A stretch of 64,000 nt of DNA from Limnohabitans sp. Rim8 (GTDB taxonomy: Bacteria > Pseudomonadota > Gammaproteobacteria > Burkholderiales > Burkholderiaceae_C). The stretch spans positions 1-64,000 of the forward strand of contig CAMDFT010000007.1 in NCBI GenBank assembly GCA_945897795.1, given 5' to 3'. The notes below the pieces were generated by a model. It made no database searches. It had not been told where the DNA came from and worked only from the letters and a program-made list of their open reading frames with translations. Shown one piece after another: positions 1-64,000 of the stretch. The translations under genes and the position numbers were made by a program. How positions within the stretch are numbered: the first letter of the stretch is position 1; each line of letters starts with the position of its first letter.

Positions 1-212
1 ACCGTGCTGCTGATCTTTTGCCAATACACAATGATCACCGCCAAAATCGCGCCCGTCTGGATGGCGATGTCAAACACCTTGGCCTTGTCATCGTCAAAGC
101 CCAGCAAAGCCCCGGCCAAAATCAAATGCCCGGTGGACGAGATCGGCAAGAACTCGGTCAGCCCCTCGACCACGCCCATCACGGCGGCTTTCAGCAACAA
201 CATCAGGTCCAC
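1..212 (-). CDS. uppP: Undecaprenyl-diphosphatase UppP, 5' part (cut by window edge)
   Basis: Membrane enzyme that dephosphorylates undecaprenyl pyrophosphate to recycle the lipid carrier for peptidoglycan synthesis. Only the first 70 codons lie in the window. They read [17 protein letters not shown], followed by the family hallmark [17 protein letters not shown] (about residues 18-34), which contains the conserved E and the S-S-T-G-H phosphate-binding stretch. A GTG start is chosen because GAGGAG sits 5 bases before it; an ATG four codons in has no comparable site. The gene reads off the left edge, so the catalytic second half cannot be checked. It is divergent from the aspartic protease at 288. 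Confidence 0.9.
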
Positions 213-274
213 AAACGCTCCTCGAAAAATCTGGGAGGATTATCGTCTTGGAATGCCGCTGTCTGGCGCAGCGC

Positions 275-280
275 TATATT
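275..280 (+). promoter_or_regulatory. Candidate -10 element for a leaderless mRNA
   Basis: TATATT ends seven bases before the ATG at 288, and there is no Shine-Dalgarno sequence between them. Transcription would start at or next to the ATG. Six other starts in this window have the same arrangement. Inference only; the -35 region is not convincing. Confidence 0.4.
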
Positions 281-287
281 GCTTGTC

Positions 288-803
288 ATGCCACCCCCCT
301 CGATCCAAAAAACCGCCCGTCTCGGTGCCTTCGCCATCGCCGCCGTATGGCTGGTCGTGGCGGGGGCGCTGTATCTGGTGTTTGAGCGCATCGAGCAAAA
401 CCGCCAGGCCAGCCTCAAGCCCTATGCGCTCAGCTCGGGCGATCTGGTCATCCCACGCCAGCGCGACGGGCATTTTCATGTGGAGGGCGAAGTGAATCGC
501 CAGCCCGTCACCTTTTTGGTGGACACCGGGGCCAGCCATGTGAGTGTGAGCCAAGCACTGGCCACGCAGGCCGGGCTGCCTGCGGGCCAAAGCATCACCT
601 TGAGCACCGCCAACGGCCAGCGCCCCGGCCAGCTGGTGCGCAGCGTGCCCGTGCGGGCGGGCCACCTGGTGCTCAACGACGCCAGCGTCACCGTGGGGCT
701 GATCGGACTTCCACCCGAACAAGCCCTGCTGGGCCAAGCCTTCCTCAAACACTTTGACGTGGAAATCCGGCGTGACGAGATGGTGCTGCGCCAGCGGCCT
801 TGA
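288..803 (+). CDS. Membrane-anchored retropepsin-like aspartic protease (TIGR02281-type)
   Basis: 171 residues. An N-terminal hydrophobic segment at about residues 12-31 would anchor the protein in the inner membrane with the rest periplasmic. The D-T-G catalytic triplet of clan AA proteases lies at about 79-81 in the context LVDTGASHVSVS. A second conserved patch near the C-terminus (LLGQAFLKHFDVEI) matches the flap/dimer-end motif of the family. With one catalytic triplet the enzyme should work as a homodimer. The physiological substrate of this bacterial group is unknown. The ATG at 288 puts the membrane helix at the natural N-terminus; the open frame extends further upstream, but through uppP promoter sequence. 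It stands alone, divergent from uppP. Confidence 0.8.
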   Translation: MPPPSIQKTARLGAFAIAAVWLVVAGALYLVFERIEQNRQASLKPYALSSGDLVIPRQRDGHFHVEGEVNRQPVTFLVDTGASHVSVSQALATQAGLPAGQSITLSTANGQRPGQLVRSVPVRAGHLVLNDASVTVGLIGLPPEQALLGQAFLKHFDVEIRRDEMVLRQRP

Positions 804-869
804 AGAATGGTTATAGATCTAAGGCTTTTGGCCGAATCACAGAACCCATCTCACAAGCCATGAGTCGGC

Positions 870-1289
870 TCAGTGCCGCCACTGATCGCGCTGCCCCCGC
901 CCATCGCGATCGCGACCGCCACCGCTCTCCCGCTCATCCTCGCGGTACTGCCTGCGCTCTTGGCCACGGTGCCAACGGTTGTGCCCGTGGTCCCAAATTT
1001 GAGCAGGGGGATGGGCCCGGGGCACGTAAACCACACGCGGCGGGGGCGGCGGGACATAAATCACACGCGGTGGTGGCGGCGGAACATGAATCACACGGGG
1101 CGGGCCGTAATAGACAGGACCAGGCACCCCCACCTGGCTGTAAACCGGAAAATGGCCGATGCGCGAATGCACCGATACCGACGGCTCGACCACCACCGGA
1201 TGGGCACAACCGCCCTGCACCAAACCCAGACCCAGCATGCCGATCAAGGCCAGGGATCTTGAAAACGACGAATTGAACTGGAAAAGCAT
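870..1289 (-). CDS. Proline-rich secreted or lipoprotein-like hypothetical protein
   Basis: 139 residues. The N-terminus is a typical export signal: a short polar start, the hydrophobic core SLALIGMLGLGLV, then QGGC at about residues 24-27, which could be a poor lipobox (Q at -3 is unusual). The middle is low-complexity, with repeated VI(Y/H)VPPPPPR units at about residues 64-90. The tail is rich in H, R, D and G and strongly charged. Small proteins of this build, near envelope genes, are common in Comamonadaceae and have no assigned function. The signal peptide is visible; a function is not. It is divergent from glnS. Confidence 0.65.
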   Translation of the reverse strand: MLFQFNSSFSRSLALIGMLGLGLVQGGCAHPVVVEPSVSVHSRIGHFPVYSQVGVPGPVYYGPPRVIHVPPPPPRVIYVPPPPPRVVYVPRAHPPAQIWDHGHNRWHRGQERRQYREDERESGGGRDRDGRGQRDQWRH

Positions 1290-1437
1290 GACAAAGTTCC
1301 TCTGTTGGCGTTGGCTTTTCTTGAAAGCAGGCTCCCTGCGTCTATAGCGCGCCAGCCCAGCTTTCAGTGCACAGCCAACGCTTTACATTCGTTTCCAGTC
1401 GTAACGTCGCGGACGCTGGCAGACCGGCGCCAGCCCC

Positions 1438-1443
1438 TAAAAT
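1438..1443 (+). promoter_or_regulatory. Candidate -10 element of glnS (leaderless)
   Basis: TAAAAT ends eight bases before the glnS ATG at 1452. The gap (cagacgct) holds no ribosome binding site, so a leaderless glnS transcript is likely. Confidence 0.45.
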
Positions 1444-1451
1444 CAGACGCT

Positions 1452-3275
1452 ATGACCTCCCCCACTCCAGACACCAGCGCCGACCACAAAGTCAGCAACT
1501 TCCTGCGCCAGATCATCGACAAAGACATCGAGCAAGGCACCTATGCCGGCCGCCGCTGGGCAGGCAGCCCCGGCGACGCCGCGCACCACGCCGCTGGCGC
1601 GCCTGACCCGGCCAAGATCCGCACCCGCTTTCCGCCCGAGCCCAACGGCTATTTGCATGTGGGCCACGCCAAAAGCATCTGCATCAACTTTGGCCTGGCC
1701 CAAGAGTACGGCGGCGTGTGCCACCTGCGCTTTGACGACACCAACCCCGAAAAAGAAGACACCGAATACGTCAACAGCATCATCGACGCCGTGAAATGGC
1801 TCGGTTTTGACTGGGCCCAAATTGGCCAGGCTGCCGGAAGCGCCGCCCCCTACCAGGCCAGCGACTACTTCGACTTCATGTACCGCGCTGCCGAGGCGCT
1901 GATCCAAGCCGGACACGCCTATGTGGACGAGCAAAGCGCAGAAGACATGCGCGCCAACCGGGGCGACTTTGGCAAGCCCGGCGTGGACAGCCCTTTCCGC
2001 AGCCGCACGGTGGAACAGAACCTGACGCGTTTCCGCGAAATGCGCGACGGCCAACTGGCCGACGGCGCGGCCGTGCTGCGCGCCAAGATCGACATGGCTT
2101 CGCCCAACATCAACCTGCGCGACCCGGCGATCTACCGCATCCGCCGCGCCACCCACCACCACACGGGCGACGCCTGGTGCATCTACCCGATGTACACCTT
2201 TGCCCACCCCATCGAAGACGCGCTGGAGCAGATCACCCACAGCCTGTGCACGCTGGAGTTTGAAGACCAGCGCCCGTTTTACGACTGGCTGATGGAGCGC
2301 CTGTGCGAATGCGGCCTGCTGGCCGCGCCCGCTCCGAAGCAATACGAATTTGCCCGCCTGAACCTGACCTATGTGATCACCAGCAAACGCAAGCTGGCGC
2401 AACTGGTCAATGAAGGCAAAGTCAGCGGCTGGGACGACCCGCGCATGCCGACCATCGTGGGCCTGCGCCGCCGTGGCTACACCCCGACAAGCCTGCGCCT
2501 GTTTGCCGACCGCATTGGCGTGACCAAAAGCGACAGCTGGATCGACTACAGCACGCTCGAAGGGTGCCTCCGCGAAGACCTGGAAAACAAAGCCCACCGC
2601 GGCATGGCCGTGCTCGACCCCGTCAAGCTGGTGCTGAGCAACTGGGCCGAAGCCTTTGGCTCAGATGCCTACACCGAGGACTGCACCCAACCCGCCCTGC
2701 CCCACAGCGCGATTGCCGAGGGCCAAACGCCGCCAGCCGACCGCGTGTTCAAGATCGGCAAAGAAGTGTGGATCGAGCGCGAAGATTTTGAAGAAGTGCC
2801 GCCCAAGGGCTACAAAAGATTGTTCCCGGGCAACGTGGTGCGCCTCAAAGGCGGCTACGTGATCGAATGCACCGGCTGCGCACGCGACGCGGCAGGCAAC
2901 GTGCTTGAGGTGCACGCCAAAGTCATCACCGGCACCAAGAGCGGCACGCCCGGTGCCGACAGCGTCAAAGCCAAAGCCGCCATCACTTGGGTGGCCGTGG
3001 CCGACGGCGCGCCTGCCGAAGTGCGCCTGTACGACCGCCTGTTTGCCGACGCCCACCCCGATGCGGGCGGCAAAGACTTCTTGCAGTCGATCAACCCGGA
3101 CAGCCTAAAGGTGGTGACGGCGTATGTGGAGCCGTCATTGGCCGCCGCGCAGCCCGACCAGAAGTTCCAGTTTGAGCGGTTTGGGTACTTTGTGGCTGAC
3201 CGTGCGGATCATGTTGCGGGAACAAAACCGGTGTTCAACCGGGTGACGGGGTTGAAGGACAGCTGGGGCAAGTGA
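1452..3275 (+). CDS. glnS: Glutamine--tRNA ligase
   Basis: Cytoplasmic class I aminoacyl-tRNA synthetase that charges tRNA-Gln. 607 residues; bacterial GlnRS is usually near 555-590, and the excess is a linker at about residues 36-56 between the N-terminal helix and the catalytic core. The HIGH-type motif is HVGH at about 69-72 in PEPNGYLHVGHAKS. The KMSKS-type motif is VITSKRKL at about 307-314. The C-terminal anticodon-binding beta-barrels include the stretch IGKEVWIEREDFEEVPPKGY. The first ATG consistent with the family N-terminus (MTSPTPDTSADHKVSNFLRQ) is at 1452; the frame is open upstream but not conserved in character. Monocistronic. Confidence 0.97.
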   Translation: MTSPTPDTSADHKVSNFLRQIIDKDIEQGTYAGRRWAGSPGDAAHHAAGAPDPAKIRTRFPPEPNGYLHVGHAKSICINFGLAQEYGGVCHLRFDDTNPEKEDTEYVNSIIDAVKWLGFDWAQIGQAAGSAAPYQASDYFDFMYRAAEALIQAGHAYVDEQSAEDMRANRGDFGKPGVDSPFRSRTVEQNLTRFREMRDGQLADGAAVLRAKIDMASPNINLRDPAIYRIRRATHHHTGDAWCIYPMYTFAHPIEDALEQITHSLCTLEFEDQRPFYDWLMERLCECGLLAAPAPKQYEFARLNLTYVITSKRKLAQLVNEGKVSGWDDPRMPTIVGLRRRGYTPTSLRLFADRIGVTKSDSWIDYSTLEGCLREDLENKAHRGMAVLDPVKLVLSNWAEAFGSDAYTEDCTQPALPHSAIAEGQTPPADRVFKIGKEVWIEREDFEEVPPKGYKRLFPGNVVRLKGGYVIECTGCARDAAGNVLEVHAKVITGTKSGTPGADSVKAKAAITWVAVADGAPAEVRLYDRLFADAHPDAGGKDFLQSINPDSLKVVTAYVEPSLAAAQPDQKFQFERFGYFVADRADHVAGTKPVFNRVTGLKDSWGK

Positions 3276-3280
3276 AAGCG

Positions 3281-3403
3281 CTATGCCAGGGTACGCACCT
3301 GGGAGCGAGCATCGGCTTCTTGTTCATACTGCTGGGGACGGTGTTGCCAGTGTGATGCGCTGGCAAGCAAGGTAGCCAGGTTGGGGGTCAGGGTTTGAGC
3401 CAT
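3281..3403 (-). CDS. Possible 40-residue small protein
   Basis: An ATG-started frame of 40 codons, preceded closely by AGGGG. The product (MAQTLTPNLATLLASASHWQ and onward, with HRPQQYEQEADARSQVRT near the end) is polar and has no signal or known motif. It lies just downstream, on the same strand, of the broken antirepressor gene at 3460-4344 and could be a relic or cargo of the same element. Chance occurrence cannot be excluded. Confidence 0.25.
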   Translation of the reverse strand: MAQTLTPNLATLLASASHWQHRPQQYEQEADARSQVRTLA

Positions 3404-3459
3404 CACCCCTGGGGTAGGCAGCGCGGATAGCCCTTAGCGCGTGATGAACTTGTGCCGGT

Positions 3460-4344
3460 TCACGCCTTGCCCCCTGCTTTTTTGCTGGGGTTCTGCGCCA
3501 AGGCACGCAACTGCTTGGCGTTTTGCGGGCTCACCAGCTTTTTGCCTGTTTCGGCTTCCAGCATGAGCCGCGCCTGCCGGGCCACGCCGCCACCACGCTC
3601 GGCCACGGATTCGTGTTCGTCCATTGTCTGCGGCTGAACGGCTTATGAAATTTCTTTGGTGGACAGCTCGGCCAGCATGCTCATGATCAACTCTTTGTTG
3701 GTCATGTTGTCACGCAGGTTTTCTTGTCTCAGGCCCTTGTGCTGCTTGTATTCCTTGGCGGTTTTGTCGGCCCAAGTTTTGTAGATCACGTCGGTCAAAA
3801 AGGCGAACTCTGGCCCTTCTTGCAAGCCGTGCTCTTTCCACTCGTCGGTCAGCTTTTTGCGGATCTCGATGCTTTTCAGCCGCTGGTTGATCCAGTTGTC
3901 CGTGTACCCCAGACGCTTGTAGTCGCGCATGGCCTGCTCGATACTCAGCTCCGGGTCTTGCAACTGGTCCAGGCGCTGGCTGCCCACTTCAGCCAGCCAG
4001 AGCTTGAAGGGTTCGGCCCGCTTGCTGGGGATGGACTGGATGAGCCGCAAGATTTGCTCGGTGTCGGCCACATCGGTCAGGTATTTTTTGCCATCGGCGG
4101 CGGGTAATTTCAGTTGGTTAGTGGCACTAACCAACTGACTGCCTTCGGCGATCAGCTTCTTCTTGAGCCACTTCCAATAGTTCCGCACCTTCTTGTAGTC
4201 GGGCTGGTCGGTCAGCACGGCCACCACATCCAGCACCGAGAACCACCATTTTTCAGCCTCGGCATCCCATTCGCTGCGAATGTGCTGCGATTCAAACAGC
4301 TTGATTTTGCTGTCGGCGTCGAACTTGTCGGGGATGCTCGGCAT
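3460..4344 (-). pseudogene. BRO-family phage antirepressor-like gene, broken by an in-frame stop
   Basis: The first 233 codons encode a BRO-N / antirepressor-like protein. It has WWFSVLDVVAVLTDQPDY near the start, then a helical middle, then DNMTNKELIMSMLAELSTKEIS. TAA follows at 3643-3645. The same frame stays open for another 60 codons to 3460 and reads AVQPQT, MDEHESVAERGGGVARQA and TGKKLVSPQNAKQL, which is the usual C-terminal segment of this family. One base change (for example GAA to TAA) therefore explains the break, giving a 294-codon parent frame. The truncated product might still be made, and the tail could be re-initiated at its own ATG. Such proteins occur in phages and near restriction modules; their role is poorly known. 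Confidence 0.8.
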
Positions 4345-4446
4345 GCTGAAACCTTGTCGTTGTTTGGGGTGAATCGGGGGGTTTTCGTTTAGCTTTTTGA
4401 ACCACGTGCAATGGTGGCCAGCATATTAAGGGCGGGGCTCAATATT

Positions 4447-4869
4447 TCACACATCGTGCTGGCCTTTGGTGTCGTTGGTCAGTTGGGCTTTGATGGCTTT
4501 GTCAAAGTCAGACTCATACAGGCGGTCTTGCACAACGCGGTATTTTTCAAATTCGCTCAGAGCGTGGGTGTGGGCAATTTCGTTGCTGACCTTGCCTGCG
4601 TCTTGCAATACCTCTCGGTCTGCGGCAGTTATCCGGAAATTCCGGATAACTGCCGATTCCTCTAACTCGTTGTCAGCAAAAATGTTTTGCAGGTGTTCGC
4701 TCACTGTGCGAACGTTGACGCCATAGAGCTCGCCCATCATTTTTTAGCTCAGCCACACATCTTCGTCGGCATTCACGGCCTCTACCCCGCCTTGGCCGCT
4801 GGCGGCCACAAAGGTGAGGTATTCGGCTGCAGATGAGCGAATGGTGGGGAGGTTTTTTTTGCTGCTCAT
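4447..4869 (-). pseudogene. RhuM-family gene, truncated by a nonsense codon and an internal deletion
   Basis: The start is good: GAGGAG, eight bases, then ATG AGC AGC. It leads into MSSKKNLPTIRSSAAEYLTF and ends at DEDVWLS followed by TAA at 4744-4746. The frame then continues KMMGELYGVNVRTVSEHLQNIF, so CAA to TAA in the family motif WLSQKMMGELY is the simplest explanation. Further on, FRITAAD (the N-terminal third of RhuM) runs directly into REVLQDAGKVSNEIAH (the C-terminal end of RhuM). About 200 residues of the usual roughly 340 are missing without loss of frame. RhuM genes typically sit inside type I restriction loci; no restriction genes remain here. A non-functional relic is most likely. 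Confidence 0.8.
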
Positions 4870-4916
4870 GCGGTTTGCTCCTCGGATTCAATTTTGACCA
4901 CAGTGGTTTTGAGCTG
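4866..4916 (-). pseudogene. 3' remnant of a lost gene upstream of the rhuM relic
   Basis: Between the toxin stop (4918) and the rhuM start, one frame reads QLKTTVVKIESEEQTA and then TGA. That TGA overlaps the rhuM ATG as ATGA, the usual signature of two coupled genes. Only about 16 codons survive and no start is available. The parent gene is not identifiable from so little; an hsdM-like gene would fit the normal neighbourhood of rhuM, but that is a guess. Confidence 0.4.
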
Positions 4917-4917
4917 T

Positions 4918-5316
4918 TTAGTCGTTCGTCGATGGTGCAGAAGACCACAGCCGCGCAAAGTCAAACGAGAGTTGCCGATGGTGCCAAATGGTGAGCAGGA
5001 CCACCGTGGGTTGGGCTTCCATGGCCGCGTACAGCATCAGGGAATCCCCGTGCAGGTATTCGCGCAGCGCATCCGGCGCTCCCGCAGGCATGGCCGCCAG
5101 CAGCGCCAGCGCCTCGGCCGACTGAGGTGGGTTGGCCAGGTAGCGCCGCCCGATGCGCGGAAAGCGCCGCAGGTTCGGGATGACGGTGGCGCGAAGCTCG
5201 GCCAGCAAGTCATCGAACGCAAAGCTGGCTTGAGCTTCCACCAAGAACGCCTCAATGGCGTCCAAGCGCTCCAAGAAACTGGCGGTCAGCTCGACCCGGT
5301 ACAGCGGGTCAGCCAC
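4918..5316 (-). CDS. RelE/ParE-type toxin
   Basis: 132 residues from a GTG start that overlaps the antitoxin stop by eight bases, typical of translationally coupled toxin-antitoxin pairs. The fold signature is ADPLYRVELTASFLERLDAIEAF at the start, the central RATVIPNLRRFPRIGRRY, and the C-terminal strand pair VVLLTIWHHRQLSFDFARLW. This matches ParE/RelE-superfamily plasmid-stabilisation toxins. Members either cleave ribosome-bound mRNA or poison gyrase; the sequence alone does not tell which. It is slightly longer than the usual 95-110 residues because of an insertion around residues 75-100. A longer reading of the frame exists but lies inside the antitoxin gene. Confidence 0.8.
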   Translation of the reverse strand: MADPLYRVELTASFLERLDAIEAFLVEAQASFAFDDLLAELRATVIPNLRRFPRIGRRYLANPPQSAEALALLAAMPAGAPDALREYLHGDSLMLYAAMEAQPTVVLLTIWHHRQLSFDFARLWSSAPSTND

Positions 5317-5629
5317 GTTGCTTGGCAGTGAGTTTGATGGCGGTCTTGCGCTGCTGTTGCAGCTGGGCCAGGGCCGCGTCCGCTTCAAATGTGCGGCCCG
5401 CTGCAATGTCGGCCAGGCCACGCTTGGCGTCGTCGATCAACAGCAGGTGGATGCGTTCGCGCTCCAGGCGGTGGTAGTAGTCCAGTCGGTCCGAGTCGAT
5501 CAGCGCCACGTAGCTCTCGCCGTTTTTGGTGATGATCTTCTCTGCCCCAGCCTTGGCCTGGTCGGCCAGCTCGGACAGATGGGAGCGTGCTTGCGTGAAT
5601 GGCACGACGTCGCTGGCAGAAAAACCCAT
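5309..5629 (-). CDS. Phd/YefM-type antitoxin
   Basis: 106 residues. The N-terminal DNA-binding domain has the Phd hallmark VVPFTQARSHLSELADQAKAG, then EKIITKNGESYVALIDSDRL. The C-terminal half is helical and lysine/arginine-rich, as expected for the segment that wraps the toxin. The ATG at 5629 is chosen because AAGGAG lies six bases before it; longer readings begin upstream without such a site. The protein should neutralise the toxin encoded at 4918-5316 and repress the operon by binding near its own promoter, where a perfect palindrome is present at 5648-5661. Confidence 0.88.
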   Translation of the reverse strand: MGFSASDVVPFTQARSHLSELADQAKAGAEKIITKNGESYVALIDSDRLDYYHRLERERIHLLLIDDAKRGLADIAAGRTFEADAALAQLQQQRKTAIKLTAKQRG

Positions 5630-5647
5630 GATTGGCTCCTTGGACAT

Positions 5648-5661
5648 TGCAGAATTCTGCA
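5648..5661. promoter_or_regulatory. Perfect 14-bp palindrome, candidate Phd-type operator
   Basis: TGCAGAATTCTGCA is fully self-complementary. It lies 18 bases upstream of the antitoxin ATG, where autoregulatory operators of Phd/YefM systems normally lie. The role is inferred from position and symmetry. Confidence 0.5.
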
Positions 5662-5780
5662 CATTCTAGATCAACTTAATTTTTTTGCTTACTTACGAAC
5701 TATACGCACAGCAAGTCCACAACCGAGGATCTGGCGTTTTTGAGTGAGCCGGGATCGGGGTTTTGAGCCTGACCGGCAAG

Positions 5781-5800
5781 TGTTGTCATTCTTGACAACA
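5781..5800. promoter_or_regulatory. Operator-like inverted repeat 1 upstream of tumE
   Basis: TGTTGTCATTCTTGACAACA has 8-bp arms and a 4-bp centre. The right arm contains TTGACA (5792-5797), a consensus -35 hexamer for the rightward tumE/tumA promoter. A protein bound here would cover the -35. It is related in sequence to the second dyad at 5810-5829, with centres 29 bp apart. Confidence 0.6.
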
Positions 5801-5809
5801 TACAAGCCA

Positions 5810-5829
5810 TGTTGGCACAATCGCCAACA
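5810..5829. promoter_or_regulatory. Operator-like inverted repeat 2, over the tumE -10 region
   Basis: TGTTGGCACAATCGCCAACA has 7-bp arms and a 6-bp centre. It contains CACAAT (5816-5821), an acceptable -10, 18 bp after the TTGACA at 5792. Both dyads share the ends TGTTG and CAACA, so the same factor, probably the TumA antitoxin, may bind both. Confidence 0.6.
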
Positions 5830-5879
5830 CGCCCGCTGAACTGATCACCCGATTCAAGAACATCACGCCCGATGGTGCC

Positions 5880-6113
5880 ATGATTGAGCTGGTGGTCTGG
5901 CGGGTGCCCACGCAGGTTCCACCCACCGAACACGGTTTCAAATACCGTGCGGTCTATGCCAAGGATGGCGTTCGCATCGTTGGTTTTGTCAACGAGCGGG
6001 GCAAAGGCGATCACTGCCATTTGGACGGGCAAGAGCTGCCCTACACATTCACCGGCGTGGACCAACTGGTGGAAGACTTCATTGCCGCCGTCGCAGCCAG
6101 GAGAACAACATGA
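5880..6113 (+). CDS. tumE: TumE-family toxin (DUF6516)
   Basis: 77 residues from the first ATG. The conserved core is visible: FKYRAVYAKDGVRIVGFVN, ERGKGDHCHLDG and LPYTFTGVDQLVEDF, matching the small toxin subunit of TumE/TumA type II systems. It overlaps tumA by four bases (ATGA). The start is uncertain. The frame is open upstream to about 5784 and reads PAELITRFKNITPDGAMIEL, which looks like the genuine N-terminus of the family. At the expected start there is ACG (5829-5831), seven bases after a CACAAT -10. Either ACG is used, or the original ATG has mutated and translation now begins at 5880, removing about 17 residues. Confidence 0.8.
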   Translation: MIELVVWRVPTQVPPTEHGFKYRAVYAKDGVRIVGFVNERGKGDHCHLDGQELPYTFTGVDQLVEDFIAAVAARRTT

Positions 6114-6463
6114 CCGAACGTTTCTTGACCATCACTTTGCAACCCGACTGGCAAGCCGGTTTGCGTGCAGCGGCCCAAGCGGCGCAAAAAAGCACTTACC
6201 AAGGCGAGGTGCTCAACTTTGAAAGCCCTGGTCATTTCTTTGGCCAGCTGACCGAAAAGCGCTGGGCGCTGGTACGCACCGCTCAAGGCAAGGGCGAGCT
6301 GTCGGTACGCGAGCTGGCCCGCTTGGTGGAGCGCGACGTCAAGCGCGTGCACGAAGACGTGGTGGTACTGGCCGACTTAGGCCTGCTAGAGCGTACCGAG
6401 TCTGGCGGGGTGGTCTGTCCTTATTCGTCCATGCACATCGACATGTATCTCAAGGCAGCATAA
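6110..6463 (+). CDS. tumA: TumA-family antitoxin, MarR-like winged-helix DNA-binding protein
   Basis: 117 residues. The central and C-terminal part is a winged helix: GELSVRELARLVERDVKRVHEDVVVLADLGLLERTE, with the recognition helix at about residues 75-90. The N-terminal half (LQPDWQAGLRAAAQAAQKS, then YQGEVLNFESPGHFFGQLTEKRW) is typical of the HVO_A0114-like antitoxin family paired with DUF6516 toxins. ATG overlaps the tumE stop. It is expected to neutralise TumE and bind the two dyads upstream of the pair. A flavin-binding gene starts three bases downstream and may be co-transcribed. Confidence 0.85.
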   Translation: MTERFLTITLQPDWQAGLRAAAQAAQKSTYQGEVLNFESPGHFFGQLTEKRWALVRTAQGKGELSVRELARLVERDVKRVHEDVVVLADLGLLERTESGGVVCPYSSMHIDMYLKAA

Positions 6464-6466
6464 GCC

Positions 6467-7093
6467 ATGACCACCCCACACATCACCACCCTAGAAGCCC
6501 TGCGCGAGCTCTACGGCCCCGCCCGTGAGCGTGCGCTCAAAAAGGAAATTCCGTCGATCGACGCGCATGCGGTGCAGTTCATTGGGTTGTCGCCGTTTGC
6601 GGTGCTCGCCAGCAGCGATGCGGATGGGCACATGGACGCCTCGCCACGCGGGGGCGAGCCGGGGTTCGTCAAAGTGCCCGATGCACACACGCTGCTGTTG
6701 CCCGACGCGCCGGGCAACAATCGGCTGGACACGCTGGAGAACATCATCACCACGGGGCGGCTGGGTTTGTTGTTCATGGTGCCGGGTTTTGACGAGACTT
6801 TGCGCATCAATGGCCGCGCTGTGCTGTCCACCGACCCGGTCGACTTGGCGCTGTGTGCCGATGCACGGCGCGCGCCCGCGCTGGTGATCCGCGTTGCGGT
6901 GGAGTCGGTGTATTTACACTGCGCCAAGGCGTTCATGCGCTCCAAGCTGTGGGACGCTTCATGCCACGCTGACCGAGCGCAACTGCCCAGCATGGCCGAG
7001 ATGCTGCGCGACCAGATCCGCGCCTTCAAGGGCGAAGAGATCGAGGCCGAAACCCAGGCCCAGATGATGGAGCGCTACCGGCAATCGCTTTAG
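6467..7093 (+). CDS. Pyridoxamine 5'-phosphate oxidase-like FMN-binding protein (MSMEG_1061-type)
   Basis: 208 residues with a split-barrel flavin-binding fold. After the helical start (ITTLEALRELYGPARERALKKEIPSID) come the barrel strands LSPFAVLASSDADGHMDASPRGGEPGFVKV, then DAPGNNRLDTLENIITTGRLGLLF and ETLRINGRAVLSTD. The C-terminal helices include VESVYLHCAKAFMRSKLWD. The pattern R-L-D-T-L-x-N and the cysteine in YLHCAKA are typical of this subgroup of cytoplasmic flavoproteins. It is not PdxH: the substrate is unknown and may be a small oxidised compound. It starts three bases after tumA. Confidence 0.82.
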   Translation: MTTPHITTLEALRELYGPARERALKKEIPSIDAHAVQFIGLSPFAVLASSDADGHMDASPRGGEPGFVKVPDAHTLLLPDAPGNNRLDTLENIITTGRLGLLFMVPGFDETLRINGRAVLSTDPVDLALCADARRAPALVIRVAVESVYLHCAKAFMRSKLWDASCHADRAQLPSMAEMLRDQIRAFKGEEIEAETQAQMMERYRQSL

Positions 7094-7117
7094 TGATCCG
7101 ACCCGTTGAAGTTTGAA

Positions 7118-8752
7118 TTACCCATGTTTTTGCCGCAGGGTACGGCTGAGCAAGATCACCGGAATCAAGCCCACCAGCACCAGCGCCAGCGAGGGCAGCG
7201 CGGCCTCGCCCAGACGCTCATCTCGCGCCAGCTGATAAGCCACCACAGCCAGGGTGTCGCTGTTGAAGGGGCGCAGCACCAAGGTGGCGGGCAACTCCTT
7301 CATCACGTCCACAAACACCAGCAAGGCCGCCGCCATGGTGGTGCGCTGCAGCAAGGGGGCGTGCACGCGGCGCATCAGGCCCCAACCGGTCACGCCCAGC
7401 ATGCGGGCCGAATCATCGAGGCTGACAGGAATGCGGGCGTAGCCGCTTTGCACCGACTGCAAAGCCACCGCGCAAAAGCGCACCAGATAGGCCCACACCA
7501 GACCCAGCGAGGTGGCCGTGATCCAAGCCCCAGCCGGAGATGCGGGCCAGATGTGCTGGATCCAACCCACCGGCAAGAGCAAGCCCACCACCACCACCGC
7601 CCCGGGGATGGCATAACCCAAGCCCACCAGTGCAATCGACCAACGGCTGAGCACATCACCGCGAGTGCGCACACTGAAAGACAAGGCCATCGCCACGCCC
7701 ACAGCCAGCACGGCGGTCACCGCGCCCAGTCGCAAACTGGTCCAAGCCCATTGGCCAAAACGCTCCCAGGGCAGCGCAGTGGTCTCGCCCATCAAAGCGC
7801 GCAGCATGATGAGCACAGGCAAGACAAAACCCAGCAGCACCGGCAAGCTGCACACCGTCCACGCCAGCAATCGGCGCGTGCCGTGCAGCTGCACCGGCTG
7901 GGCCTCGGCAGAGCCCTGCCGCGAACCGCGCCCTTGGTTGAATCGCATGCGCTTCTGGGCGCGTTGTTCCAGTTGCAGCAAGACCACCACCACGGCCAGC
8001 AACACCGTGGCCAGCTGCGCGGCGGCGATGCGGTTGTCCATCGACAGCCAAGCCTTGTAGATACCGGCCGTGAAAGTCTGGATGCCAAAGTAGCTGGACA
8101 CGCCAAAGTCAGCCAGCGTTTCCATGAGGGCCAGCGCCACACCGGCTGCCACGGCGGGGCGGGCCAGCGGCAAGGCGATTTCGAGGATGCGCCTTGACAG
8201 CGGTGCGCCCAAAAGGCGCGCCGCCTCCATCAAACCTGAAGCCCGCTCCACCAAAGCCGTGCGGGCCAACAAATAAACATAGGGGTAGAGCGAAAGCGTG
8301 AACACCAGGGCCGCGCCCCAAACGCTGCGCACATCGGGCCACAAACGCCCCTGCAAGCCCAGCGCCTCGCGCAAAGCCACTTGCAGAGGCCCACTGAACT
8401 GCAAAAAGTCGGTGTAGGCATAGGCCACCACATACGCCGGCATGGCCAGCGGCAGCAGCAGCAGCCACTCAAAAGCCCCGCGCCCCGGGAAGTCAAACAA
8501 GGTGACCAAAGCGGCGGTGGCCAAGCCCAGCACCGTCACACCCACCGCCACCATGAGGCACAGGCCCAAGGTGGTCAGCGCGTAATCCGGCAGCACGGTG
8601 GCGGCCATTTCGCGCAAGATGCTACCGCTCTCGCCACTCCACTGCAGCCACGAGCCGAGCACGGCCAAAACCGGCAAGGCCAAAGCCAGCGCCAGCAAAG
8701 CAAACAGCAAGGAGGGGAGGCCCGATAAACGGCGGGCCAAGGAGGTCAGCAT
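7118..8752 (-). CDS. Ferric-type (FbpB-like) ABC transporter permease, fused double unit
   Basis: 544 residues with about twelve hydrophobic segments arranged as two copies of a six-helix permease. Each half carries an EAA-type coupling loop: EAARLLGAPLSRRILEIALPLARP in the first, DSARMLGVTGWGLMRRVHAP in the second. This layout is known for FbpB/SfuB/HitB ferric-iron permeases and some thiamine or phosphonate systems. ATG at 8752 is chosen; a TTG eight codons earlier overlaps the promoter dyad. It is divergent from the ATPase gene at 8800, which is its evident partner. No periplasmic binding protein gene is adjacent. Confidence 0.88.
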   Translation of the reverse strand: MLTSLARRLSGLPSLLFALLALALALPVLAVLGSWLQWSGESGSILREMAATVLPDYALTTLGLCLMVAVGVTVLGLATAALVTLFDFPGRGAFEWLLLLPLAMPAYVVAYAYTDFLQFSGPLQVALREALGLQGRLWPDVRSVWGAALVFTLSLYPYVYLLARTALVERASGLMEAARLLGAPLSRRILEIALPLARPAVAAGVALALMETLADFGVSSYFGIQTFTAGIYKAWLSMDNRIAAAQLATVLLAVVVVLLQLEQRAQKRMRFNQGRGSRQGSAEAQPVQLHGTRRLLAWTVCSLPVLLGFVLPVLIMLRALMGETTALPWERFGQWAWTSLRLGAVTAVLAVGVAMALSFSVRTRGDVLSRWSIALVGLGYAIPGAVVVVGLLLPVGWIQHIWPASPAGAWITATSLGLVWAYLVRFCAVALQSVQSGYARIPVSLDDSARMLGVTGWGLMRRVHAPLLQRTTMAAALLVFVDVMKELPATLVLRPFNSDTLAVVAYQLARDERLGEAALPSLALVLVGLIPVILLSRTLRQKHG

Positions 8753-8757
8753 AGTCT

Positions 8758-8795
8758 TGGATTGTAGGAGCGCCAAACAACCTGCCTACAATCCA
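8758..8795. promoter_or_regulatory. Symmetric divergent promoter dyad between permease and ATPase genes
   Basis: Perfect 11-bp arms TGGATTGTAGG and CCTACAATCCA are separated by 16 bases and fill nearly all of the 47-bp gap between the two ATGs. Each arm holds TACAAT in the outward direction (8761-8766 leftward, 8787-8792 rightward), ending eight and seven bases before the respective ATG. The two promoters are thus mirror images, and both transcripts would be leaderless. Confidence 0.6.
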
Positions 8796-8799
8796 GAGC

Positions 8800-9960
8800 A
8801 TGTTTCTAGAACTGCGCCAACTCGATATCCAATACCCTGGCAGCACCGCACCCGCCGTGCGAGGGGTGAACCTTGGGCTGCGATCGGGCGATATTGGCGT
8901 GTTGATCGGGCCTTCTGGCTGCGGCAAGACCACCTTGTTGCGTGCGGTGGCGGGGCTGGAGCCCGTCACTGGGGGGCAAATTTTGCTGTCGAACCGTGTG
9001 GTCAGCGAAAAAGGCCACACCGAACCGGCCGAGCGCCGACGCATCGGCATGGTGTTTCAGGACTATGCGCTGTTTCCGCACATGGACGTGGGCCGTAACG
9101 TCGGCTTTGGCCTGGAACATCTGCCCAAAGCCGAGCGCCAAAAACGGGTGGCCGAAGTGCTGGAACTTGTGGGGCTGACCGGTTCTGCCCAGCGTTTCCC
9201 GCACGAGCTGTCAGGCGGCCAGCAGCAACGCGTGGCCCTGGCACGCGCCTTGGCCCCCAAGCCTGACCTGCTGCTGCTGGACGAGCCGTTTTCCAATCTG
9301 GACATCGACCTGCGCGAACGCCTGGCCCACGAGGTTCGCAACATCCTCAAAGCCGCCCAAGCCACCGCCCTGCTCGTCACGCACGACCAGCTGGAAGCCT
9401 TTGCCATTGGCGACGTGATTGGCGTCATGAACGAAGGCCAGTTGCACCAGTGGGACGATGCCTACAGCCTTTACCACCGCCCCGCCACCCGTTTTGTGGC
9501 GGACTTTATTGGCCACGGCGTCTTCACACCCGCCACGCTGCGCGAAGTGGACGGGCACATCCTGGTCAGCACCGCAGTGGGCGAGCTGCGCGATGTGGCC
9601 GAATGCCCTCTGCCCTGCGCTTTTGAAGACGGCCAATGCGATGTGCTGCTGCGGGCCGACGACATCGTGCACGACGACGATGCCCCGGTCAAAGCTCAGA
9701 TCATCCGCAAGGCTTTTCGGGGCTCGGAGTTTTTGTATACCCTGCGCCTGGCCACGGGCGAACAGCTGATGGCCCATGTGCCCAGCCACCACGACCACAA
9801 GCTCGGAGAATGGATCGGCATTCGGGCCGAAGTGGACCACGTCGTCACCTTCAACCGCGCCTGCCAGATGAACGACCGTGAGCTTTGCCAGATGCCCTGC
9901 GCCAAAGCAGCGGCTTGTGAGCACACCGACCCGCAATACCAGCCGGTCAAGTTCATTTGA
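8800..9960 (+). CDS. Ferric-type (FbpC-like) ABC transporter ATP-binding protein
   Basis: 386 residues. Walker A GPSGCGKTT (about 37-45), Q-loop VFQDYALFPH, signature LSGGQQQRVALARAL, Walker B LLLLDEPFSNLDIDLRERL and the switch LLVTHDQLEA are all intact. The C-terminal regulatory domain (about 240-345) resembles the FbpC/PotA type. The last 32 residues are odd: four cysteines spaced C-x7-C-x3-C-x5-C at about 355-373. It should energise the permease encoded divergently at 7118-8752. The transported substrate is inferred only by family (ferric iron is likely), since no binding protein is nearby. Confidence 0.9.
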   Translation: MFLELRQLDIQYPGSTAPAVRGVNLGLRSGDIGVLIGPSGCGKTTLLRAVAGLEPVTGGQILLSNRVVSEKGHTEPAERRRIGMVFQDYALFPHMDVGRNVGFGLEHLPKAERQKRVAEVLELVGLTGSAQRFPHELSGGQQQRVALARALAPKPDLLLLDEPFSNLDIDLRERLAHEVRNILKAAQATALLVTHDQLEAFAIGDVIGVMNEGQLHQWDDAYSLYHRPATRFVADFIGHGVFTPATLREVDGHILVSTAVGELRDVAECPLPCAFEDGQCDVLLRADDIVHDDDAPVKAQIIRKAFRGSEFLYTLRLATGEQLMAHVPSHHDHKLGEWIGIRAEVDHVVTFNRACQMNDRELCQMPCAKAAACEHTDPQYQPVKFI

Positions 9961-10048
9961 AAATTCCGCCTGTTGGGTTGGTGTCGCCCGCATGAGCCCC
10001 AATGTGGGCTGACGCTGAATGTAATCCTGTCGGCATTTGAGTTGCGGC

Positions 10049-10789
10049 CTACAAAAAATCCCGCAAACGAATCACCTCTTCACGCAAATCCCGCGCCCAA
10101 GCCCGGCGGTCACGACCCATGGCGGCTTGGGGTTCGCCAAAGTGCACCACGGCTTCGATACGGCGGGCTTTCAGTGTGCGCCACATGGAGCCGATCAGGG
10201 TGTCGTCGCCGATGTAGCACGGCGCAAAACTGAGCTCGCCCGTTTGGGCATCGATGAATTTGAGCGACATGGGCTGGACCATGGCTTCGGCCTGAATGGC
10301 CGCCTGGATCAGGTTGGCGTGAAAGGGCAGCAACTCGCGCCCGTCGCTGGTGGTGCCTTCTGGAAACACCGCCACCACATCGCCATTCCTCATGGCGTCG
10401 GCCATGTCTTTGACCATGCGCAGCGCGTCTTTGCGGTTGGTGCGTTCGATGTACAGCGTGCCCGCACCCGTGGCCAGCGTGCCCACCAAGGGCCAGTCTC
10501 GGACGTCGGATTTGGAGACAAATCGGCAGTGCCTGGCTGCGTGAATGACCAGGATGTCGAGCCATGAGATGTGGTTGGCCACCATGAGCGCTGGTCCGTT
10601 GGGCACCGGTTGGCCCAGCACACGCAAATGGATGCCCCACAGCGCCAAAAACTGCAGCGCCCAGGCTTGCACACGCATCTCACGCTGCTCGGGGCTCAGC
10701 TGTGGAAAGCGCAGATAAATGGTCCACATTCCCATGAGGACGTGCCACAGCCCCCGCAGGAATCTCCAAATCGCAGACACAGTCAACAT
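10049..10789 (-). CDS. plsC: 1-acyl-sn-glycerol-3-phosphate acyltransferase (PlsC family)
   Basis: 246 residues. An N-terminal hydrophobic segment (about 5-25) would dip into the inner membrane. Catalytic motif I is NHISWLDI (H-x4-D, about 72-79). Motif III is VFPEGTTSDG (about 140-149). The substrate-binding motif with R (TLYIERTNRKD) lies between them. The enzyme adds the second acyl chain to lysophosphatidate to form phosphatidate. It is last in the leftward operon yqgE-ruvX-pyrR-pyrB-pyrC', 53 bases after pyrC'. It converges with the ATPase gene; no clear terminator was seen in the 88-base gap. Confidence 0.9.
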   Translation of the reverse strand: MLTVSAIWRFLRGLWHVLMGMWTIYLRFPQLSPEQREMRVQAWALQFLALWGIHLRVLGQPVPNGPALMVANHISWLDILVIHAARHCRFVSKSDVRDWPLVGTLATGAGTLYIERTNRKDALRMVKDMADAMRNGDVVAVFPEGTTSDGRELLPFHANLIQAAIQAEAMVQPMSLKFIDAQTGELSFAPCYIGDDTLIGSMWRTLKARRIEAVVHFGEPQAAMGRDRRAWARDLREEVIRLRDFL

Positions 10790-10842
10790 CTTGTCCTCAT
10801 GCTGCGGTCATGCTCAGACTTGCCCCCAAGGCTCATCACCGA

Positions 10843-12135
10843 TCAGGCCTCGAACGCCACTTGCCCGCCGACCACCGTGGCCCGCACGCGGCCGGGCAAC
10901 TCGTAGCCAGAAAACGGTGTGCTCTTGCCTTGGCTGCGCAGGGCAGCGTCGCACACCAACCAGTGCCCTTCGGTCGACAGCACGCACACATCGGCCACGC
11001 CCCCAACAGCCAGATGGCCCACCGAGTCTTGCAGGCTGCCCAGGGTGGTGCCCAGCACGCGGGCCGGGTCGGCGGTGATGCGCGAGAGCATTTGCGGCAA
11101 AGGCAAAGCGGCCGCCTGCCCCCACTTGAGCGCCAGGCTCCAGAGCAACTCCATGCCGGTGGCGCCGGGTACGGCTTCGGCGAATGGCAAGGCCTTGGCG
11201 TCAGCATCGACCGGGGTGTGGTCGGACACCAGCACATCGATCGTGCCATCGGCCAGGCCTACACGCAGGGCGTCGCGGTCGCGCTGCTGGCGCAGCACGG
11301 GCGTCAGGCGCGCACGGCTGTCAAAGTAACCCATGTCGGCATCGGTCAGGTGCAGCGAATTGATGCTCACATCGGCCGTCACGGGCAGGCCCTCGGCCTT
11401 GGCCTTGCGGATCAGCTCCACCCCTTGGGCGCTGCTGATGCGGCACAGGTGCACGCGGGCACGGGTGCTGCGCACCAACTCAAAAATCGTGTGCAGGGCA
11501 ATCGTCTCAGCAGCCACCGACACGCCCGACAAGCCCATGCGTGTGGCCAAGGCCCCACTGGCGGCAACCCCCTTGCCCAAGTGCTGCTCTTGCGGTCGCA
11601 GCCAGACGGTGTAGCCAAAGGTGCTGGCGTATTGCAGCGCACGTTGCAGCACCTGGGTGCTGGAGATCGGCACCTCGGCCTGAGAAAAACCCACACAACC
11701 GGCGGCAGTCAGCTGGCCCATCTCGGTCAGCACATCGCCTTTCAGACCGACTGTTAATGCACCCAAAGGCAGCACACGGGCTTGGTGCAGTTTTTCGGCG
11801 CGGTAGCGCAGCATCTCGACCAGACCGGGTTCGTCAAGCACCGGATCGGTGTCGGGCGGGCAGACCAGGCTGGTCACGCCACCGGCCACGGCGGCGGCCA
11901 TTTCGCTCTCCAGCATGCCCGCGTGCTCCTGGCCAGGTTCGCGCAGGCGTGCTGCCAGATCCACCAGGCCCGGGGCCACGATGCAGCCGTGGGCATCGAT
12001 CACGCGGTTGGGCTTGAAGTCGGCGGGCAAATGGCCCACAGCCACGATGCGGCCAGCGGCGATCGCCACATCGGCGGTTTGGTCAAAGCCGCTGGCGGGG
12101 TCGATCACGCGGCCGTTTTGAATGAGGAGCTTCAT
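10843..12135 (-). CDS. Dihydroorotase-like protein, probably non-catalytic partner of aspartate transcarbamoylase (PyrC')
   Basis: 430 residues of amidohydrolase fold, full length for the multifunctional-type dihydroorotase. Active enzymes have the metal motif D-L-H-V-H-x-R-E-P-G. Here the stretch is PGLVDLAARLREPGQEH, so both metal histidines are gone. The later VTAEVxPHH motif reads VTADVSINSLHLTD, again without the histidine. The catalytic aspartate region is retained as LVSDHTPVD. This pattern is known from Pseudomonas PyrC', which has no activity and is needed for assembly of the PyrB dodecamer. Its position 11 bases after pyrB fits that role. A separate active dihydroorotase should exist elsewhere in the genome. 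Confidence 0.88.
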   Translation of the reverse strand: MKLLIQNGRVIDPASGFDQTADVAIAAGRIVAVGHLPADFKPNRVIDAHGCIVAPGLVDLAARLREPGQEHAGMLESEMAAAVAGGVTSLVCPPDTDPVLDEPGLVEMLRYRAEKLHQARVLPLGALTVGLKGDVLTEMGQLTAAGCVGFSQAEVPISSTQVLQRALQYASTFGYTVWLRPQEQHLGKGVAASGALATRMGLSGVSVAAETIALHTIFELVRSTRARVHLCRISSAQGVELIRKAKAEGLPVTADVSINSLHLTDADMGYFDSRARLTPVLRQQRDRDALRVGLADGTIDVLVSDHTPVDADAKALPFAEAVPGATGMELLWSLALKWGQAAALPLPQMLSRITADPARVLGTTLGSLQDSVGHLAVGGVADVCVLSTEGHWLVCDAALRSQGKSTPFSGYELPGRVRATVVGGQVAFEA

Positions 12136-12146
12136 GGTTTTGTTCC

Positions 12147-13112
12147 TTAAGCCTCGTTGCCTGCGACGATGCTCATCACCGCCATGCGCACCGCGATGCC
12201 AAAGGTCACCTGCGGCAAGATCACGCTTTGCTGGCCGTCGACCACGGCCGAGTCGATTTCGACCCCGCGGTTGATGGGCCCCGGGTGCATGACGATGGCG
12301 TCAGGCTTGGCCCGTTGCAGTTTTTCGGGGGTGAGGCCAAAGCTCTCGAAGTATTCCTGGCTGGAGGGCAGCAGCGCGCCGCTCATGCGCTCGTTTTGCA
12401 GGCGCAGCATGATGACCACATCACAGCCCTTGATGCCGTCTTCGAGGTTGTTAAACACGCGCACGCCCATTTGCGCCATGTCGGCGGGCACCAGCGTTTT
12501 GGGTCCGACCACGCGCACTTCGGCGCAGCCCAGCGTGGTGAGCGCGTGGATGTCAGACCGCGCCACGCGCGAGTGCAGCACATCGCCCACGATGGCCACT
12601 GTCAGGTTGGAAAAATCTTTCTTGTAGTGCCGGATGGTGTACATGTCCAGCAACCCTTGGGTGGGGTGGGCATGCCGCCCGTCACCCGCGTTGACCACAT
12701 GCACATGGGGCGCGACGTGCTGCGCAATCAAATACGGCGCGCCCGACTCGCTGTGGCGCACCACAAAGATGTCGGCGGCCATGGCGCTCAGGTTGGCAAT
12801 CGTGTCGAGCAGCGACTCGCCCTTGGCTGCAGACGAGCGGGCAATGTCCAGCGTGTAAACGTCGGCCGACAGACGGGTAGCCGCGATGTCGAAGGTGGTG
12901 CGGGTGCGGGTGCTGTTTTCAAAAAACAGGTTGAACACGCTCTTGCCGCGCAAAAGGGGCACCTTCTTGACCTCGCGGTCGCTCACGCTGACAAAGCTGG
13001 CCGCCGTGTCGAGGATGTGGGTGAGGATGTCCTTGGACAAGCCTTCGGTGGAGAGCAGGTGGATCAGCTCGCCGTTTTTGTTGAGTTGGGGGTTGTTGCG
13101 TTTGTAAAGCAT
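12147..13112 (-). CDS. pyrB: Aspartate carbamoyltransferase catalytic subunit
   Basis: 321 residues. Second step of pyrimidine synthesis: carbamoyl phosphate plus aspartate gives carbamoyl aspartate. Carbamoyl-phosphate-binding STRTR is at about residues 67-71 ([19 protein letters not shown]). The HP(T)Q motif is in [14 protein letters not shown], and the aspartate loop is RLQNERM. It lies 16 bases after pyrR and 11 before the PyrC' gene, the order seen in pseudomonads and many betaproteobacteria, where PyrB and PyrC' form a class A holoenzyme. No pyrI regulatory chain is present. Confidence 0.96.
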
Positions 13113-13128
13113 GGTGTCCTTGTCGGGT

Positions 13129-13629
13129 TCAGGCCTTGTTCTTCACTTCAAAACTGAATGCGCCTGCCGGGTCGCGGGCCAGTGCCAGCGATTGGGTCTC
13201 GGGCAGGGCCACGCGGGCAGCGGCAAATTCAGCCTGAATGGGCAGTTGCCGTCCACCCCGGTCCACCAGCACGGCCAGCTGCACGCGAGCGGGGCGGCCG
13301 TAGTCAAAAATTTCGTTCAGCACCGCGCGGATGGTGCGGCCGGTGTAGAGCACATCGTCGAGCACCAGAATGTCAGCGCCATCGACCTCAAAAGGCAGGT
13401 GGGTCTGCCCGCCCGCCGACAGGCCGCGCTGGGCAAAGTCGTCCCGGTGCATGACCGAGGACACCTGGCCAGACTCGCCGCTCAGGCCCAAGTCGCGTTG
13501 CAGGCGCTGGGCCAGCCAGGCACCACCCGAGGTGATGCCCACGAGGCGGGTGTTGTCCTGACACAGGCTGCGCACGCCGCGCAAGAGTTCTTGGTACAGG
13601 GCTTCTGCATTCAACGCCAAAGCACTCAT
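13129..13629 (-). CDS. pyrR: PyrR-type phosphoribosyltransferase (uracil PRTase / pyrimidine regulator)
   Basis: 166 residues. The PRPP-binding signature is [22 protein letters not shown] (about 92-113). [15 protein letters not shown] near the start is the first phosphate loop, and the C-terminal strand [14 protein letters not shown] is as in PyrR. The ATG at 13629 overlaps the ruvX stop as ATGA; the open frame extends further but inside ruvX. Pyrophosphate in UMP synthesis or salvage comes from its uracil phosphoribosyltransferase activity. In Gram-positive bacteria PyrR controls attenuation, but here no attenuator was identified, so a regulatory role is unproven. Confidence 0.92.
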
Positions 13630-14042
13630 GGCAGGCTCCTTAAGAATTGGTCCAGAATGATCGCCGCCGCCGCCGCATCGGCGTCTTTGGCGCCATAAGA
13701 ATGGGCTTCGGTGGTGGTGTAACGCTCGTCCACCTCGTACACCGACAGGCCAAAACGGCCACGCAACTGGCGGCCGAACTTGCGGGCGCGCAAGGTGTTT
13801 TCGTGCTCGCCGCCATCGGGGTGGGTGGGCACGCCAATCACCAATGCGTCGGGTTGCCATTCCTTGATGCGTTTGGCGATGTGCTCAAACCGGGCATCGC
13901 CCTCGGCGGCAATGGTGCCTTGCGGCGTGGCCGATTTCATCAACCGGTTGCCCACGGCCACGCCGGTGCGCTTGAGGCCATAGTCAAAGGCCAGAAAACT
14001 CTGGTGATGGGAAGGGATGGCTTGATCGGGCGTGCTGTTCAT
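13626..14042 (-). CDS. ruvX: Putative pre-16S rRNA nuclease RuvX/YqgF
   Basis: 138 residues with an RNase H-like fold. The first catalytic aspartate is in FLAFDYGLKRTGVAVGN (about 16-32), glycine-rich VIGVPTHPDGGEHEN follows, and the late acidic residues are in VDERYTTTEAHS and AKDADAAAAAIILDQFL. YqgF is implicated in 16S rRNA 5' maturation. It overlaps yqgE and pyrR by four bases on either side, so the three are translationally coupled. Confidence 0.93.
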   Translation of the reverse strand: MNSTPDQAIPSHHQSFLAFDYGLKRTGVAVGNRLMKSATPQGTIAAEGDARFEHIAKRIKEWQPDALVIGVPTHPDGGEHENTLRARKFGRQLRGRFGLSVYEVDERYTTTEAHSYGAKDADAAAAAIILDQFLRSLP

Positions 14043-14650
14043 GCGTGCCCCGCATCAGGCGAGAGCATCCAGCTTTTGAGGCCCAGCAGGTCCAGGGCGC
14101 GGTCGTAGCGCTCGGCCATGGGGACCTCAAAAATCACTTCGGCCGAGGCCGCCACCGTGAGCCAGGTGTTTTCGCCCAACTCGGATTCAAGCTGCCCTTC
14201 ACCCCAGGACGCATAGCCCAGCGTGACCAGCACGCGGCGCGGGCCTGCGCCAGACGACAGGGCTTCGAGGACGTCGCGCGAAGTGGTCATCTCCAGCCCA
14301 CCTGGCACGGTGAGCGTCGATGCGTAGGCCGAGCCTTCCTGTTGGGGCTTGTCCGTGCGCAGGGGATCGTGCAAGGGGTCGTGCAGCACAAAGCCGCGCT
14401 CAGTTTGCACTGGCCCGCCGTGACCCACTGGGTTTTGCATCAGGTCTTCCCGGCGCAGGGGCAGCTCCACCTTGTCAAACAGTAGGCGCATGCTGATGTC
14501 AGAGGGTTTGTTGATGATCAGGCCCATGGCCCCGCGGTGGCTGTGCTCGCACATGTAGATGACGCTGCGGGCGAATGTCTCGTCCTCCAACCCGGGCATG
14601 GCGATCAGGAAATGATGCTTGAGGTCAATGGAGGCAGAATCAGCGGTCAT
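14039..14650 (-). CDS. yqgE: YqgE/AlgH family protein
   Basis: 203 residues, full length for the family. Conserved stretches are HFLIAMPGLEDETFARSVIYMCEHS at the start, GAMGLIINKPSD, then GGPVQTERGFVLHD and LVTLGYASWGEGQLESELGENTWL near the end. The fold is known; the biochemical function is not, beyond genetic links to alginate control in Pseudomonas. It is the first gene of the leftward operon leading to ruvX, pyrR, pyrB, pyrC' and plsC. The start has no Shine-Dalgarno, but TAAAAT ends six bases before it. Confidence 0.93.
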   Translation of the reverse strand: MTADSASIDLKHHFLIAMPGLEDETFARSVIYMCEHSHRGAMGLIINKPSDISMRLLFDKVELPLRREDLMQNPVGHGGPVQTERGFVLHDPLHDPLRTDKPQQEGSAYASTLTVPGGLEMTTSRDVLEALSSGAGPRRVLVTLGYASWGEGQLESELGENTWLTVAASAEVIFEVPMAERYDRALDLLGLKSWMLSPDAGHA

Positions 14651-14656
14651 GCACCG

Positions 14657-14662
14657 ATTTTA
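14657..14662 (-). promoter_or_regulatory. Candidate -10 element of the yqgE-pyrB operon (leaderless)
   Basis: On the minus strand TAAAAT is followed by six bases (cggtgc) and the yqgE ATG. This is the only visible promoter candidate directly in front of the six-gene operon. Confidence 0.45.
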
Positions 14663-14724
14663 GCGGTCCCGACTCTGCAGGCGGGGTCACGGGTGCATTG
14701 TTTGACTCAAACCGGCAAACCCCG

Positions 14725-16200
14725 ATGGAAACCCCTTTTTCTTGTGGCCTGGTCTGGCTGCGGCGAGACCTGCGCGTGAGTGACCACGCCGCCTTGCACC
14801 ATGCCTTGCGGCACTGTCAGCGGGTGCATGTGGTGTTCGTGTTCGACACCGAGATCCTGGACGCCCTGCCCCGCGCCGACCGCCGGGTCGAGTTCATCCG
14901 CGAGTCGCTGGTCGAAGTCGATGCTCGTTTGCGCGAAATGTCGGGCCACCCGCAGGCGGGCCTGATCGTGCGACACGGCGTGGCCAAGGACAAAATCGTC
15001 AAACTGGCCCAGCACTTGCAGGCGCAAGCGGTATTTGCCAACCACGACGACGAGCCGCTGGCCCTGGCCCGCGACATTCAGGTGCGCGGCCACCTGGCCG
15101 ACCACGGCATCGTTTTGCACACCTTCAAGGACCATGTGGTGTTTGAGCGCAACGAGGTGCTGACCCAGATGGCCAAGCCCTTCAGCGTGTTCACGCCCTA
15201 CAAAAACGCCTGGCTGAAAAAAGTCACCCCCGAAGACCTGCAGGCTTTCGAGGTGGGACCACTGGCGGGTCGCCTGGCCCCGCGCCCCGATGACTTGGCG
15301 CATCTGGTGCCCAGCCTGCAAGACATGGGCTTTGAGGCCACCAACCTGCAAGCCCTGAAAATTCCCACGGGCGAGTCGGGCGCACAGGCCTTGCTGCAAG
15401 ACTTTTTGACCCGCATCGACCACTACGAGGACACACGCAACTTCCCGGCCGTCAAAGGCCCCAGTTACCTGAGCGTGCATTTGCGCTTTGGCACGGTGTC
15501 GATCCGCCAGCTGGCCCGCGAGGCGCACCCGCGCATGCTGGCGGGCAGCATTGGGGCCAGTGTGTGGCTGTCAGAGTTGATTTGGCGCGACTTTTATGTG
15601 CAGGTGCTGCACAACTTTGCCCATGTGGGCCAGGGCAAAAGCTTCAAGCCCTACTACGACGCCATCCGCTGGGAACATGGCCCCCACGCCCACAAGTTGT
15701 TTGACGCCTGGTGCGAAGCACGCACCGGCTACCCGCTGGTGGACGCGGCCATGCGTCAGATCAACCAAACGGGCTACATGCACAACCGCCTGCGCATGGT
15801 AGTGGCCAGCTTTTTGGTCAAAGATTTGGGCATCGACTGGCGCTGGGGCGAAAAGTACTTTGCCACGCACCTGAACGACTTTGATTTGTCAGCCAACAAC
15901 GGAGGCTGGCAGTGGGCGAGCTCCAGCGGGTGTGACGCGCAGCCCTACTTTCGCATCTTCAACCCGATCAGCCAAAGCGAAAAGTTCGACCCCGAGGGCA
16001 AATTCATACGCCGCTATGTGCCGGAACTGGCGGACCTGCCCACGGCCGCATTACACGCGCCTTGGCTGGCCAAACCCCTGGAATTGCAAGCATCGGGGGT
16101 GGTGATCGGTAAAACCTACCCGGCCCCCATCGTGGACCACGCCGAAGCCCGCGAGAAAACGCTGGCCCGGTATGCGGTGGTCAAGAAAAGCGCGGACTGA
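14725..16200 (+). CDS. phrB: Deoxyribodipyrimidine photo-lyase (class I CPD photolyase)
   Basis: 491 residues. Light-driven repair of cyclobutane pyrimidine dimers with FAD and an antenna chromophore. The N-terminal Rossmann-like domain begins LVWLRRDLRVSDHAALHHAL. The FAD-binding helical domain holds SYLSVHLRFGTVSIRQLAR, SELIWRDFYVQVL, RTGYPLVDAAMRQINQTGYM and NNGGWQWASSSGCDAQPYFR, with the tryptophans of the electron-transfer chain present. ATG at 14725 is chosen; an upstream TTG adds nine residues of no family likeness. The rubredoxin gene ends on the very next base on the other strand. Confidence 0.95.
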   Translation: METPFSCGLVWLRRDLRVSDHAALHHALRHCQRVHVVFVFDTEILDALPRADRRVEFIRESLVEVDARLREMSGHPQAGLIVRHGVAKDKIVKLAQHLQAQAVFANHDDEPLALARDIQVRGHLADHGIVLHTFKDHVVFERNEVLTQMAKPFSVFTPYKNAWLKKVTPEDLQAFEVGPLAGRLAPRPDDLAHLVPSLQDMGFEATNLQALKIPTGESGAQALLQDFLTRIDHYEDTRNFPAVKGPSYLSVHLRFGTVSIRQLAREAHPRMLAGSIGASVWLSELIWRDFYVQVLHNFAHVGQGKSFKPYYDAIRWEHGPHAHKLFDAWCEARTGYPLVDAAMRQINQTGYMHNRLRMVVASFLVKDLGIDWRWGEKYFATHLNDFDLSANNGGWQWASSSGCDAQPYFRIFNPISQSEKFDPEGKFIRRYVPELADLPTAALHAPWLAKPLELQASGVVIGKTYPAPIVDHAEAREKTLARYAVVKKSAD

Positions 16201-16371
16201 TCAGATGGCGACCATCTCAAAGTCTTCCTTGCGGGCCGCGCATTCGGGGCAAGTCCAGTTCATGGGCACGTCTGCCCATTGGGTGCCCGGCGCAATGCCG
16301 TGCTCGGGGTCGCCCTCGGCTTCGTCGTAAATCCAGCCGCAAATCAGGCACATCCAAGTTTTGTGTTCCAT
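16201..16371 (-). CDS. Rubredoxin
   Basis: 56 residues, the usual size. Two iron-binding knuckles are visible: MCLICGWIYDEAEGD near residue 8 and NWTCPECAARKEDFE near residue 41, giving a [Fe(Cys)4] site with C-x2-C spacings. The central IAPGTQWADVPMNW is standard. It is a small cytoplasmic one-electron carrier; in this lineage its partners may be an oxidase or an alkane-type hydroxylase, but none is adjacent. It is divergent from the ThiD-like gene and abuts the photolyase gene tail to tail. Confidence 0.93.
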   Translation of the reverse strand: MEHKTWMCLICGWIYDEAEGDPEHGIAPGTQWADVPMNWTCPECAARKEDFEMVAI

Positions 16372-16474
16372 CACAGTGTCGCAATCAGAGAGTCGAATAG
16401 AATAATTTAATTGTATCGGCCTATTCAACACATGCCCTGTCTTTGCGTGCCACGGCCCTGACATTTGACCTTCA

Positions 16475-17416
16475 ATGACCGATTCCAAGCCCGCCAACAC
16501 CAAAATAGAACAACTTCTGGATGACGAAGAGTCGGCCAGCCTGGCCTGCGTGCTGTCTTTCAATGCCAACGACCCCAGCGGCGCTGGCGGCCTGAGCTGT
16601 GACTCGGTGGCCATGGCCTCGGTGGGGGCGCATTGCATGCCCATTTGCACAGGCACTTATGTGCGCGACACCAGCAGCATCACCGACTTTTATGCGCTGG
16701 ACGACGAAGCCGTGCATGACCAGGCCCGCGCCGTGGCCGAAGACGTGCCGGTGCAGGTCATTAAAGTAGGCTTTGTTGGCACGCCCGAGAGCCTGGCGGT
16801 GATCGCCGAGCTGTCGGACGACTACGACGGTGTGCCGGTCGTGGCCTACATGCCCAACCTGTCCTGGTGGGAAGAAGACAAGATCGACGCTTATCTGGAC
16901 GCTTTTCGCGAATTGCTGCTGCCGCAAACCAGCGTGCTGGTGGGCCACCACAGCACGCTGCGCCGTTGGTTGCTGCCCGACTGGAGCGGTGATCGCAACC
17001 CTGGTCCGCGCGACATCGCCAAAGCAGCGGCCGAGCTGGGGGTGCCCTACACCCTGGTGACCGGGTTACCCTTGCCCGAGCAACACATCGACAACGTGCT
17101 GGCCTCGCCCGAGACCGTGCTGGCCCACGAAAAGTTTGAACGCATCGAGGCGGTGTTTGCGGGGGCGGGCGACACGCTCACCGCAGCCTTGGCCGCCTTG
17201 CTGGCCACCGGTATGGACCTGCCCGAAGCCACCAGCGAAGCCCTGCATTACCTGGACCGGTGCCTGGACGAAGGCTTTCGGCCCGGCATGGGCCAGGTCA
17301 TTCCGGACCGCCTGTTCTGGGCCCTGCCCGAAGGCGAAGAAACCGACGGCGATGGCCCCGAAGTGCACCCCGGGGCAGATTACTTTGAAATACCTTTCAA
17401 CGAAACCAAACACTGA
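16475..17416 (+). CDS. ThiD-like PfkB/ribokinase-fold kinase, divergent
   Basis: 313 residues. It resembles hydroxymethylpyrimidine / phosphomethylpyrimidine kinase, with [23 protein letters not shown] near residue 30 and [19 protein letters not shown] near 230. Differences from canonical ThiD are clear. The GSDPSGGAG start reads NDPSGAGG, the D-P-V-M-V-x-K segment is replaced by [15 protein letters not shown], and the catalytic cysteine of G-T-G-C-T is aspartate (GAGDT), as in general ribokinases. It lies nine bases before hemL, an arrangement that suggests co-transcription. Annotated pipelines call it thiD; the true substrate could differ. Confidence 0.7.
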
Positions 17417-17424
17417 GACCCGAC

Positions 17425-18720
17425 ATGACCGACCGCAACCAAGTACTGTTTGACCGCGCCGCCCAAGTGATTCCCGGTGGGGTCAACTCCCCCGTGCGCG
17501 CCTTTCGCGCTGTGGGCGGTACGCCGCGCTTTGTTCAACGTGCCCAAGGTGCCTATTTTTGGGACGCCAACGGCCAAAAATACATCGACTACATCGGCTC
17601 TTGGGGCCCCATGATCTTGGGCCATGGCCACCCGGCGGTGCTCGAAGCGGTGCAAAAAGCCGCGCTGGACGGTTTCTCTTTTGGTGCACCCACTGAACGC
17701 GAGATCGAGCTGGCCGAAGTAATCCTCAAGCATGTGCCGTCCATGGAAATGGTGCGCCTGGTCAGCTCGGGCACCGAAGCGGGCATGAGCGCGCTGCGCC
17801 TGGCCCGTGGCGCCACAGGCCGCACCAAGTTCATCAAGTTTGAAGGCTGCTACCACGGACATGCCGATGCGCTGCTGGTCAAAGCCGGATCGGGCCTTGC
17901 GACTTTTGGCAACCCCACGAGCGCAGGCGTGCCGCCCGAAGTGGTGCGCGACACGCTGGTGCTGGAGTACAACAACATCCAGCAGTTGGAAGAAGCCTTT
18001 GCCCTGCATGGCAAGGAACTGGCCTGCGTGATGATTGAACCCATCGCGGGCAACATGAACTTTGTGCGTGCCAGCGTGCCTTTCATGAAGCGCTGCCGCG
18101 AGCTGTGCACCGAGCACGGTGCGCTGCTAGTTTTTGACGAAGTGATGTCCGGTTTCCGCGTGGCCTTGGGCAGCGCCCAAAGCGTTTACGCCAAAGCCAT
18201 TCCCGGCTTCAAGCCTGACATGACGGTGCTGGGCAAGGTGATTGGTGGCGGCATGCCGCTGGCCGCCTTTGGTGGCCCGCGCGAGATCATGCGCCAACTG
18301 GCCCCCACCGGCCCGGTCTACCAAGCGGGCACGCTCAGCGGCAACCCGGTGGCCACGGCCTGCGGCCTGACCACGCTGCGTGAGATCGCCAAGCCCGGCT
18401 TTTTTGACGCCCTGAGCGCCCGAACCCAAAGCCTGGTGGATGGCCTCAAAGGTGCAGCGGCCAATGCGGGTGTGCCTTTCAGCGCCGACTGCCAAGGCGG
18501 TATGTTTGGTTTCTTCTTGCTGCCCGAGTTGGCGCAAAACTACGCCCAGGTCATGACCAGCGACAGCCCCAGGTTCAACAAGCTGTTCCATGGCTTGCTT
18601 GACGGTGGTGTCTACATCGCTCCCGCTTTGTACGAAGCCGGATTTGTCAGCGCTGCACACACCGAAGCCGACATCGCTGAGACGGTGCGTGTCGCGGCTG
18701 AAGTGTTCAAAACGCTTTGA
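17425..18720 (+). CDS. hemL: Glutamate-1-semialdehyde 2,1-aminomutase
   Basis: 431 residues. A PLP enzyme that turns glutamate-1-semialdehyde into 5-aminolevulinate in the C5 haem pathway. Conserved blocks are [60 protein letters not shown] and [16 protein letters not shown]. The PLP lysine is in [19 protein letters not shown] (about residue 272). The start has no strong SD but follows the ThiD-like gene by eight bases. The next gene begins eight bases after the stop. Confidence 0.97.
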
Positions 18721-18728
18721 GCCCGGCC

Positions 18729-19193
18729 ATGAAACACCTGACTTGTTTGGTGTTTGTTGGCTTGACCCATGTTGGCATGCCTGCCCACGCCGAGTTCGAT
18801 GCCAGCCGCCTATGGGTGAACGCAGGGTTTTACTCGGCGCACTTTGACACCCACAAAAGTCTTCGCAATGCCAACCCAGGTATCGGCTTTGAATACGCCC
18901 TTCATGAGGACTGGAGCGCAACCGCTGGACGCTTCATCAACAGCGACAACGCCCACTCCAGCTACATCGGCGTTTATTACCAACCTTGGCGCGTGGGCTC
19001 GGTCAAGCTGGGTGCGGTGGCGGGGGCCTTCAATGGCTATCCCAAAGCTTTTGACGGCGGTTGGTTTCCGGCCGTCATCCCGACCGCCAGCTTGGAAAGC
19101 GGGCACTGGGGCCTGAACGTGGCCTTGGTGCCGCCCCTCAAAGACCGGCTGTATGGCGCGGTCAGTTTTCAGCTCAAGTACCGCTTTCGTTGA
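18729..19193 (+). CDS. Exported protein of unknown function, probably small outer-membrane beta-barrel
   Basis: 154 residues. An N-terminal signal peptide (HLTCLVFVGLTHVGMPAHA, likely cleavage before EFDAS) is followed by alternating-hydrophobic stretches. Conserved-looking patches are LWVNAGFYSAHFD, NPGIGFEYALHEDWSATAGRF, SSYIGVYYQPW and GGWFPAVIPTASLE. The chain ends in LKYRFR, whose terminal aromatic-x pattern suits a barrel strand. Overall it resembles small lipid-A-modifying or PagP-like barrels, but no catalytic motif is certain. ATG at 18729 gives the signal peptide; it follows hemL by eight bases and may be co-transcribed. Confidence 0.65.
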   Translation: MKHLTCLVFVGLTHVGMPAHAEFDASRLWVNAGFYSAHFDTHKSLRNANPGIGFEYALHEDWSATAGRFINSDNAHSSYIGVYYQPWRVGSVKLGAVAGAFNGYPKAFDGGWFPAVIPTASLESGHWGLNVALVPPLKDRLYGAVSFQLKYRFR

Positions 19194-19218
19194 CCGAAGG
19201 CCCATGGAGACCCCCCCG

Positions 19219-20202
19219 ATGAACCCATCACGCCGCCAACTGAACACCTTGCTGGGCGCCAGCCTTTTGAGTCTGGGGACTGCCCCTTTGGCCTGGGCGC
19301 AAACAGCGGCCACACAAGCGCCTCTCAAGCTGATCGTGCCCTTCACCCCCGGCACAGGCATTGACCTGATCGCCCGCACCCTGGGGCCCAAACTCTCGCA
19401 GCGCCTGAACCGTCCGGTGGTGGTTGAAAACCGCGTGGGTGCCTCCGGCAACATCGGCACCGAAGCGGTGGTGCGGTCAGCACCAGACGGCTCCACCCTG
19501 CTGGTGAGCGTCAACACTTTGGTCATGAACCGAGCGCTTTACCCAGGCCTGAGTTTTGACGCGGTGAAAGACCTGACGGCCGTCTCGCAAACCAGCTGGG
19601 GGCAACTGCTGCTGGTGACCCACCCCAAAACCGGCTACAAGAACGCTGGCGAATTGGTGCAAGCGGCACGCCAACAGCCAGGCCGCCTCAATTACGCATC
19701 GCCCGGCGTGGGCACGCCACACCACTTGTCAATGGAGCTGTTCAAAAACACCGCCCGGGTTTTTCTGACGCACATCCCGTATCGGGGCACCGGCCCGGCC
19801 GTGACCGATTTGCTGGGTGGCCAAGTGGACGCGATGTTCCTGCCCATCCATGTCGCCTTGCCGCACATTCGCTCTGGTCGGATGGTGGCGCTGGGCATTG
19901 GCAGTGACAAGCGTCACGCCCTGTTGCCCGATCTGCCCACCCTGGCCGAAGCCAAAGCAGGCAATGTGAACGTGGACATGTGGTACGGCGTCTTTGCCCC
20001 CAAAGGCACACCGGCCGACATCGTGAACCTGTACAACCGCGAGATCAACCAACTGCTCAGCGGCGAAGATGTGCAAAAGGCGTTTGTCTCGCAAGGCATG
20101 GACCCCAGCGGCAGCACCCCACAAGCCTTTGCCCAACTGGTCGAGCGCGACGCCGAACGCTGGGCCCGCCTGATCAAGGACCAAGGCATCAAGGCCGACT
20201 GA
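19219..20202 (+). CDS. TctC/Bug-type tripartite tricarboxylate periplasmic binding protein
   Basis: 327 residues. Tat-like or Sec signal at the N-terminus (PSRRQLNTLLGASLLSLG, ending AWAQ), then the family start LKLIVPFTPGTGIDLIARTLGPKL. VVVENRVGASGNIGTEAVVRSAPDGSTLL is the ligand-loop signature with the conserved G-A-x-G-N. Later stretches are FLTHIPYRGTGPAVTDLLGGQVD and GVFAPKGTPADIVNLYN. No TctA/TctB membrane genes are adjacent, the normal state for the expanded orphan Bug proteins of Burkholderiales. Ligand unknown (usually a carboxylate). Another in-frame ATG lies five codons upstream. Confidence 0.92.
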   Translation: MNPSRRQLNTLLGASLLSLGTAPLAWAQTAATQAPLKLIVPFTPGTGIDLIARTLGPKLSQRLNRPVVVENRVGASGNIGTEAVVRSAPDGSTLLVSVNTLVMNRALYPGLSFDAVKDLTAVSQTSWGQLLLVTHPKTGYKNAGELVQAARQQPGRLNYASPGVGTPHHLSMELFKNTARVFLTHIPYRGTGPAVTDLLGGQVDAMFLPIHVALPHIRSGRMVALGIGSDKRHALLPDLPTLAEAKAGNVNVDMWYGVFAPKGTPADIVNLYNREINQLLSGEDVQKAFVSQGMDPSGSTPQAFAQLVERDAERWARLIKDQGIKAD

Positions 20203-20206
20203 TGTG

Positions 20207-20225
20207 AGCGCGCTCAGGGCGCGCT
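20207..20225. terminator. GC-rich stem-loop between convergent tctC and vapC
   Basis: AGCGCGC and GCGCGCT pair across a five-base loop; the loop begins with the vapC stop codon. It could slow or end transcription from both sides, but there is no T-tract on either strand, so a true intrinsic terminator is not proven. Confidence 0.3.
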
Positions 20226-20750
20226 GTCTGGGTTGGTGGGGGTGTTGGCGTCTGTGGGCAACACCAGGCAGCGCTTTAGCCCAAAGCGCTCAAAGTCGCG
20301 GTCAAACGTGACCATGCGAAGGCCAGCGCTTTGGGCTGTGGCCGCCAGGCACATGTCGGTCCACAAGCGAATGGGCTGGGGCTCACCGCGACGCCCCAGT
20401 AACTGCGCAATGGCGTCGTCCAAACCGGGTGGGTCGGCCAGCAAACCCACGGCAGGCGTTTCTAGCCATTGGCGGTACATGGCCAAGGCCTGCGTCAAAT
20501 TCAACACATTGGGGCCCATCGCCCGGGGCTGCGACAGCAAGCGCACCAAACCCATCATGGTGCTTCGGCAAAACCACAAAGGCGTTGCGGCCGCGCAGGC
20601 CGATTCCCAGTAGCGCATGGCCTGCGCATGAAACGGGTGAGCGGCGCTGCACAAACCTACCCACACATTGACATCGAGCAAATCACCCGGTGCCAAGCGC
20701 CAGTTGGCCGAGGCCTCAGCCACGCCCCAAGAGCCGGATGGTTCGCTCAT
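20214..20750 (-). CDS. VapC-type PIN-domain toxin
   Basis: 178 residues. The first acidic residue of the PIN active site is in PGDLLDVNVWVGL (about 26), then a conserved arginine/serine region, then the later acidic residues in LWTDMCLAATAQSAGLRMVTFDRDF (about 133-157). PIN toxins are metal-dependent RNases. The sequence SAAHPFHAQAMRYWES in the first helix is typical of the VapC subgroup with a V-N-V-W-V strand. ATG at 20750 has AGGAAG in front and overlaps the antitoxin gene by 35 bases; the N-terminal 18 residues outside the fold make a slightly later start possible. Confidence 0.83.
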   Translation of the reverse strand: MSEPSGSWGVAEASANWRLAPGDLLDVNVWVGLCSAAHPFHAQAMRYWESACAAATPLWFCRSTMMGLVRLLSQPRAMGPNVLNLTQALAMYRQWLETPAVGLLADPPGLDDAIAQLLGRRGEPQPIRLWTDMCLAATAQSAGLRMVTFDRDFERFGLKRCLVLPTDANTPTNPDSAP

Positions 20751-21000
20751 CGTCTTCCTCGTTGATCAATTCATACAAATCGGCATTGGTCAATTTGCTC
20801 AGATGCAGCGGCAATGGCCCCTGGTTTGGAATGATCAGTGGCCTGGCATCAAACCGCTTTTGCGGGTCCACCACCTCGCGGGCGGTCAAGCCCCGCTCCA
20901 CCAGCTCAATGACCAGGTCGCGCAGGGTCCGGCCCTCTTGGGCGGCCCGGGTTTTGAGGTGCTTGAACAGCGCGTCGGGGAAATCAAGTGAAGTACGCAT
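20716..21000 (-). CDS. VapB-type ribbon-helix-helix antitoxin
   Basis: 94 residues. The first 45 form a ribbon-helix-helix: MRTSLDFPDALFKHLKTRAA, then EGRTLRDLVIELVERGL. The C-terminal half (FDARPLIIPNQGPLPLHLS and onward to LINEEDDERTIRLLGRG) would cover the PIN toxin. The start MRTSLDFP is standard for the family; the longer frame upstream lacks likeness. It overlaps vapC, so the two are coupled. TGCAT repeats just upstream may be its operator. Confidence 0.85.
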   Translation of the reverse strand: MRTSLDFPDALFKHLKTRAAQEGRTLRDLVIELVERGLTAREVVDPQKRFDARPLIIPNQGPLPLHLSKLTNADLYELINEEDDERTIRLLGRG

Positions 21001-21003
21001 GTC

Positions 21004-21024
21004 TGCATTTTTGCATGAATGCAT
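21004..21024. promoter_or_regulatory. Three TGCAT repeats with 8-bp period upstream of vapB
   Basis: TGCAT occurs at 21004, 21012 and 21020, exactly eight bases apart, directly in front of the vapB ATG. Regular short repeats are typical half-sites for ribbon-helix-helix dimers, so this is a candidate autoregulatory operator. Confidence 0.45.
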
Positions 21025-21151
21025 GAAAATGCGCAAGGACTTTCCCCTGACTGCCCGTGCACCAGACCATAGCTGGCCCAGCAAACCAGCGATAATCCGC
21101 CCCTGCATTCACGTCCGGACCGGGCGCTTGCCCACCCCTCAGGACCTCTCC

Positions 21152-21469
21152 ATGAAAAAGAATTTCCCCCTGCAAGCCGAAGGCAAGCACCCCGACCGTG
21201 TGCTCGAAGCCGTCAAGCACGAGATCCGCAAATACTTCAAGCGCGAGCGCAACCGCGACGTGCCCAAGGGCGTGGACTTTTGGGACTTTGACTGCAAAGT
21301 GGGCCTGAACGCCGACAGCGCCGAAGTGGTGCGGGTGAGCGGCGTGATCGAAGCCGTGGACGCAGCAGTCAAAGCAGGCGCATCGTCGGTGTATGTGGAA
21401 ATTTTGAGCAAGCACGGGGTGCGGGTTCTGAAGGCGCAACACGACGAAGAGCCACAAGAAGACGCTTGA
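21152..21469 (+). CDS. DUF6172 family protein
   Basis: 105 residues. The N-terminus MKKNFPLQAEGKHPDRVLEA, followed by RKYFKRERNRDVPKGVDFWDFDCKVG, is highly characteristic of this small, widespread but uncharacterised proteobacterial family. The rest alternates strand and helix (VVRVSGVIEAVDAAVKAG, then SSVYVEILSKHGVR). No catalytic motif is apparent; the basic N-terminal half suggests nucleic-acid contact, but this is only a guess. AGGAC lies nine bases before the ATG. It sits between two VapBC-type modules. Confidence 0.8.
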   Translation: MKKNFPLQAEGKHPDRVLEAVKHEIRKYFKRERNRDVPKGVDFWDFDCKVGLNADSAEVVRVSGVIEAVDAAVKAGASSVYVEILSKHGVRVLKAQHDEEPQEDA

Positions 21470-21566
21470 TATTAAAAAAGTAGATATTTGGGGTCTGCGT
21501 CATGAATCATGGCGCATACAAGTAGTCTCGGTTGTCAATCACTTAGACAACCTGCAGTTGGCTCCA

Positions 21567-21965
21567 CTACGCCAGCAACCGCGCCTTGCGTTTTTGTGCC
21601 TTCAGCAGCTGTATGGCCTGCTGGTCAAATGACACAAACTCGGTGCCTCCCAGCAGCTCACCCTCGGCTGCAATCACCCCATCGGCAAAGTCGCCGCCCC
21701 TGTCCAGCTGCGCCAGCCCAGCCAGCACCGTGGGCGTGTGGCAGACCACTTGCCGCACTTGCAGCAGGGTCCGCAAGGCATGGGCCACTTGGGCCGAGGT
21801 GTAGCGGTAGCCGCGCAACAAGACCCAAACCATCTCACACAAGGCTGGGGTGGGCACCGCAATCAAACTGGCTTTTTGCAACACGCGCAGCGCCAAGGCT
21901 GCTTGTCCAGGGTCATCTTGCGTGGCCAGCCGAACCAGCACATTGGTGTCAAGGGTGACCTTCAC
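21567..21965 (-). CDS. VapC-type PIN-domain toxin (second module)
   Basis: 132 residues. PIN-domain start VKVTLDTNVLVRLATQDDPGQ, with the catalytic aspartate in LDTNV. The conserved glutamate is in PALCEMVWVLLRGY (about 46), and the last acidic cluster is in LDRGGDFADGVIAAEGELLG followed by FVSFDQQAI. This is a textbook VapC RNase. The GTG start overlaps the antitoxin stop as GTGA; the longer ATG frame runs inside the antitoxin gene. Confidence 0.9.
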   Translation of the reverse strand: MKVTLDTNVLVRLATQDDPGQAALALRVLQKASLIAVPTPALCEMVWVLLRGYRYTSAQVAHALRTLLQVRQVVCHTPTVLAGLAQLDRGGDFADGVIAAEGELLGGTEFVSFDQQAIQLLKAQKRKARLLA

Positions 21966-22207
21966 GGCTGCCCCGCCCAAGACTTGGAAATGATGTCGTT
22001 CATCTCGTCCACGCTCAGTGCCTTGGACGGCGCGGGCAAGCAACCGGCAAAGGCCTCAAGACCTTCTGGCGCTTTGGCTTGTAAGGTCAGCACACCGTTA
22101 GCCTGCTTGTGAATTTCAACCTGTTGGCCCGGTGCAATGCCCAAATACTGCAGCAGTTCACGCCGCAAAGTGATTTGGCCTTTGGAGGTGATCGTCAAAG
22201 CGGTCAT
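21962..22207 (-). CDS. AbrB/MazE-type (SpoVT-AbrB) antitoxin
   Basis: 81 residues. The swapped-hairpin DNA-binding domain is at the N-terminus: MTALTITSKGQITLRRELLQ, then LGIAPGQQVEIHKQANGVLTL. The tail (ALSVDEMNDIISKSWAGQP) is the toxin-binding segment. MTALTITSKG is the family's usual beginning; an upstream ATG would add 11 residues from within the operator. It pairs with the PIN toxin at 21567-21965 and should repress its own operon through the palindrome at 22231-22250. Confidence 0.9.
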   Translation of the reverse strand: MTALTITSKGQITLRRELLQYLGIAPGQQVEIHKQANGVLTLQAKAPEGLEAFAGCLPAPSKALSVDEMNDIISKSWAGQP

Positions 22208-22230
22208 GGTAATGTCTTTATTGATGAAAA

Positions 22231-22250
22231 GTAATGTCATTTTACATTAC
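22231..22250. promoter_or_regulatory. Operator-like palindrome of the AbrB-type antitoxin operon
   Basis: GTAATGTCATTTTACATTAC has 7-bp arms around a 6-bp centre. It lies 23 bases before the antitoxin ATG. A further half-site GTAATGTC is found at 22209-22216, so the regulator may bind in two steps. Confidence 0.6.
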
Positions 22251-22320
22251 TCAACCCGGCAGCCATGGCGGATAAGCTCCCGGCCTGATCGCGATTCATT
22301 TCCTTAATCAAGCACCCAAG

Positions 22321-23241
22321 CTACAAGTGCACCCGCGCAAACAGCCGCTCCACCACGCCCCTCATCCACTGCTGGTCGGCATCTTGGTCGGTGCTGGCGT
22401 GCCAGACCAGATTCACTTCATAGGCCGGGGCCTCTTCAATCGTCCACATTTTCAGCTGCAAACGCTGGCTCAGGTTGCGGGCGTACATCTCGGGGACGAT
22501 GCACAGCAAATCGGTGCTCTGCGCCAGCACCGCAATGGCCCCAAAGTGCCGAGGCCTCACAAGAATGCGGTCTTGCAGTTTCATGTCCGCCAGCATTTTT
22601 TCCACGCTTCCGTGGAAGGTCGCCGTGGGCGAGACCACCACAAAATGCGCTTGCGCCAACTGAGCAAGATTCAGCGTCTTCCCGCGTCCCCGGGGTGTGG
22701 GTGACCAGTCTTGGGATGAAATGGCCATGTAACGCTCGTTGAACAGCAACTTGCTGCGAATGCCCCGGTGCTGTGGCTTCAAGATGCCAATGGCCATGTC
22801 GATGTCACGCGCCTCCAACGCCGAAGCCACCTGGGCGGCATCCACTGAAATATTGGACAAAGAAGCCTGTGGCGATTCGCTGCGCAAGGCGGCCGCCAGA
22901 CCCGGCAAAAACAAGATTTCACCCAGATCGGACAAGGACAGTCGCCAATGGCGGTGGCTGCTCAGGGCGTTGAAGGGCTGGTGGTTAAGCACCAGGCTTT
23001 CCATGGCCAGCAACTGCGACTGCATGGCTGGAGCCAGCTGCTCACACAAGCGGGTGGGCTGCAGCCCGACGGGGGAGCGCACAAACAAATCATCGCCAAA
23101 AAATTCACGCAAACGCGCCAGCGCATTGCTGGTGGCGGGCTGCGACAAGGCCAGCGCTTTACCTGCGGCTGTGACCGAGCGGGTGCGGTGGATGGCCACC
23201 AGCACACGCAACAGGTTGAGGTCGAGTTGTCGGAAATTCAT
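22321..23241 (-). CDS. LysR-family transcriptional regulator
   Basis: 306 residues. N-terminal winged helix-turn-helix: NFRQLDLNLLRVLVAIHRTR, then SVTAAGKALALSQPATSNALARLREFFGDDLFVRSP. The rest is a two-lobe effector domain. The start MNFRQLDLNLL is the usual one for the NodD/NahR-like branch of the family; the ATG further upstream overlaps the operator. It is divergent from iorA and most likely controls the iorAB-TRAP operon, with a ligand such as an aromatic 2-oxo acid. The T-rich dyad at 23260-23288 between the two genes is the probable binding site. Confidence 0.93.
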   Translation of the reverse strand: MNFRQLDLNLLRVLVAIHRTRSVTAAGKALALSQPATSNALARLREFFGDDLFVRSPVGLQPTRLCEQLAPAMQSQLLAMESLVLNHQPFNALSSHRHWRLSLSDLGEILFLPGLAAALRSESPQASLSNISVDAAQVASALEARDIDMAIGILKPQHRGIRSKLLFNERYMAISSQDWSPTPRGRGKTLNLAQLAQAHFVVVSPTATFHGSVEKMLADMKLQDRILVRPRHFGAIAVLAQSTDLLCIVPEMYARNLSQRLQLKMWTIEEAPAYEVNLVWHASTDQDADQQWMRGVVERLFARVHL

Positions 23242-23259
23242 GCTTTGCCCATGGTTTAC

Positions 23260-23288
23260 GTGAATAAGGGTTGTTACCAATTATTCAC
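23260..23288. promoter_or_regulatory. LysR-type dyad between the regulator and iorA
   Basis: GTGAATAA and TTATTCAC are perfect inverted 8-bp arms separated by 13 bases, and lie 18 bases upstream of the lysR ATG. The spacing and T/A ends match LysR recognition sites (T-N11-A class). Expected to serve autorepression and activation of iorA. Confidence 0.62.
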
Positions 23289-23404
23289 AACATCAATGTA
23301 GCGCATTGGAAGAATCCATTTGCCATGGTGCTCGCACTGGCCTAAATTGCCCACATTGAATCAGGCTTCACCACGGGACAAGATCCCCATGAAAGGTTTT
23401 GAGC

Positions 23405-25552
23405 ATGGCTGAACGCTCGTTTGTGCAAGAGGTGCAAAAACTGCGCTTGGGCGATGGTGACGAATTCCATGGAGAAGGCATTCTGGCCGTTACCAAGGCT
23501 TTGCTGCAATCGGGCGTGTCGTATGTGGCGGGCTACCAAGGCGCACCGATCTCGCACCTGATGGATGTGCTGACCGACGCCAACGACATCCTGCAAGAAC
23601 TGGGCGTGCATTTCGAGCACAGCGCCTCAGAGGCCACGGCGGCCGCCACTTTGGCCGCCTCGGTCAATTACCCGCTGCGCGGTGCCGTCACGTTCAAATC
23701 GACTGTGGGCACCAACGTGGCGTCGGACGCGCTGGCCAATTTGGCCTCGGGCGGCGTCACCGGCGGTGCCATGCTGATCGTGGGCGAGGACTACGGCGAG
23801 GGTTCAAGCATCATGCAAGAGCGCTCGCACGCGTTCGCCATGAAATCGCAGGTCTGGTTGATCGACCCGCGCCCCAACCTGCCCAGCATCGTGCATGCGG
23901 TGGAAAAAGGGTTTGAGTTGTCCGAGGCCAGCAACACGCCGGTGATGCTGGAGTTGCGCATCCGCGCCTGCCATGTGCATGGCCGCTTTCCCACCCGCGA
24001 CAACGTGCGGCCCAGCTTCACGCTCAAAGACGCCATTGAAAACCCCAAGCGCGACGTCAACCGCATCGTGCTGCCGCCCGCCAGCTATTTGCACGAGCAA
24101 GAAAAAACCCACACGCGCTGGCCGGCGGCGGTCAAATTCATCCAGGAGCACCAGCTCAACGAATTTTTCTCTGAAGGTGTACAGGACTTCGGCATCGTGC
24201 TGCAAGGGGGCCTGTACAACGGGGTGGTGCGTGCACTGCAACTGCTGGGCCTGGCCGACGACTTTGGCAAGACCGACATTCCGCTGTATGTGCTGAACAT
24301 CACCTACCCACTGGTCGACGATGAATTCAAACGCTTTTGTGCGGGCAAGCGCGGCTTGCTGGTGGTCGAAGAAGGCCAGCCCGACTTCATTGAGCAAAAC
24401 ATCCACAGCATCTTGCACAAAGCGGGTCTGAACACCCAAATCCACGGCAAAGACGTGCTGCCCATGGGCGGCGAATACACCGGCGGGGTGGTGCTGAAAG
24501 GCATCCGGGCATTCATCGCGCAATACGCGGCGCACCTGCTGCCAGCAACGCTGCCCGCCGTGCAGGCCAGCAACCAGCTGGCGATCAGCGAAGCGGTGGC
24601 CCAAGTGCACCCGCGCCCACCCTCGTTTTGCACCGGTTGCCCCGAGCGGCCCATCTTCACGGCCATCAAGATGATCGAGAAAGAGCTGGGCCAGCACCAT
24701 GTGAGTTGCGACATCGGCTGCCACCTGTTCTCGATCCTGCCGCCTTTCAACATCGGCGCCACCACCATGGGCTATGGCCTGGGCTGGGCGGGCGCTTCGG
24801 CCTTCAACACCAGCGAGACGAGCAAGCGCACCGTCTCCATCATGGGTGACGGCGGCTTTTGGCACAACGGCCTGACCAGCGGCGTGGGCAACGCGGTGTT
24901 CAACCAGTCCGACAACTTGCTGCTGGTGGTGGACAACGGTTATTCGGCCGCCACGGGCGGGCAAGACGTGCTGTCGTCCAAGGCCATCAACCCCATCCGC
25001 AACACCAACAACCCGATTGAAAAAGCCGTGCGCGGCGTGGGTGTCGAGTGGGTCAAGACGGTCACCAACACCTACAGCCTGGACCAAATGCGCCAGACCC
25101 TGCGTGACGCCTTGACCACCAAACAGCAAGGCCCCAAGGTCATCGTGGCGCAAAGCGAGTGCATGCTCAACCGGCAAAGGCGCGTGAAACCACTGATTCG
25201 CCAACGCATCCAAAAAGGTGAGCGCGTGGTGCGCGAGCGCTTTGGCATTGACCCCGACACCTGCACCGGCGACCACTCGTGCATTCGCCTGTCGGGTTGC
25301 CCCTCGCTCAGCATCAAACCCAACCCCGACCCGCTGCGCCAAGACCCGGTGGCGGCCGTGGCCGACAGCTGTGTGGGCTGTGGTTTGTGCGGCGAGGTCG
25401 CGCACGCTGCGGTGCTGTGCCCTTCGTTTTACAGGGCCGAGATCATCAACAACCCCAGCGGCTGGGACCGCTTCAAACAAGGCCTGCGCCAACGCGTGAT
25501 TGGCTGGCTGCAAAACCGCATCGAGCGCCGATTGGAGGGCATTGCGGCATGA
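23405..25552 (+). CDS. iorA: Indolepyruvate ferredoxin oxidoreductase alpha-like subunit (ThDP and 2x[4Fe-4S])
   Basis: 715 residues. It oxidatively decarboxylates aromatic 2-oxo acids (indolepyruvate, phenylpyruvate) to acyl-CoA. The N-terminal pyrimidine-binding domain holds GYQGAPISHLMDVL and FEHSASEATAAATLAASV. The ThDP-magnesium motif is SIMGDGGFWHNGLTSGVGNAV (about 478-498), followed by VVDNGYSAATGGQ. The C-terminal ferredoxin domain has cysteines in DTCTGDHSCIRLSGCPSL and SCVGCGLCGEVAHAAVLCPS. ATG at 23405 has AAAGG in front. It overlaps the iorB-like gene by four bases. The electron acceptor is unknown. Confidence 0.9.
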   Translation: MAERSFVQEVQKLRLGDGDEFHGEGILAVTKALLQSGVSYVAGYQGAPISHLMDVLTDANDILQELGVHFEHSASEATAAATLAASVNYPLRGAVTFKSTVGTNVASDALANLASGGVTGGAMLIVGEDYGEGSSIMQERSHAFAMKSQVWLIDPRPNLPSIVHAVEKGFELSEASNTPVMLELRIRACHVHGRFPTRDNVRPSFTLKDAIENPKRDVNRIVLPPASYLHEQEKTHTRWPAAVKFIQEHQLNEFFSEGVQDFGIVLQGGLYNGVVRALQLLGLADDFGKTDIPLYVLNITYPLVDDEFKRFCAGKRGLLVVEEGQPDFIEQNIHSILHKAGLNTQIHGKDVLPMGGEYTGGVVLKGIRAFIAQYAAHLLPATLPAVQASNQLAISEAVAQVHPRPPSFCTGCPERPIFTAIKMIEKELGQHHVSCDIGCHLFSILPPFNIGATTMGYGLGWAGASAFNTSETSKRTVSIMGDGGFWHNGLTSGVGNAVFNQSDNLLLVVDNGYSAATGGQDVLSSKAINPIRNTNNPIEKAVRGVGVEWVKTVTNTYSLDQMRQTLRDALTTKQQGPKVIVAQSECMLNRQRRVKPLIRQRIQKGERVVRERFGIDPDTCTGDHSCIRLSGCPSLSIKPNPDPLRQDPVAAVADSCVGCGLCGEVAHAAVLCPSFYRAEIINNPSGWDRFKQGLRQRVIGWLQNRIERRLEGIAA

Positions 25553-27093
25553 GCGACTCCACACAACCCCAAGGCATCATCAGCCTGGCCATTTTGGCCA
25601 TGGGCGGTGAAGGCGGCGGCGTGCTGGCCGACTGGCTGGTCGATCTGGCCGAACACAACGGCCATTGGGCCCAGACCACCTCGGTGCCCGGCGTGGCGCA
25701 GCGTACCGGCGCCACCATCTATTACATCGAGATGTACCCACAATCGGCATCGCCTTCAGGGCAATTGCCCGTGATGGCGCTCAGCCCATTTCCGGGTGAA
25801 GTCGACATCGTGCTGGCCTCCGAATTGATGGAAGCCGGTCGCGCCTTGCAACGCGGGCTGGTGGACCCGCACAAAACCACCTTCATCGCGTCCTCGCACC
25901 GCGTCTATTCCATGACCGAGCGCACCGCCATGGGCGACGGGCGTGTAGACGAAGCCAAGCTCTTGGCAGGAGCGCAGGCCGCCGCACGGCAGTTCATCAG
26001 CGCCGACTTTGCCAAACTCGCAGAGCAAACTGGCAGCTTGATTGCGCCCGCTTTGTATGGCGCACTGGCGGCCAGTGAGCGTTTGCCGTTTTCAAGGGCG
26101 CAATTTGAGGCCACCATCGAGCGCAGCGGCGTGGGCGTTAAAACCAGTCTGAAGGCTTTTGCCGCGGGCTTTGATGCCGCCATGCAGGTGCTGCAACCCA
26201 GCACATCCAGCGTGGCCGATGCCACCCCTGTGGCTTTGCCTTTGCACCGCCAAGTCGGCCCCAAGCTGCAGGCCTTGGCGCAAAGTCTGGAAGGCGCATT
26301 CGCCCCAGCAGCGCACGAGGTCATCGCCTCGGGTTTGACGCGGATGGCCGATTACCAGGACGTGGCTTATGCCAGCCTGTATGCGCGGCGTTTACAAGAG
26401 ATGGCTGGTGCGCTGGCCTCGTCAAACACGGTCACAAGCTTGGCCGAAGAGATCCTGCGTGAAGGCGCTCGGCACTTGGCCCTGTGGATGTCTTACGAAG
26501 ACACGGTGCGTGTGGCCGATTTGAAAACGCGCCGCTCACGTTTTGCACGCGTCAGCCAGGAAGTGAGCCTGAGCGAAAAGCAGCTGATCGACATCCACGA
26601 ATTCATGCACCCGCGTCTGGAAGAAATTGCCGACACCCTGCCTGCGGGCTTGGGCCGCTGGTTGTTGGGCTCAAGGACAGCCCGCGCCGTGGTGGGCCGT
26701 TTCACGCAAAAAGGGCGCGTGGTGCAAACCAGCTCCTTGCGCGGTTTTCTGCTGCTGTATGGCGTGGCCAGCCTGCGCCGCATTCGCCCGGTGTCATTGC
26801 GTTACCAAACCGAGCAACAACGCATCGAAGCCTGGTGGGCAAACGCCATGAACTTGTTGCCTGGACACACGGACTTGGCACTGGAAGTGCTGCGCGGCCA
26901 GCAGCTGGTCAAAGGTTATGGGGACACCCACGCACGCGGCTGGCGGCATTTTGAAAAACTCATGACCACATTGCCACGCCTGCAGCAATTGCCCGATGCG
27001 GCCAACCGCCTGAGCGCCTTGCGCAAAGCCGCCTTGGCCGACGACAGTGGCCAGGCGCTCGATCAGGCCGTGCAGCAACTGGCACCTGCGTGA
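25549..27093 (+). CDS. Indolepyruvate oxidoreductase beta-family protein with C-terminal extension
   Basis: 514 residues, far longer than the roughly 200-residue archaeal IorB. The first 190 residues are the gamma-type oxidoreductase domain: SLAILAMGGEGGGVLADWLVDLA, VPGVAQRTGATIYYIEMYP and IVLASELMEAGRALQRGLVDPH. The remainder is a helical domain (ADYQDVAYASLYARRLQEMA, FARVSQEVSLSEKQLIDIHEFMHPRLEEIAD) seen in proteobacterial homologues of this size. ATG overlaps the iorA stop (ATGA). Together with iorA it forms the likely heterodimer. TRAP transporter genes follow 73 bases downstream on the same strand. Confidence 0.85.
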   Translation: MSDSTQPQGIISLAILAMGGEGGGVLADWLVDLAEHNGHWAQTTSVPGVAQRTGATIYYIEMYPQSASPSGQLPVMALSPFPGEVDIVLASELMEAGRALQRGLVDPHKTTFIASSHRVYSMTERTAMGDGRVDEAKLLAGAQAAARQFISADFAKLAEQTGSLIAPALYGALAASERLPFSRAQFEATIERSGVGVKTSLKAFAAGFDAAMQVLQPSTSSVADATPVALPLHRQVGPKLQALAQSLEGAFAPAAHEVIASGLTRMADYQDVAYASLYARRLQEMAGALASSNTVTSLAEEILREGARHLALWMSYEDTVRVADLKTRRSRFARVSQEVSLSEKQLIDIHEFMHPRLEEIADTLPAGLGRWLLGSRTARAVVGRFTQKGRVVQTSSLRGFLLLYGVASLRRIRPVSLRYQTEQQRIEAWWANAMNLLPGHTDLALEVLRGQQLVKGYGDTHARGWRHFEKLMTTLPRLQQLPDAANRLSALRKAALADDSGQALDQAVQQLAPA

Positions 27094-27163
27094 CCCCCGC
27101 AACGTGGCAAACAGGACTACCCTACAAATTCCCTATCGACCCGCAACCACAAAAGGAGACTAG

Positions 27164-28662
<1,499 letters not shown>

Positions 28663-28705
28663 ACGGGTTCCCCATGTTTTTATATTTCTCGTCTGGAGTC
28701 TGCAC

Positions 28706-30025
28706 ATGAGCAGTTGGCCCATCGCAGCTTGGTTGATGTTGGGCGGCTCGACTTTGTTGCTGTTCATGGGCATGCCCGTGGCCCTGACGTTTTTGGGCGT
28801 CAACATCATCGGGGCTGTGCTTTACATGGGTGGCGAGCCCGGCTTGGTGCAGCTGGTGCGCAACAGCGTGAGTTCGGTCACAGCCTTTGCGCTCACGCCC
28901 ATTCCGCTGTTTGTGCTGATGGGCGAGATTTTGTTCCACACCGGTCTGGCCGTGAAGGTGATCGACGGGGTCGAGCGCTTGATCGTTCGTGTGCCTGGGC
29001 GACTGGCGGTGGTCGCGGTGGTGGCGGGCACGGTGTTTTCGGCCATCTCGGGTTCCACGATTGCCACCACAGCCATGCTGGGGGCCTTGATGCTGCCCGT
29101 GATGCTTGCACGCGGCTACCACCCCACCATGGCCACGGGTCCGATCATGGCCATCGGCGCGGTGGACATGCTGATTCCGCCTTCGGCCCTGACGGTTTTG
29201 CTGGGCTCGCTCTCGGGCATCTCGATTTCCAAGTTGCTGCTGGGCGGCGTCGTTCCTGGGCTGCTGCTGTCGGTGGCGTTTGTGGCTTGGATCATCGTGC
29301 GGGTGCGCATCAGCCCCCACTTAGCGCCAACCGACACGGATGCCGTTGAACACCAGGGCTGGGACCGCTGGCAACCGCTGTTTGCCTACGTCTTGCCCAC
29401 CTTGTCGATTTTTGGGGTGGTGGTGGGCGCGCTGGCAGCGGGTTGGGCCACGCCCACCGAGTGTGCGGCGCTCGGTGCCTTTGCCACCATGCTGCTGGCC
29501 GCGCTGTACCGCGCCCTGCGCTGGGAGGCTGTGCTCAAGGCCCTCAAGGGCACTGCAGGCATTTCCGGCATGATTTTGTTCATCATTTTGGGGGCCACCA
29601 CCTTCGCGCAAATTTTGTCTTTTTCGGGTGCCAGCTCGGGTTTAGTGCAGCTGATCACCGAGCAAGGATTGACTGCCAACCAGATCCTGATCGGCATGAT
29701 GGTGTTCCTGATTTTTCTGGGCATTTTTGTTGACCAGGTCAGCATGATGATGATCACCCTGCCCATCTTCATGCCCATCGTGAATGCCCTGGGCATTGAC
29801 CCGGTGTGGTTTGGCGTGCTGTTCCTCATTTGCATGCAAATGGGCCTGCTGTTGCCGCCCCATGGCTTGCTGCTCATGACCATGCGCGGCGTGGCACCAC
29901 CGTCGGTCACCATGACGCACATTTTTCTGGCGGTCACGCCTTATTTGGCGATGAGCGTGTTGCTTCTGGTGGCCGTCTTCATGGTGCCGGGCATCGCCAC
30001 TTGGTTGCCGGGCTGGATGGGTTAA
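28706..30025 (+). CDS. TRAP transporter large permease (DctM family)
   Basis: 439 residues, about twelve membrane segments. Signatures include MGMPVALTFLGVNIIGAVLY, LFVLMGEILFHTGLAVKVID, VFSAISGSTIATTAMLG and GPIMAIGAVDMLIPPSALTVLLG; a second inverted half contains LPIFMPIVNALGIDPVWFGV and LLPPHGLLLMTMRGVAPP. Transport is Na+- or proton-coupled by family. The stop codon overlaps that of rhlE on the other strand (TTAA). Confidence 0.94.
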   Translation: MSSWPIAAWLMLGGSTLLLFMGMPVALTFLGVNIIGAVLYMGGEPGLVQLVRNSVSSVTAFALTPIPLFVLMGEILFHTGLAVKVIDGVERLIVRVPGRLAVVAVVAGTVFSAISGSTIATTAMLGALMLPVMLARGYHPTMATGPIMAIGAVDMLIPPSALTVLLGSLSGISISKLLLGGVVPGLLLSVAFVAWIIVRVRISPHLAPTDTDAVEHQGWDRWQPLFAYVLPTLSIFGVVVGALAAGWATPTECAALGAFATMLLAALYRALRWEAVLKALKGTAGISGMILFIILGATTFAQILSFSGASSGLVQLITEQGLTANQILIGMMVFLIFLGIFVDQVSMMMITLPIFMPIVNALGIDPVWFGVLFLICMQMGLLLPPHGLLLMTMRGVAPPSVTMTHIFLAVTPYLAMSVLLLVAVFMVPGIATWLPGWMG

Positions 30026-31266
30026 GACCCGTCTTTTGCAGCCGCCGCACGCAACTTGTCTTTCTTGCTCAGCCGTGAACCCTTGATGCCGCCGTTGCCG
30101 GGCGATGGGGGTGGTGGGGTTTCGGTGGGCTCAAAGCCAGGCACTTGCTCCAAAACGAGTTCCAGGCTTTCGCGTTTCTGGATCAACTGCCAGTGCGCCA
30201 GCGCAGCAGCGGTCACAAAGCTCACCGCGTCGCCATGCGCACCCGCCCTGCCCGTGCGGCCGATGCGGTGGGTGTAGTCGGTGGCCGAGCGTGGCAGGTC
30301 GTAATTGACCACTACGGGCAGCATGGCGATGTCGATGCCGCGCGAGGCCAAGTCGGTGGTGACCACCACGTCCCAACGTCCGGCCTTGAATTCACTCAAC
30401 ACCTCTTGCCGTGCCCCCTGGCTCATCTCGCCATGAAACGGCGTGGCAAACACGCCCGCTTTGTAAAGTTTGTTCGCCACATGCTCGCAGGCATAACGCG
30501 TGGCCACAAACACCAGCACCTGCTTCCAGCTGTTCTCGGTGATCAAGTGACGCAACAAACTGGTGCGGCTTTTTTCATCCACGCTGATGGCGCGTTGCGT
30601 GATGTCGGGCTTGTGGCCTTCAAAGGCCTCCACCGTGATGCGCACCGGCTCGTGCAGCAGCTTGGCCGCCAGCGCTTCCACCTCGGGTGCAAACGTGGCC
30701 GAGAACAACAGCGTTTGGCGCTTGGCAGGCAGCAACGCCAGCACGCGCTGCAACTCTTCCGAAAAACCTAGGTCCAACAAGCGGTCGGCCTCGTCCAGCA
30801 CCAAGTGCTGCACATCGGCCAGGCGCAAAGCGTTTTGGTCAATCAGATCGAGCAAACGGCCCGGCGTGGCCACCACGATGTCGGCACCGCCACGCAGCGC
30901 CATCATTTGCGGGTTGACCGACACGCCACCAAACACGGTGTTCACCTTGAGCGACTGCGGCAGCTTGTAAGTCAAGTTGGCCAGCACTTCGCCCACTTGC
31001 ACTGCCAGTTCGCGTGTGGGCACCAGCACCAGGGTGCGAACCGGACGGCGAAAATTGGTCTGGCGCGGCGCAGCCGTCAAGTGCTGAAGCAGCGGCAGCG
31101 CAAAGGCCAACGTTTTGCCCGAGCCGGTGGGCGCGGTGGCCCACACATCGGCCGACTTCAAAACCGCCGGAATCGCCTCGGACTGGATGGGGGTGGGGGT
31201 GTACAAGCCCATGTCACCCACAGCGCGCAAAAGCGCGGGAGTCAAGCCGAGTTGGTCAAAGTTCAA
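30022..31266 (-). CDS. rhlE: ATP-dependent RNA helicase (RhlE-type DEAD-box)
   Basis: 414 residues. Q motif NFDQLGLTP near the start, motif [11 protein letters not shown], Ia VPTRELA, Ib [48 protein letters not shown] and [12 protein letters not shown] are all present. The basic C-terminal tail ([20 protein letters not shown]) is usual for RhlE. Works in ribosome assembly and RNA turnover. The start is uncertain: a TTG at 31266 gives MNFDQLGL, the usual family beginning. An upstream TTG at 31293 overlaps the purH stop (TTGA) and would add nine residues. Confidence 0.92.
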
Positions 31267-31289
31267 AATAATCCGATCAATGGCGCGAA

Positions 31290-32876
31290 TCAATGGCGGA
31301 AGTGCCGCACGCCGGTGAACACCATCGCCACACCGCGCTCGTTGGCCGCGTCAATGACTTCCTGGTCGCGCATGGAGCCACCGGGCTGGACCACGCAGGT
31401 CGCGCCTGCGTCCACCACCACATCGAGGCCGTCGCGGAAAGGGAAGAAGGCGTCGCTGGCGACCACGGTGTGTTGCAGGCTGAGTTTGGCGGCTTCGGCC
31501 TTGATGCTGGCAATGCGGGCCGAGTCGAGGCGGCTCATCTGCCCAGCGCCCACGCCCATGGTCATGCCGTTTTTGCAGAACACGATGGCGTTGGATTTGA
31601 CGAACTTGGCCACTTTCCAGGCGAACAACAAGTCGTGCAGTTCTTCAGGGGTGAGTTGCTTGACGGTGACGATCTTCAAGTCAGCCAAAGCCAGCTCGTG
31701 GTTGTCGGCGCTTTGCAGCAACAGGCCTGAGCCGACGCGTTTGGTTTCCAAAGCGTTACGCACGTCACCGTAGTTGGCGGGCAAGGCGATTTTCATCAAG
31801 CGCACATTCACTTTGCTCTTGAACACTTCGAGGGCTTCGGCGCTGAAGTCGGGGGCCATGAGCACTTCAACGAATTGCTTGCTCACCGCTTCGGCGGCGG
31901 CTTTGTCCACAGGTCGGTTGAAAGCGATGATGCCGCCGAAGGCGCTGGTGGGGTCGGTTTGGAAGGCTTTGCTGTAGGCCTCGAGTGCCGTTGCGCCCAC
32001 GGCCACGCCGCAAGGGTTGGCGTGTTTGACGATGACACAGGCCGAATCACTGAAACTCTTCACACATTCCCAAGCCGCATCGGCGTCAGCGATGTTGTTG
32101 TAGCTGAGTTCTTTGCCTTGCAGTTGCACGCCAGTGGCCAACGATCCAGCCGCAGGTGCCAAGTCACGGTACCAAGCGGCTTGCTGGTGGCTGTTTTCAC
32201 CGTAACGCAGGTCTTGCACCTTGACGTATTGCTCGTTGAATTGGCCGGAGAACTGGGCGCGCTCGGGCACGTAGGTTTCGCTCAGTTTTTCGGCTTCAAA
32301 GTTCACGCTGGAGAGGTAGTTGCTGATCGCGCCGTCGTATTGGCTGATGCGGTTGAACGCGGCCACCGACAAAGCAAAGCGCAGTTTGTCGCTCAACTTA
32401 CCGTTGGCCTTCAGCTCAGTGATCACGTCGGCGTATTGGCTGGCGTCGGTCACGATGCCCACGTCTTTCCAGTTCTTGGCAGCCGATCTCACCATGGCGG
32501 GGCCGCCGATGTCGATGTTCTCGATGGCGTCGGCCAACGTGCAGCCGGGCTTGGCCACGGTGGCTTCAAACGGATACAGATTGACGATCAGCAGATCGAT
32601 GGGGTCGATGTTGTGCGCCTGCAAAGCCGCCATGTGCTCGGGCGTATCGCGGCGCGCCAACAGGCCGCCGTGCACTTTGGGGTGCAGGGTTTTCACACGG
32701 CCGTCCAGCATTTCCGGGAAACCGGTGACTTCGGCCACTTCGGTCACGGGCAGGCCTTGCTCGGCCAGCAGTTTGGCGGTGCCGCCGGTGGAGATCAGGG
32801 CCACGCCCAGGGCGTGCAGTGCTTTCGCCAGGTCGACGATGCCGGTTTTGTCAGAGACGGAAATGAGGGCGCGCAT
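31290..32876 (-). CDS. purH: Bifunctional AICAR formyltransferase / IMP cyclohydrolase
   Basis: 528 residues. It performs the last two steps of purine nucleotide synthesis. The N-terminal cyclohydrolase/MGS-like domain begins [20 protein letters not shown], with [21 protein letters not shown] and [19 protein letters not shown]. The formyltransferase part has [25 protein letters not shown] (catalytic K-H) and [21 protein letters not shown] precedes the ATG; the open frame upstream is not conserved. It lies 129 bases after fis in the dusB-fis-purH arrangement. Confidence 0.97.
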
Positions 32877-33005
32877 AAAAAATCTTTCTTCAACAGTGTT
32901 CAGTTCAGGACTGGGCTGGGCCGGGGTCAAGGATTCCAGCTCGGTCATCCAATGGGGGTAAAAATAACCAAGCACTGTCAGCCGGACCTGGCCGCAGTGC
33001 GGGTC

Positions 33006-33245
33006 TCATTTCAGGAGATCGTGCTCCAGCAATTTTTTGCGCAGGGTATTTCGGTTCAAGCCCAACCATTCGGCAGCACGCGACTGGTTCTGGCCCGAAT
33101 GGCTCATCACCACATCCAGCAAGGGTTTTTCGACCAGCTTGACCAGCATGTCATAGAGGCCTGTGGGATCGGTCCCGTCCAGGTCGCGGAAATAGATTTC
33201 CAGGTTGTCACGGACGCAGTTTTCAATGGATTGGGGTTCGCTCAT
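33006..33245 (-). CDS. fis: Fis-family nucleoid-associated DNA-binding protein
   Basis: 79 residues, short as in betaproteobacteria. The C-terminal helix-turn-helix is PLLDVVMSHSGQNQSRAAEWLGLNRNTLRKKL. The N-terminal region (ENCVRDNLEIYFRDLDGTDPTGLYDM) carries the beta-hairpin seen in Fis. The start overlaps the dusB stop by four bases, the classical dusB-fis operon. It modulates DNA topology and growth-rate-dependent transcription. Confidence 0.95.
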   Translation of the reverse strand: MSEPQSIENCVRDNLEIYFRDLDGTDPTGLYDMLVKLVEKPLLDVVMSHSGQNQSRAAEWLGLNRNTLRKKLLEHDLLK

Positions 33246-34276
33246 GGCATGGTCTCTAATTCGGGGCAGGCCTCACGGCGCAGGGGCAGGCGCTCCATCT
33301 GGTCGGCCAGGCCGTCCAGATAGGCGGCCACGGCGGCCAGTTGTTGCGCTGCAGTCTCCAGGGTGTTCATGTGCTCTCGAAAATCATCGCCGCCAGGCAG
33401 CGTGCGCACATACCAGCCGATGTGCTTGCGCGCCGAGCGCACACCGGTGTACTCGCCGTACAGGCTGTAATGGTCTTGCAGGTGCTCGAGCAGGGCGCGG
33501 CGCACCTCAGCCACCAGCGGCGGGGCCAGGTGAGTGCCCGTGGCCAAAAAGTGAGCGATCTCGCGGAAGATCCAGGGACTGCCTTGTGCGGCGCGACCCA
33601 CCATCACAGCGTCTGCCCCGGTAAACTTCAGCACATCGCGGGCTTTTTCAGGCGAGTCGATGTCACCATTGGCCACCACCGGGATGCGCAAAGCGGCCTT
33701 GACGGCGGCCACGGTGTCGTATTCGGCATAGCCTTTGTAGCCTTGCTCACGGGTGCGGCCGTGCACGGTGACCATCTGCACCCCGGCGCTCTCGGCAGCA
33801 CGGGCCAGGCTCAGGGCGTTCTTTTCAGCGTCGCACCAGCCAGTTCGCATTTTCAAAGTGACGGGCACGCCGTGGGGCAAAGCGGCCTCGACCACGGCGC
33901 CGATGATCTGAAGCGCCAGGGGCTCGTCTTGCATGAGGGCAGAACCCGCCCATTTGTTGCACACCTTTTTGGCAGGGCAACCCATGTTGATGTCGATGAT
34001 CTGTGCGCCCCGGTCGATGTTGTAGCGCGTGGCGTCGGCCATCATTTGCGCCTCGGTGCCTGCGATTTGCACCGCAATTGGGCCGGGCTCACCGTCGTGG
34101 TTGGCGCGCCGCGAGGTCTTCAAAGAGGCCCACAAGTCAGGGCGCGAGGTCACCATTTCGCTCACCGCATAACCCGCACCAAACTGCCTGCACAACTGAC
34201 GGAAAGGCCGATCCGTCACCCCCGCCATGGGGGCGACAAACAAGTTGTTCGGCAATGCGTAAGGGCCAATCTGCAT
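33242..34276 (-). CDS. dusB: tRNA-dihydrouridine synthase DusB
   Basis: 344 residues. FMN-dependent reduction of uridine in the tRNA D-loop. Family marks: LFVAPMAGVTDRPFRQLCRQFGAG at the start, ININMGCP-type IIDINMGCPAKKVCNKWAGSALM with the catalytic cysteine (about 107), VTVHGRTREQGYKGYAEYDTV, and VVANGDIDSPEKARDVL with GADAVMVGRAAQG. First gene of the dusB-fis(-purH) operon. A TAAAAC-containing stretch lies upstream, but no clear promoter. Confidence 0.96.
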   Translation of the reverse strand: MQIGPYALPNNLFVAPMAGVTDRPFRQLCRQFGAGYAVSEMVTSRPDLWASLKTSRRANHDGEPGPIAVQIAGTEAQMMADATRYNIDRGAQIIDINMGCPAKKVCNKWAGSALMQDEPLALQIIGAVVEAALPHGVPVTLKMRTGWCDAEKNALSLARAAESAGVQMVTVHGRTREQGYKGYAEYDTVAAVKAALRIPVVANGDIDSPEKARDVLKFTGADAVMVGRAAQGSPWIFREIAHFLATGTHLAPPLVAEVRRALLEHLQDHYSLYGEYTGVRSARKHIGWYVRTLPGGDDFREHMNTLETAAQQLAAVAAYLDGLADQMERLPLRREACPELETMP

Positions 34277-34385
34277 GACTTGGAAGTGGTTGTTTTAGAG
34301 CGTGGCCTGAAGAAGAGGCACGATTGTAATTGCTTAATATTTCAGCAAATGAAAGCTGCGTGTGCTAAGCAAATATCACCGGCGC

Positions 34386-34391
34386 TACACT
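34386..34391 (+). promoter_or_regulatory. Candidate -10 element (leaderless) of the YqaA-type gene
   Basis: TACACT ends six bases before the ATG at 34398, with only gccccc between. No Shine-Dalgarno sequence is available. Confidence 0.4.
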
Positions 34392-34397
34392 GCCCCC

Positions 34398-34874
34398 ATG
34401 GAACTTTGGCTCAACGAATTAATGCAATGGCTGGCCCTGCCGCAACATGGCCTGAGCACCGTGTTTGTGGTGGCCTTCATTTCGGCCACCTTGTTGCCGA
34501 TGGGTTCTGAGCCGGTGCTGTTTGGCTTGGTCAAACTCAATCCCGAACTGTTTTGGCCTGCGATTTTGGTGGCCACTGCAGGCAACACGCTGGGCGGCAT
34601 GTTCAGTTGGTGGATGGGCTGGGGCACGCACAAGGCGGTGAACCGTTGGCGCGGATCGGGCAGCCACCACCGTGCCTTGGTCTGGCTGGAAAAGCTGGGC
34701 CCGAAGGCCTGTTTGCTCAGCTGGCTGCCCGTCATAGGCGACCCTTTGTGTGCGGTGGCGGGCTGGCTGAAGATGCCTTTTTGGGCCTGCACGTTGTACA
34801 TGGCCATTGGCAAATTCGCCCGCTACCTGCTCATGACGGTGGGTCTGCTGTGGGTGTTTCCGGGGCAGTTTTAA
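34398..34874 (+). CDS. YqaA-type membrane protein (VTT/DedA-related)
   Basis: 158 residues. Hydrophobic segments cover about 18-42, 50-72, 100-122 and 130-152. The conserved stretches are FISATLLPMGSEPVLFGLVKLNP, then ATAGNTLGGMFSWWMGWGT and WLPVIGDPLCAVAGWLKMPFW, as in the YqaA branch of the VTT superfamily. Members of the wider superfamily act in lipid scrambling or undecaprenyl-phosphate recycling; YqaA itself has no assigned role. ATG at 34398 is chosen since an upstream in-frame start covers the presumed promoter. Confidence 0.85.
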   Translation: MELWLNELMQWLALPQHGLSTVFVVAFISATLLPMGSEPVLFGLVKLNPELFWPAILVATAGNTLGGMFSWWMGWGTHKAVNRWRGSGSHHRALVWLEKLGPKACLLSWLPVIGDPLCAVAGWLKMPFWACTLYMAIGKFARYLLMTVGLLWVFPGQF

Positions 34875-34896
34875 GGCGGCCCCAACTCCCAATACC

Positions 34897-34917
34897 CAGC
34901 AGCCAGCAGCCAGCAGC
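34897..34917. repeat. Three perfect CAGCAGC tandem units
   Basis: CAGCAGC is repeated three times without change in the 54-base gap between the convergent yqaA-type and tctC genes. It is a simple-sequence array with a 7-bp unit and could vary in length between strains. No function is suggested. Confidence 0.7.
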
Positions 34918-34928
34918 CAAGCTGGCCA

Positions 34929-35924
34929 TCAATCGTGAACGATCTTGCGTTCTTTGATGATTTGAGCAAACCGTCGCGCATCGGCCTTGGTGACGGCACC
35001 GAACTCGGCGGGCGTCATGGGGGTGGGCTCGGCACCGATGCCTTTGATGGACTCGACGGCGCTGGGCAACATCAAGGCGCGGTTGATCTCGCGGTTCAGG
35101 CGGTCAACGATGACCGCAGGTGTGCCTGCAGGCGCCCAGAAACCATGCGATGTGCCGGCGTCAAAATTCTTGAGCCCCAGCTCATTGAGCGTAGGCGCAT
35201 CGGGGAACATGGACAAGCGCTGTGGAGAGGTGACCGCCAACAAACGAAGACGACCCGAACGCACGTGCGAAAAAGCAATGCCGGGATCGAGCAAATAGTC
35301 CACATTGCCGCCCAGCAAGTCTTGCAAGGCTGCACCCGAACCGCGATAAGGGATGTGCAAGGTAAAAATTCCGGCTTGGGACTTGAGCATCTCGCCCGCA
35401 ATGTGCGGGCTGGTGCCGTTGCCCGGCGAGCCATAACTCAACTTGCCCGGATTGCCCTTGGCAAAGGCAACGAATTCGGCAAACGTCTTGTACGGTGCAT
35501 CGCTGCGCACGACCAAGAACAATTGCAAACGCGCACCTGCTGCCACGGGAATAAGGTCCTTGTCATGGTCGAAAGGCATCTTGGGCGTGACGTAGGGCAC
35601 GATGGAAGCGCCACTGCCCGAGCTGCACAACAGGGTGTAACCATCGGGCGCACTTTTGGCGGCCAAGTCTGAACCAATGATGCCACCGGCACCGCCTCGG
35701 TTGTCCACCACAATTTGTTGACCCAGCGCTTGAGACACCGCAGACGACACGGCACGCGCCACCAGGTCTGGAGAACCGCCCGCAGGGAAATTCACGATCA
35801 TGCGGATGGGTTTGGCCGCAGGCCAGGCGCTTTGGGCCTGCGCGGGACCAAAGGCGCTGAGTGCAAGCCCAGACACGGCGGCAAGGCCAAGCTGTCGGCG
35901 GCGAGGGTCATGACGGTGGGTCAT
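34929..35924 (-). CDS. TctC/Bug-type periplasmic binding protein
   Basis: 331 residues. Signal sequence with twin arginines (HDPRRRQLGLAAVSGLALSAFG, cleavage after AQAQ), then PIRMIVNFPAGGSPDLVARAV. The ligand loop is VVDNRGGAGGIIGSDLAAKSAPDGYTLL; later TLHIPYRGSGAALQDLLGGNVD and GFWAPAGTPAVIVDRLN. GGAGATG precedes the ATG. No TctAB genes are nearby. The ligand is unknown; the alpha/beta hydrolase gene is divergent. Confidence 0.92.
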   Translation of the reverse strand: MTHRHDPRRRQLGLAAVSGLALSAFGPAQAQSAWPAAKPIRMIVNFPAGGSPDLVARAVSSAVSQALGQQIVVDNRGGAGGIIGSDLAAKSAPDGYTLLCSSGSGASIVPYVTPKMPFDHDKDLIPVAAGARLQLFLVVRSDAPYKTFAEFVAFAKGNPGKLSYGSPGNGTSPHIAGEMLKSQAGIFTLHIPYRGSGAALQDLLGGNVDYLLDPGIAFSHVRSGRLRLLAVTSPQRLSMFPDAPTLNELGLKNFDAGTSHGFWAPAGTPAVIVDRLNREINRALMLPSAVESIKGIGAEPTPMTPAEFGAVTKADARRFAQIIKERKIVHD

Positions 35925-36296
35925 CGGGACATCTCCGAATTTTGAGGGTAAAAAAAGTGTTGGGCAATTTAACAAGTTGATTATGTAAAGAAATCAAGTG
36001 CAGAACTACCCGGGAAAACCTTGCCTTGTGGGTCCAACGGACCGTCGTGGGTCAGGCCAAGGGGGGGGCTCAGAGGCATTCACTTGGCCCGGCGGCGCAA
36101 GTTGCCCCAAAAAATCTTTGCCAACCCAGCTTTGCTACTGCTGTTGGCAAACAACATACTGGCCCAAGCCGCTCATCAACACTCCATCCACCATCACCAC
36201 TTGCTGGCCTGTTCGAATAAGCTCCAGGCACCAGCTGCCGTGCACAAGCTGACCCACCAAAGGCATGTGCCGCTGCCCAATCCACACCACTTTCCA
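35925..36296. other. 372-base intergenic region between divergent tctC and hydrolase genes
   Basis: No convincing gene. The first 75 bases are AT-rich and hold the likely tctC promoter, including an inverted repeat TTGATT-N9-AATCAA at 35977-35997. The rest has a G-run (36060-36067) and no clear structure. Frames open into the hydrolase gene from upstream, but their products lack any signal or family likeness. Confidence 0.5.
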
Positions 36297-37244
36297 ATGC
36301 TCAACGCCACCTTGACTGTTTTCCTTTTGTTGCTCGCGGCCTTGCTTGCGGCCTTGGCCTGGAATTGGGCTCCTGATCGCCCAGTGGATACCCTCAAGGC
36401 GCGCTGGGCCCCTCCCCCGTCGAACTTTGTGGCCCTGCAAGGCATGCAGGTGCATGTGCGCGACGAGGGGCCACGCGATGACCCCACCCCCATCGTGCTG
36501 ATCCACGGCACCTCGGCCAGTTTGCACACCTGGGACGGCTGGGTGGCCGCTTTGAGCCCGCACCGCCGCGTCATCCGCATGGACTTGCCCGGTTTCGGAC
36601 TGACCGGCCCCGCAGCCGATGGCGACTACAGCATGGCGCGTTACACGGGCTTCATGCGGGATTTGCTGGACTTGCTCAAGCTCGATGAGGTGGTGATGGG
36701 CGGCAACTCGCTGGGCGGTGGCATTGCCTGGCAAACCGCCTTGGCGCACCCGACGCGTGTGCGCCAATTGGTTTTGGTCGATGCCACGGGCTACCCTTTG
36801 CAGCCCCAGTCCATCCCGATCGGATTTCGGCTGGCCCAAATGGCATGGTTGGCACCGGTCACTCAGAAAATTTTGCCTCGTTCAATGATTGCCGCCAGTG
36901 TGCGCAATGTCTATGGCCAACCGGACAAGGTAAGCCCAGCCCTGATAGACCGCTATTACGAATTGACCCTGCGCGAAGGCAACCGCGCCAGCCTGACGCA
37001 ACGCTTCCAATACCGCAGCAGCGATGCCGCTTTGGCGGGACAGATTTCTCAGCTGAACCTGCCCACCCTGATTTTTTGGGGCAGCGAAGACCGGCTGATT
37101 CCGCCAGACCACGCACAAGGTTTTCACCAAGACATTGCAGGCAGCCAGCTAAAGGTGTTTGAAGGCTTGGGCCATGTGCCCCACGAAGAAGACCCTGAGG
37201 CCACGGTGCAGGTGGTGAAAAGGTTTTTGAGCCTACGTGAGTGA
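36297..37244 (+). CDS. Membrane-anchored alpha/beta hydrolase
   Basis: 315 residues. An N-terminal hydrophobic anchor (LTVFLLLLAALLAALAWNW, about 5-23) precedes an alpha/beta-hydrolase domain. The oxyanion region is VLIHGTSASLHTWDGW. The nucleophile elbow is GGNSLGGG (serine about 141, with N in place of the more usual H). Acid is in FWGSEDRLIPPDHA, and the histidine in VFEGLGHVPHEEDPEATV. Related proteins hydrolyse esters or C-C bonds of ring-cleavage products, but nothing here fixes the substrate. Frames extend upstream; ATG at 36297 is the first that begins with the anchor. Confidence 0.82.
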   Translation: MLNATLTVFLLLLAALLAALAWNWAPDRPVDTLKARWAPPPSNFVALQGMQVHVRDEGPRDDPTPIVLIHGTSASLHTWDGWVAALSPHRRVIRMDLPGFGLTGPAADGDYSMARYTGFMRDLLDLLKLDEVVMGGNSLGGGIAWQTALAHPTRVRQLVLVDATGYPLQPQSIPIGFRLAQMAWLAPVTQKILPRSMIAASVRNVYGQPDKVSPALIDRYYELTLREGNRASLTQRFQYRSSDAALAGQISQLNLPTLIFWGSEDRLIPPDHAQGFHQDIAGSQLKVFEGLGHVPHEEDPEATVQVVKRFLSLRE

Positions 37245-37317
37245 TTGATACCGTGAACCTGCTTTAAAAAACCTTCAGCGACGCAGCGAAGTAGCGAAGC
37301 AGAAATTTCGACATGAT

Positions 37318-37956
37318 TCATGCGCGCAACACCTGACCCGTGATGCCACTGAACAGGCACCGCTGATAGGCCAGCCCCACGCGCTCGGCACTGACTTTTT
37401 CAAAGCCGGGGAAAGCAGCGCAAGCTTCCGCTGGTGTGCCCTCCACCAAGCTGGGGCTCACCACATTCAGGCGCCAGCCCTGCGGGAACTCGGTCGCTGC
37501 CGCACGTACCCAACTCTCCAGTGCACCATTGACCATGCTCAAACCTGCCCCACCCAATACGGGCTCGGTGCTGGTGGTGCCCGAGGTCAGCGTAATCGAT
37601 CCACCGGGACGCAAAACTTCTCGGGCAGCCAAAGCCAGATTGACCTGGCCGAGCAATTTATCCAGCAAACCCAAGCCATAGACTGAAGCCTCCACAGAAG
37701 CCGGTCTCGCGTCGGCCAATGCACCAAAGCGTGCACGCCCCGCGGCCGAAATCACAGCATCGAGTTGACCCAGACTTTTCAGTGTTTTGACCAAGGCGTC
37801 CGCATCCGAAAGGTCAAGCTGAACTTCGTGATCGCTTTTGGCCGGCTCCAGACTGGCTGAAATGACATCATGTTGGGCCTGCAGCGAATTCAGAACACAC
37901 CGCCCGACCACGCCAGTAGCGCCGACCAACAAAATTTTCATGCGCACAGGTGTCAT
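37318..37956 (-). CDS. SDR-like Rossmann protein without the catalytic YxxxK
   Basis: 212 residues. The nucleotide-binding start is MKILLVGATGVVGRCVLNSL, then DAVISAAGRARFGAL for the N-A-G motif region. At the usual catalytic tyrosine the sequence reads GLSMVNGALESWVRAAATEF, so tyrosine and lysine are absent, as in a subgroup of short SDR-like proteins. The ATG at 37956 overlaps the tautomerase stop (ATGA) and has GGAG before it; an ATG five codons later is possible. Last gene of the leftward molybdenum-hydroxylase operon, preceded by tautomerase and DadA-like genes. Confidence 0.78.
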   Translation of the reverse strand: MTPVRMKILLVGATGVVGRCVLNSLQAQHDVISASLEPAKSDHEVQLDLSDADALVKTLKSLGQLDAVISAAGRARFGALADARPASVEASVYGLGLLDKLLGQVNLALAAREVLRPGGSITLTSGTTSTEPVLGGAGLSMVNGALESWVRAAATEFPQGWRLNVVSPSLVEGTPAEACAAFPGFEKVSAERVGLAYQRCLFSGITGQVLRA

Positions 37957-38174
37957 GGTTTGGGCTCCGAATTTTGAGGTTTGTGGGGTAATGGGGTGGG
38001 GAAAACTTGGCCCGCCACCGCCCAATCATGGTGCTGAACATCGTTGAACATCACGTAAACATGCGCCGGGTCGCACCCACAAATCCGTGCCATGGACGCT
38101 GTCATTTCAGCGGCGAGTTGTTGTTTGATCTCAGGACTGCGACCTGCCAGCAGGTCGATTCGAATGATGGGCAT
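37953..38174 (-). CDS. 4-oxalocrotonate tautomerase-like enzyme
   Basis: 73 residues. The mature protein begins with proline (MPIIRIDLLAGRSPEIKQQL), the catalytic base of the family. A conserved arginine pair and the stretch VYVMFNDVQHHDWAVAGQ complete the active site, although the C-terminal part differs from 4-OT proper. Such enzymes isomerise enol and keto forms of ring-cleavage products. The start codon preceded by a second ATG is set so that P follows M directly. Overlaps the SDR-like gene by four bases. Confidence 0.85.
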   Translation of the reverse strand: MPIIRIDLLAGRSPEIKQQLAAEMTASMARICGCDPAHVYVMFNDVQHHDWAVAGQVFPTPLPHKPQNSEPKP

Positions 38175-38225
38175 CATTTTCCTTGGAGGTTGTAGGTCGT
38201 TTCATAGAGCTGGGCCCTATACGGC

Positions 38226-39494
38226 TCAGGCCAACGCTCGCCGCGCAGGATCCAGCGCGTAAGCGTCCGGGTTCAAGACAGATGGCCTTTGAGCGATCAC
38301 ATCCGCCAACAACTGCGCACTGCCACAAGCCAAGGTCCAGCCATAAGTGCCGTGACCTGCATTCAAGTAAAGGCCATGCACAGGCGTTGCGCCAATGATC
38401 GGTGTGCCATCGGGTGTCATAGGGCGCAAGCCAGCCCACATTTGTTGGCCTTGCGCAGGCAATGGCCCATAAAGCGACGCATAGTGATCGACCAATTGCT
38501 GACAGCGCGCCATGTTGATGTGCCGGTCATGCCCCACAACTTCAGCCATGCCTGCCAAGCGCACGCGTTGACCGAGCCGGGCCATGGCCAACTTGCTGGC
38601 GTCATCGATCACCGCACCTTGCACGCCCTGACCCTGTGCAAGCGATACCGTCACGCTGTAACCTTTGACCGGAACGATGGGCACCCTCATGTAAGGTGTC
38701 AACAGCCGAGTCGTGTCGACCCCTGTGGCGAACACAAAGGCATCGGCCTGCCAGCGCTGGGTCTTGGAACGGACCGCACAAAGACGTTCACCACGGGCAT
38801 CGAGTTCGAGCGACTCCACGCGGGCGTTGGACTCAAAATGCAAACCCCGCACCTGATTCCAAGCCAAGAGCCCTTGCGTAAAGCGTTCGCAATCGCCACT
38901 GGCATCGTCGCGCACATGCAAGCCTCCGGCGATGCGCACCGATTCAGACAAGCCCGGCTCCATGGCCCGTACTTGACGGGGCTCATACCACTGGGCGTCA
39001 CAACCGAAGGCCTGCAGCTCCTGAAGACGTTTCTCCACGATGGGCGACGGCGGTGATTGGCGAAAAATCTGCAACACCCCCAAGGACTGGAAATCGAAGC
39101 TCACGCCGGTCTGGGCGACCACATCGTTCAGGCCTATCCGGCTGAGCAATGCCAGTCGAACCAGTCGCTGGCGGTGCTTTGAAAAATCAGCGACATTGCA
39201 GTGTGTCCACAACTCTCGCAACCAACGCAGCTGCGACAAACTGCCGTCAGGACGCCAGCGAAACGGGGCATGGCGGTCGAAAAGCGCCGTCAAAGCCTGC
39301 TTGGGCAAGCCAGGCATGGCCCAAGGCGCACAAAATGCAGCTGACAAGTACCCCCCATTGGCGTGACTTGTACCACCTGCAGCTGCAGGAGATGCCTCCA
39401 GCAAAGTGACATCGTGGCCCTGCGCACGCAATACATGGGCCGTCGTGACGCCGATCACACCGGCACCAACGACCACGATTTTTCGAGCATGCAT
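38226..39494 (-). CDS. D-amino acid dehydrogenase-like FAD oxidoreductase (DadA family)
   Basis: 422 residues. FAD-binding GxGxxG is in KIVVVGAGVIGVTTAHVLRAQGHDVTLLEAS at the N-terminus. Also seen are GGTSHANGGYLSAAFCAPWAMPG, the substrate-domain segment VKGYSVTVSLAQG, and the C-terminal FAD motif GLRPMTPDGTPIIGAT with LNAGHGTYGWTLACGSA. The family oxidises D-amino acids or related amines to 2-oxo or imino acids with quinone acceptors. It lies 52 bases after coxG and 51 before the tautomerase, so it most likely belongs to the same catabolic operon, where an amine or amino-acid intermediate could be oxidised. Confidence 0.87.
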   Translation of the reverse strand: MHARKIVVVGAGVIGVTTAHVLRAQGHDVTLLEASPAAAGGTSHANGGYLSAAFCAPWAMPGLPKQALTALFDRHAPFRWRPDGSLSQLRWLRELWTHCNVADFSKHRQRLVRLALLSRIGLNDVVAQTGVSFDFQSLGVLQIFRQSPPSPIVEKRLQELQAFGCDAQWYEPRQVRAMEPGLSESVRIAGGLHVRDDASGDCERFTQGLLAWNQVRGLHFESNARVESLELDARGERLCAVRSKTQRWQADAFVFATGVDTTRLLTPYMRVPIVPVKGYSVTVSLAQGQGVQGAVIDDASKLAMARLGQRVRLAGMAEVVGHDRHINMARCQQLVDHYASLYGPLPAQGQQMWAGLRPMTPDGTPIIGATPVHGLYLNAGHGTYGWTLACGSAQLLADVIAQRPSVLNPDAYALDPARRALA

Positions 39495-39546
39495 GGCTAA
39501 ACTTTGAATACCGATATGGGGGTTGAACTGTACAAATGAAGTCAGA

Positions 39547-40317
39547 TCAGCGCGCTTCTTCCCGCAACCATTGCAAGCACTCCGTAGACTTGCTCTGAGG
39601 CCAAACCACCTTGATGTGCGTCTGATCGGGTCGTCTGATTTCCACCACGATTGACTCTGATGTTGAAGCCACACTGGGCTGAATGCCCATGACACGAAGG
39701 CACCTGGCCCACAGACCGGGCGGTTCAGGTGTCATTTCAGCAAACTGCGTTGTGGTCTTCTCGACTTTCGCCAGACCAGGCTTTGATGCACCATCTGTTT
39801 GTGAAGACCCAAGGTGTACTTGACCATTTTCTGAACACGGGCTTTGCGCGGCGGCAGGCCCAGGGGATGGATTACCCACCAGTTGAGCAGCTAGCTCGAC
39901 ACCGAACTCATCCCACAAACGATCGGCTTTGGTCTTCATCACCGACAGACCAAAATTGCCCATCCGGCCCAACAAGTCCACTTGAACCTTGATGTGCAAA
40001 TCGGTGCCTCCATCAGGGCGTTCATTCAAATGAATTTCTGTGACGTATTTCAGTGAACTGGCTACAGCAGCATCCTCCCCTACGCCTTCGGCTTTCAAAT
40101 ACAGGGGCTCGCGCCGCTCCACAATGCGAGTGCGCAATGTGAATCGGGCGCTGATAAAAGCGATTTTGACTTTCATCACCGCTTTGTATTCTTCGGGCGT
40201 GAGGACCTCGATCGACTCCATGCCGGGCACGCATGCGCCCATGGCCTGAGGATCGAGCAGCAGGGCCCAGACGCGGCTTGCACTGGCGTTCAAGCTGACT
40301 GACTTGTCAATCTCCAT
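39547..40317 (-). CDS. CoxG-like SRPBCC protein of the molybdenum hydroxylase operon
   Basis: 256 residues. The first 150 residues form the CoxG/SRPBCC domain: MEIDKSVSLNASASRVWALL, DPQAMGACVPGMESIEVL, and AVMKVKIAFISARFTLRTRIVER. A proline/serine-rich linker follows (about 165-215), and the last 45 residues (ESIVVEIRRPDQTHIKVVWPQ) form an extra strand-rich end not seen in the minimal family. CoxG proteins assist maturation or membrane attachment of CO-dehydrogenase-like enzymes. ATG overlaps the coxS stop by 11 bases. Confidence 0.82.
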   Translation of the reverse strand: MEIDKSVSLNASASRVWALLLDPQAMGACVPGMESIEVLTPEEYKAVMKVKIAFISARFTLRTRIVERREPLYLKAEGVGEDAAVASSLKYVTEIHLNERPDGGTDLHIKVQVDLLGRMGNFGLSVMKTKADRLWDEFGVELAAQLVGNPSPGPAAAQSPCSENGQVHLGSSQTDGASKPGLAKVEKTTTQFAEMTPEPPGLWARCLRVMGIQPSVASTSESIVVEIRRPDQTHIKVVWPQSKSTECLQWLREEAR

Positions 40318-40786
40318 CGCGCATGCTCCTGGCGGCATCGAGCACCGACTCGACAATTTGGGTGTAACCCGTGCAACGGCAGAGATTGCCAGCCAAGGCC
40401 GCACGCACGGCCTCTTGATCAGGGCTTGGATTGGTCTCCAGCAGCGCGCAGGCCGACATCAGCATGCCGGGTGTGCAGTAACCACACTGCAAGCCTGCAC
40501 AAGCCATGAAACTGGTTTGCAAGGGGTGCAGGTTTTCCGCGCTGCCCAAACCTTCGACCGTGCGAATTGCCCGGCCATCGGACATGACCGCCAAACTCAA
40601 ACAGGACTTGACGGGTTGACCGTCCAACAGCACGGTACACGCTCCGCAAGTGCCGGTTTCGCAGCCTCGCTTGGTGCCCGTCAGGTGCAAGTCGTCCCGC
40701 AAAAAATCAGCCAGAAGTCGGCCGGCCGGCACATCGGCAACAACCGATTCGCCATTGACCTGGAGGTGGAGGGTGTGCTGGCTCAC
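40307..40786 (-). CDS. Molybdenum hydroxylase small subunit, 2x[2Fe-2S] (CoxS/XdhC-type)
   Basis: 159 residues. The plant-type cluster is in GTKRGCETGTCGACTVLLDG (about 36-55) plus the cysteine in KSCLSLAV. The second cluster is in MACAGLQCGYCTPGMLMSACALL and NLCRCTGYTQIVESVL. All eight cysteines are present. It carries electrons between the molybdenum and FAD subunits encoded upstream. It follows coxM by three bases and overlaps coxG. Confidence 0.95.
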   Translation of the reverse strand: MSQHTLHLQVNGESVVADVPAGRLLADFLRDDLHLTGTKRGCETGTCGACTVLLDGQPVKSCLSLAVMSDGRAIRTVEGLGSAENLHPLQTSFMACAGLQCGYCTPGMLMSACALLETNPSPDQEAVRAALAGNLCRCTGYTQIVESVLDAARSMRDGD

Positions 40787-40789
40787 GGG

Positions 40790-41656
40790 TCAAGTCCTTG
40801 TCAAGTTAAACAGTTGGGCCAGGGTCCGCCGGACCTGTACGCCGACCATTTCGCGCCGGTATGCGGCGCTGCCGCGCAAATCATCCAGAGGCGTGATGCT
40901 GGCCATGGCCGATTGAGCCGCTGATTCGATACGCTCCAAACTGGGGGCATGACCCAACAACCAGTCCTCGGCTGCTCCGATGCGCTGGGTCACGGCCACG
41001 GCGGCCCCGACCACGATGTGCGCTTGCACACACACCCCACCTTCCAGTCTGGCCACAGCCGCTACGTTGACCATCGGACGGTGTTCGGCTGCCGTGCGCA
41101 AGAAACGGTCGTAACGCCCGATCGTGCCTGGCACCCATCGCGGCACCACGATGGATTGCAGCAATTCATCCGGCTCGATGGCGGTGGTGAAATAGTCCAC
41201 TAAAAATTCCGCCATTGGCAATTCGCGCACACCTCTGTGGCTGGCCAAAACCACCCGTGCATCCAAGGCCAGCAAGCAACCCGGTGGGTCGGTGGATGGG
41301 TCTGCATAGCAAAGGTTGCCACCTAACGTGCCTTGGTTGCGCACTTGCGGATTGGCCACCCGCGCGGCCATGTCAGCCAGCATGGGGCTGTGTTGGCGAA
41401 CCTTGGGGCTCGCTGCCACCTCGTTGTGCAAGCTCAAAGCCCCCAAACGCAAGGCCCCTTGCGCATCGACTTCGAAGCCGCGCAAAGGCGCGAGTCGGGA
41501 CAGGCTCACCAAATGTGAGGGTCTGAGCATGCGTTGGCGCAGGGCCAGCATCAAGGCTGTCCCGCCGGCGATGAAACGGGCGTTGTCGCCCAAGTCCGCC
41601 GCTATTCGGCTGGCCTCGGCCACGCTGGCGGGTTCCAAATAATCCAAATCATGCAT
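40790..41656 (-). CDS. Molybdenum hydroxylase FAD subunit (CoxM type)
   Basis: 288 residues. It starts MHDLDYLEPASVAEASRIAAD and has the FAD-binding motifs ARFIAGGTALMLALR (A-G-G-T/S) and RNQGTLGGNLCYADPSTDPP (T-L-G-G-N). The C-terminal domain of the CO-dehydrogenase flavoprotein family ends in SAAYRREMVGVQVRRTLAQ. It overlaps the large-subunit gene by eight bases. Confidence 0.95.
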   Translation of the reverse strand: MHDLDYLEPASVAEASRIAADLGDNARFIAGGTALMLALRQRMLRPSHLVSLSRLAPLRGFEVDAQGALRLGALSLHNEVAASPKVRQHSPMLADMAARVANPQVRNQGTLGGNLCYADPSTDPPGCLLALDARVVLASHRGVRELPMAEFLVDYFTTAIEPDELLQSIVVPRWVPGTIGRYDRFLRTAAEHRPMVNVAAVARLEGGVCVQAHIVVGAAVAVTQRIGAAEDWLLGHAPSLERIESAAQSAMASITPLDDLRGSAAYRREMVGVQVRRTLAQLFNLTRT

Positions 41657-43940
41657 GACTCACTCCTGATGCAGCTTTGGCTTGGAGCGCAGCCAGCACT
41701 TTTTCTGGCGTGATGGGCAGGTCGACAATGCGCACCCCAACAGCGTCATACACGGCATTGGCAATGGCAGGCGCTCCTGGCAATATGGCCGTTTCACTGG
41801 CACCCTTGGCACCGTAGGGACCATTGGGATCGATCGATTCGACGACTCCGCTGCGCATGTCAGGCAAAGCATCAATGGTCGGCATCGTGTAATCGGCGAA
41901 ATCGGTATTGGCCAATCGCCCACCCTCCAAATGCAATTTTTCGTAGAGCGTCCAACCAATGGCTTGCGCTGCTGCACCGTTGCTCTGCCCATGAACGGCC
42001 ATCGGGTTGAGCGCCTTGCCGCAGTCGTCGGCGACAAAACTTTGCAACACCTGCACCTGACCTGTCTCGGTATCCACTTCGACCTCTACCGCCTGCGCAG
42101 CAAATGAATAAGCCGGGGCGATGTTGCCCATCAAGGTGTCCTTGTCAAACATCACCGTCTGGGCATCCCAGGTGCCTTTGACCTGCAAACCCTCACCACC
42201 ATGCCGCCAGATGTGTTGCCGTGCCAACTCGGCCAGTGTGCGTCGTTGCAAGGGGTGGTCTTTGACATGTACGCCACCGCCAGCCAACACCAGCGCCTGC
42301 GCGTCAACCCCCAGCAGCGATGCGGCGACCTCCATCAACTGAGCTCGAGCCGCCTTGGCAGCCACAATGGCCGCATTGCCAGAGACGATGGTGACCCGTG
42401 AAGCCAACGAGCCGATGGCGTAAGGCGATATGTCGGTGTCTGGCGATGACACATGCACATGCGACAAAGGGATGTCCAACTCGTGGGCCACGATCTGGGC
42501 CAACATGGTCATGGCGCCTTGCCCCATGTCCCCCTCTGCGAAATGCACCACCACGCGGCCGTCTTCGTTCACTTTCAGAAAAATCGTCGAGCCATCCCAA
42601 TTGCCAATGGTGCGGTTCCCACTGACGTGCATGGCTGTCGCGACGCCGAAACCACGGTGACGAGAACCGGTTTTGGGACGATCCCGCGAATCATTCCAGC
42701 CTACCGCTTGGGTGCACTGCGTCAGGCACTGCAGCAAACCCGTGCTGCCAATCTTCCAACCATGCACCGAGGTCTCGCCAACACCAATGGCATTCAGGCG
42801 GTGGATCGCCACCGGATCCAAGCACAGCATGTGAGCCATGGTGTCGATGTGGCTGTTGATCGCAAACAACATTTGCGTGCCCCCAAAACCACGAAAAGCT
42901 CCATGCGGTGGGTTGTTGGTGTAGACCAGTTTGGCATCACAACGCACATGCTCCAGACGATGCATGTTGTCGCTTCGCATGGCACTGACGTGCATGATCT
43001 CGGCACACAAACCGCTGTATGCACCGCAATCGGCCACGATGTGCACATCCTTGGCAACAATGCGGCCCTCGCGGTCCATGCCCAAACGCAAGGTGATGCG
43101 CTCTGGCAAGCTGCTGCAAGCGGCCAAAAAATCTTCCAGCCGGTCGTTCACCAAGCGAACAGGCGCTCTGACTTTCAGGGCCAACAAGGCAGCGACCAGG
43201 GTGTTGGCATCTTCCACAATCTTGCCGCCAAACCCACCACCGATGGCAGGTGCCATCACCCGAATGCGGGAAACAGGCATTTCCAAAGCGCCAGCCAATC
43301 TGGCCCTGGCAAGAAAGACCGATTGGGTCGATGTCCAGACCTGCAGACGCTCATCCGCATCCAGCCAAGCCACCGTGCCCATGGGCTCCATGTAACCCGG
43401 GTATTGCGCATGTGTGGTGTAGGTTTGTTCATGCACGCAATGCGCTGTCGCAAAAGCCGCGTCGACATTGCCCCGGTGAAAACGGATCTGATGCGAGACG
43501 TTGTCTGCGCCATCGTGCAGTGGCGGCGCCTCGGGGTCCAGCGCCTCTTGCGGACTCAAAATCGGCACATCCTCTTCGTATGTGACCCGAATCAAATCCA
43601 GTGCGTCACGGGCAATTTTTTCGCTCACCGCCGCAACGGCTGCCACCTCCTCACCGGCAAAACGAACCCGCCCTTTGGCCAGGATATGACGGTCTTTGTG
43701 GGCAATGCCCCAGCGCGCCGCTGGGGCGTCATCGCCTGTAATGACCGCCTTGACCCCAGGTAATGCCAGAGCCTGCGAAGCGTCTATCGAGACGATGCGC
43801 GCACTGGGGTAGGGGCTGCGCAGCACCTTGCCAAACAGCATGCCTGGCAGCTTGATGTCGCCCGTATAGGTGGCGCGCCCGAGCACCTTGGCGCGTGCAT
43901 TGACCTGCGGCGTATCCCGACCCAATGTCGATTCACTCAT
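41649..43940 (-). CDS. Molybdenum hydroxylase large (molybdopterin) subunit, xanthine dehydrogenase family
   Basis: 763 residues. Family regions: RDTPQVNARAKVLGRATYTGD at the start, MAPAIGGGFGGKIVEDA (Mo-binding Q/G loop), PPHGAFRGFGGTQMLFAIN (R-G-F-G-G in place of the CO-specific A-Y-x-C-S-F-R loop), GDMGQGAMTMLAQIVAHE, and the catalytic glutamate in YGAKGASETAILPGAPAI. It is therefore a hydroxylase of an aldehyde or N-heterocycle, not CO dehydrogenase. GGGAGA precedes the ATG. It is second in the operon, 35 bases after a TctC gene. The substrate cannot be read from the sequence. Confidence 0.93.
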   Translation of the reverse strand: MSESTLGRDTPQVNARAKVLGRATYTGDIKLPGMLFGKVLRSPYPSARIVSIDASQALALPGVKAVITGDDAPAARWGIAHKDRHILAKGRVRFAGEEVAAVAAVSEKIARDALDLIRVTYEEDVPILSPQEALDPEAPPLHDGADNVSHQIRFHRGNVDAAFATAHCVHEQTYTTHAQYPGYMEPMGTVAWLDADERLQVWTSTQSVFLARARLAGALEMPVSRIRVMAPAIGGGFGGKIVEDANTLVAALLALKVRAPVRLVNDRLEDFLAACSSLPERITLRLGMDREGRIVAKDVHIVADCGAYSGLCAEIMHVSAMRSDNMHRLEHVRCDAKLVYTNNPPHGAFRGFGGTQMLFAINSHIDTMAHMLCLDPVAIHRLNAIGVGETSVHGWKIGSTGLLQCLTQCTQAVGWNDSRDRPKTGSRHRGFGVATAMHVSGNRTIGNWDGSTIFLKVNEDGRVVVHFAEGDMGQGAMTMLAQIVAHELDIPLSHVHVSSPDTDISPYAIGSLASRVTIVSGNAAIVAAKAARAQLMEVAASLLGVDAQALVLAGGGVHVKDHPLQRRTLAELARQHIWRHGGEGLQVKGTWDAQTVMFDKDTLMGNIAPAYSFAAQAVEVEVDTETGQVQVLQSFVADDCGKALNPMAVHGQSNGAAAQAIGWTLYEKLHLEGGRLANTDFADYTMPTIDALPDMRSGVVESIDPNGPYGAKGASETAILPGAPAIANAVYDAVGVRIVDLPITPEKVLAALQAKAASGVSHA

Positions 43941-43975
43941 GGCGGTCTCCCTGAAAGGACGCGAACGCTGATTGA

Positions 43976-44959
43976 TCAGTCTGCTGTGATTTTCAGATCG
44001 GAGATGGTCTTGGTCAGGCGCGCATAGTCATCGGCGTTGACTTTGTAGAGTTGATCGGGTGCTCCCCCGGCAGGGCGAGCACCGAAGACGGCCATCTTTT
44101 CAACAACATCGGACATTTTCAAAATCTCGTTCATGTGCGCGTTCAAGCTCGCAATCACAGCGGCAGACGTGCCCTTGGGGGCCATGATGCCGTGCCAAGC
44201 ACCCTCCTTCACGCTCGGATACCCCTGCTCTGCCACAGTGGCGACGCCCGGAATCAGCTGCGTGCGTTCAGGATCGGTCAAGGCAACGGCCACCAGCTTG
44301 CCCGCCGCAATGTGTTGCGCCACCGGGCCATAAGTGGTGTAACCCAACTGAATGCGTCCGGTCAGCAACTCGGGAATCATCGGACCGATGCCACGGTAAG
44401 GGATGTGCTGGGCATTGATGCCCGCCGCGCGGTTGAGCAATTCGGCTGCAATGTGCATGGGTGAGCCCGCACCAGGGCTGCCATAGTTCAGTGGCTTGCC
44501 GCTTTTGGCCTGTGCCACCAAGTCCTTGACGGTCTTGATCCCCGTATCGGGATGGGCCACGACCAGCACCGACTGCCAACCCGTCTGGATCACGGGTTCA
44601 AACCCATTGACCGGGTCGTAACTGCTGGCCGGGTTCAGGCGCAACAAGCCAGGGGCCGTGGTAAAGGGGTTCGGGGTGAACAACAAGGTGTAGCCGTCTG
44701 CCTTGGCTCGCAGTGCCAAGGTGTTACCGACCGTGCCACCAGCGCCAGGTTTGTTGTCGACGACCACGCTTTGCTTGAGGCGGGTGGAGAGTTTTTCGGC
44801 GTACAAACGCGCCATCGCATCCGTGTCTCCACCTGGCGGATACGACACGATCATCGTGATAGGGCGTTCAGGAAAGGCCTGAGCTTGGCTGATGGGGCTT
44901 GCCACGGCCAATGTGGCGGCCAAAGATGCGAACATCAAAAATCGACGGTTGCGGTTCAT
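43976..44959 (-). CDS. TctC/Bug-type binding protein, first gene of the molybdenum-hydroxylase operon
   Basis: 327 residues. Signal peptide with RNRRFLMFASLAATLAVASP and cleavage near SQAQA. Then PITMIVSYPPGGDTDAMARL, VVVDNKPGAGGTVGNTLALRAKADGYTLL, AQHIPYRGIGPMIPELLTGR and HGIMAPKGTSAAVIASLN. AGGAGA precedes the ATG. It probably captures the substrate of the downstream hydroxylase, but no TctAB partner is encoded here. Divergent from the IclR regulator at 45071. Confidence 0.93.
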   Translation of the reverse strand: MNRNRRFLMFASLAATLAVASPISQAQAFPERPITMIVSYPPGGDTDAMARLYAEKLSTRLKQSVVVDNKPGAGGTVGNTLALRAKADGYTLLFTPNPFTTAPGLLRLNPASSYDPVNGFEPVIQTGWQSVLVVAHPDTGIKTVKDLVAQAKSGKPLNYGSPGAGSPMHIAAELLNRAAGINAQHIPYRGIGPMIPELLTGRIQLGYTTYGPVAQHIAAGKLVAVALTDPERTQLIPGVATVAEQGYPSVKEGAWHGIMAPKGTSAAVIASLNAHMNEILKMSDVVEKMAVFGARPAGGAPDQLYKVNADDYARLTKTISDLKITAD

Positions 44960-45035
44960 TTGGTTCTCCTACTAAGTGAACTCGTTGTTGAGCGTTTGAA
45001 CTCTATGTTGCATAAACGTGGACGGACAGGCATAG

Positions 45036-45050
45036 TTTCACTCAGTGAAA
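45036..45050. promoter_or_regulatory. Palindrome between IclR regulator and tctC-molybdenum operon
   Basis: TTTCACTCAGTGAAA is a perfect 7+1+7 palindrome, 21 bases before the iclR ATG and 77 before the tctC ATG. A further AGTGAA half-site is at 44975-44980. Size and symmetry fit an IclR-family operator. Confidence 0.55.
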
Positions 45051-45070
45051 TTTTTACAGGGTTTTTCCCA

Positions 45071-45883
45071 ATGTCTGGTACCAACAGTGTGAAATCAGTC
45101 GATGCACTCAGGCGCGGTTTGATGGTCATGCACGCCATTGAACAATCCTCGGCCGTGACCTTGGCCGAGTTGCATTTGCAATCTGGCATACCCAAGGCAT
45201 CACTTTTGCGAATCCTTAAGACTCTGATCGAATCGGGTTGGGTGGTACGAAACGAATTGGAGCGACGCTACAAGCCTGCGGCGTCGCCCGGGGATTCAGG
45301 TCCCCATACACATTGGCGCAGCCGCCTTTCAGCACTCGCAGCTCCCGTGCGGACCACGCTGGAGCGGCGCATTCCTTGGCCCACCGATCTGGCCGTGCGG
45401 GACGGTACCAGCATGCTCATCCTAGACGCTCACCGCCCCATCAATGGTCTTGCGGTCAATTACCGGGTCTTGGGTTTTCGGCCCTCTATGCTGGTTTCCT
45501 CCCTGGGTCGGTGTTACCTCGCGTTCTGCCCAGACGAGGAAAGGCGCTCATTGATTGCTCTTTTGGCCCGAACCACTGCCATGGCGCAGGACCGAACTTT
45601 TTTGCGCGAAGATGCGATCCAACGACTGATTGCAACGGGTCGTTCTCAGGGATATTGCTCACGCGACCCCTCTGAATTGGGCTCGGAGTCACCCGAACGT
45701 TTTGGTGCCATCGCTGTTCCTGTTTTTGCAGGGCGCCAACTTTTGGCATCTTTAAGTTGTGCTTGGTTACCCAGGGTCACCGACGAGCCCAGCATCGTGG
45801 CGCAATGCCTGAGTGCACTGCGTGATGCAGCGCAATTGATCGGCGAACGGGCCCTGATTTCAAATGTCAGGCCACCTGAATGA
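45071..45883 (+). CDS. IclR-family transcriptional regulator
   Basis: 270 residues. The N-terminal winged helix has SVDALRRGLMVMHAIEQSSA, then VTLAELHLQSGIPKASLLRILKTLIESGWV. The C-terminal effector domain shows RVLGFRPSMLVSSLGRCYLAFCPDEERR and RDPSELGSESPERFGAIAVPVFAG. It is divergent from the TctC/molybdenum hydroxylase operon, which it most likely controls through the palindrome at 45036-45050. The longer open frame upstream runs through tctC and is not used. Confidence 0.92.
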   Translation: MSGTNSVKSVDALRRGLMVMHAIEQSSAVTLAELHLQSGIPKASLLRILKTLIESGWVVRNELERRYKPAASPGDSGPHTHWRSRLSALAAPVRTTLERRIPWPTDLAVRDGTSMLILDAHRPINGLAVNYRVLGFRPSMLVSSLGRCYLAFCPDEERRSLIALLARTTAMAQDRTFLREDAIQRLIATGRSQGYCSRDPSELGSESPERFGAIAVPVFAGRQLLASLSCAWLPRVTDEPSIVAQCLSALRDAAQLIGERALISNVRPPE

Positions 45884-46050
45884 AACCAGTCTGCTGTTCT
45901 TTTCAGTCTGAGCGGCCAGCCATTGGGCTTGCACTTCACACCCGTTTGGCCACAGGGGTCCAGGCTTTTTCTGAGCAACGACCTATGTCCCGGAGTCTTA
46001 CTCGGATTTCTATTGACCGATGCCTCAAATCATCAAATAATCAGCCCAAC

Positions 46051-46085
46051 GTTTCAAATTGGAAACATTGTTTTACTAAAGAAAC
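46051..46085. promoter_or_regulatory. IclR-type operator pair upstream of the extradiol/Rieske operon
   Basis: GTTTCAAATTGGAAAC (46051-46066, followed by ATTG) is GTTTC-N6-GAAAC. A second copy with one mismatch, GTTTTACTAAAGAAAC, follows at 46070-46085 and ends three bases before the ATG at 46089. The first matches the site at 61110-61125 in arms, spacing and the trailing ATTG. TACTAA inside the second copy may serve as the -10. Confidence 0.62.
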
Positions 46086-46088
46086 ATT

Positions 46089-47054
46089 ATGAGCGTTCTC
46101 GGTATCGATGAAATCACATTCGGGGCCCAAGACTTGGCCCGCTGCCGCCAATTTTTTCTGGATTGGGGCTTGGCGCTGGTCGAGGAAACACCGACGCGCT
46201 TGGTGTACGAATCGCTCAATTGCTGCCGCGTGATCGTGGCCCACTCCGACACACCGGGACTGCCTGCGGGGATAGAAGCGGACCCCACACTGAGGGAAGT
46301 GGTTTGGGGAGTCGCCAATGCTGCAGACATGGCGCATTACGGCGGTGCCATGAAACAGTGGCCGGGTTTTGTTCAGCAAAACGATCGCGTTGGATGTACG
46401 GATCCCAGCGGCCTGGCCATGCGCATACAAATCAGCCGCAAGAAAACACTGGCTCTCGATTGCGCTCAAGTCAACACATGGTCCGAGCGGTCTCGCGTTG
46501 ACCAAGCCAGCCCCGCATACGAGCGAGCTCGCCCCATCGAGGTCGGTCATGTGGTGCTTTTTGTCAAATCGCTGGATGCGGTCACGCAGTTTTACCAAGA
46601 CGTCTTGGGCTTTGTGATCTCGGACCGCTACCCAGGTCGTGGCCATTTCTTGCGCTGCGCCCCACGCGGCGGCCATCACGACTTGTTCCTGCTGCAATTG
46701 CCCGAAGCACGCAACGGTCTGAACCATGTCGCTTTCACTGTACGCGATCACCACGAAGTGTTCGGGGGTGGCTTGCACATGTCGCGCTGCGGCTGGGACA
46801 CCGAACTGGGTCCCGGACGGCATCCCATTTCATCGGCCATCTTCTGGTACTTCGCCAGCCCTGCAGGGGCCCTGGTCGAGTACTACTCTGACGAAGACGA
46901 GTTGACCGAAAATTGGCAAGCCCGTGAATTCACGCCAGGCCCGACCATGTTCGCCGAATGGGCCATCAAGGGCGGCATCGACGGAGAAACACGCCGACAG
47001 AAAAATGCCGAAGCACCCAGTGGCCGCTTCATGACCGACAAGCCCAAGGCTTGA
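46089..47054 (+). CDS. Two-domain VOC-family extradiol dioxygenase-like protein
   Basis: 321 residues built of two glyoxalase/VOC modules (about 1-125 and 150-285). The presumed metal ligands of the C-terminal module are the histidine in EVGHVVLFVKSLDAV (about 154), the histidine in GLNHVAFTVRDHHE (about 213) and the glutamate in PAGALVEYYSDEDE (about 264), the 2-His-1-Glu pattern of type I extradiol enzymes. The chain ends with WQAREFTPGPTMFAEWAIKGG, as in 2,3-dihydroxybiphenyl-type relatives. It should open a catechol-like ring, but a catalyst for another reaction is possible. First gene of the operon with the Rieske system. Confidence 0.85.
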   Translation: MSVLGIDEITFGAQDLARCRQFFLDWGLALVEETPTRLVYESLNCCRVIVAHSDTPGLPAGIEADPTLREVVWGVANAADMAHYGGAMKQWPGFVQQNDRVGCTDPSGLAMRIQISRKKTLALDCAQVNTWSERSRVDQASPAYERARPIEVGHVVLFVKSLDAVTQFYQDVLGFVISDRYPGRGHFLRCAPRGGHHDLFLLQLPEARNGLNHVAFTVRDHHEVFGGGLHMSRCGWDTELGPGRHPISSAIFWYFASPAGALVEYYSDEDELTENWQAREFTPGPTMFAEWAIKGGIDGETRRQKNAEAPSGRFMTDKPKA

Positions 47055-47093
47055 CCATTGCCTATTCACCCTCTTCATACGGAGTACGCTGCC

Positions 47094-47327
47094 ATGGCAC
47101 ATCACCCTGCTGCGCTTTACAACGAAACCCATCAAGCGCGTTCGGCGGCGCCCACCAGCTACGAAAGCTTGTTGGGCGATTCGATAGAGCGCGCCTTTGC
47201 CTCAGGCATCCAAGACCTGGGCGGGCTGGTCCAGTACCTGAACACCGCTGGACCGTCCGGCCCCAATGGCCAGCCCTGGACGCCTGAGACCTATCGGCAA
47301 GAGATGGCCCGTTTGGCTGCCGCCTGA
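47094..47327 (+). CDS. Small recombinase-HTH-like protein of oxygenase clusters
   Basis: 77 residues. The second half, AFASGIQDLGGLVQYLNTAG, then GPNGQPWTPETYRQEMARLAA, resembles the helix-turn-helix in the recombinase domain of serine recombinases (the region that reads ...LN..G....G..W....). The first half (HQARSAAPTSYESLLGDSIER) is also recognisable in homologues I recall from oxygenase clusters. There is no catalytic domain. It could be a small regulator or a partner of the Rieske enzyme; no function is established. GGAG lies upstream, and the Rieske gene starts 20 bases later. Confidence 0.65.
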   Translation: MAHHPAALYNETHQARSAAPTSYESLLGDSIERAFASGIQDLGGLVQYLNTAGPSGPNGQPWTPETYRQEMARLAAA

Positions 47328-47347
47328 TTCAAGAGCAAGGAAAACAC

Positions 47348-48379
47348 ATGAACGCCCAAGTCATCAACGTTCAACTGGACCCTGTCGATGCCGCCCTGGA
47401 AGTCGGTTTGAAAGACCTGTGGTTTCCGGTCTGTCCCTCTGGATTTGTGAAGGACAACCCGGTTTCGCTGCGCCGTTTGGGCTACAAAATTGTGCTGTGG
47501 CGCGATGCCACCGGCCAAGTTCATGCGCTCGAAGACCACTGCCCACACCGTGGGGCACCGCTGTCGTTGGGGGTGATTTTGGGTGACCGCATCGCCTGCC
47601 CATACCACGGCGTGGAAGTCCGCCACGACGGTACCGTGATGCGCGTGCCAGGCAGCCCGGGCTGCAAGCTTGAAGGCTCGCGCCCCACCCGCAGTTTTCA
47701 CACCGCCGAATCGAACGGCGCCATCTTTTTGTTCAATGCCAGCAACCCGGCACTGGACAAGGCACCAGCCCTGCGATTGCCAGAACAGCTGACCTCGCCA
47801 GAATGGTCATCCTTTCTTTGTTACACCGAATGGGGCGGTGACTACCGCTACGTGCTCGACAACATCATGGACCCGATGCACGGGGCCTACCTGCACAAAC
47901 AGTCGCACACCATGGCCGAGGGCGACATGACGGCAGAGTTCCAAATCCGAGACATCGAACATGGCTTCATCTTTGAAAAAAAGCACCAACGCGATGTGAA
48001 TTTCGATTGGACGGAGTGGATGGACAACGACATCCACCTGATGCGACTGGAAATTCCTTATCCCAAAACCGGTGGCCCGGGCGGCAACTTCTCCATCATT
48101 GGCAGCTACACCCCCATCACCAACCGAGTGGCAGCCGTCTTCCACTGGCGCTGCCGCAAGGTCGAGGGTTGGCAACGCGACACCTGGCGTTTTTTGTACA
48201 AAAACCGTTTGGAGCAACGCCACTGGAACGTGCTCGAGCAAGACCGCGTCGCGGTTGAAAACATGGAACCTGACGCCAACAAGCGCGAGCACCTGTACGC
48301 CCACGACATGGGCATCGTTCGGCTGCGCCGCCACCTGCGCAAGCTGGCCACCGAACAACTGAACCAAGCCAACGCCTGA
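47348..48379 (+). CDS. Rieske non-haem iron oxygenase, VanA/TsaM/DdmC-like
   Basis: 343 residues, the size of the VanA (vanillate O-demethylase) class. The Rieske cluster is in LEDHCPHRGAPLSLG (C-x-H) and RIACPYHGVEVRHDG (C-x2-H) at about residues 60-95. The catalytic iron motif is YVLDNIMDPMHGAYLHKQSH (D-x2-H-x4-H, about 168-187). Single-subunit enzymes of this type hydroxylate or O-/N-demethylate aromatic compounds. AAGGA precedes the ATG. The reductase gene starts one base after the stop. Confidence 0.93.
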   Translation: MNAQVINVQLDPVDAALEVGLKDLWFPVCPSGFVKDNPVSLRRLGYKIVLWRDATGQVHALEDHCPHRGAPLSLGVILGDRIACPYHGVEVRHDGTVMRVPGSPGCKLEGSRPTRSFHTAESNGAIFLFNASNPALDKAPALRLPEQLTSPEWSSFLCYTEWGGDYRYVLDNIMDPMHGAYLHKQSHTMAEGDMTAEFQIRDIEHGFIFEKKHQRDVNFDWTEWMDNDIHLMRLEIPYPKTGGPGGNFSIIGSYTPITNRVAAVFHWRCRKVEGWQRDTWRFLYKNRLEQRHWNVLEQDRVAVENMEPDANKREHLYAHDMGIVRLRRHLRKLATEQLNQANA

Positions 48380-48380
48380 C

Positions 48381-49337
48381 ATGAGCACCTTGAAAGCCTG
48401 GGTGCACACCCTGAAGTATGAAGCCCAGGACATCATCAGTGTTGAATTGAGATCCATGGCGGGCGAGGCCCTGCCTGCGTTTGAGGCCGGAGCCCACATC
48501 GACCTGCACTTGCCCGGCGGCCTGGTGCGCAGTTATTCGCTGGCCAATGACAGCCGCGAGCGACACCGTTACCTTTTGGGCATCCTCAAGGACAAAGCCA
48601 GTCGAGGCGGTTCTCGTTCTGTGCACGAGCAACTGCGTGTGGGCATGGCGCTGACCATCAGCCCACCCCGCAATAACTTTCCTTTGCACGAGGAAGCAGA
48701 CCACTCTGTACTGATTGCAGGTGGCATTGGCATTACGCCCATCTTGAGCATGGCACAGCGCTTGCAGGCACTGGGGCGTTCATTGGAGGTGATTTACTTG
48801 GCGCGATCACGCACCGCTGCTGCATTCATTGACACCCTGTCAGCGCTGGCATGTCCGGTGTATTGGCATTTCGACAACGAAGCTGGCGGGCCCCCGGACT
48901 TGAAAGCCTTGTTGGCCCAGCGCAGCCCCCAGGGCAACACCCATTACTACGCTTGTGGCCCGGCCCAGATGCTCGATGCATTCGAAAAAACCTGCACCGA
49001 ACTGACTTACGCCAACGCCCACATTGAGCGATTTGCGGCGGTCGAGGTGAAGGCTGCAAACGATGCGCGCCAACAATTCACCGTTGAGCTGCGCAAGAGC
49101 CAAAAAACTTTTGAAGTCACGGCGGACACGTCTGTGCACAAACAACTGCTGACACTGAAAGTCAATGTGCCCTTCAGCTGCGAAGAAGGCATTTGCGGCT
49201 CCTGCGAAACACGCGTGCTAGAAGGCACACCCGACCACCGGGACATGGTGCTGAGTGCTTCCGAACAAGCCAGCAACCAAGTCATGATGGTTTGCGTTTC
49301 GGGTTGCAAAAGCGAGCGGTTGGTGCTGGACCTTTGA
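48381..49337 (+). CDS. Phthalate dioxygenase reductase-type ferredoxin reductase
   Basis: 318 residues. The flavin domain has VRSYSLANDSRERHRYLLGI (R-x-Y-S-L), the NAD domain has VLIAGGIGITPILSMAQRL, and the C-terminal plant-type [2Fe-2S] domain has VPFSCEEGICGSCETRVL plus a cysteine in MMVCVSGCKSERL. This is the VanB/TsaB/PDR layout (FMN-NADH-2Fe2S). It supplies electrons to the Rieske oxygenase encoded immediately upstream. The operon then meets the FAD monooxygenase operon tail to tail. Confidence 0.95.
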   Translation: MSTLKAWVHTLKYEAQDIISVELRSMAGEALPAFEAGAHIDLHLPGGLVRSYSLANDSRERHRYLLGILKDKASRGGSRSVHEQLRVGMALTISPPRNNFPLHEEADHSVLIAGGIGITPILSMAQRLQALGRSLEVIYLARSRTAAAFIDTLSALACPVYWHFDNEAGGPPDLKALLAQRSPQGNTHYYACGPAQMLDAFEKTCTELTYANAHIERFAAVEVKAANDARQQFTVELRKSQKTFEVTADTSVHKQLLTLKVNVPFSCEEGICGSCETRVLEGTPDHRDMVLSASEQASNQVMMVCVSGCKSERLVLDL

Positions 49338-49371
49338 GCGCGCAGGCGCTCACACCCTGGCCATACGCTCG

Positions 49372-50517
49372 TCAGGCCGATACAGGCACCACCCAAGCAT
49401 CGTACCCATACACACCATCGGCATTGCCCTGGGTTTTCATCCATTGATTACCGCGAGAACCGATCTGAATTTCAGCGGTGCGTGCCTGTCGGGCTACTGC
49501 GTAACGCTGCAAAGCCGGCGCGACATCATCCAATTGATGCGCCTGTGCCAGGCAACGCGCCACCACCACACCGTCTTCGATGGACATACCCGCGCCTTGC
49601 GCCATGAAGGGCAACATGGGGTGGCAAGCATCACCCAACAGGCTCACACGGCCTACCGACCATTGCGGCAGTGGTTCACGCTCGTACAAAGCACTTTTGA
49701 GCACGCTGTCACAAGCGTCCAGCAACGCACGCGCATCCGGGTGGTAGTCGCGGTAAAAGCTGCGCAACTCATTCACGTCGCCCGGGCTGGTCCAGGACTC
49801 CTCCTGCCAGGAGTCTTGCCCCGTGGTGGCAAAAATGAAGGTGTCCTGACCGCGATTGAGCGGAAAAGTCACGATCTGGCTTTGCGGGTTGGGGCCCCAC
49901 CATTTGGTGAAAGCTTCGATCTCTGGCACCTGCCGGACCTTGTCGGTGGGCACCACAGCACGAAAAGACACCACCCCCGTGAAACGGGGTTGCTCTTCAC
50001 CAAACAAAGCCGCGCGAACCTTGGAGTGGATGCCATCGGCGCCCAATACCACGTCGTGCAGGGCTTGCTGCCCATCTTCAAACACCAATTGCACACCCGC
50101 ATCACTTTGGCTCAGGCTGCGCAGACGTTTGGAAAAAACGACGCAATCGGCGGGCACGGCACTGGCCATGACCGCCAATACATCGGCCCGGTGAATCGTC
50201 AGCTGTGGCGCGCCGTAACGCCGCTCGGCCGTATCACCCATGGGCAGGCGCGAGGTCTCCAGCCCAGTGTCCCAATCACGGCTAATTCGAAAAGTCGGGC
50301 GTGCGCCGCTGGCACGAATGCCTTGCGCCACCGCATCACCCAGACCATCGAGGGCACGCACCGCATTGGGCGTGAGGTTGATGTCCGCGCCCACACGCAT
50401 GAATTGCCCAGCCTGCTCGTAGACCGTGACCTTGTGACCTTGCGCACGCAAGGCGATGGCAGCCGTCAAGCCGCCAATGCCAGCTCCCACAATGCCAATG
50501 TTCATGTGAAACGCCAT
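49372..50517 (-). CDS. FAD-dependent aromatic hydroxylase similar to 6-hydroxynicotinate 3-monooxygenase (NicC)
   Basis: 381 residues of the p-hydroxybenzoate hydroxylase-type fold. FAD-binding motifs are NIGIVGAGIGGLTAAIALRA, VVLGADGIHSKVRAALFG and VSLLGDACHPMLPFMAQGAG. LTIHRADVLAVMASAVP, FTKWWGPNPQSQIV and the tail VYGYDAWVVPVSA resemble what I remember of NicC and its relatives. The enzyme should decarboxylate and/or hydroxylate a phenolic or hydroxypyridine acid. ATG at 50517 follows AGGAC by nine bases; an ATG four codons later is possible. Last gene of the 12-gene leftward operon. Confidence 0.85.
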   Translation of the reverse strand: MAFHMNIGIVGAGIGGLTAAIALRAQGHKVTVYEQAGQFMRVGADINLTPNAVRALDGLGDAVAQGIRASGARPTFRISRDWDTGLETSRLPMGDTAERRYGAPQLTIHRADVLAVMASAVPADCVVFSKRLRSLSQSDAGVQLVFEDGQQALHDVVLGADGIHSKVRAALFGEEQPRFTGVVSFRAVVPTDKVRQVPEIEAFTKWWGPNPQSQIVTFPLNRGQDTFIFATTGQDSWQEESWTSPGDVNELRSFYRDYHPDARALLDACDSVLKSALYEREPLPQWSVGRVSLLGDACHPMLPFMAQGAGMSIEDGVVVARCLAQAHQLDDVAPALQRYAVARQARTAEIQIGSRGNQWMKTQGNADGVYGYDAWVVPVSA

Positions 50518-50563
50518 GTTCAAGTGTCCTGAAAAATGAAACCTGTTGTGGGCCAACGGCCAG

Positions 50564-51343
50564 TCAAAAGACGCCGGGGAAGGAACCACCGTCGAGCAAT
50601 ATGTTCTGCCCATTGATGTACCCGGCATGCACGCTGCACAAATAGGCGCAAGTGTTGCCCAGCTCATCGGGGCGACCAAAGCGGTGGGCCGGGTGCTTGA
50701 CCAGTCGAGCCGCGATGGCCTGCTCTGCCGTGATGCCCTGGCGTGCGGCTTGGGCCGCAAAGTTACCCGCCAAACGTGCGGTGTCAAAGGTGCCCGGCAA
50801 GAGGTTGTTGATCGTCACGCCTTGTGCCACGGTGGTGCGCGCCAGGCCAGCCACAAAGCCCGTCAACCCACTGCGGGCGCCATTGGACAGGCCCAGGCCA
50901 TCGACCGGAGATTTGACGGCGCTGGAGGTGATGTTGACGATGCGCCCAAAACCTCGCGCCATCATGCCGTCCACCGTGGCCTTGATCAACTCAATGGGTG
51001 CCAGCATATTGGCCTCGATCGCACGCACCCAAATGTCACGGTCCCAGTGCCGGAAGTCCCCCGGCGGCGGCCCTCCCGCATTGGTGACCACAATGTCAAA
51101 GTCTTGTTGCACCTCAAAAATTTTTGCACGCCCAGCTTCGGTGGTCACATCAGCGGCCACACACTGCACGGCGCCAGCAGCCTCTTGACGCAAGCGATCA
51201 GCGGCGGCCAGCAGAGGCGCTTCGGTGCGCGCCACAATCAACACATCCGCCCCTTCACGCACCAGCGCCTGCGCGCAGGCCAAACCCAGGCCAGCGCTAG
51301 CGCCGCACACCAAAGCTTTTTTTCCGGCAATGCCCAAGTCCAT
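50564..51343 (-). CDS. SDR-family oxidoreductase with altered active site
   Basis: 259 residues. NAD(P) motif ALVCGASAGLGLACAQALVREG and N-A-G motif IVVTNAGGPPPGDF are typical. The catalytic serine is in IVNITSSAVKSPVDG, but the YxxxK motif is replaced by SNGAR in GLGLSNGARSGLTGFVAGLA. This is seen in an SDR subgroup described as 3-oxoacyl-ACP-reductase-like. The end NGQNILLDGGSFPGVF is ordinary. Activity may rest on a different base or the protein may act otherwise. It sits 46 bases before the FAD hydroxylase. Confidence 0.85.
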   Translation of the reverse strand: MDLGIAGKKALVCGASAGLGLACAQALVREGADVLIVARTEAPLLAAADRLRQEAAGAVQCVAADVTTEAGRAKIFEVQQDFDIVVTNAGGPPPGDFRHWDRDIWVRAIEANMLAPIELIKATVDGMMARGFGRIVNITSSAVKSPVDGLGLSNGARSGLTGFVAGLARTTVAQGVTINNLLPGTFDTARLAGNFAAQAARQGITAEQAIAARLVKHPAHRFGRPDELGNTCAYLCSVHAGYINGQNILLDGGSFPGVF

Positions 51344-51414
51344 GGGTTCAGTCCTTTTTTGCGTTGTGGTTCGATGGGTTCAGGCTCAAGCCCGTCCATG
51401 CACGGGCCAAGATT

Positions 51415-52890
51415 TCATGCGCTGGCCCAAGGCATGGGGGCGGCGTTCATGCCCCAGTAAAAACTTTTCTGTGTGGTGTATTCCAAAATGCCTTGGCGGC
51501 CTTTTTCGCGGCCTGTACCACTGAGCTTGACACCGCCAAAGGGCGTGCTCACCGAGAACAGTTTATAGGTATTGATCCACACCGTGCCGGTGTGCAAAGC
51601 CCGGCCAATGCGCCAAGCGGCTTTGTAGTCACGCGTCCAGATGCCCGAGGCCAGGCCGTAGTCGTTGTCATTGCATTGCGCGATCAGGTCGGCCTCATCG
51701 CTCCACGGCAACAAGGCCAGCACCGGGCCAAAAACTTCTTCGCGGCACAAGCGGGCGGTGTTGGGCAGGCCTTCGATGACGGTGGGCAAGTAATAACTGC
51801 CCTGCTCGTAATAGCCGCCTTGTGGTCGCGCACCACCACACAGAATTTGGCCACCTTCATCACGACCGATTTGCACATATCGTTCAACTGAATCGCGGTG
51901 GCCTCGGTTGACCAAAGGCCCCATGTGGGTACTTTCAAGCGACGGATCGGCCACACGCAAACCCTTGACCGCAGCCAACAAGCGCGACTTGAACTCGTCA
52001 TACAACGAGGCATGCACAAAGGCCCGCGAGCCCGCAATGCAGGACTCACCCGATGAGCTGAAGATCCCGTAAATCACCCCAGCGACCGCGTGGTCGAGGT
52101 CGGCATCGGCGCACACGATGGTGGGCGATTTACCGCCCAGCTCCAGCGATGTCGGCATCAATTTTTCAGCGGCCAGGCGCTGAATACCCATGCCGACCGA
52201 GGTGCCGCCGGTAAATGCAATGCGCTTGACCAGCGGGTGGCGCACCAGCGCGTCTCCCACCACAGAACCTTTGCCCGGCAGCACACTCACGATGCCATCG
52301 GGCACACCCGCTTGCTGCGCAATGCGGGCCAGCTCGATCGCCATGCGCGGCGTGATCTCGGCCGGTTTGATGACGATGGCACAACCTGCAGCCAAAGCCG
52401 GGGCCATTTTTTGAGCCTCACTGGCAATGGGCGAGTTCCAAGGCGTGATGGCACCGACCACGCCCAAAGGCTCGTGCACGCTCATTGTGAGGAAGTCCCC
52501 ACGCGTGGGCGTGACCGCATCCTCCCAGGTCTCGGCCGTAGCGGCAAAGTACTGGAACGTCCCCGCAGCACTGGCCACCAGGGCGCGGCATTCCTTGATG
52601 GGTTTGCCGTTGTCCAAGCGCTGCAATTGCGCCAAAGTTTCCGATTGTTCGCGGATGCCTTGGGCGATCCGGTGCAACATGCCTGCGCGCTCATGGGGCA
52701 TGAGGCGAGCCCACGCGGGCTGCAAGCGCGCTTGCTCGGCCGTCTGAACGGCCTCGTCCACATCGCCCACTGTTGCTGCATGCAACTGGGCCACTGCCGA
52801 GCCATCGTGCGGGTATTCGGTTGCATAGGCAGGTCCTGAGGCATCACGCCAGCGGCCCGCTAGCAAGGTCTGGATTTTTTCAGTCATCAA
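51415..52890 (-). CDS. NAD(P)-dependent aldehyde dehydrogenase
   Basis: 491 residues. The active-site glutamate is in PTSLELGGKSPTIVCADAD, the catalytic cysteine in SSGESCIAGSRAFVHASLYD, NAD binding in TPWNSPIASEAQKMAPAL and FTGGTSVGMGIQ. The C-terminal end (FGGVKLSGTGREKGRQGI, then YTTQKSFYW) is standard. It would oxidise an aldehyde made earlier in the pathway. It follows the aspartate dehydrogenase gene by 12 bases. Confidence 0.93.
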   Translation of the reverse strand: MMTEKIQTLLAGRWRDASGPAYATEYPHDGSAVAQLHAATVGDVDEAVQTAEQARLQPAWARLMPHERAGMLHRIAQGIREQSETLAQLQRLDNGKPIKECRALVASAAGTFQYFAATAETWEDAVTPTRGDFLTMSVHEPLGVVGAITPWNSPIASEAQKMAPALAAGCAIVIKPAEITPRMAIELARIAQQAGVPDGIVSVLPGKGSVVGDALVRHPLVKRIAFTGGTSVGMGIQRLAAEKLMPTSLELGGKSPTIVCADADLDHAVAGVIYGIFSSSGESCIAGSRAFVHASLYDEFKSRLLAAVKGLRVADPSLESTHMGPLVNRGHRDSVERYVQIGRDEGGQILCGGARPQGGYYEQGSYYLPTVIEGLPNTARLCREEVFGPVLALLPWSDEADLIAQCNDNDYGLASGIWTRDYKAAWRIGRALHTGTVWINTYKLFSVSTPFGGVKLSGTGREKGRQGILEYTTQKSFYWGMNAAPMPWASA

Positions 52891-52902
52891 TGTGGCTCCG
52901 GG

Positions 52903-53697
52903 TCAGGTGGTCAAGCTGGCCGTGCGGTTGTTCAGAAAGCGCACAGCGGACAGGACCGTGAGAGCCGACGTTTTGGGGTTGTCAGCTAAGGGCTTGCCAC
53001 GCAAGCGCAGCTGCATCTCACCAAAAGCGCCCTTGGCCTCAAATTCATGGATGTTCTCGGTCACACCCGGGTCGGCGATCAGGCGCACGCGGGTGCGGTC
53101 CAGCCCCACACCGGCCAAAGACAGGGTGGCGGCCACATTGGCATTCTTGGGGTACAAGCGGGCCGCTTCGCGGGCTGTGGCATCCAGAATAACTGTGGGT
53201 TCCGTCAATGCATCCAGGTTGACCAGCTGCTCGGCTGGCGAGCCACGCCAGCCCGCAGGCGGCTTGCGACCAATGTAGGTCACGCTGTCCAGCCCGGCTT
53301 GGCGTGCCGCCGAAATCGCATCGATACCGCCTATGGCACCCGCCAGCAGGTGCAACTGTGTTCCCCCCTGCTCGGCTGCAGCTTGCAGCTGTTCGGGCAA
53401 GCCCGGTTCAGCCAACGCGCCGATCGACAACACGGCGCACTCGGTGCCGCGCCGCAAAGCTGGCAACACATGCGAGGTCAAGGCCGTGTGGCCAGCGCAC
53501 TCCAGCACCAAGGGCGTTGCCTCTGGCACTTGGTGCGTCACCGTCACGCCCAAGCCCAATTCGGCCTGCAAAGCAGCCACTTGGGCCTCTGACACCACGA
53601 TGTGCGTGATTCGCACCCCCACATGCCCCAGCATGCGCTGGTAAACAGAACGGCCTATGGCGCCAAATCCAATCAGGGTCAGTTCCTGGGTGCGCAT
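52903..53697 (-). CDS. L-aspartate dehydrogenase-like protein (NadX family)
   Basis: 264 residues. N-terminal Rossmann domain LTLIGFGAIGRSVYQRMLGH. The family domain shows LHLLAGAIGGIDAISAAR, YIGRKPPAGWRGSPAEQ, the catalytic-type histidine region and PKNANVAATLSLAGVGLDRTRVRLIADPG. NadX makes iminoaspartate from aspartate with NAD(P). In catabolic clusters the family may instead handle another amino acid or imine. It is sandwiched between ThDP-enzyme (three bases upstream) and aldehyde dehydrogenase genes, a combination that does not match NAD synthesis. Confidence 0.85.
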   Translation of the reverse strand: MRTQELTLIGFGAIGRSVYQRMLGHVGVRITHIVVSEAQVAALQAELGLGVTVTHQVPEATPLVLECAGHTALTSHVLPALRRGTECAVLSIGALAEPGLPEQLQAAAEQGGTQLHLLAGAIGGIDAISAARQAGLDSVTYIGRKPPAGWRGSPAEQLVNLDALTEPTVILDATAREAARLYPKNANVAATLSLAGVGLDRTRVRLIADPGVTENIHEFEAKGAFGEMQLRLRGKPLADNPKTSALTVLSAVRFLNNRTASLTT

Positions 53698-53700
53698 GGC

Positions 53701-55365
53701 TCAGTCCGTCTTTTTTGGGGGGCCGGCAAACTTCACAGCAAACGCGCCCCAGGCGGCCATGTCCACCTCGACCACCACGGGGCCAGGGGTCTGCAGGGCC
53801 TGCTGCAAAACGGCGTCGGTCTGCGCCGGATCGCTGAGCTTGTGGTGCGCCACCTGCAAGCTGGCGCAAAACAGCGCAAAGTCCGGGTTGTGCAATTCCA
53901 CATAGCAATGTCGACTGCCATACACGGCGTCCTGAATGTTTTTGATCACGCCATAGCGGCTGTCGTTCATCAGCAAAATCAACATGTCGGCGCGCTCTTG
54001 CGCCGCGCAGGCCAACTCGCCCACGTTGAGCATGAAGCCACCGTCACCCGCCATCACCACCGTCTTGCGCCCCAGAGCATGTCCATGATTGGCCAGCGCC
54101 ACACCAATCCCCATGGCCAAGCCTTGCCCAATGCCGCCGCCCAATGCGTGCACGCCCGCACGCGGGTGGTCCAGCACCGGTGCACGGTTGCCCCACATGG
54201 TGTTGGACAAGGTGATGTCACGCACCCACCACAGGGCTTTTCCGGTCGCAGCTTGCAGGCTGTTTTTGAGCTTGACGTAAGGCCCCAAAGTGCTGTCCAC
54301 CAAGGCCTCGGCTTCACGCCGGGCATTTTTCAGATCCGTCAAAAATGCCGGATCGGTCTGCATCCGGCCCTCCAGCGCATCGGCCAGCGCGTTCAGGGTC
54401 AAGGCCGCATCGCCCTGCACAAAATAGTCACTGCCGTAGGCACGGTTTTGGGTGAGTGCGTTGGCGTCTATGCGAAAACGATGCTCTGGCAGTTGCAATT
54501 TGTAGGTCAGCGTTTCATTGCTTCGCAAACGCGAGCCCACCACCAGCAAGGCGTCAACGCTCTGGTAAAAAGCCTCGCTGGGTTTTTGCAGGTTGTACGA
54601 ACCCAGACTGGCAGGGTGGTCTTCGGCCAGCACGCCGCGCCCCTGCACCGAAGTGACCACACCCCATCCCATGGCCACTAGGCGCTGCACAGCAGGCCCG
54701 GCACCACGGGCACCGCCACCGAGCCACAACAAGGGCCGCTTTTTAGATGCCAACAGATCGGCCAAGGTCTGCACAGCACTGGGCGCAGGCACCAGCGGGG
54801 CGACCGGCCATGGCATCAGATCAAGGGGCAAAGGCAAGCGCATGGCCTGCACATCGATCGGAATTTCGATGCTCACTGGGCCGCAAGGCGGTGTGAAAGC
54901 CAGTCGCACTGCTTCGCGCAAAGTGGCCAGTGCAGTCTCGGGATTGCGGATTCGAAAAGCCTCCTTGCCCACCGACTTGAGCATGGCCAGCTGCGCCGGA
55001 TGCTCATGGATGAAGCCAAGATCGCGATCTAGGAACTCCGACTCGATCTGGCCAGTCAGGTGCAACAACGGCGTGCCTGCCGTGATGGCCTCCACCATGG
55101 CCCCCGCCGCGTTGCCGCAACCGGTTCCGGTACTGGTCACGCACACGCCCAGCACGCCACTCACGCGGGCTGCGGCATCGGCCATGTTGCAGGCGCCAGC
55201 TTCCCCACGTGCCGAGACAAAACGTATCTGTCCACGCGTGTGGAAGGCATCCAGGATCGGCATGTTGTGGATGGAGATAACACCATAGGCGGTTTTCACA
55301 CCACAGGCTTCCAGAAAACGGGCGACCAATTCGCCCACGGTGATGCTGTCAGAAGACGAGTTCAT
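53701..55365 (-). CDS. Thiamine-diphosphate enzyme of the acetolactate synthase/benzoylformate decarboxylase type
   Basis: 554 residues. The activating glutamate is in FVSARGEAGACNMADAAARVSG (about 53). The ThDP-magnesium motif is VMAGDGGFMLNVGELACAAQ, with MNDSRYGVIKNIQ after it (about 440-475). The central FAD-like domain is present (RPLLWLGGGARGAGP), though FAD need not bind. Function may be decarboxylation or carboligation of a 2-oxo acid. It overlaps the iclR stop by four bases and is three bases from aspartate dehydrogenase. The reaction is undefined; substrate context suggests an aromatic degradation intermediate. Confidence 0.9.
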   Translation of the reverse strand: MNSSSDSITVGELVARFLEACGVKTAYGVISIHNMPILDAFHTRGQIRFVSARGEAGACNMADAAARVSGVLGVCVTSTGTGCGNAAGAMVEAITAGTPLLHLTGQIESEFLDRDLGFIHEHPAQLAMLKSVGKEAFRIRNPETALATLREAVRLAFTPPCGPVSIEIPIDVQAMRLPLPLDLMPWPVAPLVPAPSAVQTLADLLASKKRPLLWLGGGARGAGPAVQRLVAMGWGVVTSVQGRGVLAEDHPASLGSYNLQKPSEAFYQSVDALLVVGSRLRSNETLTYKLQLPEHRFRIDANALTQNRAYGSDYFVQGDAALTLNALADALEGRMQTDPAFLTDLKNARREAEALVDSTLGPYVKLKNSLQAATGKALWWVRDITLSNTMWGNRAPVLDHPRAGVHALGGGIGQGLAMGIGVALANHGHALGRKTVVMAGDGGFMLNVGELACAAQERADMLILLMNDSRYGVIKNIQDAVYGSRHCYVELHNPDFALFCASLQVAHHKLSDPAQTDAVLQQALQTPGPVVVEVDMAAWGAFAVKFAGPPKKTD

Positions 55366-56192
55366 GCGATTTTCTTTTCCTTGGACTTGGCCGACGATGC
55401 ACCGCGCTGGGGCGAATGGCTCAAACGTTCTGTCAATTGGGCTGCTGCAGCTTTCACCATCTCCACAAGAGGCATCAATGCCTCATCTTCGATGCGCTGT
55501 GAAGGCACCGAAATGCTGATGGCTGCAGTGACTCGGCCTTGCTCATTGAAGACCGGCGCGGCAATGGTGGAAATGCCGGTTTCGTACCCCCCCATGCTCA
55601 CGCCATAACCTTTGTCACGGTCCTGGTCGATCAAGGCCTTCAGGTCCTGCAAGTTGGTCGGAGTTTTGGGGGTGTACACAGGCAGCACTTTTTCAGGATA
55701 AAGCGCAGCCAAGTCTTTCAGCGCCAGATCGGACAGTAAGATTCTGCCCAACACGGTCGCGTGCGCAGGCAAGCGCGCGCCCACCTGAATCGAGTGGAAC
55801 ATGGCGTTACCCCCTGCAGCCTTGGCGACGAACACCACATCGCGGGCATCGCGCACCACCACATGGGCCGAAAAACCGCTTCGGTCACGCAAGGCTTCGA
55901 TCACCGGACGCCCCACCTCGGTCAGCTCCATGGAGGCGAGCAATTCAAACCCCAAACGCAATACAGCCAGGCCCAATTTGTAGCTGACACCATCAGGGCA
56001 GCGCTCCAAAAATCCGCTTTGCTCCAGCGTGAACAGCATGCGAAACACCGAGGCGCGAGGCAAACCCATGCGACGCGAAAGCTCGGCACCGCTCAGTTCC
56101 CGTTCATCTCGATTGAATTGCATCAGCAACTGCAGGCCGCGCGCCAAGCCAGGTACGGTGTAACGGTCTTCGTTTTGAGGCTTGTCGTTCAT
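55362..56192 (-). CDS. IclR-family transcriptional regulator inside the operon
   Basis: 276 residues. N-terminal winged helix: YTVPGLARGLQLLMQFNRDE, then LSGAELSRRMGLPRASVFRMLFTLEQSGFLER. Effector domain: VEFVAKAAG-like VVFVAKAAGGNAMFHSIQVGARLPAHATVLGRILL and YGVSMGGYETGISTIAAPVFNEQGRVTAAISI. The tail is lysine-rich. It is co-transcribed with the ABC importer genes upstream and the catabolic enzymes downstream, so it is the prime candidate for binding GTTTC-N6-GAAAC in front of both operons. ATG at 56192 avoids overlap with the hydrolase. Confidence 0.93.
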   Translation of the reverse strand: MNDKPQNEDRYTVPGLARGLQLLMQFNRDERELSGAELSRRMGLPRASVFRMLFTLEQSGFLERCPDGVSYKLGLAVLRLGFELLASMELTEVGRPVIEALRDRSGFSAHVVVRDARDVVFVAKAAGGNAMFHSIQVGARLPAHATVLGRILLSDLALKDLAALYPEKVLPVYTPKTPTNLQDLKALIDQDRDKGYGVSMGGYETGISTIAAPVFNEQGRVTAAISISVPSQRIEDEALMPLVEMVKAAAAQLTERLSHSPQRGASSAKSKEKKIA

Positions 56193-56199
56193 GTCACGT

Positions 56200-57048
56200 T
56201 CATCCCAATCCGCCCAAAGCGGGCAGACCCAGCAATTCATTCACAGCCTCGGCAGCCTCCAAGGGGCATGCATGGCCCACAGGACCCAAACTGATGCGCT
56301 TGGCGGCTGCATCCTGGGCCACTGCACCGCAATTCGCGGGCGTTGTCACCGTGTCGGCTTCGCCACTGGCTACCCAAACAGGACAAGCCACAGTTTTAAG
56401 GTCTTGCGCCAAACAGGCCTGCCCCAGCATTTGCACCGCCTGGGCGTAGCCTGCCGGGTCAATTTGGGCCATGGTCTCTCGCACAGCCTCTTGCAGCGCA
56501 GGCGCAGCACCGGGCGACAACATGGCGGCTGCCCGAGCCGTAGCCATGCCATCGGGGCCGAGCTGCTGCAAATTGCTCAGTCGGCCTTGCACCACGCGTT
56601 CGCGCTCAGCCAAAGGTGCATCACCGTAGCCTCGGGCAGGTGCCAACAAAACCAAACGGCTGACGGCCCGAGGGCGCAAGCGCGTGGCACTGGCGGCCAT
56701 CAAGGCCCCCAAAGAATGCCCTGAGAGCACCACGGGCTGATTCACATACAAGGCATCCAACCACGACCACAGGCGCTCGGCGTAGTCCTGCGCACTGGGC
56801 AACTCCATGGGCAAATGCGTGCTGCGGCCATACCCCGGCGCATCCCAAGCCAGCACCCGCACATCGCTGCGGCCCACCGCCGATCCCAGCTGAAAAGCCC
56901 AACTGGCCGAGGCCGAGCCGATGCCGTGCAGCAGGACATGCGTGACCTGCGGGGCCATACCGGCACTGCGAAACTGCACCTTGCCGTGCGCGGTGTCCAC
57001 GGTGGACCGCACCACGCCCGACAAAGCATCCGAGGGGGTGAGGTTCAT
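56200..57048 (-). CDS. Alpha/beta hydrolase
   Basis: 282 residues. Oxyanion region VLLHGIGSASASWAFQL, nucleophile elbow LSGHSLGALMAASA (serine about 111), acid near VWVASGEADTVTT, and histidine in SLGPVGHACPLEAAEAV. The set is complete. Family members in catabolic operons hydrolyse C-C bonds of ring-cleavage products, lactones or amides. Its place directly after the cupin gene (one base apart) suggests they act on successive intermediates. Confidence 0.9.
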   Translation of the reverse strand: MNLTPSDALSGVVRSTVDTAHGKVQFRSAGMAPQVTHVLLHGIGSASASWAFQLGSAVGRSDVRVLAWDAPGYGRSTHLPMELPSAQDYAERLWSWLDALYVNQPVVLSGHSLGALMAASATRLRPRAVSRLVLLAPARGYGDAPLAERERVVQGRLSNLQQLGPDGMATARAAAMLSPGAAPALQEAVRETMAQIDPAGYAQAVQMLGQACLAQDLKTVACPVWVASGEADTVTTPANCGAVAQDAAAKRISLGPVGHACPLEAAEAVNELLGLPALGGLG

Positions 57049-57049
57049 G

Positions 57050-57655
57050 TCAGCGCTTGATTTTGGACAAAGGCGAATCGGGCGGATACACCGGCGTGAT
57101 CGGCTTGGGGGTGCCCAGCATCACGCACATCAGGGCGTCCTCGTCGCCGACATTCACCTCTTCGCGGTACACGCCAGGCGGCACCGAAATCAGGTCCCGC
57201 TCGCCGAGCGTGGCTTCCCAGCGTTCGCCGTCCTTTTCGCAAACAACCTTCATGGTCCCGCGCAACACAAAAAAGATTTCTTCTACGTCGTAATGGATGT
57301 GCGATGGCCCAATACCCCCAGCCGGAATCAACATGGTGGAAAAGGTGAAGTGGCCTGAGGGCACGGTGTTGCCGTCTTTGGCGACGCCCGTGGCACCGGT
57401 GCCCACATAACGCATTTGGGCTCGGCGGTATTTGGGGTCAAAGTCCGCTTGGAACTTCAATGCATCCCAGTCGTAACGACGGGTCGACTTGAGCGCCACA
57501 CGGCTTTGCATCCAATCGGCAAAGGACTGGCCGCTTTGCTGCAGCATGCCCGCCTGAATTTGAAGCTCAGGCGGAATTTGGGCATTGAGCAACCCGTTTT
57601 CATTGAAGTGCGGCTGGTTGGCAGCCTCCAAAACTTTTCTCGCGTGTGCGTCCAT
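57050..57655 (-). CDS. Cupin-domain protein, possible metal-dependent dioxygenase or isomerase
   Basis: 201 residues. A single cupin barrel at about 85-185: GGIGPSHIHYDVEEIFFVLRG holds the H-x-H and E metal ligands, and LISVPPGVYREEVNVG is the second motif region, where the last histidine is replaced. The N-terminal 80 residues are helical (AHARKVLEAANQPHFNENG, SFADWMQSRVALKSTRRYDW). The enzymatic role is unknown. It may bind Fe or Mn through two histidines and one glutamate. Confidence 0.82.
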   Translation of the reverse strand: MDAHARKVLEAANQPHFNENGLLNAQIPPELQIQAGMLQQSGQSFADWMQSRVALKSTRRYDWDALKFQADFDPKYRRAQMRYVGTGATGVAKDGNTVPSGHFTFSTMLIPAGGIGPSHIHYDVEEIFFVLRGTMKVVCEKDGERWEATLGERDLISVPPGVYREEVNVGDEDALMCVMLGTPKPITPVYPPDSPLSKIKR

Positions 57656-57670
57656 GGTTTTTCCTATTTG

Positions 57671-58420
57671 TTAATGCATGACAAAGCCGCCGTTGACCGG
57701 CAACAACTGACCCGTGATGAAGCCACTGCCCTGGGTCAACAGGAACAAGGCGGCGGCGTTCACGTCCTCTGGTATTTGAGTGCGCTGAATGGCGCGTCCG
57801 TTCAGGTAATGGTCGTGACGGGCTTGCGGCACGTACTCGGTGGCCTCCACCAGAGTCAGGCCCGGTGCAATGGCGTTCACCGTGATGGCATCGCCGCCCA
57901 TCTCTCGGGCCAAAGACCGCGTCATGGCGATCACGGCCCCTTTGCTTGCCGCATAAGCGAGCAAACGAGGAGCGCCCCACAAAGCCGTGTCCGAGGCCAA
58001 ATTGACGACCCGTCCACGACCGCTGGCCGCCAGATGCGGCTTGGCCGCCTGGGTCACCAACCAAGTGCCGCGCACGTTGACGTCCATCACGCGGTCCCAC
58101 ATGTCGAGCGCCAACTCGTCCATGGTCTTACCGCCTGAATTGGTGATGGCGGCGTTGTTGATCAGGCCCGTCATGCCGCCCATGGCCAATGCAGCCGCAT
58201 CGACCCCGGCACGGATGCTGGCCGGGTCCAACAAATCCAGGGGCACGTAGGCGGCCAGTGGACCCAGTTCAGCGGCCAGGGCTTGGCCGCGTTCGTGCAG
58301 CACATCGCTGATGGTCACTTGGGCACCTGCGGCCACCAAAGCCCGGGCAAAGCTCTCACCCAAACCTCGGGCTGAGCCGGTGACCAACACTTTGCTGCCC
58401 TGAAGATTGATTTCTTGCAT
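57671..58420 (-). CDS. SDR-family NAD(P)-dependent dehydrogenase
   Basis: 249 residues. Start GSKVLVTGSARGLGESFARALVAAG, N-A-G motif in LINNAAITNSGG, catalytic serine in VNLASDTALW, and YxxxK in LAYAASKGAVIAMTRSLA: all present. The end GFITGQLLPVNGGFVMH is standard. It would oxidise an alcohol or reduce a ketone. ATG at 58420 has GAAAG before it; a longer reading overlaps the permease gene. Confidence 0.93.
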   Translation of the reverse strand: MQEINLQGSKVLVTGSARGLGESFARALVAAGAQVTISDVLHERGQALAAELGPLAAYVPLDLLDPASIRAGVDAAALAMGGMTGLINNAAITNSGGKTMDELALDMWDRVMDVNVRGTWLVTQAAKPHLAASGRGRVVNLASDTALWGAPRLLAYAASKGAVIAMTRSLAREMGGDAITVNAIAPGLTLVEATEYVPQARHDHYLNGRAIQRTQIPEDVNAAALFLLTQGSGFITGQLLPVNGGFVMH

Positions 58421-58433
58421 GCTGGACTTTCTT

Positions 58434-59213
58434 TCAGGCACCGTTGCGTTGGGCATTTACCAGGTAATGCAAGACTCTGTTTTCCGCAAGCACCACCGCG
58501 TAATAAGCCAAGATGCCGATGACTGTGAGTGCACCAATGACCACAAAAACTCCCGCCGTGTTGCCCTGGCCCTCAAAGAAAACCAGCAAAAAGCCAAGAC
58601 CCATGTTGCCGCCTACCAACTCCCCCACCACGACCCCGATCACCGCCAAAGTGCTGGCAATGCGCAAGCCGGAAAACAGCGGGGGCAAGGTGGTCGGGAA
58701 CTCGACCATGCGAAACACTTGGAAACGCGTGGCCGAAAAGGACCTGGCCAGGTTGATCAAATCGCCATCCATGGCACGCATGGCCGACAACACATTGATC
58801 AGCACCGGGAAGAACACAATCAGCACCGCCACCAAGATCTTGGGGTAAATGGTGTAGCCCAGCCACATCACAAACAAAGGCGCAAATGCGACCTTGGGCG
58901 CAATTTGCAGTGCCAACAAGTAGGGCGACAAAATGGCTTCAACCCTTGGAGAAACTCCCAAGGCATAGCCGATGACGGCACCCAAAAACGAACCCAACAC
59001 AAAGCCGATCACCACCTCGGCCGCCGTGATGCCGGCATGCCACATCAAGCGCTCGGTTTCCCAAATCCGCACAGCTTCCGTCAACACTTGGCTGAAAGGA
59101 GGCAGCACGAATTTGGGAACATCCAGCCACCCCGGGACAAACTCCCAAACAAGCAGGAACACCACCAAAACGGCCACACTCCAGGCAGAGGTTGTCAGTT
59201 TTTCATGGGACAT
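58434..59213 (-). CDS. ABC transporter permease (SsuC/TauC type)
   Basis: 259 residues, about six membrane segments. The coupling region is NLARSFSATRFQVFRMVEFPTTLPPLFSGLRIAS (EAA-type loop). Other family parts: VGELVGGNMGLGFLL and VIGYALGVSPRVEAILSPYL. It forms the channel of the importer with the ATPase and binding protein upstream. Related systems carry aliphatic sulfonates, taurine, nitrate, pyrimidine precursors or phthalate. Confidence 0.92.
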   Translation of the reverse strand: MSHEKLTTSAWSVAVLVVFLLVWEFVPGWLDVPKFVLPPFSQVLTEAVRIWETERLMWHAGITAAEVVIGFVLGSFLGAVIGYALGVSPRVEAILSPYLLALQIAPKVAFAPLFVMWLGYTIYPKILVAVLIVFFPVLINVLSAMRAMDGDLINLARSFSATRFQVFRMVEFPTTLPPLFSGLRIASTLAVIGVVVGELVGGNMGLGFLLVFFEGQGNTAGVFVVIGALTVIGILAYYAVVLAENRVLHYLVNAQRNGA

Positions 59214-59251
59214 TTTCAATCGTTCACTGCTTGTTCAGGGAGTTCAATGGC

Positions 59252-60262
59252 TCATTTGCCCATCACGAACTGGTTGGTATACAGCTCTTTGGCAGGGTTT
59301 TCCTTTGGCACCACGCCATTGCTGACATAGAACTTCTGCAACTCGTTCAATCGAGCTTCGTCCATTTGGCCGGGCACTTTTTGACTGGCATAAACGTACT
59401 TGTTGTACATCTCAAAAACTCCCTGAATATTGGCTTCTTTGCCTTGGTGAGCTGGTACATGTTTGACATACGCAATGGCCGAATCCTTGGGATTGGTCAT
59501 GATGTCCTTCATCCCTTTAAGCGTGGCGCGCACAAGCTTCTGGATCAACTGGGGATTTTTCTGGATGGTCTCGTCAGAAGCCAAAATCGCTTGTGCCATG
59601 CTCTTGAAGTACACATCAGCGGGCAAGATGTCCACTTGGGCTCCGGCCCCCATGGCAGAAGCTGTCCAGTCGGGCACACCCGCCATGGCCACTGATTTTT
59701 TGGCTGCAAATTGTTGCCAAACGCCAGCAGGACCCGCCGCCTGAATGGTCACGTCATTTTTGGTCAGCCCCACTTTGCTCAGCATGCCCAGCAACGCGTA
59801 GTAAGTGGTGTCAGTGTAAGAAATGACCGTCACTGTTTTGCCTTTGAGCTCTCTGGGGCTCTCAATGCGTTCGTCTTTATGACTGACCAACTGGGTCAAA
59901 GAACCCGCACCCAGAACAGCCACAGCCTTGACGGGGATGCCCTGGGCACGGGCGATGATGGGTGTGTCTCCAATGGCGCCACCAATCACAGCGTTGCCAG
60001 CGCCCACCTGTTTGGCCACGTCCACGCCTCCGCGGGCGGTCACAAATTTCACATCCAGGCCTTCGGCTTTGTAATAACCCTTGGCTTGCGCCAGCATCCA
60101 CGGCCCAAATGCCGGCAAAGTGCCCGGCGCGGGCAAGAGGTAGGTCACCTCCTGAAGGGGCGCTTGCGCCTGAACGGCTGACGGCATCACCGTGAGCATG
60201 GCTGAAGCCATTAGGCTCACACAAGTCAAACGTTTGCTGATCATCAAAGTGCTTTTTTTCAC
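59252..60262 (-). CDS. ABC transporter substrate-binding protein (SsuA/NMT1-like)
   Basis: 336 residues. Signal peptide at the start (SKRLTCVSLMASAMLTVMPSAVQAQA, cleavage near residue 35), then QEVTYLLPAPGTLPAFGPWMLAQAKGYY. Ligand loop: VKFVTARGGVDVAKQVGAGNAVIGGA. GTG at 60262 is chosen because GGAG lies seven bases before it; an ATG six codons later has no SD. It delivers the pathway substrate. Its ligand is unknown, but aromatic acids are bound by close relatives. Confidence 0.9.
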   Translation of the reverse strand: MKKSTLMISKRLTCVSLMASAMLTVMPSAVQAQAPLQEVTYLLPAPGTLPAFGPWMLAQAKGYYKAEGLDVKFVTARGGVDVAKQVGAGNAVIGGAIGDTPIIARAQGIPVKAVAVLGAGSLTQLVSHKDERIESPRELKGKTVTVISYTDTTYYALLGMLSKVGLTKNDVTIQAAGPAGVWQQFAAKKSVAMAGVPDWTASAMGAGAQVDILPADVYFKSMAQAILASDETIQKNPQLIQKLVRATLKGMKDIMTNPKDSAIAYVKHVPAHQGKEANIQGVFEMYNKYVYASQKVPGQMDEARLNELQKFYVSNGVVPKENPAKELYTNQFVMGK

Positions 60263-60296
60263 AGTCGTCTCCAGTTGGTTTTCAGGGTCAAAAAAA

Positions 60297-61103
60297 TCAG
60301 TGCATTTGGGTGTGCGCATCGAGCTTGAGGAGCTCCATCAGGCGGCTGACGTAATCCGCCAATTTGGGATGCTTGCGCCGCTGCATCGGGTTGTCCCGGT
60401 CAGGAATGTCGACCACAATTTCCTCGATCATCGTGCCGGGCCGCTCACTCATGACCAAGATCCGGTCCGACAAAGCCACGGCTTCGGCCAGATCGTGGGT
60501 GATGAACACCACCGTTTTGCCTTCGCGCTCCACGGTTTGAGCCAGGTCCTGCTGCAGGATCATTTTGGTTTGAGCATCCAGCGCGGAAAAAGGTTCATCC
60601 ATCAGCAGCACCAAGGGGTCAACCGCCAAGGTGCGCGCCAAAGCGGCGCGCTGTCGCATGCCACCCGACAATTGGTTCGGGTAATGCTCACCAAAGCCCT
60701 TCAGGTGGCATTGCAGGAGCAAACGCTGGGCAATGGCTTCACGTTCAGCGCGCTGCACACCGCGCAACTCCAGGCCGAATGTCACGTTTTCCGTGATCGT
60801 GCGCCACGGCATAAGCAGATCTTTTTGCAGCATGAAGGCCACGTGTTTGTTGGGTCCGGCCACCACTTCACCATTGACCTTGACCACGCCTGCAGAAGGC
60901 TTGGACAGCCCTGCGCCCATGTTGAGCAACGTGCTTTTGCCGCAACCTGAAGGACCAATGATGGACACCACCTCGCCCTTGGCAATGGCGAAATGGATAT
61001 CGCGGGCTGCCAACACCTCGGCAGACTTTCCGCGTGCGGCAAACCGCTTTTCCACCCCGATGAATTCAATCGCCGGGATTCTAGACTCGGGTGTGATACT
61101 CAT
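60297..61103 (-). CDS. ABC transporter ATP-binding protein (SsuB/TauB type)
   Basis: 268 residues. Walker A IIGPSGCGKSTLL, Q-loop FMLQKDLLMPWRT, signature NQLSGGMRQRAALARTLA, Walker B LVLLMDEPFSALD and switch VFITHDLAEAVAL are intact. First gene of the 12-gene leftward operon. The dyad GTTTC-N6-GAAAC lies only six bases upstream of its ATG, and TATAGT inside that dyad is the likely -10 for leftward transcription. Confidence 0.94.
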   Translation of the reverse strand: MSITPESRIPAIEFIGVEKRFAARGKSAEVLAARDIHFAIAKGEVVSIIGPSGCGKSTLLNMGAGLSKPSAGVVKVNGEVVAGPNKHVAFMLQKDLLMPWRTITENVTFGLELRGVQRAEREAIAQRLLLQCHLKGFGEHYPNQLSGGMRQRAALARTLAVDPLVLLMDEPFSALDAQTKMILQQDLAQTVEREGKTVVFITHDLAEAVALSDRILVMSERPGTMIEEIVVDIPDRDNPMQRRKHPKLADYVSRLMELLKLDAHTQMH

Positions 61104-61109
61104 GTTTTT

Positions 61110-61125
61110 GTTTCACTATAGAAAC
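61110..61125. promoter_or_regulatory. IclR-type operator upstream of the ABC-importer operon
   Basis: GTTTCACTATAGAAAC with trailing ATTG: the same arms and spacing as 46051-46066. TATAGT (minus strand) lies inside. A second inverted repeat, ATTGATT-N8-AATCAAT, follows at 61126-61147. Confidence 0.62.
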
Positions 61126-61176
61126 ATTGATTTATTACAGAATCAATCCTACACTTTTACGCGGATTTGGCAAGCC

Positions 61177-61200
61177 CTGATCAAAAACCTGATCAAAAAC
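61177..61200. repeat. Two perfect tandem copies of CTGATCAAAAAC
   Basis: A 12-bp unit is repeated exactly twice and followed by a degenerate copy (CAATCAAAAA). It lies between the ABC operon promoter and the ychF terminator. No function is apparent. Confidence 0.6.
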
Positions 61201-61236
61201 CAATCAAAAAAAACAGGATTCAAAAAACGGACGAAA

Positions 61237-61271
61237 AAAAACCTGAAACACCGCCGATGTTTCAGGTTTTT
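61237..61271 (-). terminator. Intrinsic terminator of ychF (possibly bidirectional)
   Basis: Perfect 14-bp stem (AAAAACCTGAAACA pairing with TGTTTCAGGTTTTT) with a 7-base loop. In the leftward direction the stem runs into eight U residues, the ideal intrinsic terminator 28 bases after the ychF stop. On the plus strand the tract is only five T. Confidence 0.85.
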
Positions 61272-61298
61272 GCGACCCGGTTCACCGGGACATTTCGC

Positions 61299-62390
61299 TC
61301 AGGAACTGAACAAGAAGTTCATCACGTCGCCGTCTTTCACGACGTAGTCCTTGCCTTCGGCGCGCATCTTGCCCGCGTCTTTGGCGCCTTGCTCACCTTT
61401 GAAGGTGATGTAGTCGTCAAACGCGATGGTCTGGGCGCGGATGTAGCCTTTTTCGAAGTCGGTGTGGATCACGCCCGCCGCTTGCGGGCCGGTGTCGCCC
61501 ACATGGATGGTCCAGGCGCGCACTTCTTTCACGCCTGCGGTGAAGTAAGTCTGCAGACCCAGCAAACCGTAAGCCGAACGGATCAGGCGGTTCAGGCCAG
61601 GCTCGTCTTGCCCCAACTCTTTCAAGAACTCCAGGCGGTCGGCGTCGTCCATCTCGGACAGCTCGGCTTCGATCTTGGCGCAAATGGCCACCACGGGCGC
61701 GTTTTGCTTGGCGGCAAAGGCCTTGAGGCGGTCGAGGAAAGGGTTGTTCTCGAAGCCGTCTTCTGACACGTTGGCCACAAACATGGCGGGCTTGGCGGTG
61801 ATGAAGAAGAACTGCTTGAGTTCGATACGCTCTTCTTTACTGAAGTCGATGGTGCGCACCGGCTGGGTGTCGTTCAACGCCAGTTGGCACTTTTCCAGGA
61901 TCGCCATTTGCTTGACGGCTTCCTTGTCGCCAGAGCGGGCGATTTTGCTCACACGGTGAATGGCTTTTTCGACAGCGGCCAAATCGGCCAGGCACAGCTC
62001 GGTCTGTATGACCTCAATGTCGGCAATCGGATCCACCTTGTTGGCGACGTGGATCACGTTGTCGTCTTCAAAGCAGCGCACCACGTTGACGATGGCGTCG
62101 GTCTCGCGGATGTGGGCCAAAAACTTGTTGCCTAGGCCCTCGCCCGTACTGGCTCCGGCCACCAAACCCGCGATGTCCACAAACTCCACGATGGCCGGCA
62201 CGATGCGCTCGGGCTCAACGATCGCGGACAACTGCTGCAAGCGCAGGTCGGGCACCTCAACGACACCGGTGTTGGGCTCAATGGTGCAGAAAGGGTAGTT
62301 TTCAGCGGCGATGCCAGCTTTGGTCAGGGCGTTGAAAAGGGTGGATTTGCCCACATTGGGCAAACCCACGATGCCGCATTTGAGGCTCAT
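61299..62390 (-). CDS. ychF: Redox-regulated ribosome-binding ATPase YchF
   Basis: 363 residues. P-loop [35 protein letters not shown] at the start, G2/G3 [20 protein letters not shown], the N-x-x-E ATP-specific motif in the G4 position ([11 protein letters not shown]) and the C-terminal TGS domain ([20 protein letters not shown], then [16 protein letters not shown]). It binds ATP in preference to GTP and acts at the ribosome in stress responses. TAAAAT upstream at about 62439 suggests a promoter with a short leader. Confidence 0.97.
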
Positions 62391-62512
62391 GGAAGGCTTT
62401 CGGTGATTCGGGGGGAAGATTCAGAAATCAACCCGCGATTTTAACGGCACAGCTTTTAAGCGCCATCCCAGCCCCAAAGCCCACGGCTGCCCAGCGAAGT
62501 GGAGCGTCTCCT

Positions 62513-62518
62513 TACAAT
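62513..62518 (+). promoter_or_regulatory. Candidate -10 element (leaderless) of the UbiH-type gene
   Basis: TACAAT ends six bases before the ATG at 62525; the intervening gggggc could also act weakly as a ribosome binding site. Confidence 0.45.
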
Positions 62519-62524
62519 GGGGGC

Positions 62525-63706
62525 ATGGCTCTTCCCCCTGACATTTGCATCCGTGGCGCTGGCATCGTGGGCCGCACTTTGGCTTTGCTGCTGGCCCGTG
62601 AGCGGCTGAACGTGGCTTTGGTCGAGTCCCACCAGCCCAACGCCACCCCCGACGTGCGCGCCTATTCGCTCAACGGCGCGGCCAAGGCCTTGCTGCAAGA
62701 CCTGCGCTGCTGGCCCGAGACCCCTGCCGTCACCCCCGTGCACCAGATGCAAGTCTGGGGCGACGATGGCGGCAAGCTCAATTTCGGTGCCCGAGAGCAG
62801 GGCGTGGGTGAGCTCAACTGGATGGTGGACGTGCCTGTGCTGCAAGCACTGCTCGGCCAGGCCGTGCAGTTTCAGCCCCAGATTCAAGTGGTGCAGGCCC
62901 CTGTGGCCGCGCCGCTGACGGTGGTGTGTGAAGGCCGCGCCAGCCAGACCCGCGCCGAACTGGGTGTGGGCTTTGACATCACGCATTACGAGCAGCACGC
63001 CCTGGCGACCCGCCTGATGTGCGAGCGAGCGCATGAGGGCATCGCCCGGCAATGGTTTGGCTGGAGCCACGCGCCCGGCCTGTCGCAGCCGCAAGCCGAA
63101 GTGCTGGCCCTGCTGCCCTTGGGAGGGGAAGGCGGGCGCGAAGTCGCGCTGGTCTGGTCGGTGCACCCGCTGCGGGCGCAAGAATTGATGGCCATGCCGC
63201 CCGAAGATTTTGCCGCTGCACTCGCTCAAGCCTGCGGCCACGCACTGGGCGGCATGCAGCTGTCGGCCGAGCGTGCCGTATGGCCGCTGCAACTGGCCCG
63301 TGCAGAGCGCTGGATCGGCCAAATGCCGGGCCAACACAAACAAGCCTTTGCCCTGGCGGGCGATGCGGCCCACGCCCTTCACCCACTGGCCGGCCAAGGC
63401 CTGAACGTGGGCCTGGCCGATGCGGCCGAGCTGGTGCGGGTGATCCGCGCCAAGGAATTTTGGCGGCCACTGTACGACCTCAAACTGCTGCGCCGCTATG
63501 AACGCGCACGTCAGGCCGATGTGCAAGCCATGGGTTTCGTGACCGATGGCCTGCAGCGCCTGTTTGCCCAACCCGGCCCGGTCTGGCAAAACCTGCGCAA
63601 CTGGGGCATGCGCGGCTTTGACCGCAGCGGCCCGCTCAAACACTGGATGACGCAACGCGCCATGGGCCAAAGCACACCGCCCAAACCTGCCAAGTCCACA
63701 CACTGA
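62525..63706 (+). CDS. UbiH/COQ6-family FAD-dependent hydroxylase
   Basis: 393 residues. FAD-binding start DICIRGAGIVGRTLALLLAR (GxGxxG), the D-G motif region, and the C-terminal GD motif in FALAGDAAHALHPLAGQGLNVGLADAAEL, which is diagnostic for UbiH/UbiF-type ubiquinone hydroxylases. RERLNVALVE is the NAD-fold strand end. It most likely hydroxylates a polyprenyl benzene intermediate of ubiquinone synthesis; which position cannot be told. Followed by dsbC after 36 bases. Confidence 0.9.
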   Translation: MALPPDICIRGAGIVGRTLALLLARERLNVALVESHQPNATPDVRAYSLNGAAKALLQDLRCWPETPAVTPVHQMQVWGDDGGKLNFGAREQGVGELNWMVDVPVLQALLGQAVQFQPQIQVVQAPVAAPLTVVCEGRASQTRAELGVGFDITHYEQHALATRLMCERAHEGIARQWFGWSHAPGLSQPQAEVLALLPLGGEGGREVALVWSVHPLRAQELMAMPPEDFAAALAQACGHALGGMQLSAERAVWPLQLARAERWIGQMPGQHKQAFALAGDAAHALHPLAGQGLNVGLADAAELVRVIRAKEFWRPLYDLKLLRRYERARQADVQAMGFVTDGLQRLFAQPGPVWQNLRNWGMRGFDRSGPLKHWMTQRAMGQSTPPKPAKSTH

Positions 63707-63742
63707 TTTGTCCCTCTTTTTTTGATTCCGAAAGCCTCCGTC

Positions 63743-64000
63743 ATGAAGTTCTCTTTCTCCAAACTGGCCCTGATCGTGGCCACCACCGCCTTGTCGCTGG
63801 GCAGCGTGATGGCGCAAGAAGCGGCCATCCGCAAAAACCTGAGCGAGCGCCTGCCCAACTTGCCCAAAATCGACGAGGTGAGCAAAACCCCGATGAACGG
63901 CTTGTTTGAAATCCGCATGGGCAACGACGTGATGTACAGCGATGCCACGGGCAACTTCCTGATCCAGGGCGCGCTGATTGACGTGAGACAAAAGCGCAAC
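63743..64000 (+). CDS. dsbC: Thiol:disulfide interchange protein DsbC, 5' part (cut by window edge)
   Basis: The first 86 codons. A signal peptide (FSKLALIVATTALSLGSVMAQ, cleavage near residue 25) leads into the DsbC dimerisation domain: EAAIRKNLSERLPNLPKIDE, then TPMNGLFEIRMGNDVMYSDATGNFLIQG. The thioredoxin-like CxxC domain lies beyond the window. It is a periplasmic disulfide isomerase. Confidence 0.9.
   Translation, partial: MKFSFSKLALIVATTALSLGSVMAQEAAIRKNLSERLPNLPKIDEVSKTPMNGLFEIRMGNDVMYSDATGNFLIQGALIDVRQKRN

What the first reader, a model, noticed from the sequence alone, without database searches (positions are those of the whole stretch)
47094..47327. A 77-residue recombinase-HTH-like protein between the extradiol and Rieske genes
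A stand-alone piece resembling the helix-turn-helix of large serine recombinases is translated within a metabolic operon, with no recombinase around. Its conserved association with ring-hydroxylating oxygenases, as I recall it, suggests an unstudied role (regulation, or a small accessory subunit).
Basis: partly seen in the sequence, partly recalled or inferred. Interest (0 to 1): 0.55.

Follow-up and report, generated by a model that had tools for sequence, protein, structure and literature searches.

The report
Small accessory subunit of Rieske oxygenase
A 77-residue protein that databases name after a DNA-binding fold of recombinases was always found with one type of Rieske oxygenase in the genomes sampled, and is fused to it in one genus, so it is most likely a small helper subunit of that enzyme and not a DNA-binding protein.

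Summary
The 77-residue frame is real: Pfam PF20552 (HTH_62, "Recombinase-like helix-turn-helix domain"), 103.9 bits, dN/dS 0.06-0.11 against eight orthologues. All 106 distinct stand-alone genes counted lie upstream of the same Rieske oxygenase type on the same strand: 97 directly, 9 with an ABC-importer cassette between. Conversely, 39 of 39 family genomes with this Rieske have the small protein before it. In 398 phylum genomes, the 15 with a strong HTH_62 match are exactly the 15 with this Rieske. In one genus (3 of 5 genomes) both are one polypeptide with a proline-rich linker. All 72 non-redundant stand-alone proteins are acidic; 20 of 20 weak matches, mostly serine-recombinase frames, are basic. 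AlphaFold2 gives three helices plus a poorly ordered arm with an invariant Gln. The natural fusion models at pTM 0.90. Best reading: a non-catalytic accessory subunit of a Rieske oxygenase, built on a recombinase-like HTH fold without its basic surface. Binding, exact role and substrate are untested.

The parts
47094..47327 (+). HTH_62 protein, 77 aa, stop included: the proposed accessory subunit. Arm about 1-21 with invariant Q14 and near-invariant R16; helices 22-36, 42-52, 64-76
   Evidence: Pfam PF20552; alignment of 72; AlphaFold2 model; dN/dS
47081..47084 (+). GGAG, Shine-Dalgarno-like, 9 nt before the ATG
   Evidence: sequence
47348..48379 (+). Rieske oxygenase alpha subunit, 343 aa (Rieske + VanA_C), 20 nt after the small gene: the proposed partner
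   Evidence: Pfam PF00355, PF19112; always with HTH_62 in the samples
48381..49337 (+). reductase, 318 aa (NAD-binding + 2Fe-2S ferredoxin), electron donor of the oxygenase (inferred)
   Evidence: Pfam
46089..47054 (+). extradiol-type VOC dioxygenase, 321 aa
   Evidence: Pfam PF00903; weak matches to HpaD and catechol 2,3-dioxygenase, below cut-off
45071..45883 (+). IclR-type regulator, 270 aa from the ATG at 45071
   Evidence: Pfam HTH_IclR/IclR_C; start located
49372..61103 (-). opposite-strand genes of the same catabolic cluster: FAD monooxygenase, SDR, (ALDH), aspartate dehydrogenase, TPP enzyme, second IclR, alpha/beta hydrolase, cupin, SDR, NMT1-type binding protein, ABC ATPase
   Evidence: Pfam of 10 of these genes, ALDH 51415-52890 by eye; same gene types around HTH_62 elsewhere

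Best explanation
The 77-residue protein is a non-catalytic accessory subunit (a third component besides oxygenase and electron donor) of one clade of VanA-type Rieske oxygenases. Shown: it is a translated, selected gene; it occurs with this oxygenase without exception in the samples counted; in one genus it is the N-terminal domain of the oxygenase polypeptide; the predicted fold is three helices; its charge is acidic in every member tested. Inferred: it docks on the oxygenase alpha chain by its conserved N-terminal arm (Q14, R16) and helical core, stays bound as a stoichiometric partner, and stabilises or helps assemble the alpha oligomer, possibly shaping the site where the electron donor docks. 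Also inferred: the fold shares ancestry with the DNA-binding tail of serine recombinases but no longer binds DNA.
For: Natural fusion HTH_62 - proline-rich linker - Rieske in 3 of 5 genomes of genus g30, each one uninterrupted frame, the other two 86-88% identical to the first, both Pfam domains over cut-off (one of the three scanned), selection across domain and linker. Co-occurrence: same 15 of 150 family genomes; same 15 of 398 phylum genomes once HTH_62 matches under 32 bits are set aside. 97 of 106 distinct genes directly upstream of the Rieske, 9 with an ABC cassette between, 0 without. Starting from the Rieske: 39 of 399 family genomes have it, and all 39 have HTH_62 before it, 3 of them fused. 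It stays with the alpha chain whether the neighbouring donor gene is a VanB-type reductase or a Rieske ferredoxin. Acidic: 72 of 72. Four-base overlap with the Rieske start in Novosphingobium. Fusion model pTM 0.90: 99 of 427 residues are HTH_62 plus linker, so an unplaced HTH_62 should hold pTM near 0.77 (my arithmetic).
Against: No binding, activity or expression data. The pTM argument is indirect: the tool gives no PAE or coordinates, and the partner oligomer was not modelled. In 9 of 106 genes (and in L137/L217) importer genes separate the two, so adjacency is not absolute. Sequence searches of the PDB found no chain like it, so no solved Rieske enzyme is known here to carry it. Fusion was seen in one genus only. 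A fused DNA-binding domain can make a bifunctional enzyme-regulator (PutA, NadR; recalled).
Confidence: 0.72

Rival explanations
1. It is a maturation or assembly factor (chaperone) that helps the Rieske alpha chain fold or receive its iron centres but leaves the finished enzyme.
For: Small, acidic, always with the same alpha chain and directly upstream of it in 97 of 106 genes; arm poorly ordered on its own.
Against: Permanent fusion to the alpha chain in one genus suits a lasting subunit better; no cysteine or histidine is among the invariant or near-invariant columns.
Confidence: 0.17
2. It is a DNA-binding regulator of the cluster, alone or as a trigger enzyme with the oxygenase.
For: Recombinase-like HTH family; three helices; weak structural hits include AsiA, sigma chains and PhiC31 integrase, Z 3.9 or less.
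Against: Net charge -2 to -10 in 72 of 72, core -1 to -9, against +1 to +7 in 20 of 20 weak matches, mostly recombinase frames. IclR regulators lie in or beside the clusters annotated in detail. It follows the oxygenase, not the regulator: the window's IclR gene has a match in 2 of 67 loci, the Rieske in 67 of 67.
Confidence: 0.08
3. It serves another enzyme of the pathway, such as the importer ATPase or the ring-cleavage enzyme.
For: In the 9 separated cases it lies directly before the ABC ATPase (9 of 9; also L217).
Against: The fusion is to the Rieske, and the Rieske is the direct neighbour in the other 97. An extradiol gene at 59% identity or more is found in 64 of 67 loci, the Rieske in 67 of 67.
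Confidence: 0.03

Closest known systems
Pfam PF20552 HTH_62, 'Recombinase-like helix-turn-helix domain' (RefSeq product 'recombinase-like helix-turn-helix domain-containing protein')
   Same: The protein scores 103.9 bits against a cut-off of 27; RefSeq names plasmid relatives so (7 of the 15 records, at 31-61% identity).
   Different: The name suggests DNA recombination; the stand-alone members are acidic and tied to a Rieske oxygenase. The profile also reaches serine recombinases at 20-30 bits.
C-terminal HTH of small serine recombinases (Resolvase PF00239 / Recombinase PF07508)
   Same: Shared core pattern LN ... G ... W; five resolvase proteins tested also match HTH_62, two of them over the cut-off.
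   Different: No catalytic resolvase domain; acidic not basic; extra conserved arm with Q14/R16.
Small (beta) subunits of alpha3beta3 ring-hydroxylating dioxygenases (recalled)
   Same: Non-catalytic small partner encoded next to the alpha chain.
   Different: Beta subunits are about 190 aa with another fold and follow alpha (recalled); this one is 71-108 aa, helical, precedes alpha, and goes with VanA_C-type alpha chains, whose solved relatives (DdmC, SxtT) are alpha-only as I recall.

Membership tests
PF20552 HTH_62 | score over the curated cut-off of 27 bits | tested here: met
   103.9 bits, residues 8-76
Serine recombinase | N-terminal catalytic resolvase domain | tested here: not met
   77 aa, no PF00239 match; five resolvase proteins with the weak HTH_62 match do have it
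Serine recombinase | basic C-terminal HTH segment | tested here: not met
   net charge -3, family 72 of 72 negative; 20 of 20 weak matches positive
HTH transcription regulator | sequence-specific DNA binding | not testable with these tools
   only indirect: acidic charge
Accessory subunit of a Rieske oxygenase | strict genomic association with the alpha chain | tested here: met
   106 of 106 genes; 39 of 39 genomes from the Rieske side; 15 of 15 in two genome samples
Accessory subunit of a Rieske oxygenase | natural fusion to the alpha chain | tested here: met
   3 of 5 genomes of one genus; 3 of 39 family genomes with the Rieske
Accessory subunit of a Rieske oxygenase | physical complex with alpha and effect on its activity | not testable with these tools
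   fusion model pTM 0.90 is suggestive only
Known fold in the PDB | clear structural match | tested here: inconclusive
   no Foldseek match at E 0.001 or below; VIA best Z 3.9 over 56 residues, rmsd 2.4

The most novel reading that the evidence does not exclude
A DNA-binding domain of recombinase type was recruited into aromatic catabolism, lost its basic surface, and became an obligate third subunit that defines a new subclass of Rieske oxygenase; its acidic face and conserved arm sit near the electron-donor docking site and gate electron delivery, and it is kept although the donor is swapped between a VanB-type reductase and a Rieske ferredoxin.
Probability: 0.22. Interest if true: 0.75.

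Novelty: new variant of a known kind. Interest (0 to 1): 0.55.

Why it matters
Rieske oxygenases start the breakdown of many aromatics and are used as biocatalysts (recalled); a component overlooked because of its database name could be why such an enzyme fails when expressed without it. It is also a clear case of an HTH-type fold apparently reused away from DNA. Five paper searches aimed at it returned 0, 0, 1, 0 and 1 papers; the two listed, judged by title and abstract start only, are on other subjects.

Tried and rejected
Sequence searches of the PDB with the single protein and the 67-row profile gave only chance-level matches (best E 0.23 and 0.27). NCBIfam has no model for it. Foldseek gave nothing at E 0.001 or below; VIA hits were all Z under 4. 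Papers: 9 searches, seen only as search listings with abstract starts; no listed title or abstract start concerned this protein or pathway (one search found 33 papers, of which 15 were listed). No paper was opened. A recalled P. aeruginosa PA3498-PA3505 link could not be checked (0 papers), so I make no claim on it. A frame in L159/L132 looked like a stray HTH_62 copy without a partner, but a Rieske at 51% identity follows directly. L137, cut by its contig end, showed no Rieske within its 1.6 kb; the whole contig (L217) has ABC genes next and the Rieske about 2.9 kb downstream.

Rows dropped before counts: one search uses the 136 genes called (106 distinct by their last 180 nt). Left out of it: L132/L159 (one gene, no start codon found by my script), L137 and the fused L122. 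One search was a first start-codon script whose anchor failed for many rows and gave some wrong, partly positively charged N-termini; it was replaced. The gene lists come from a crude GC-bias caller and the output was cut in the middle; the separated cases were rechecked by tblastn. The control has 20 frames with a printed segment: 16 look like resolvases or large recombinases by eye (five of these by Pfam), 4 (L102, L108, L139, L142) do not show it in the printed part, and L139 carries a methyltransferase domain; L140 and L141 were skipped. Of the 14 phylum genomes with only weak HTH_62 matches, 4 were checked by Pfam. The charge comparison uses segments of unequal length.

Full report
Observation. 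The frame 47094-47327 (+) encodes 77 aa, starts with ATG, has GGAG at 47081-47084, and lies 20 nt before a Rieske oxygenase gene and after a VOC/extradiol-type gene. Pfam places residues 8-76 in PF20552 HTH_62, "Recombinase-like helix-turn-helix domain", 103.9 bits against a cut-off of 27. NCBIfam has no match. Against eight orthologues dN/dS is 0.059-0.111 for this gene and 0.023-0.068 for the Rieske gene, so it is translated and selected.

Association. One scan of genome contigs gave 67 relatives, 49-95% identical. All 67 have a Rieske gene at 68-98% identity directly downstream; the window's extradiol gene is found at 59% identity or more in 64 of 67, its reductase in 64 of 67, its IclR gene in 2 of 67. 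Whole-genome samples test this without using position. In 150 genomes of the family, 15 have HTH_62 and the same 15 have this Rieske at E <= 1e-60. In 398 genomes of the phylum, 29 match HTH_62; 15 of these score 40 bits or more and are exactly the 15 with this Rieske at E <= 1e-50, the weakest being 2e-96. The other 14 score 31.4 bits or less, 7 of them over the family cut-off of 27. Of the frames behind weak matches, five (four, one) were scanned by Pfam as putative resolvases and all five carry the Resolvase catalytic domain; 16 of 20 printed frames look like recombinases by eye. A further sample of 289 genomes (class of G153) gave 20 genomes with matches, 14 over the cut-off. The thresholds were mine and the genomes are related, so I quote no probability.

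Pooling loci, 136 called genes reduce to 106 distinct ones: 97 lie directly upstream of the Rieske (median gap 20 nt, largest 172, Rieske identity 40-100%), 9 have 2.2-2.7 kb between, none lacks it. In all 9 an ABC ATPase gene comes next after HTH_62, and in 6 of them a binding-protein match too. Two genes left out of that count fit as well: L159 has the Rieske directly behind, and L137 is of the ABC kind. From the other side: 39 of 399 family genomes have this Rieske, and 39 of 39 have HTH_62 before it, one (L198) as a stump at the contig start. Among annotated plasmid records, HTH_62 sits between a Rieske ferredoxin and the oxygenase alpha in Caballeronia NK8, between a hypothetical gene and alpha in Caballeronia M1242, and overlaps the alpha start by four bases in Novosphingobium resinovorum. 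In a Streptomyces plasmid it lies between a reductase-like and a Rieske gene. I opened 5 of the 15 plasmid hits.

Fusion. In G029 a single frame of 462 aa holds both domains. The genus search gave the gene in 3 of 5 genomes, in all three as one uninterrupted frame, the other two 86-88% identical to the query. Pfam finds HTH_62 (78.2 bits), Rieske and VanA_C in the G029 protein. The linker (residues about 71-103, with a conserved PALPPA stretch) has dN/dS 0.12-0.21, so it is translated. There is no in-frame ATG in the linker, though one lies a few codons before it and a TTG near the Rieske start, so internal initiation is not excluded. This is the strongest single piece of evidence that the small protein works on or with the oxygenase. 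Only 3 of 39 family genomes with the Rieske are fused, all of this genus.

Not a DNA binder by charge. All 72 non-redundant stand-alone proteins are acidic: net charge -2 to -10, median pI 4.9; their HTH cores alone range from -1 to -9. The weak matches are basic in 20 of 20 printed cases, +1 to +7. The stand-alone family also has a conserved arm before the HTH: Q14 is invariant in 72 of 72, R16 and E24 90% or more; in 14 of the 19 weak rows the match begins after profile position 20, so the arm is not part of it. Acidic charge does not prove absence of DNA binding.

Structure. AlphaFold2 on the window protein with 67 rows: mean pLDDT 86.8, pTM 0.69, helices 22-36, 42-52, 64-76, first 20 residues at 58-72. 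No Foldseek match at E <= 0.001. VIA hits are weak (AsiA Z 3.9, sigma chains 3.5-3.6, PhiC31 integrase 2.9), and the tool warns that such values are common. The natural fusion with 79 rows: mean pLDDT 90.8, pTM 0.90, residues 75-81 below 50; Foldseek matches are Rieske oxygenases such as SxtT/GxtA and dicamba monooxygenase. HTH_62 plus linker are 99 of 427 residues, so I infer that an unplaced HTH_62 would hold pTM near 0.77 and that AlphaFold places it with fair confidence; the interface itself could not be read. 17 of the 79 rows pair the two genes by reading one stop as W, a modelling device.

Mechanism. I commit to a non-catalytic accessory subunit of the Rieske oxygenase. It goes with alpha chains beside a VanB-type reductase gene and with alpha chains beside a Rieske ferredoxin gene, so it follows the oxygenase and not one donor. 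Stabilising or assembling alpha, or shaping the donor site, are inferences; I have no data to choose. Rivals: a chaperone (0.17), a regulator (0.08), a partner of another enzyme (0.03).

Pathway. The clusters looked at share many of: SDR, TPP enzyme, aspartate dehydrogenase, ALDH, cupin, hydrolase, VOC, FAD monooxygenase and IclR genes. The substrate is unknown; paper searches on the gene set gave nothing usable (0 papers; 2 papers, listing only, on other subjects).

Novelty. The family is in Pfam and RefSeq, but I found no paper on it in the held library (listings only). What is new is the assignment: a dedicated small component of a Rieske oxygenase clade, with fusion and co-occurrence as evidence.

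Noticed in passing
window 39547-43940 (-) and L163:10160-13775 (+): Molybdenum-hydroxylase-type genes (by eye in the window; MoCoBD domains by Pfam for the large L163 gene) lie beside the cluster in two distant bacteria, hinting at an N-heteroaromatic substrate.
   Followed up: partly
L146, L147, L150, L156, L157, L158, L160, L161, L163, L217: ABC importer genes lie between HTH_62 and the Rieske gene in these loci; whether they were inserted there or lost elsewhere is open.
   Followed up: partly
L139:805-1791 (-), L142:1408-2379 (+): A basic recombinase-like HTH segment stands before a methyltransferase domain in one 329-aa frame (L139, Pfam); L142 has a similar segment near the start of its frame.
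   Followed up: no
G087, G837, G909, G971, G1028 (same genus as the window): Five listed genomes of the window's genus have no match to this Rieske, so the trait is patchy within the genus.
   Followed up: no
G924:C154:3789-4792 (-), L214: The Rieske gene matches as two pieces in different frames: a frameshift or an assembly error.
   Followed up: no
L152, L153, L125, L127, L154, L156: In these loci a Rieske ferredoxin gene precedes HTH_62, whereas the window has an NAD/2Fe-2S reductase after the Rieske gene: the electron donor appears to have been exchanged within one oxygenase clade.
   Followed up: partly
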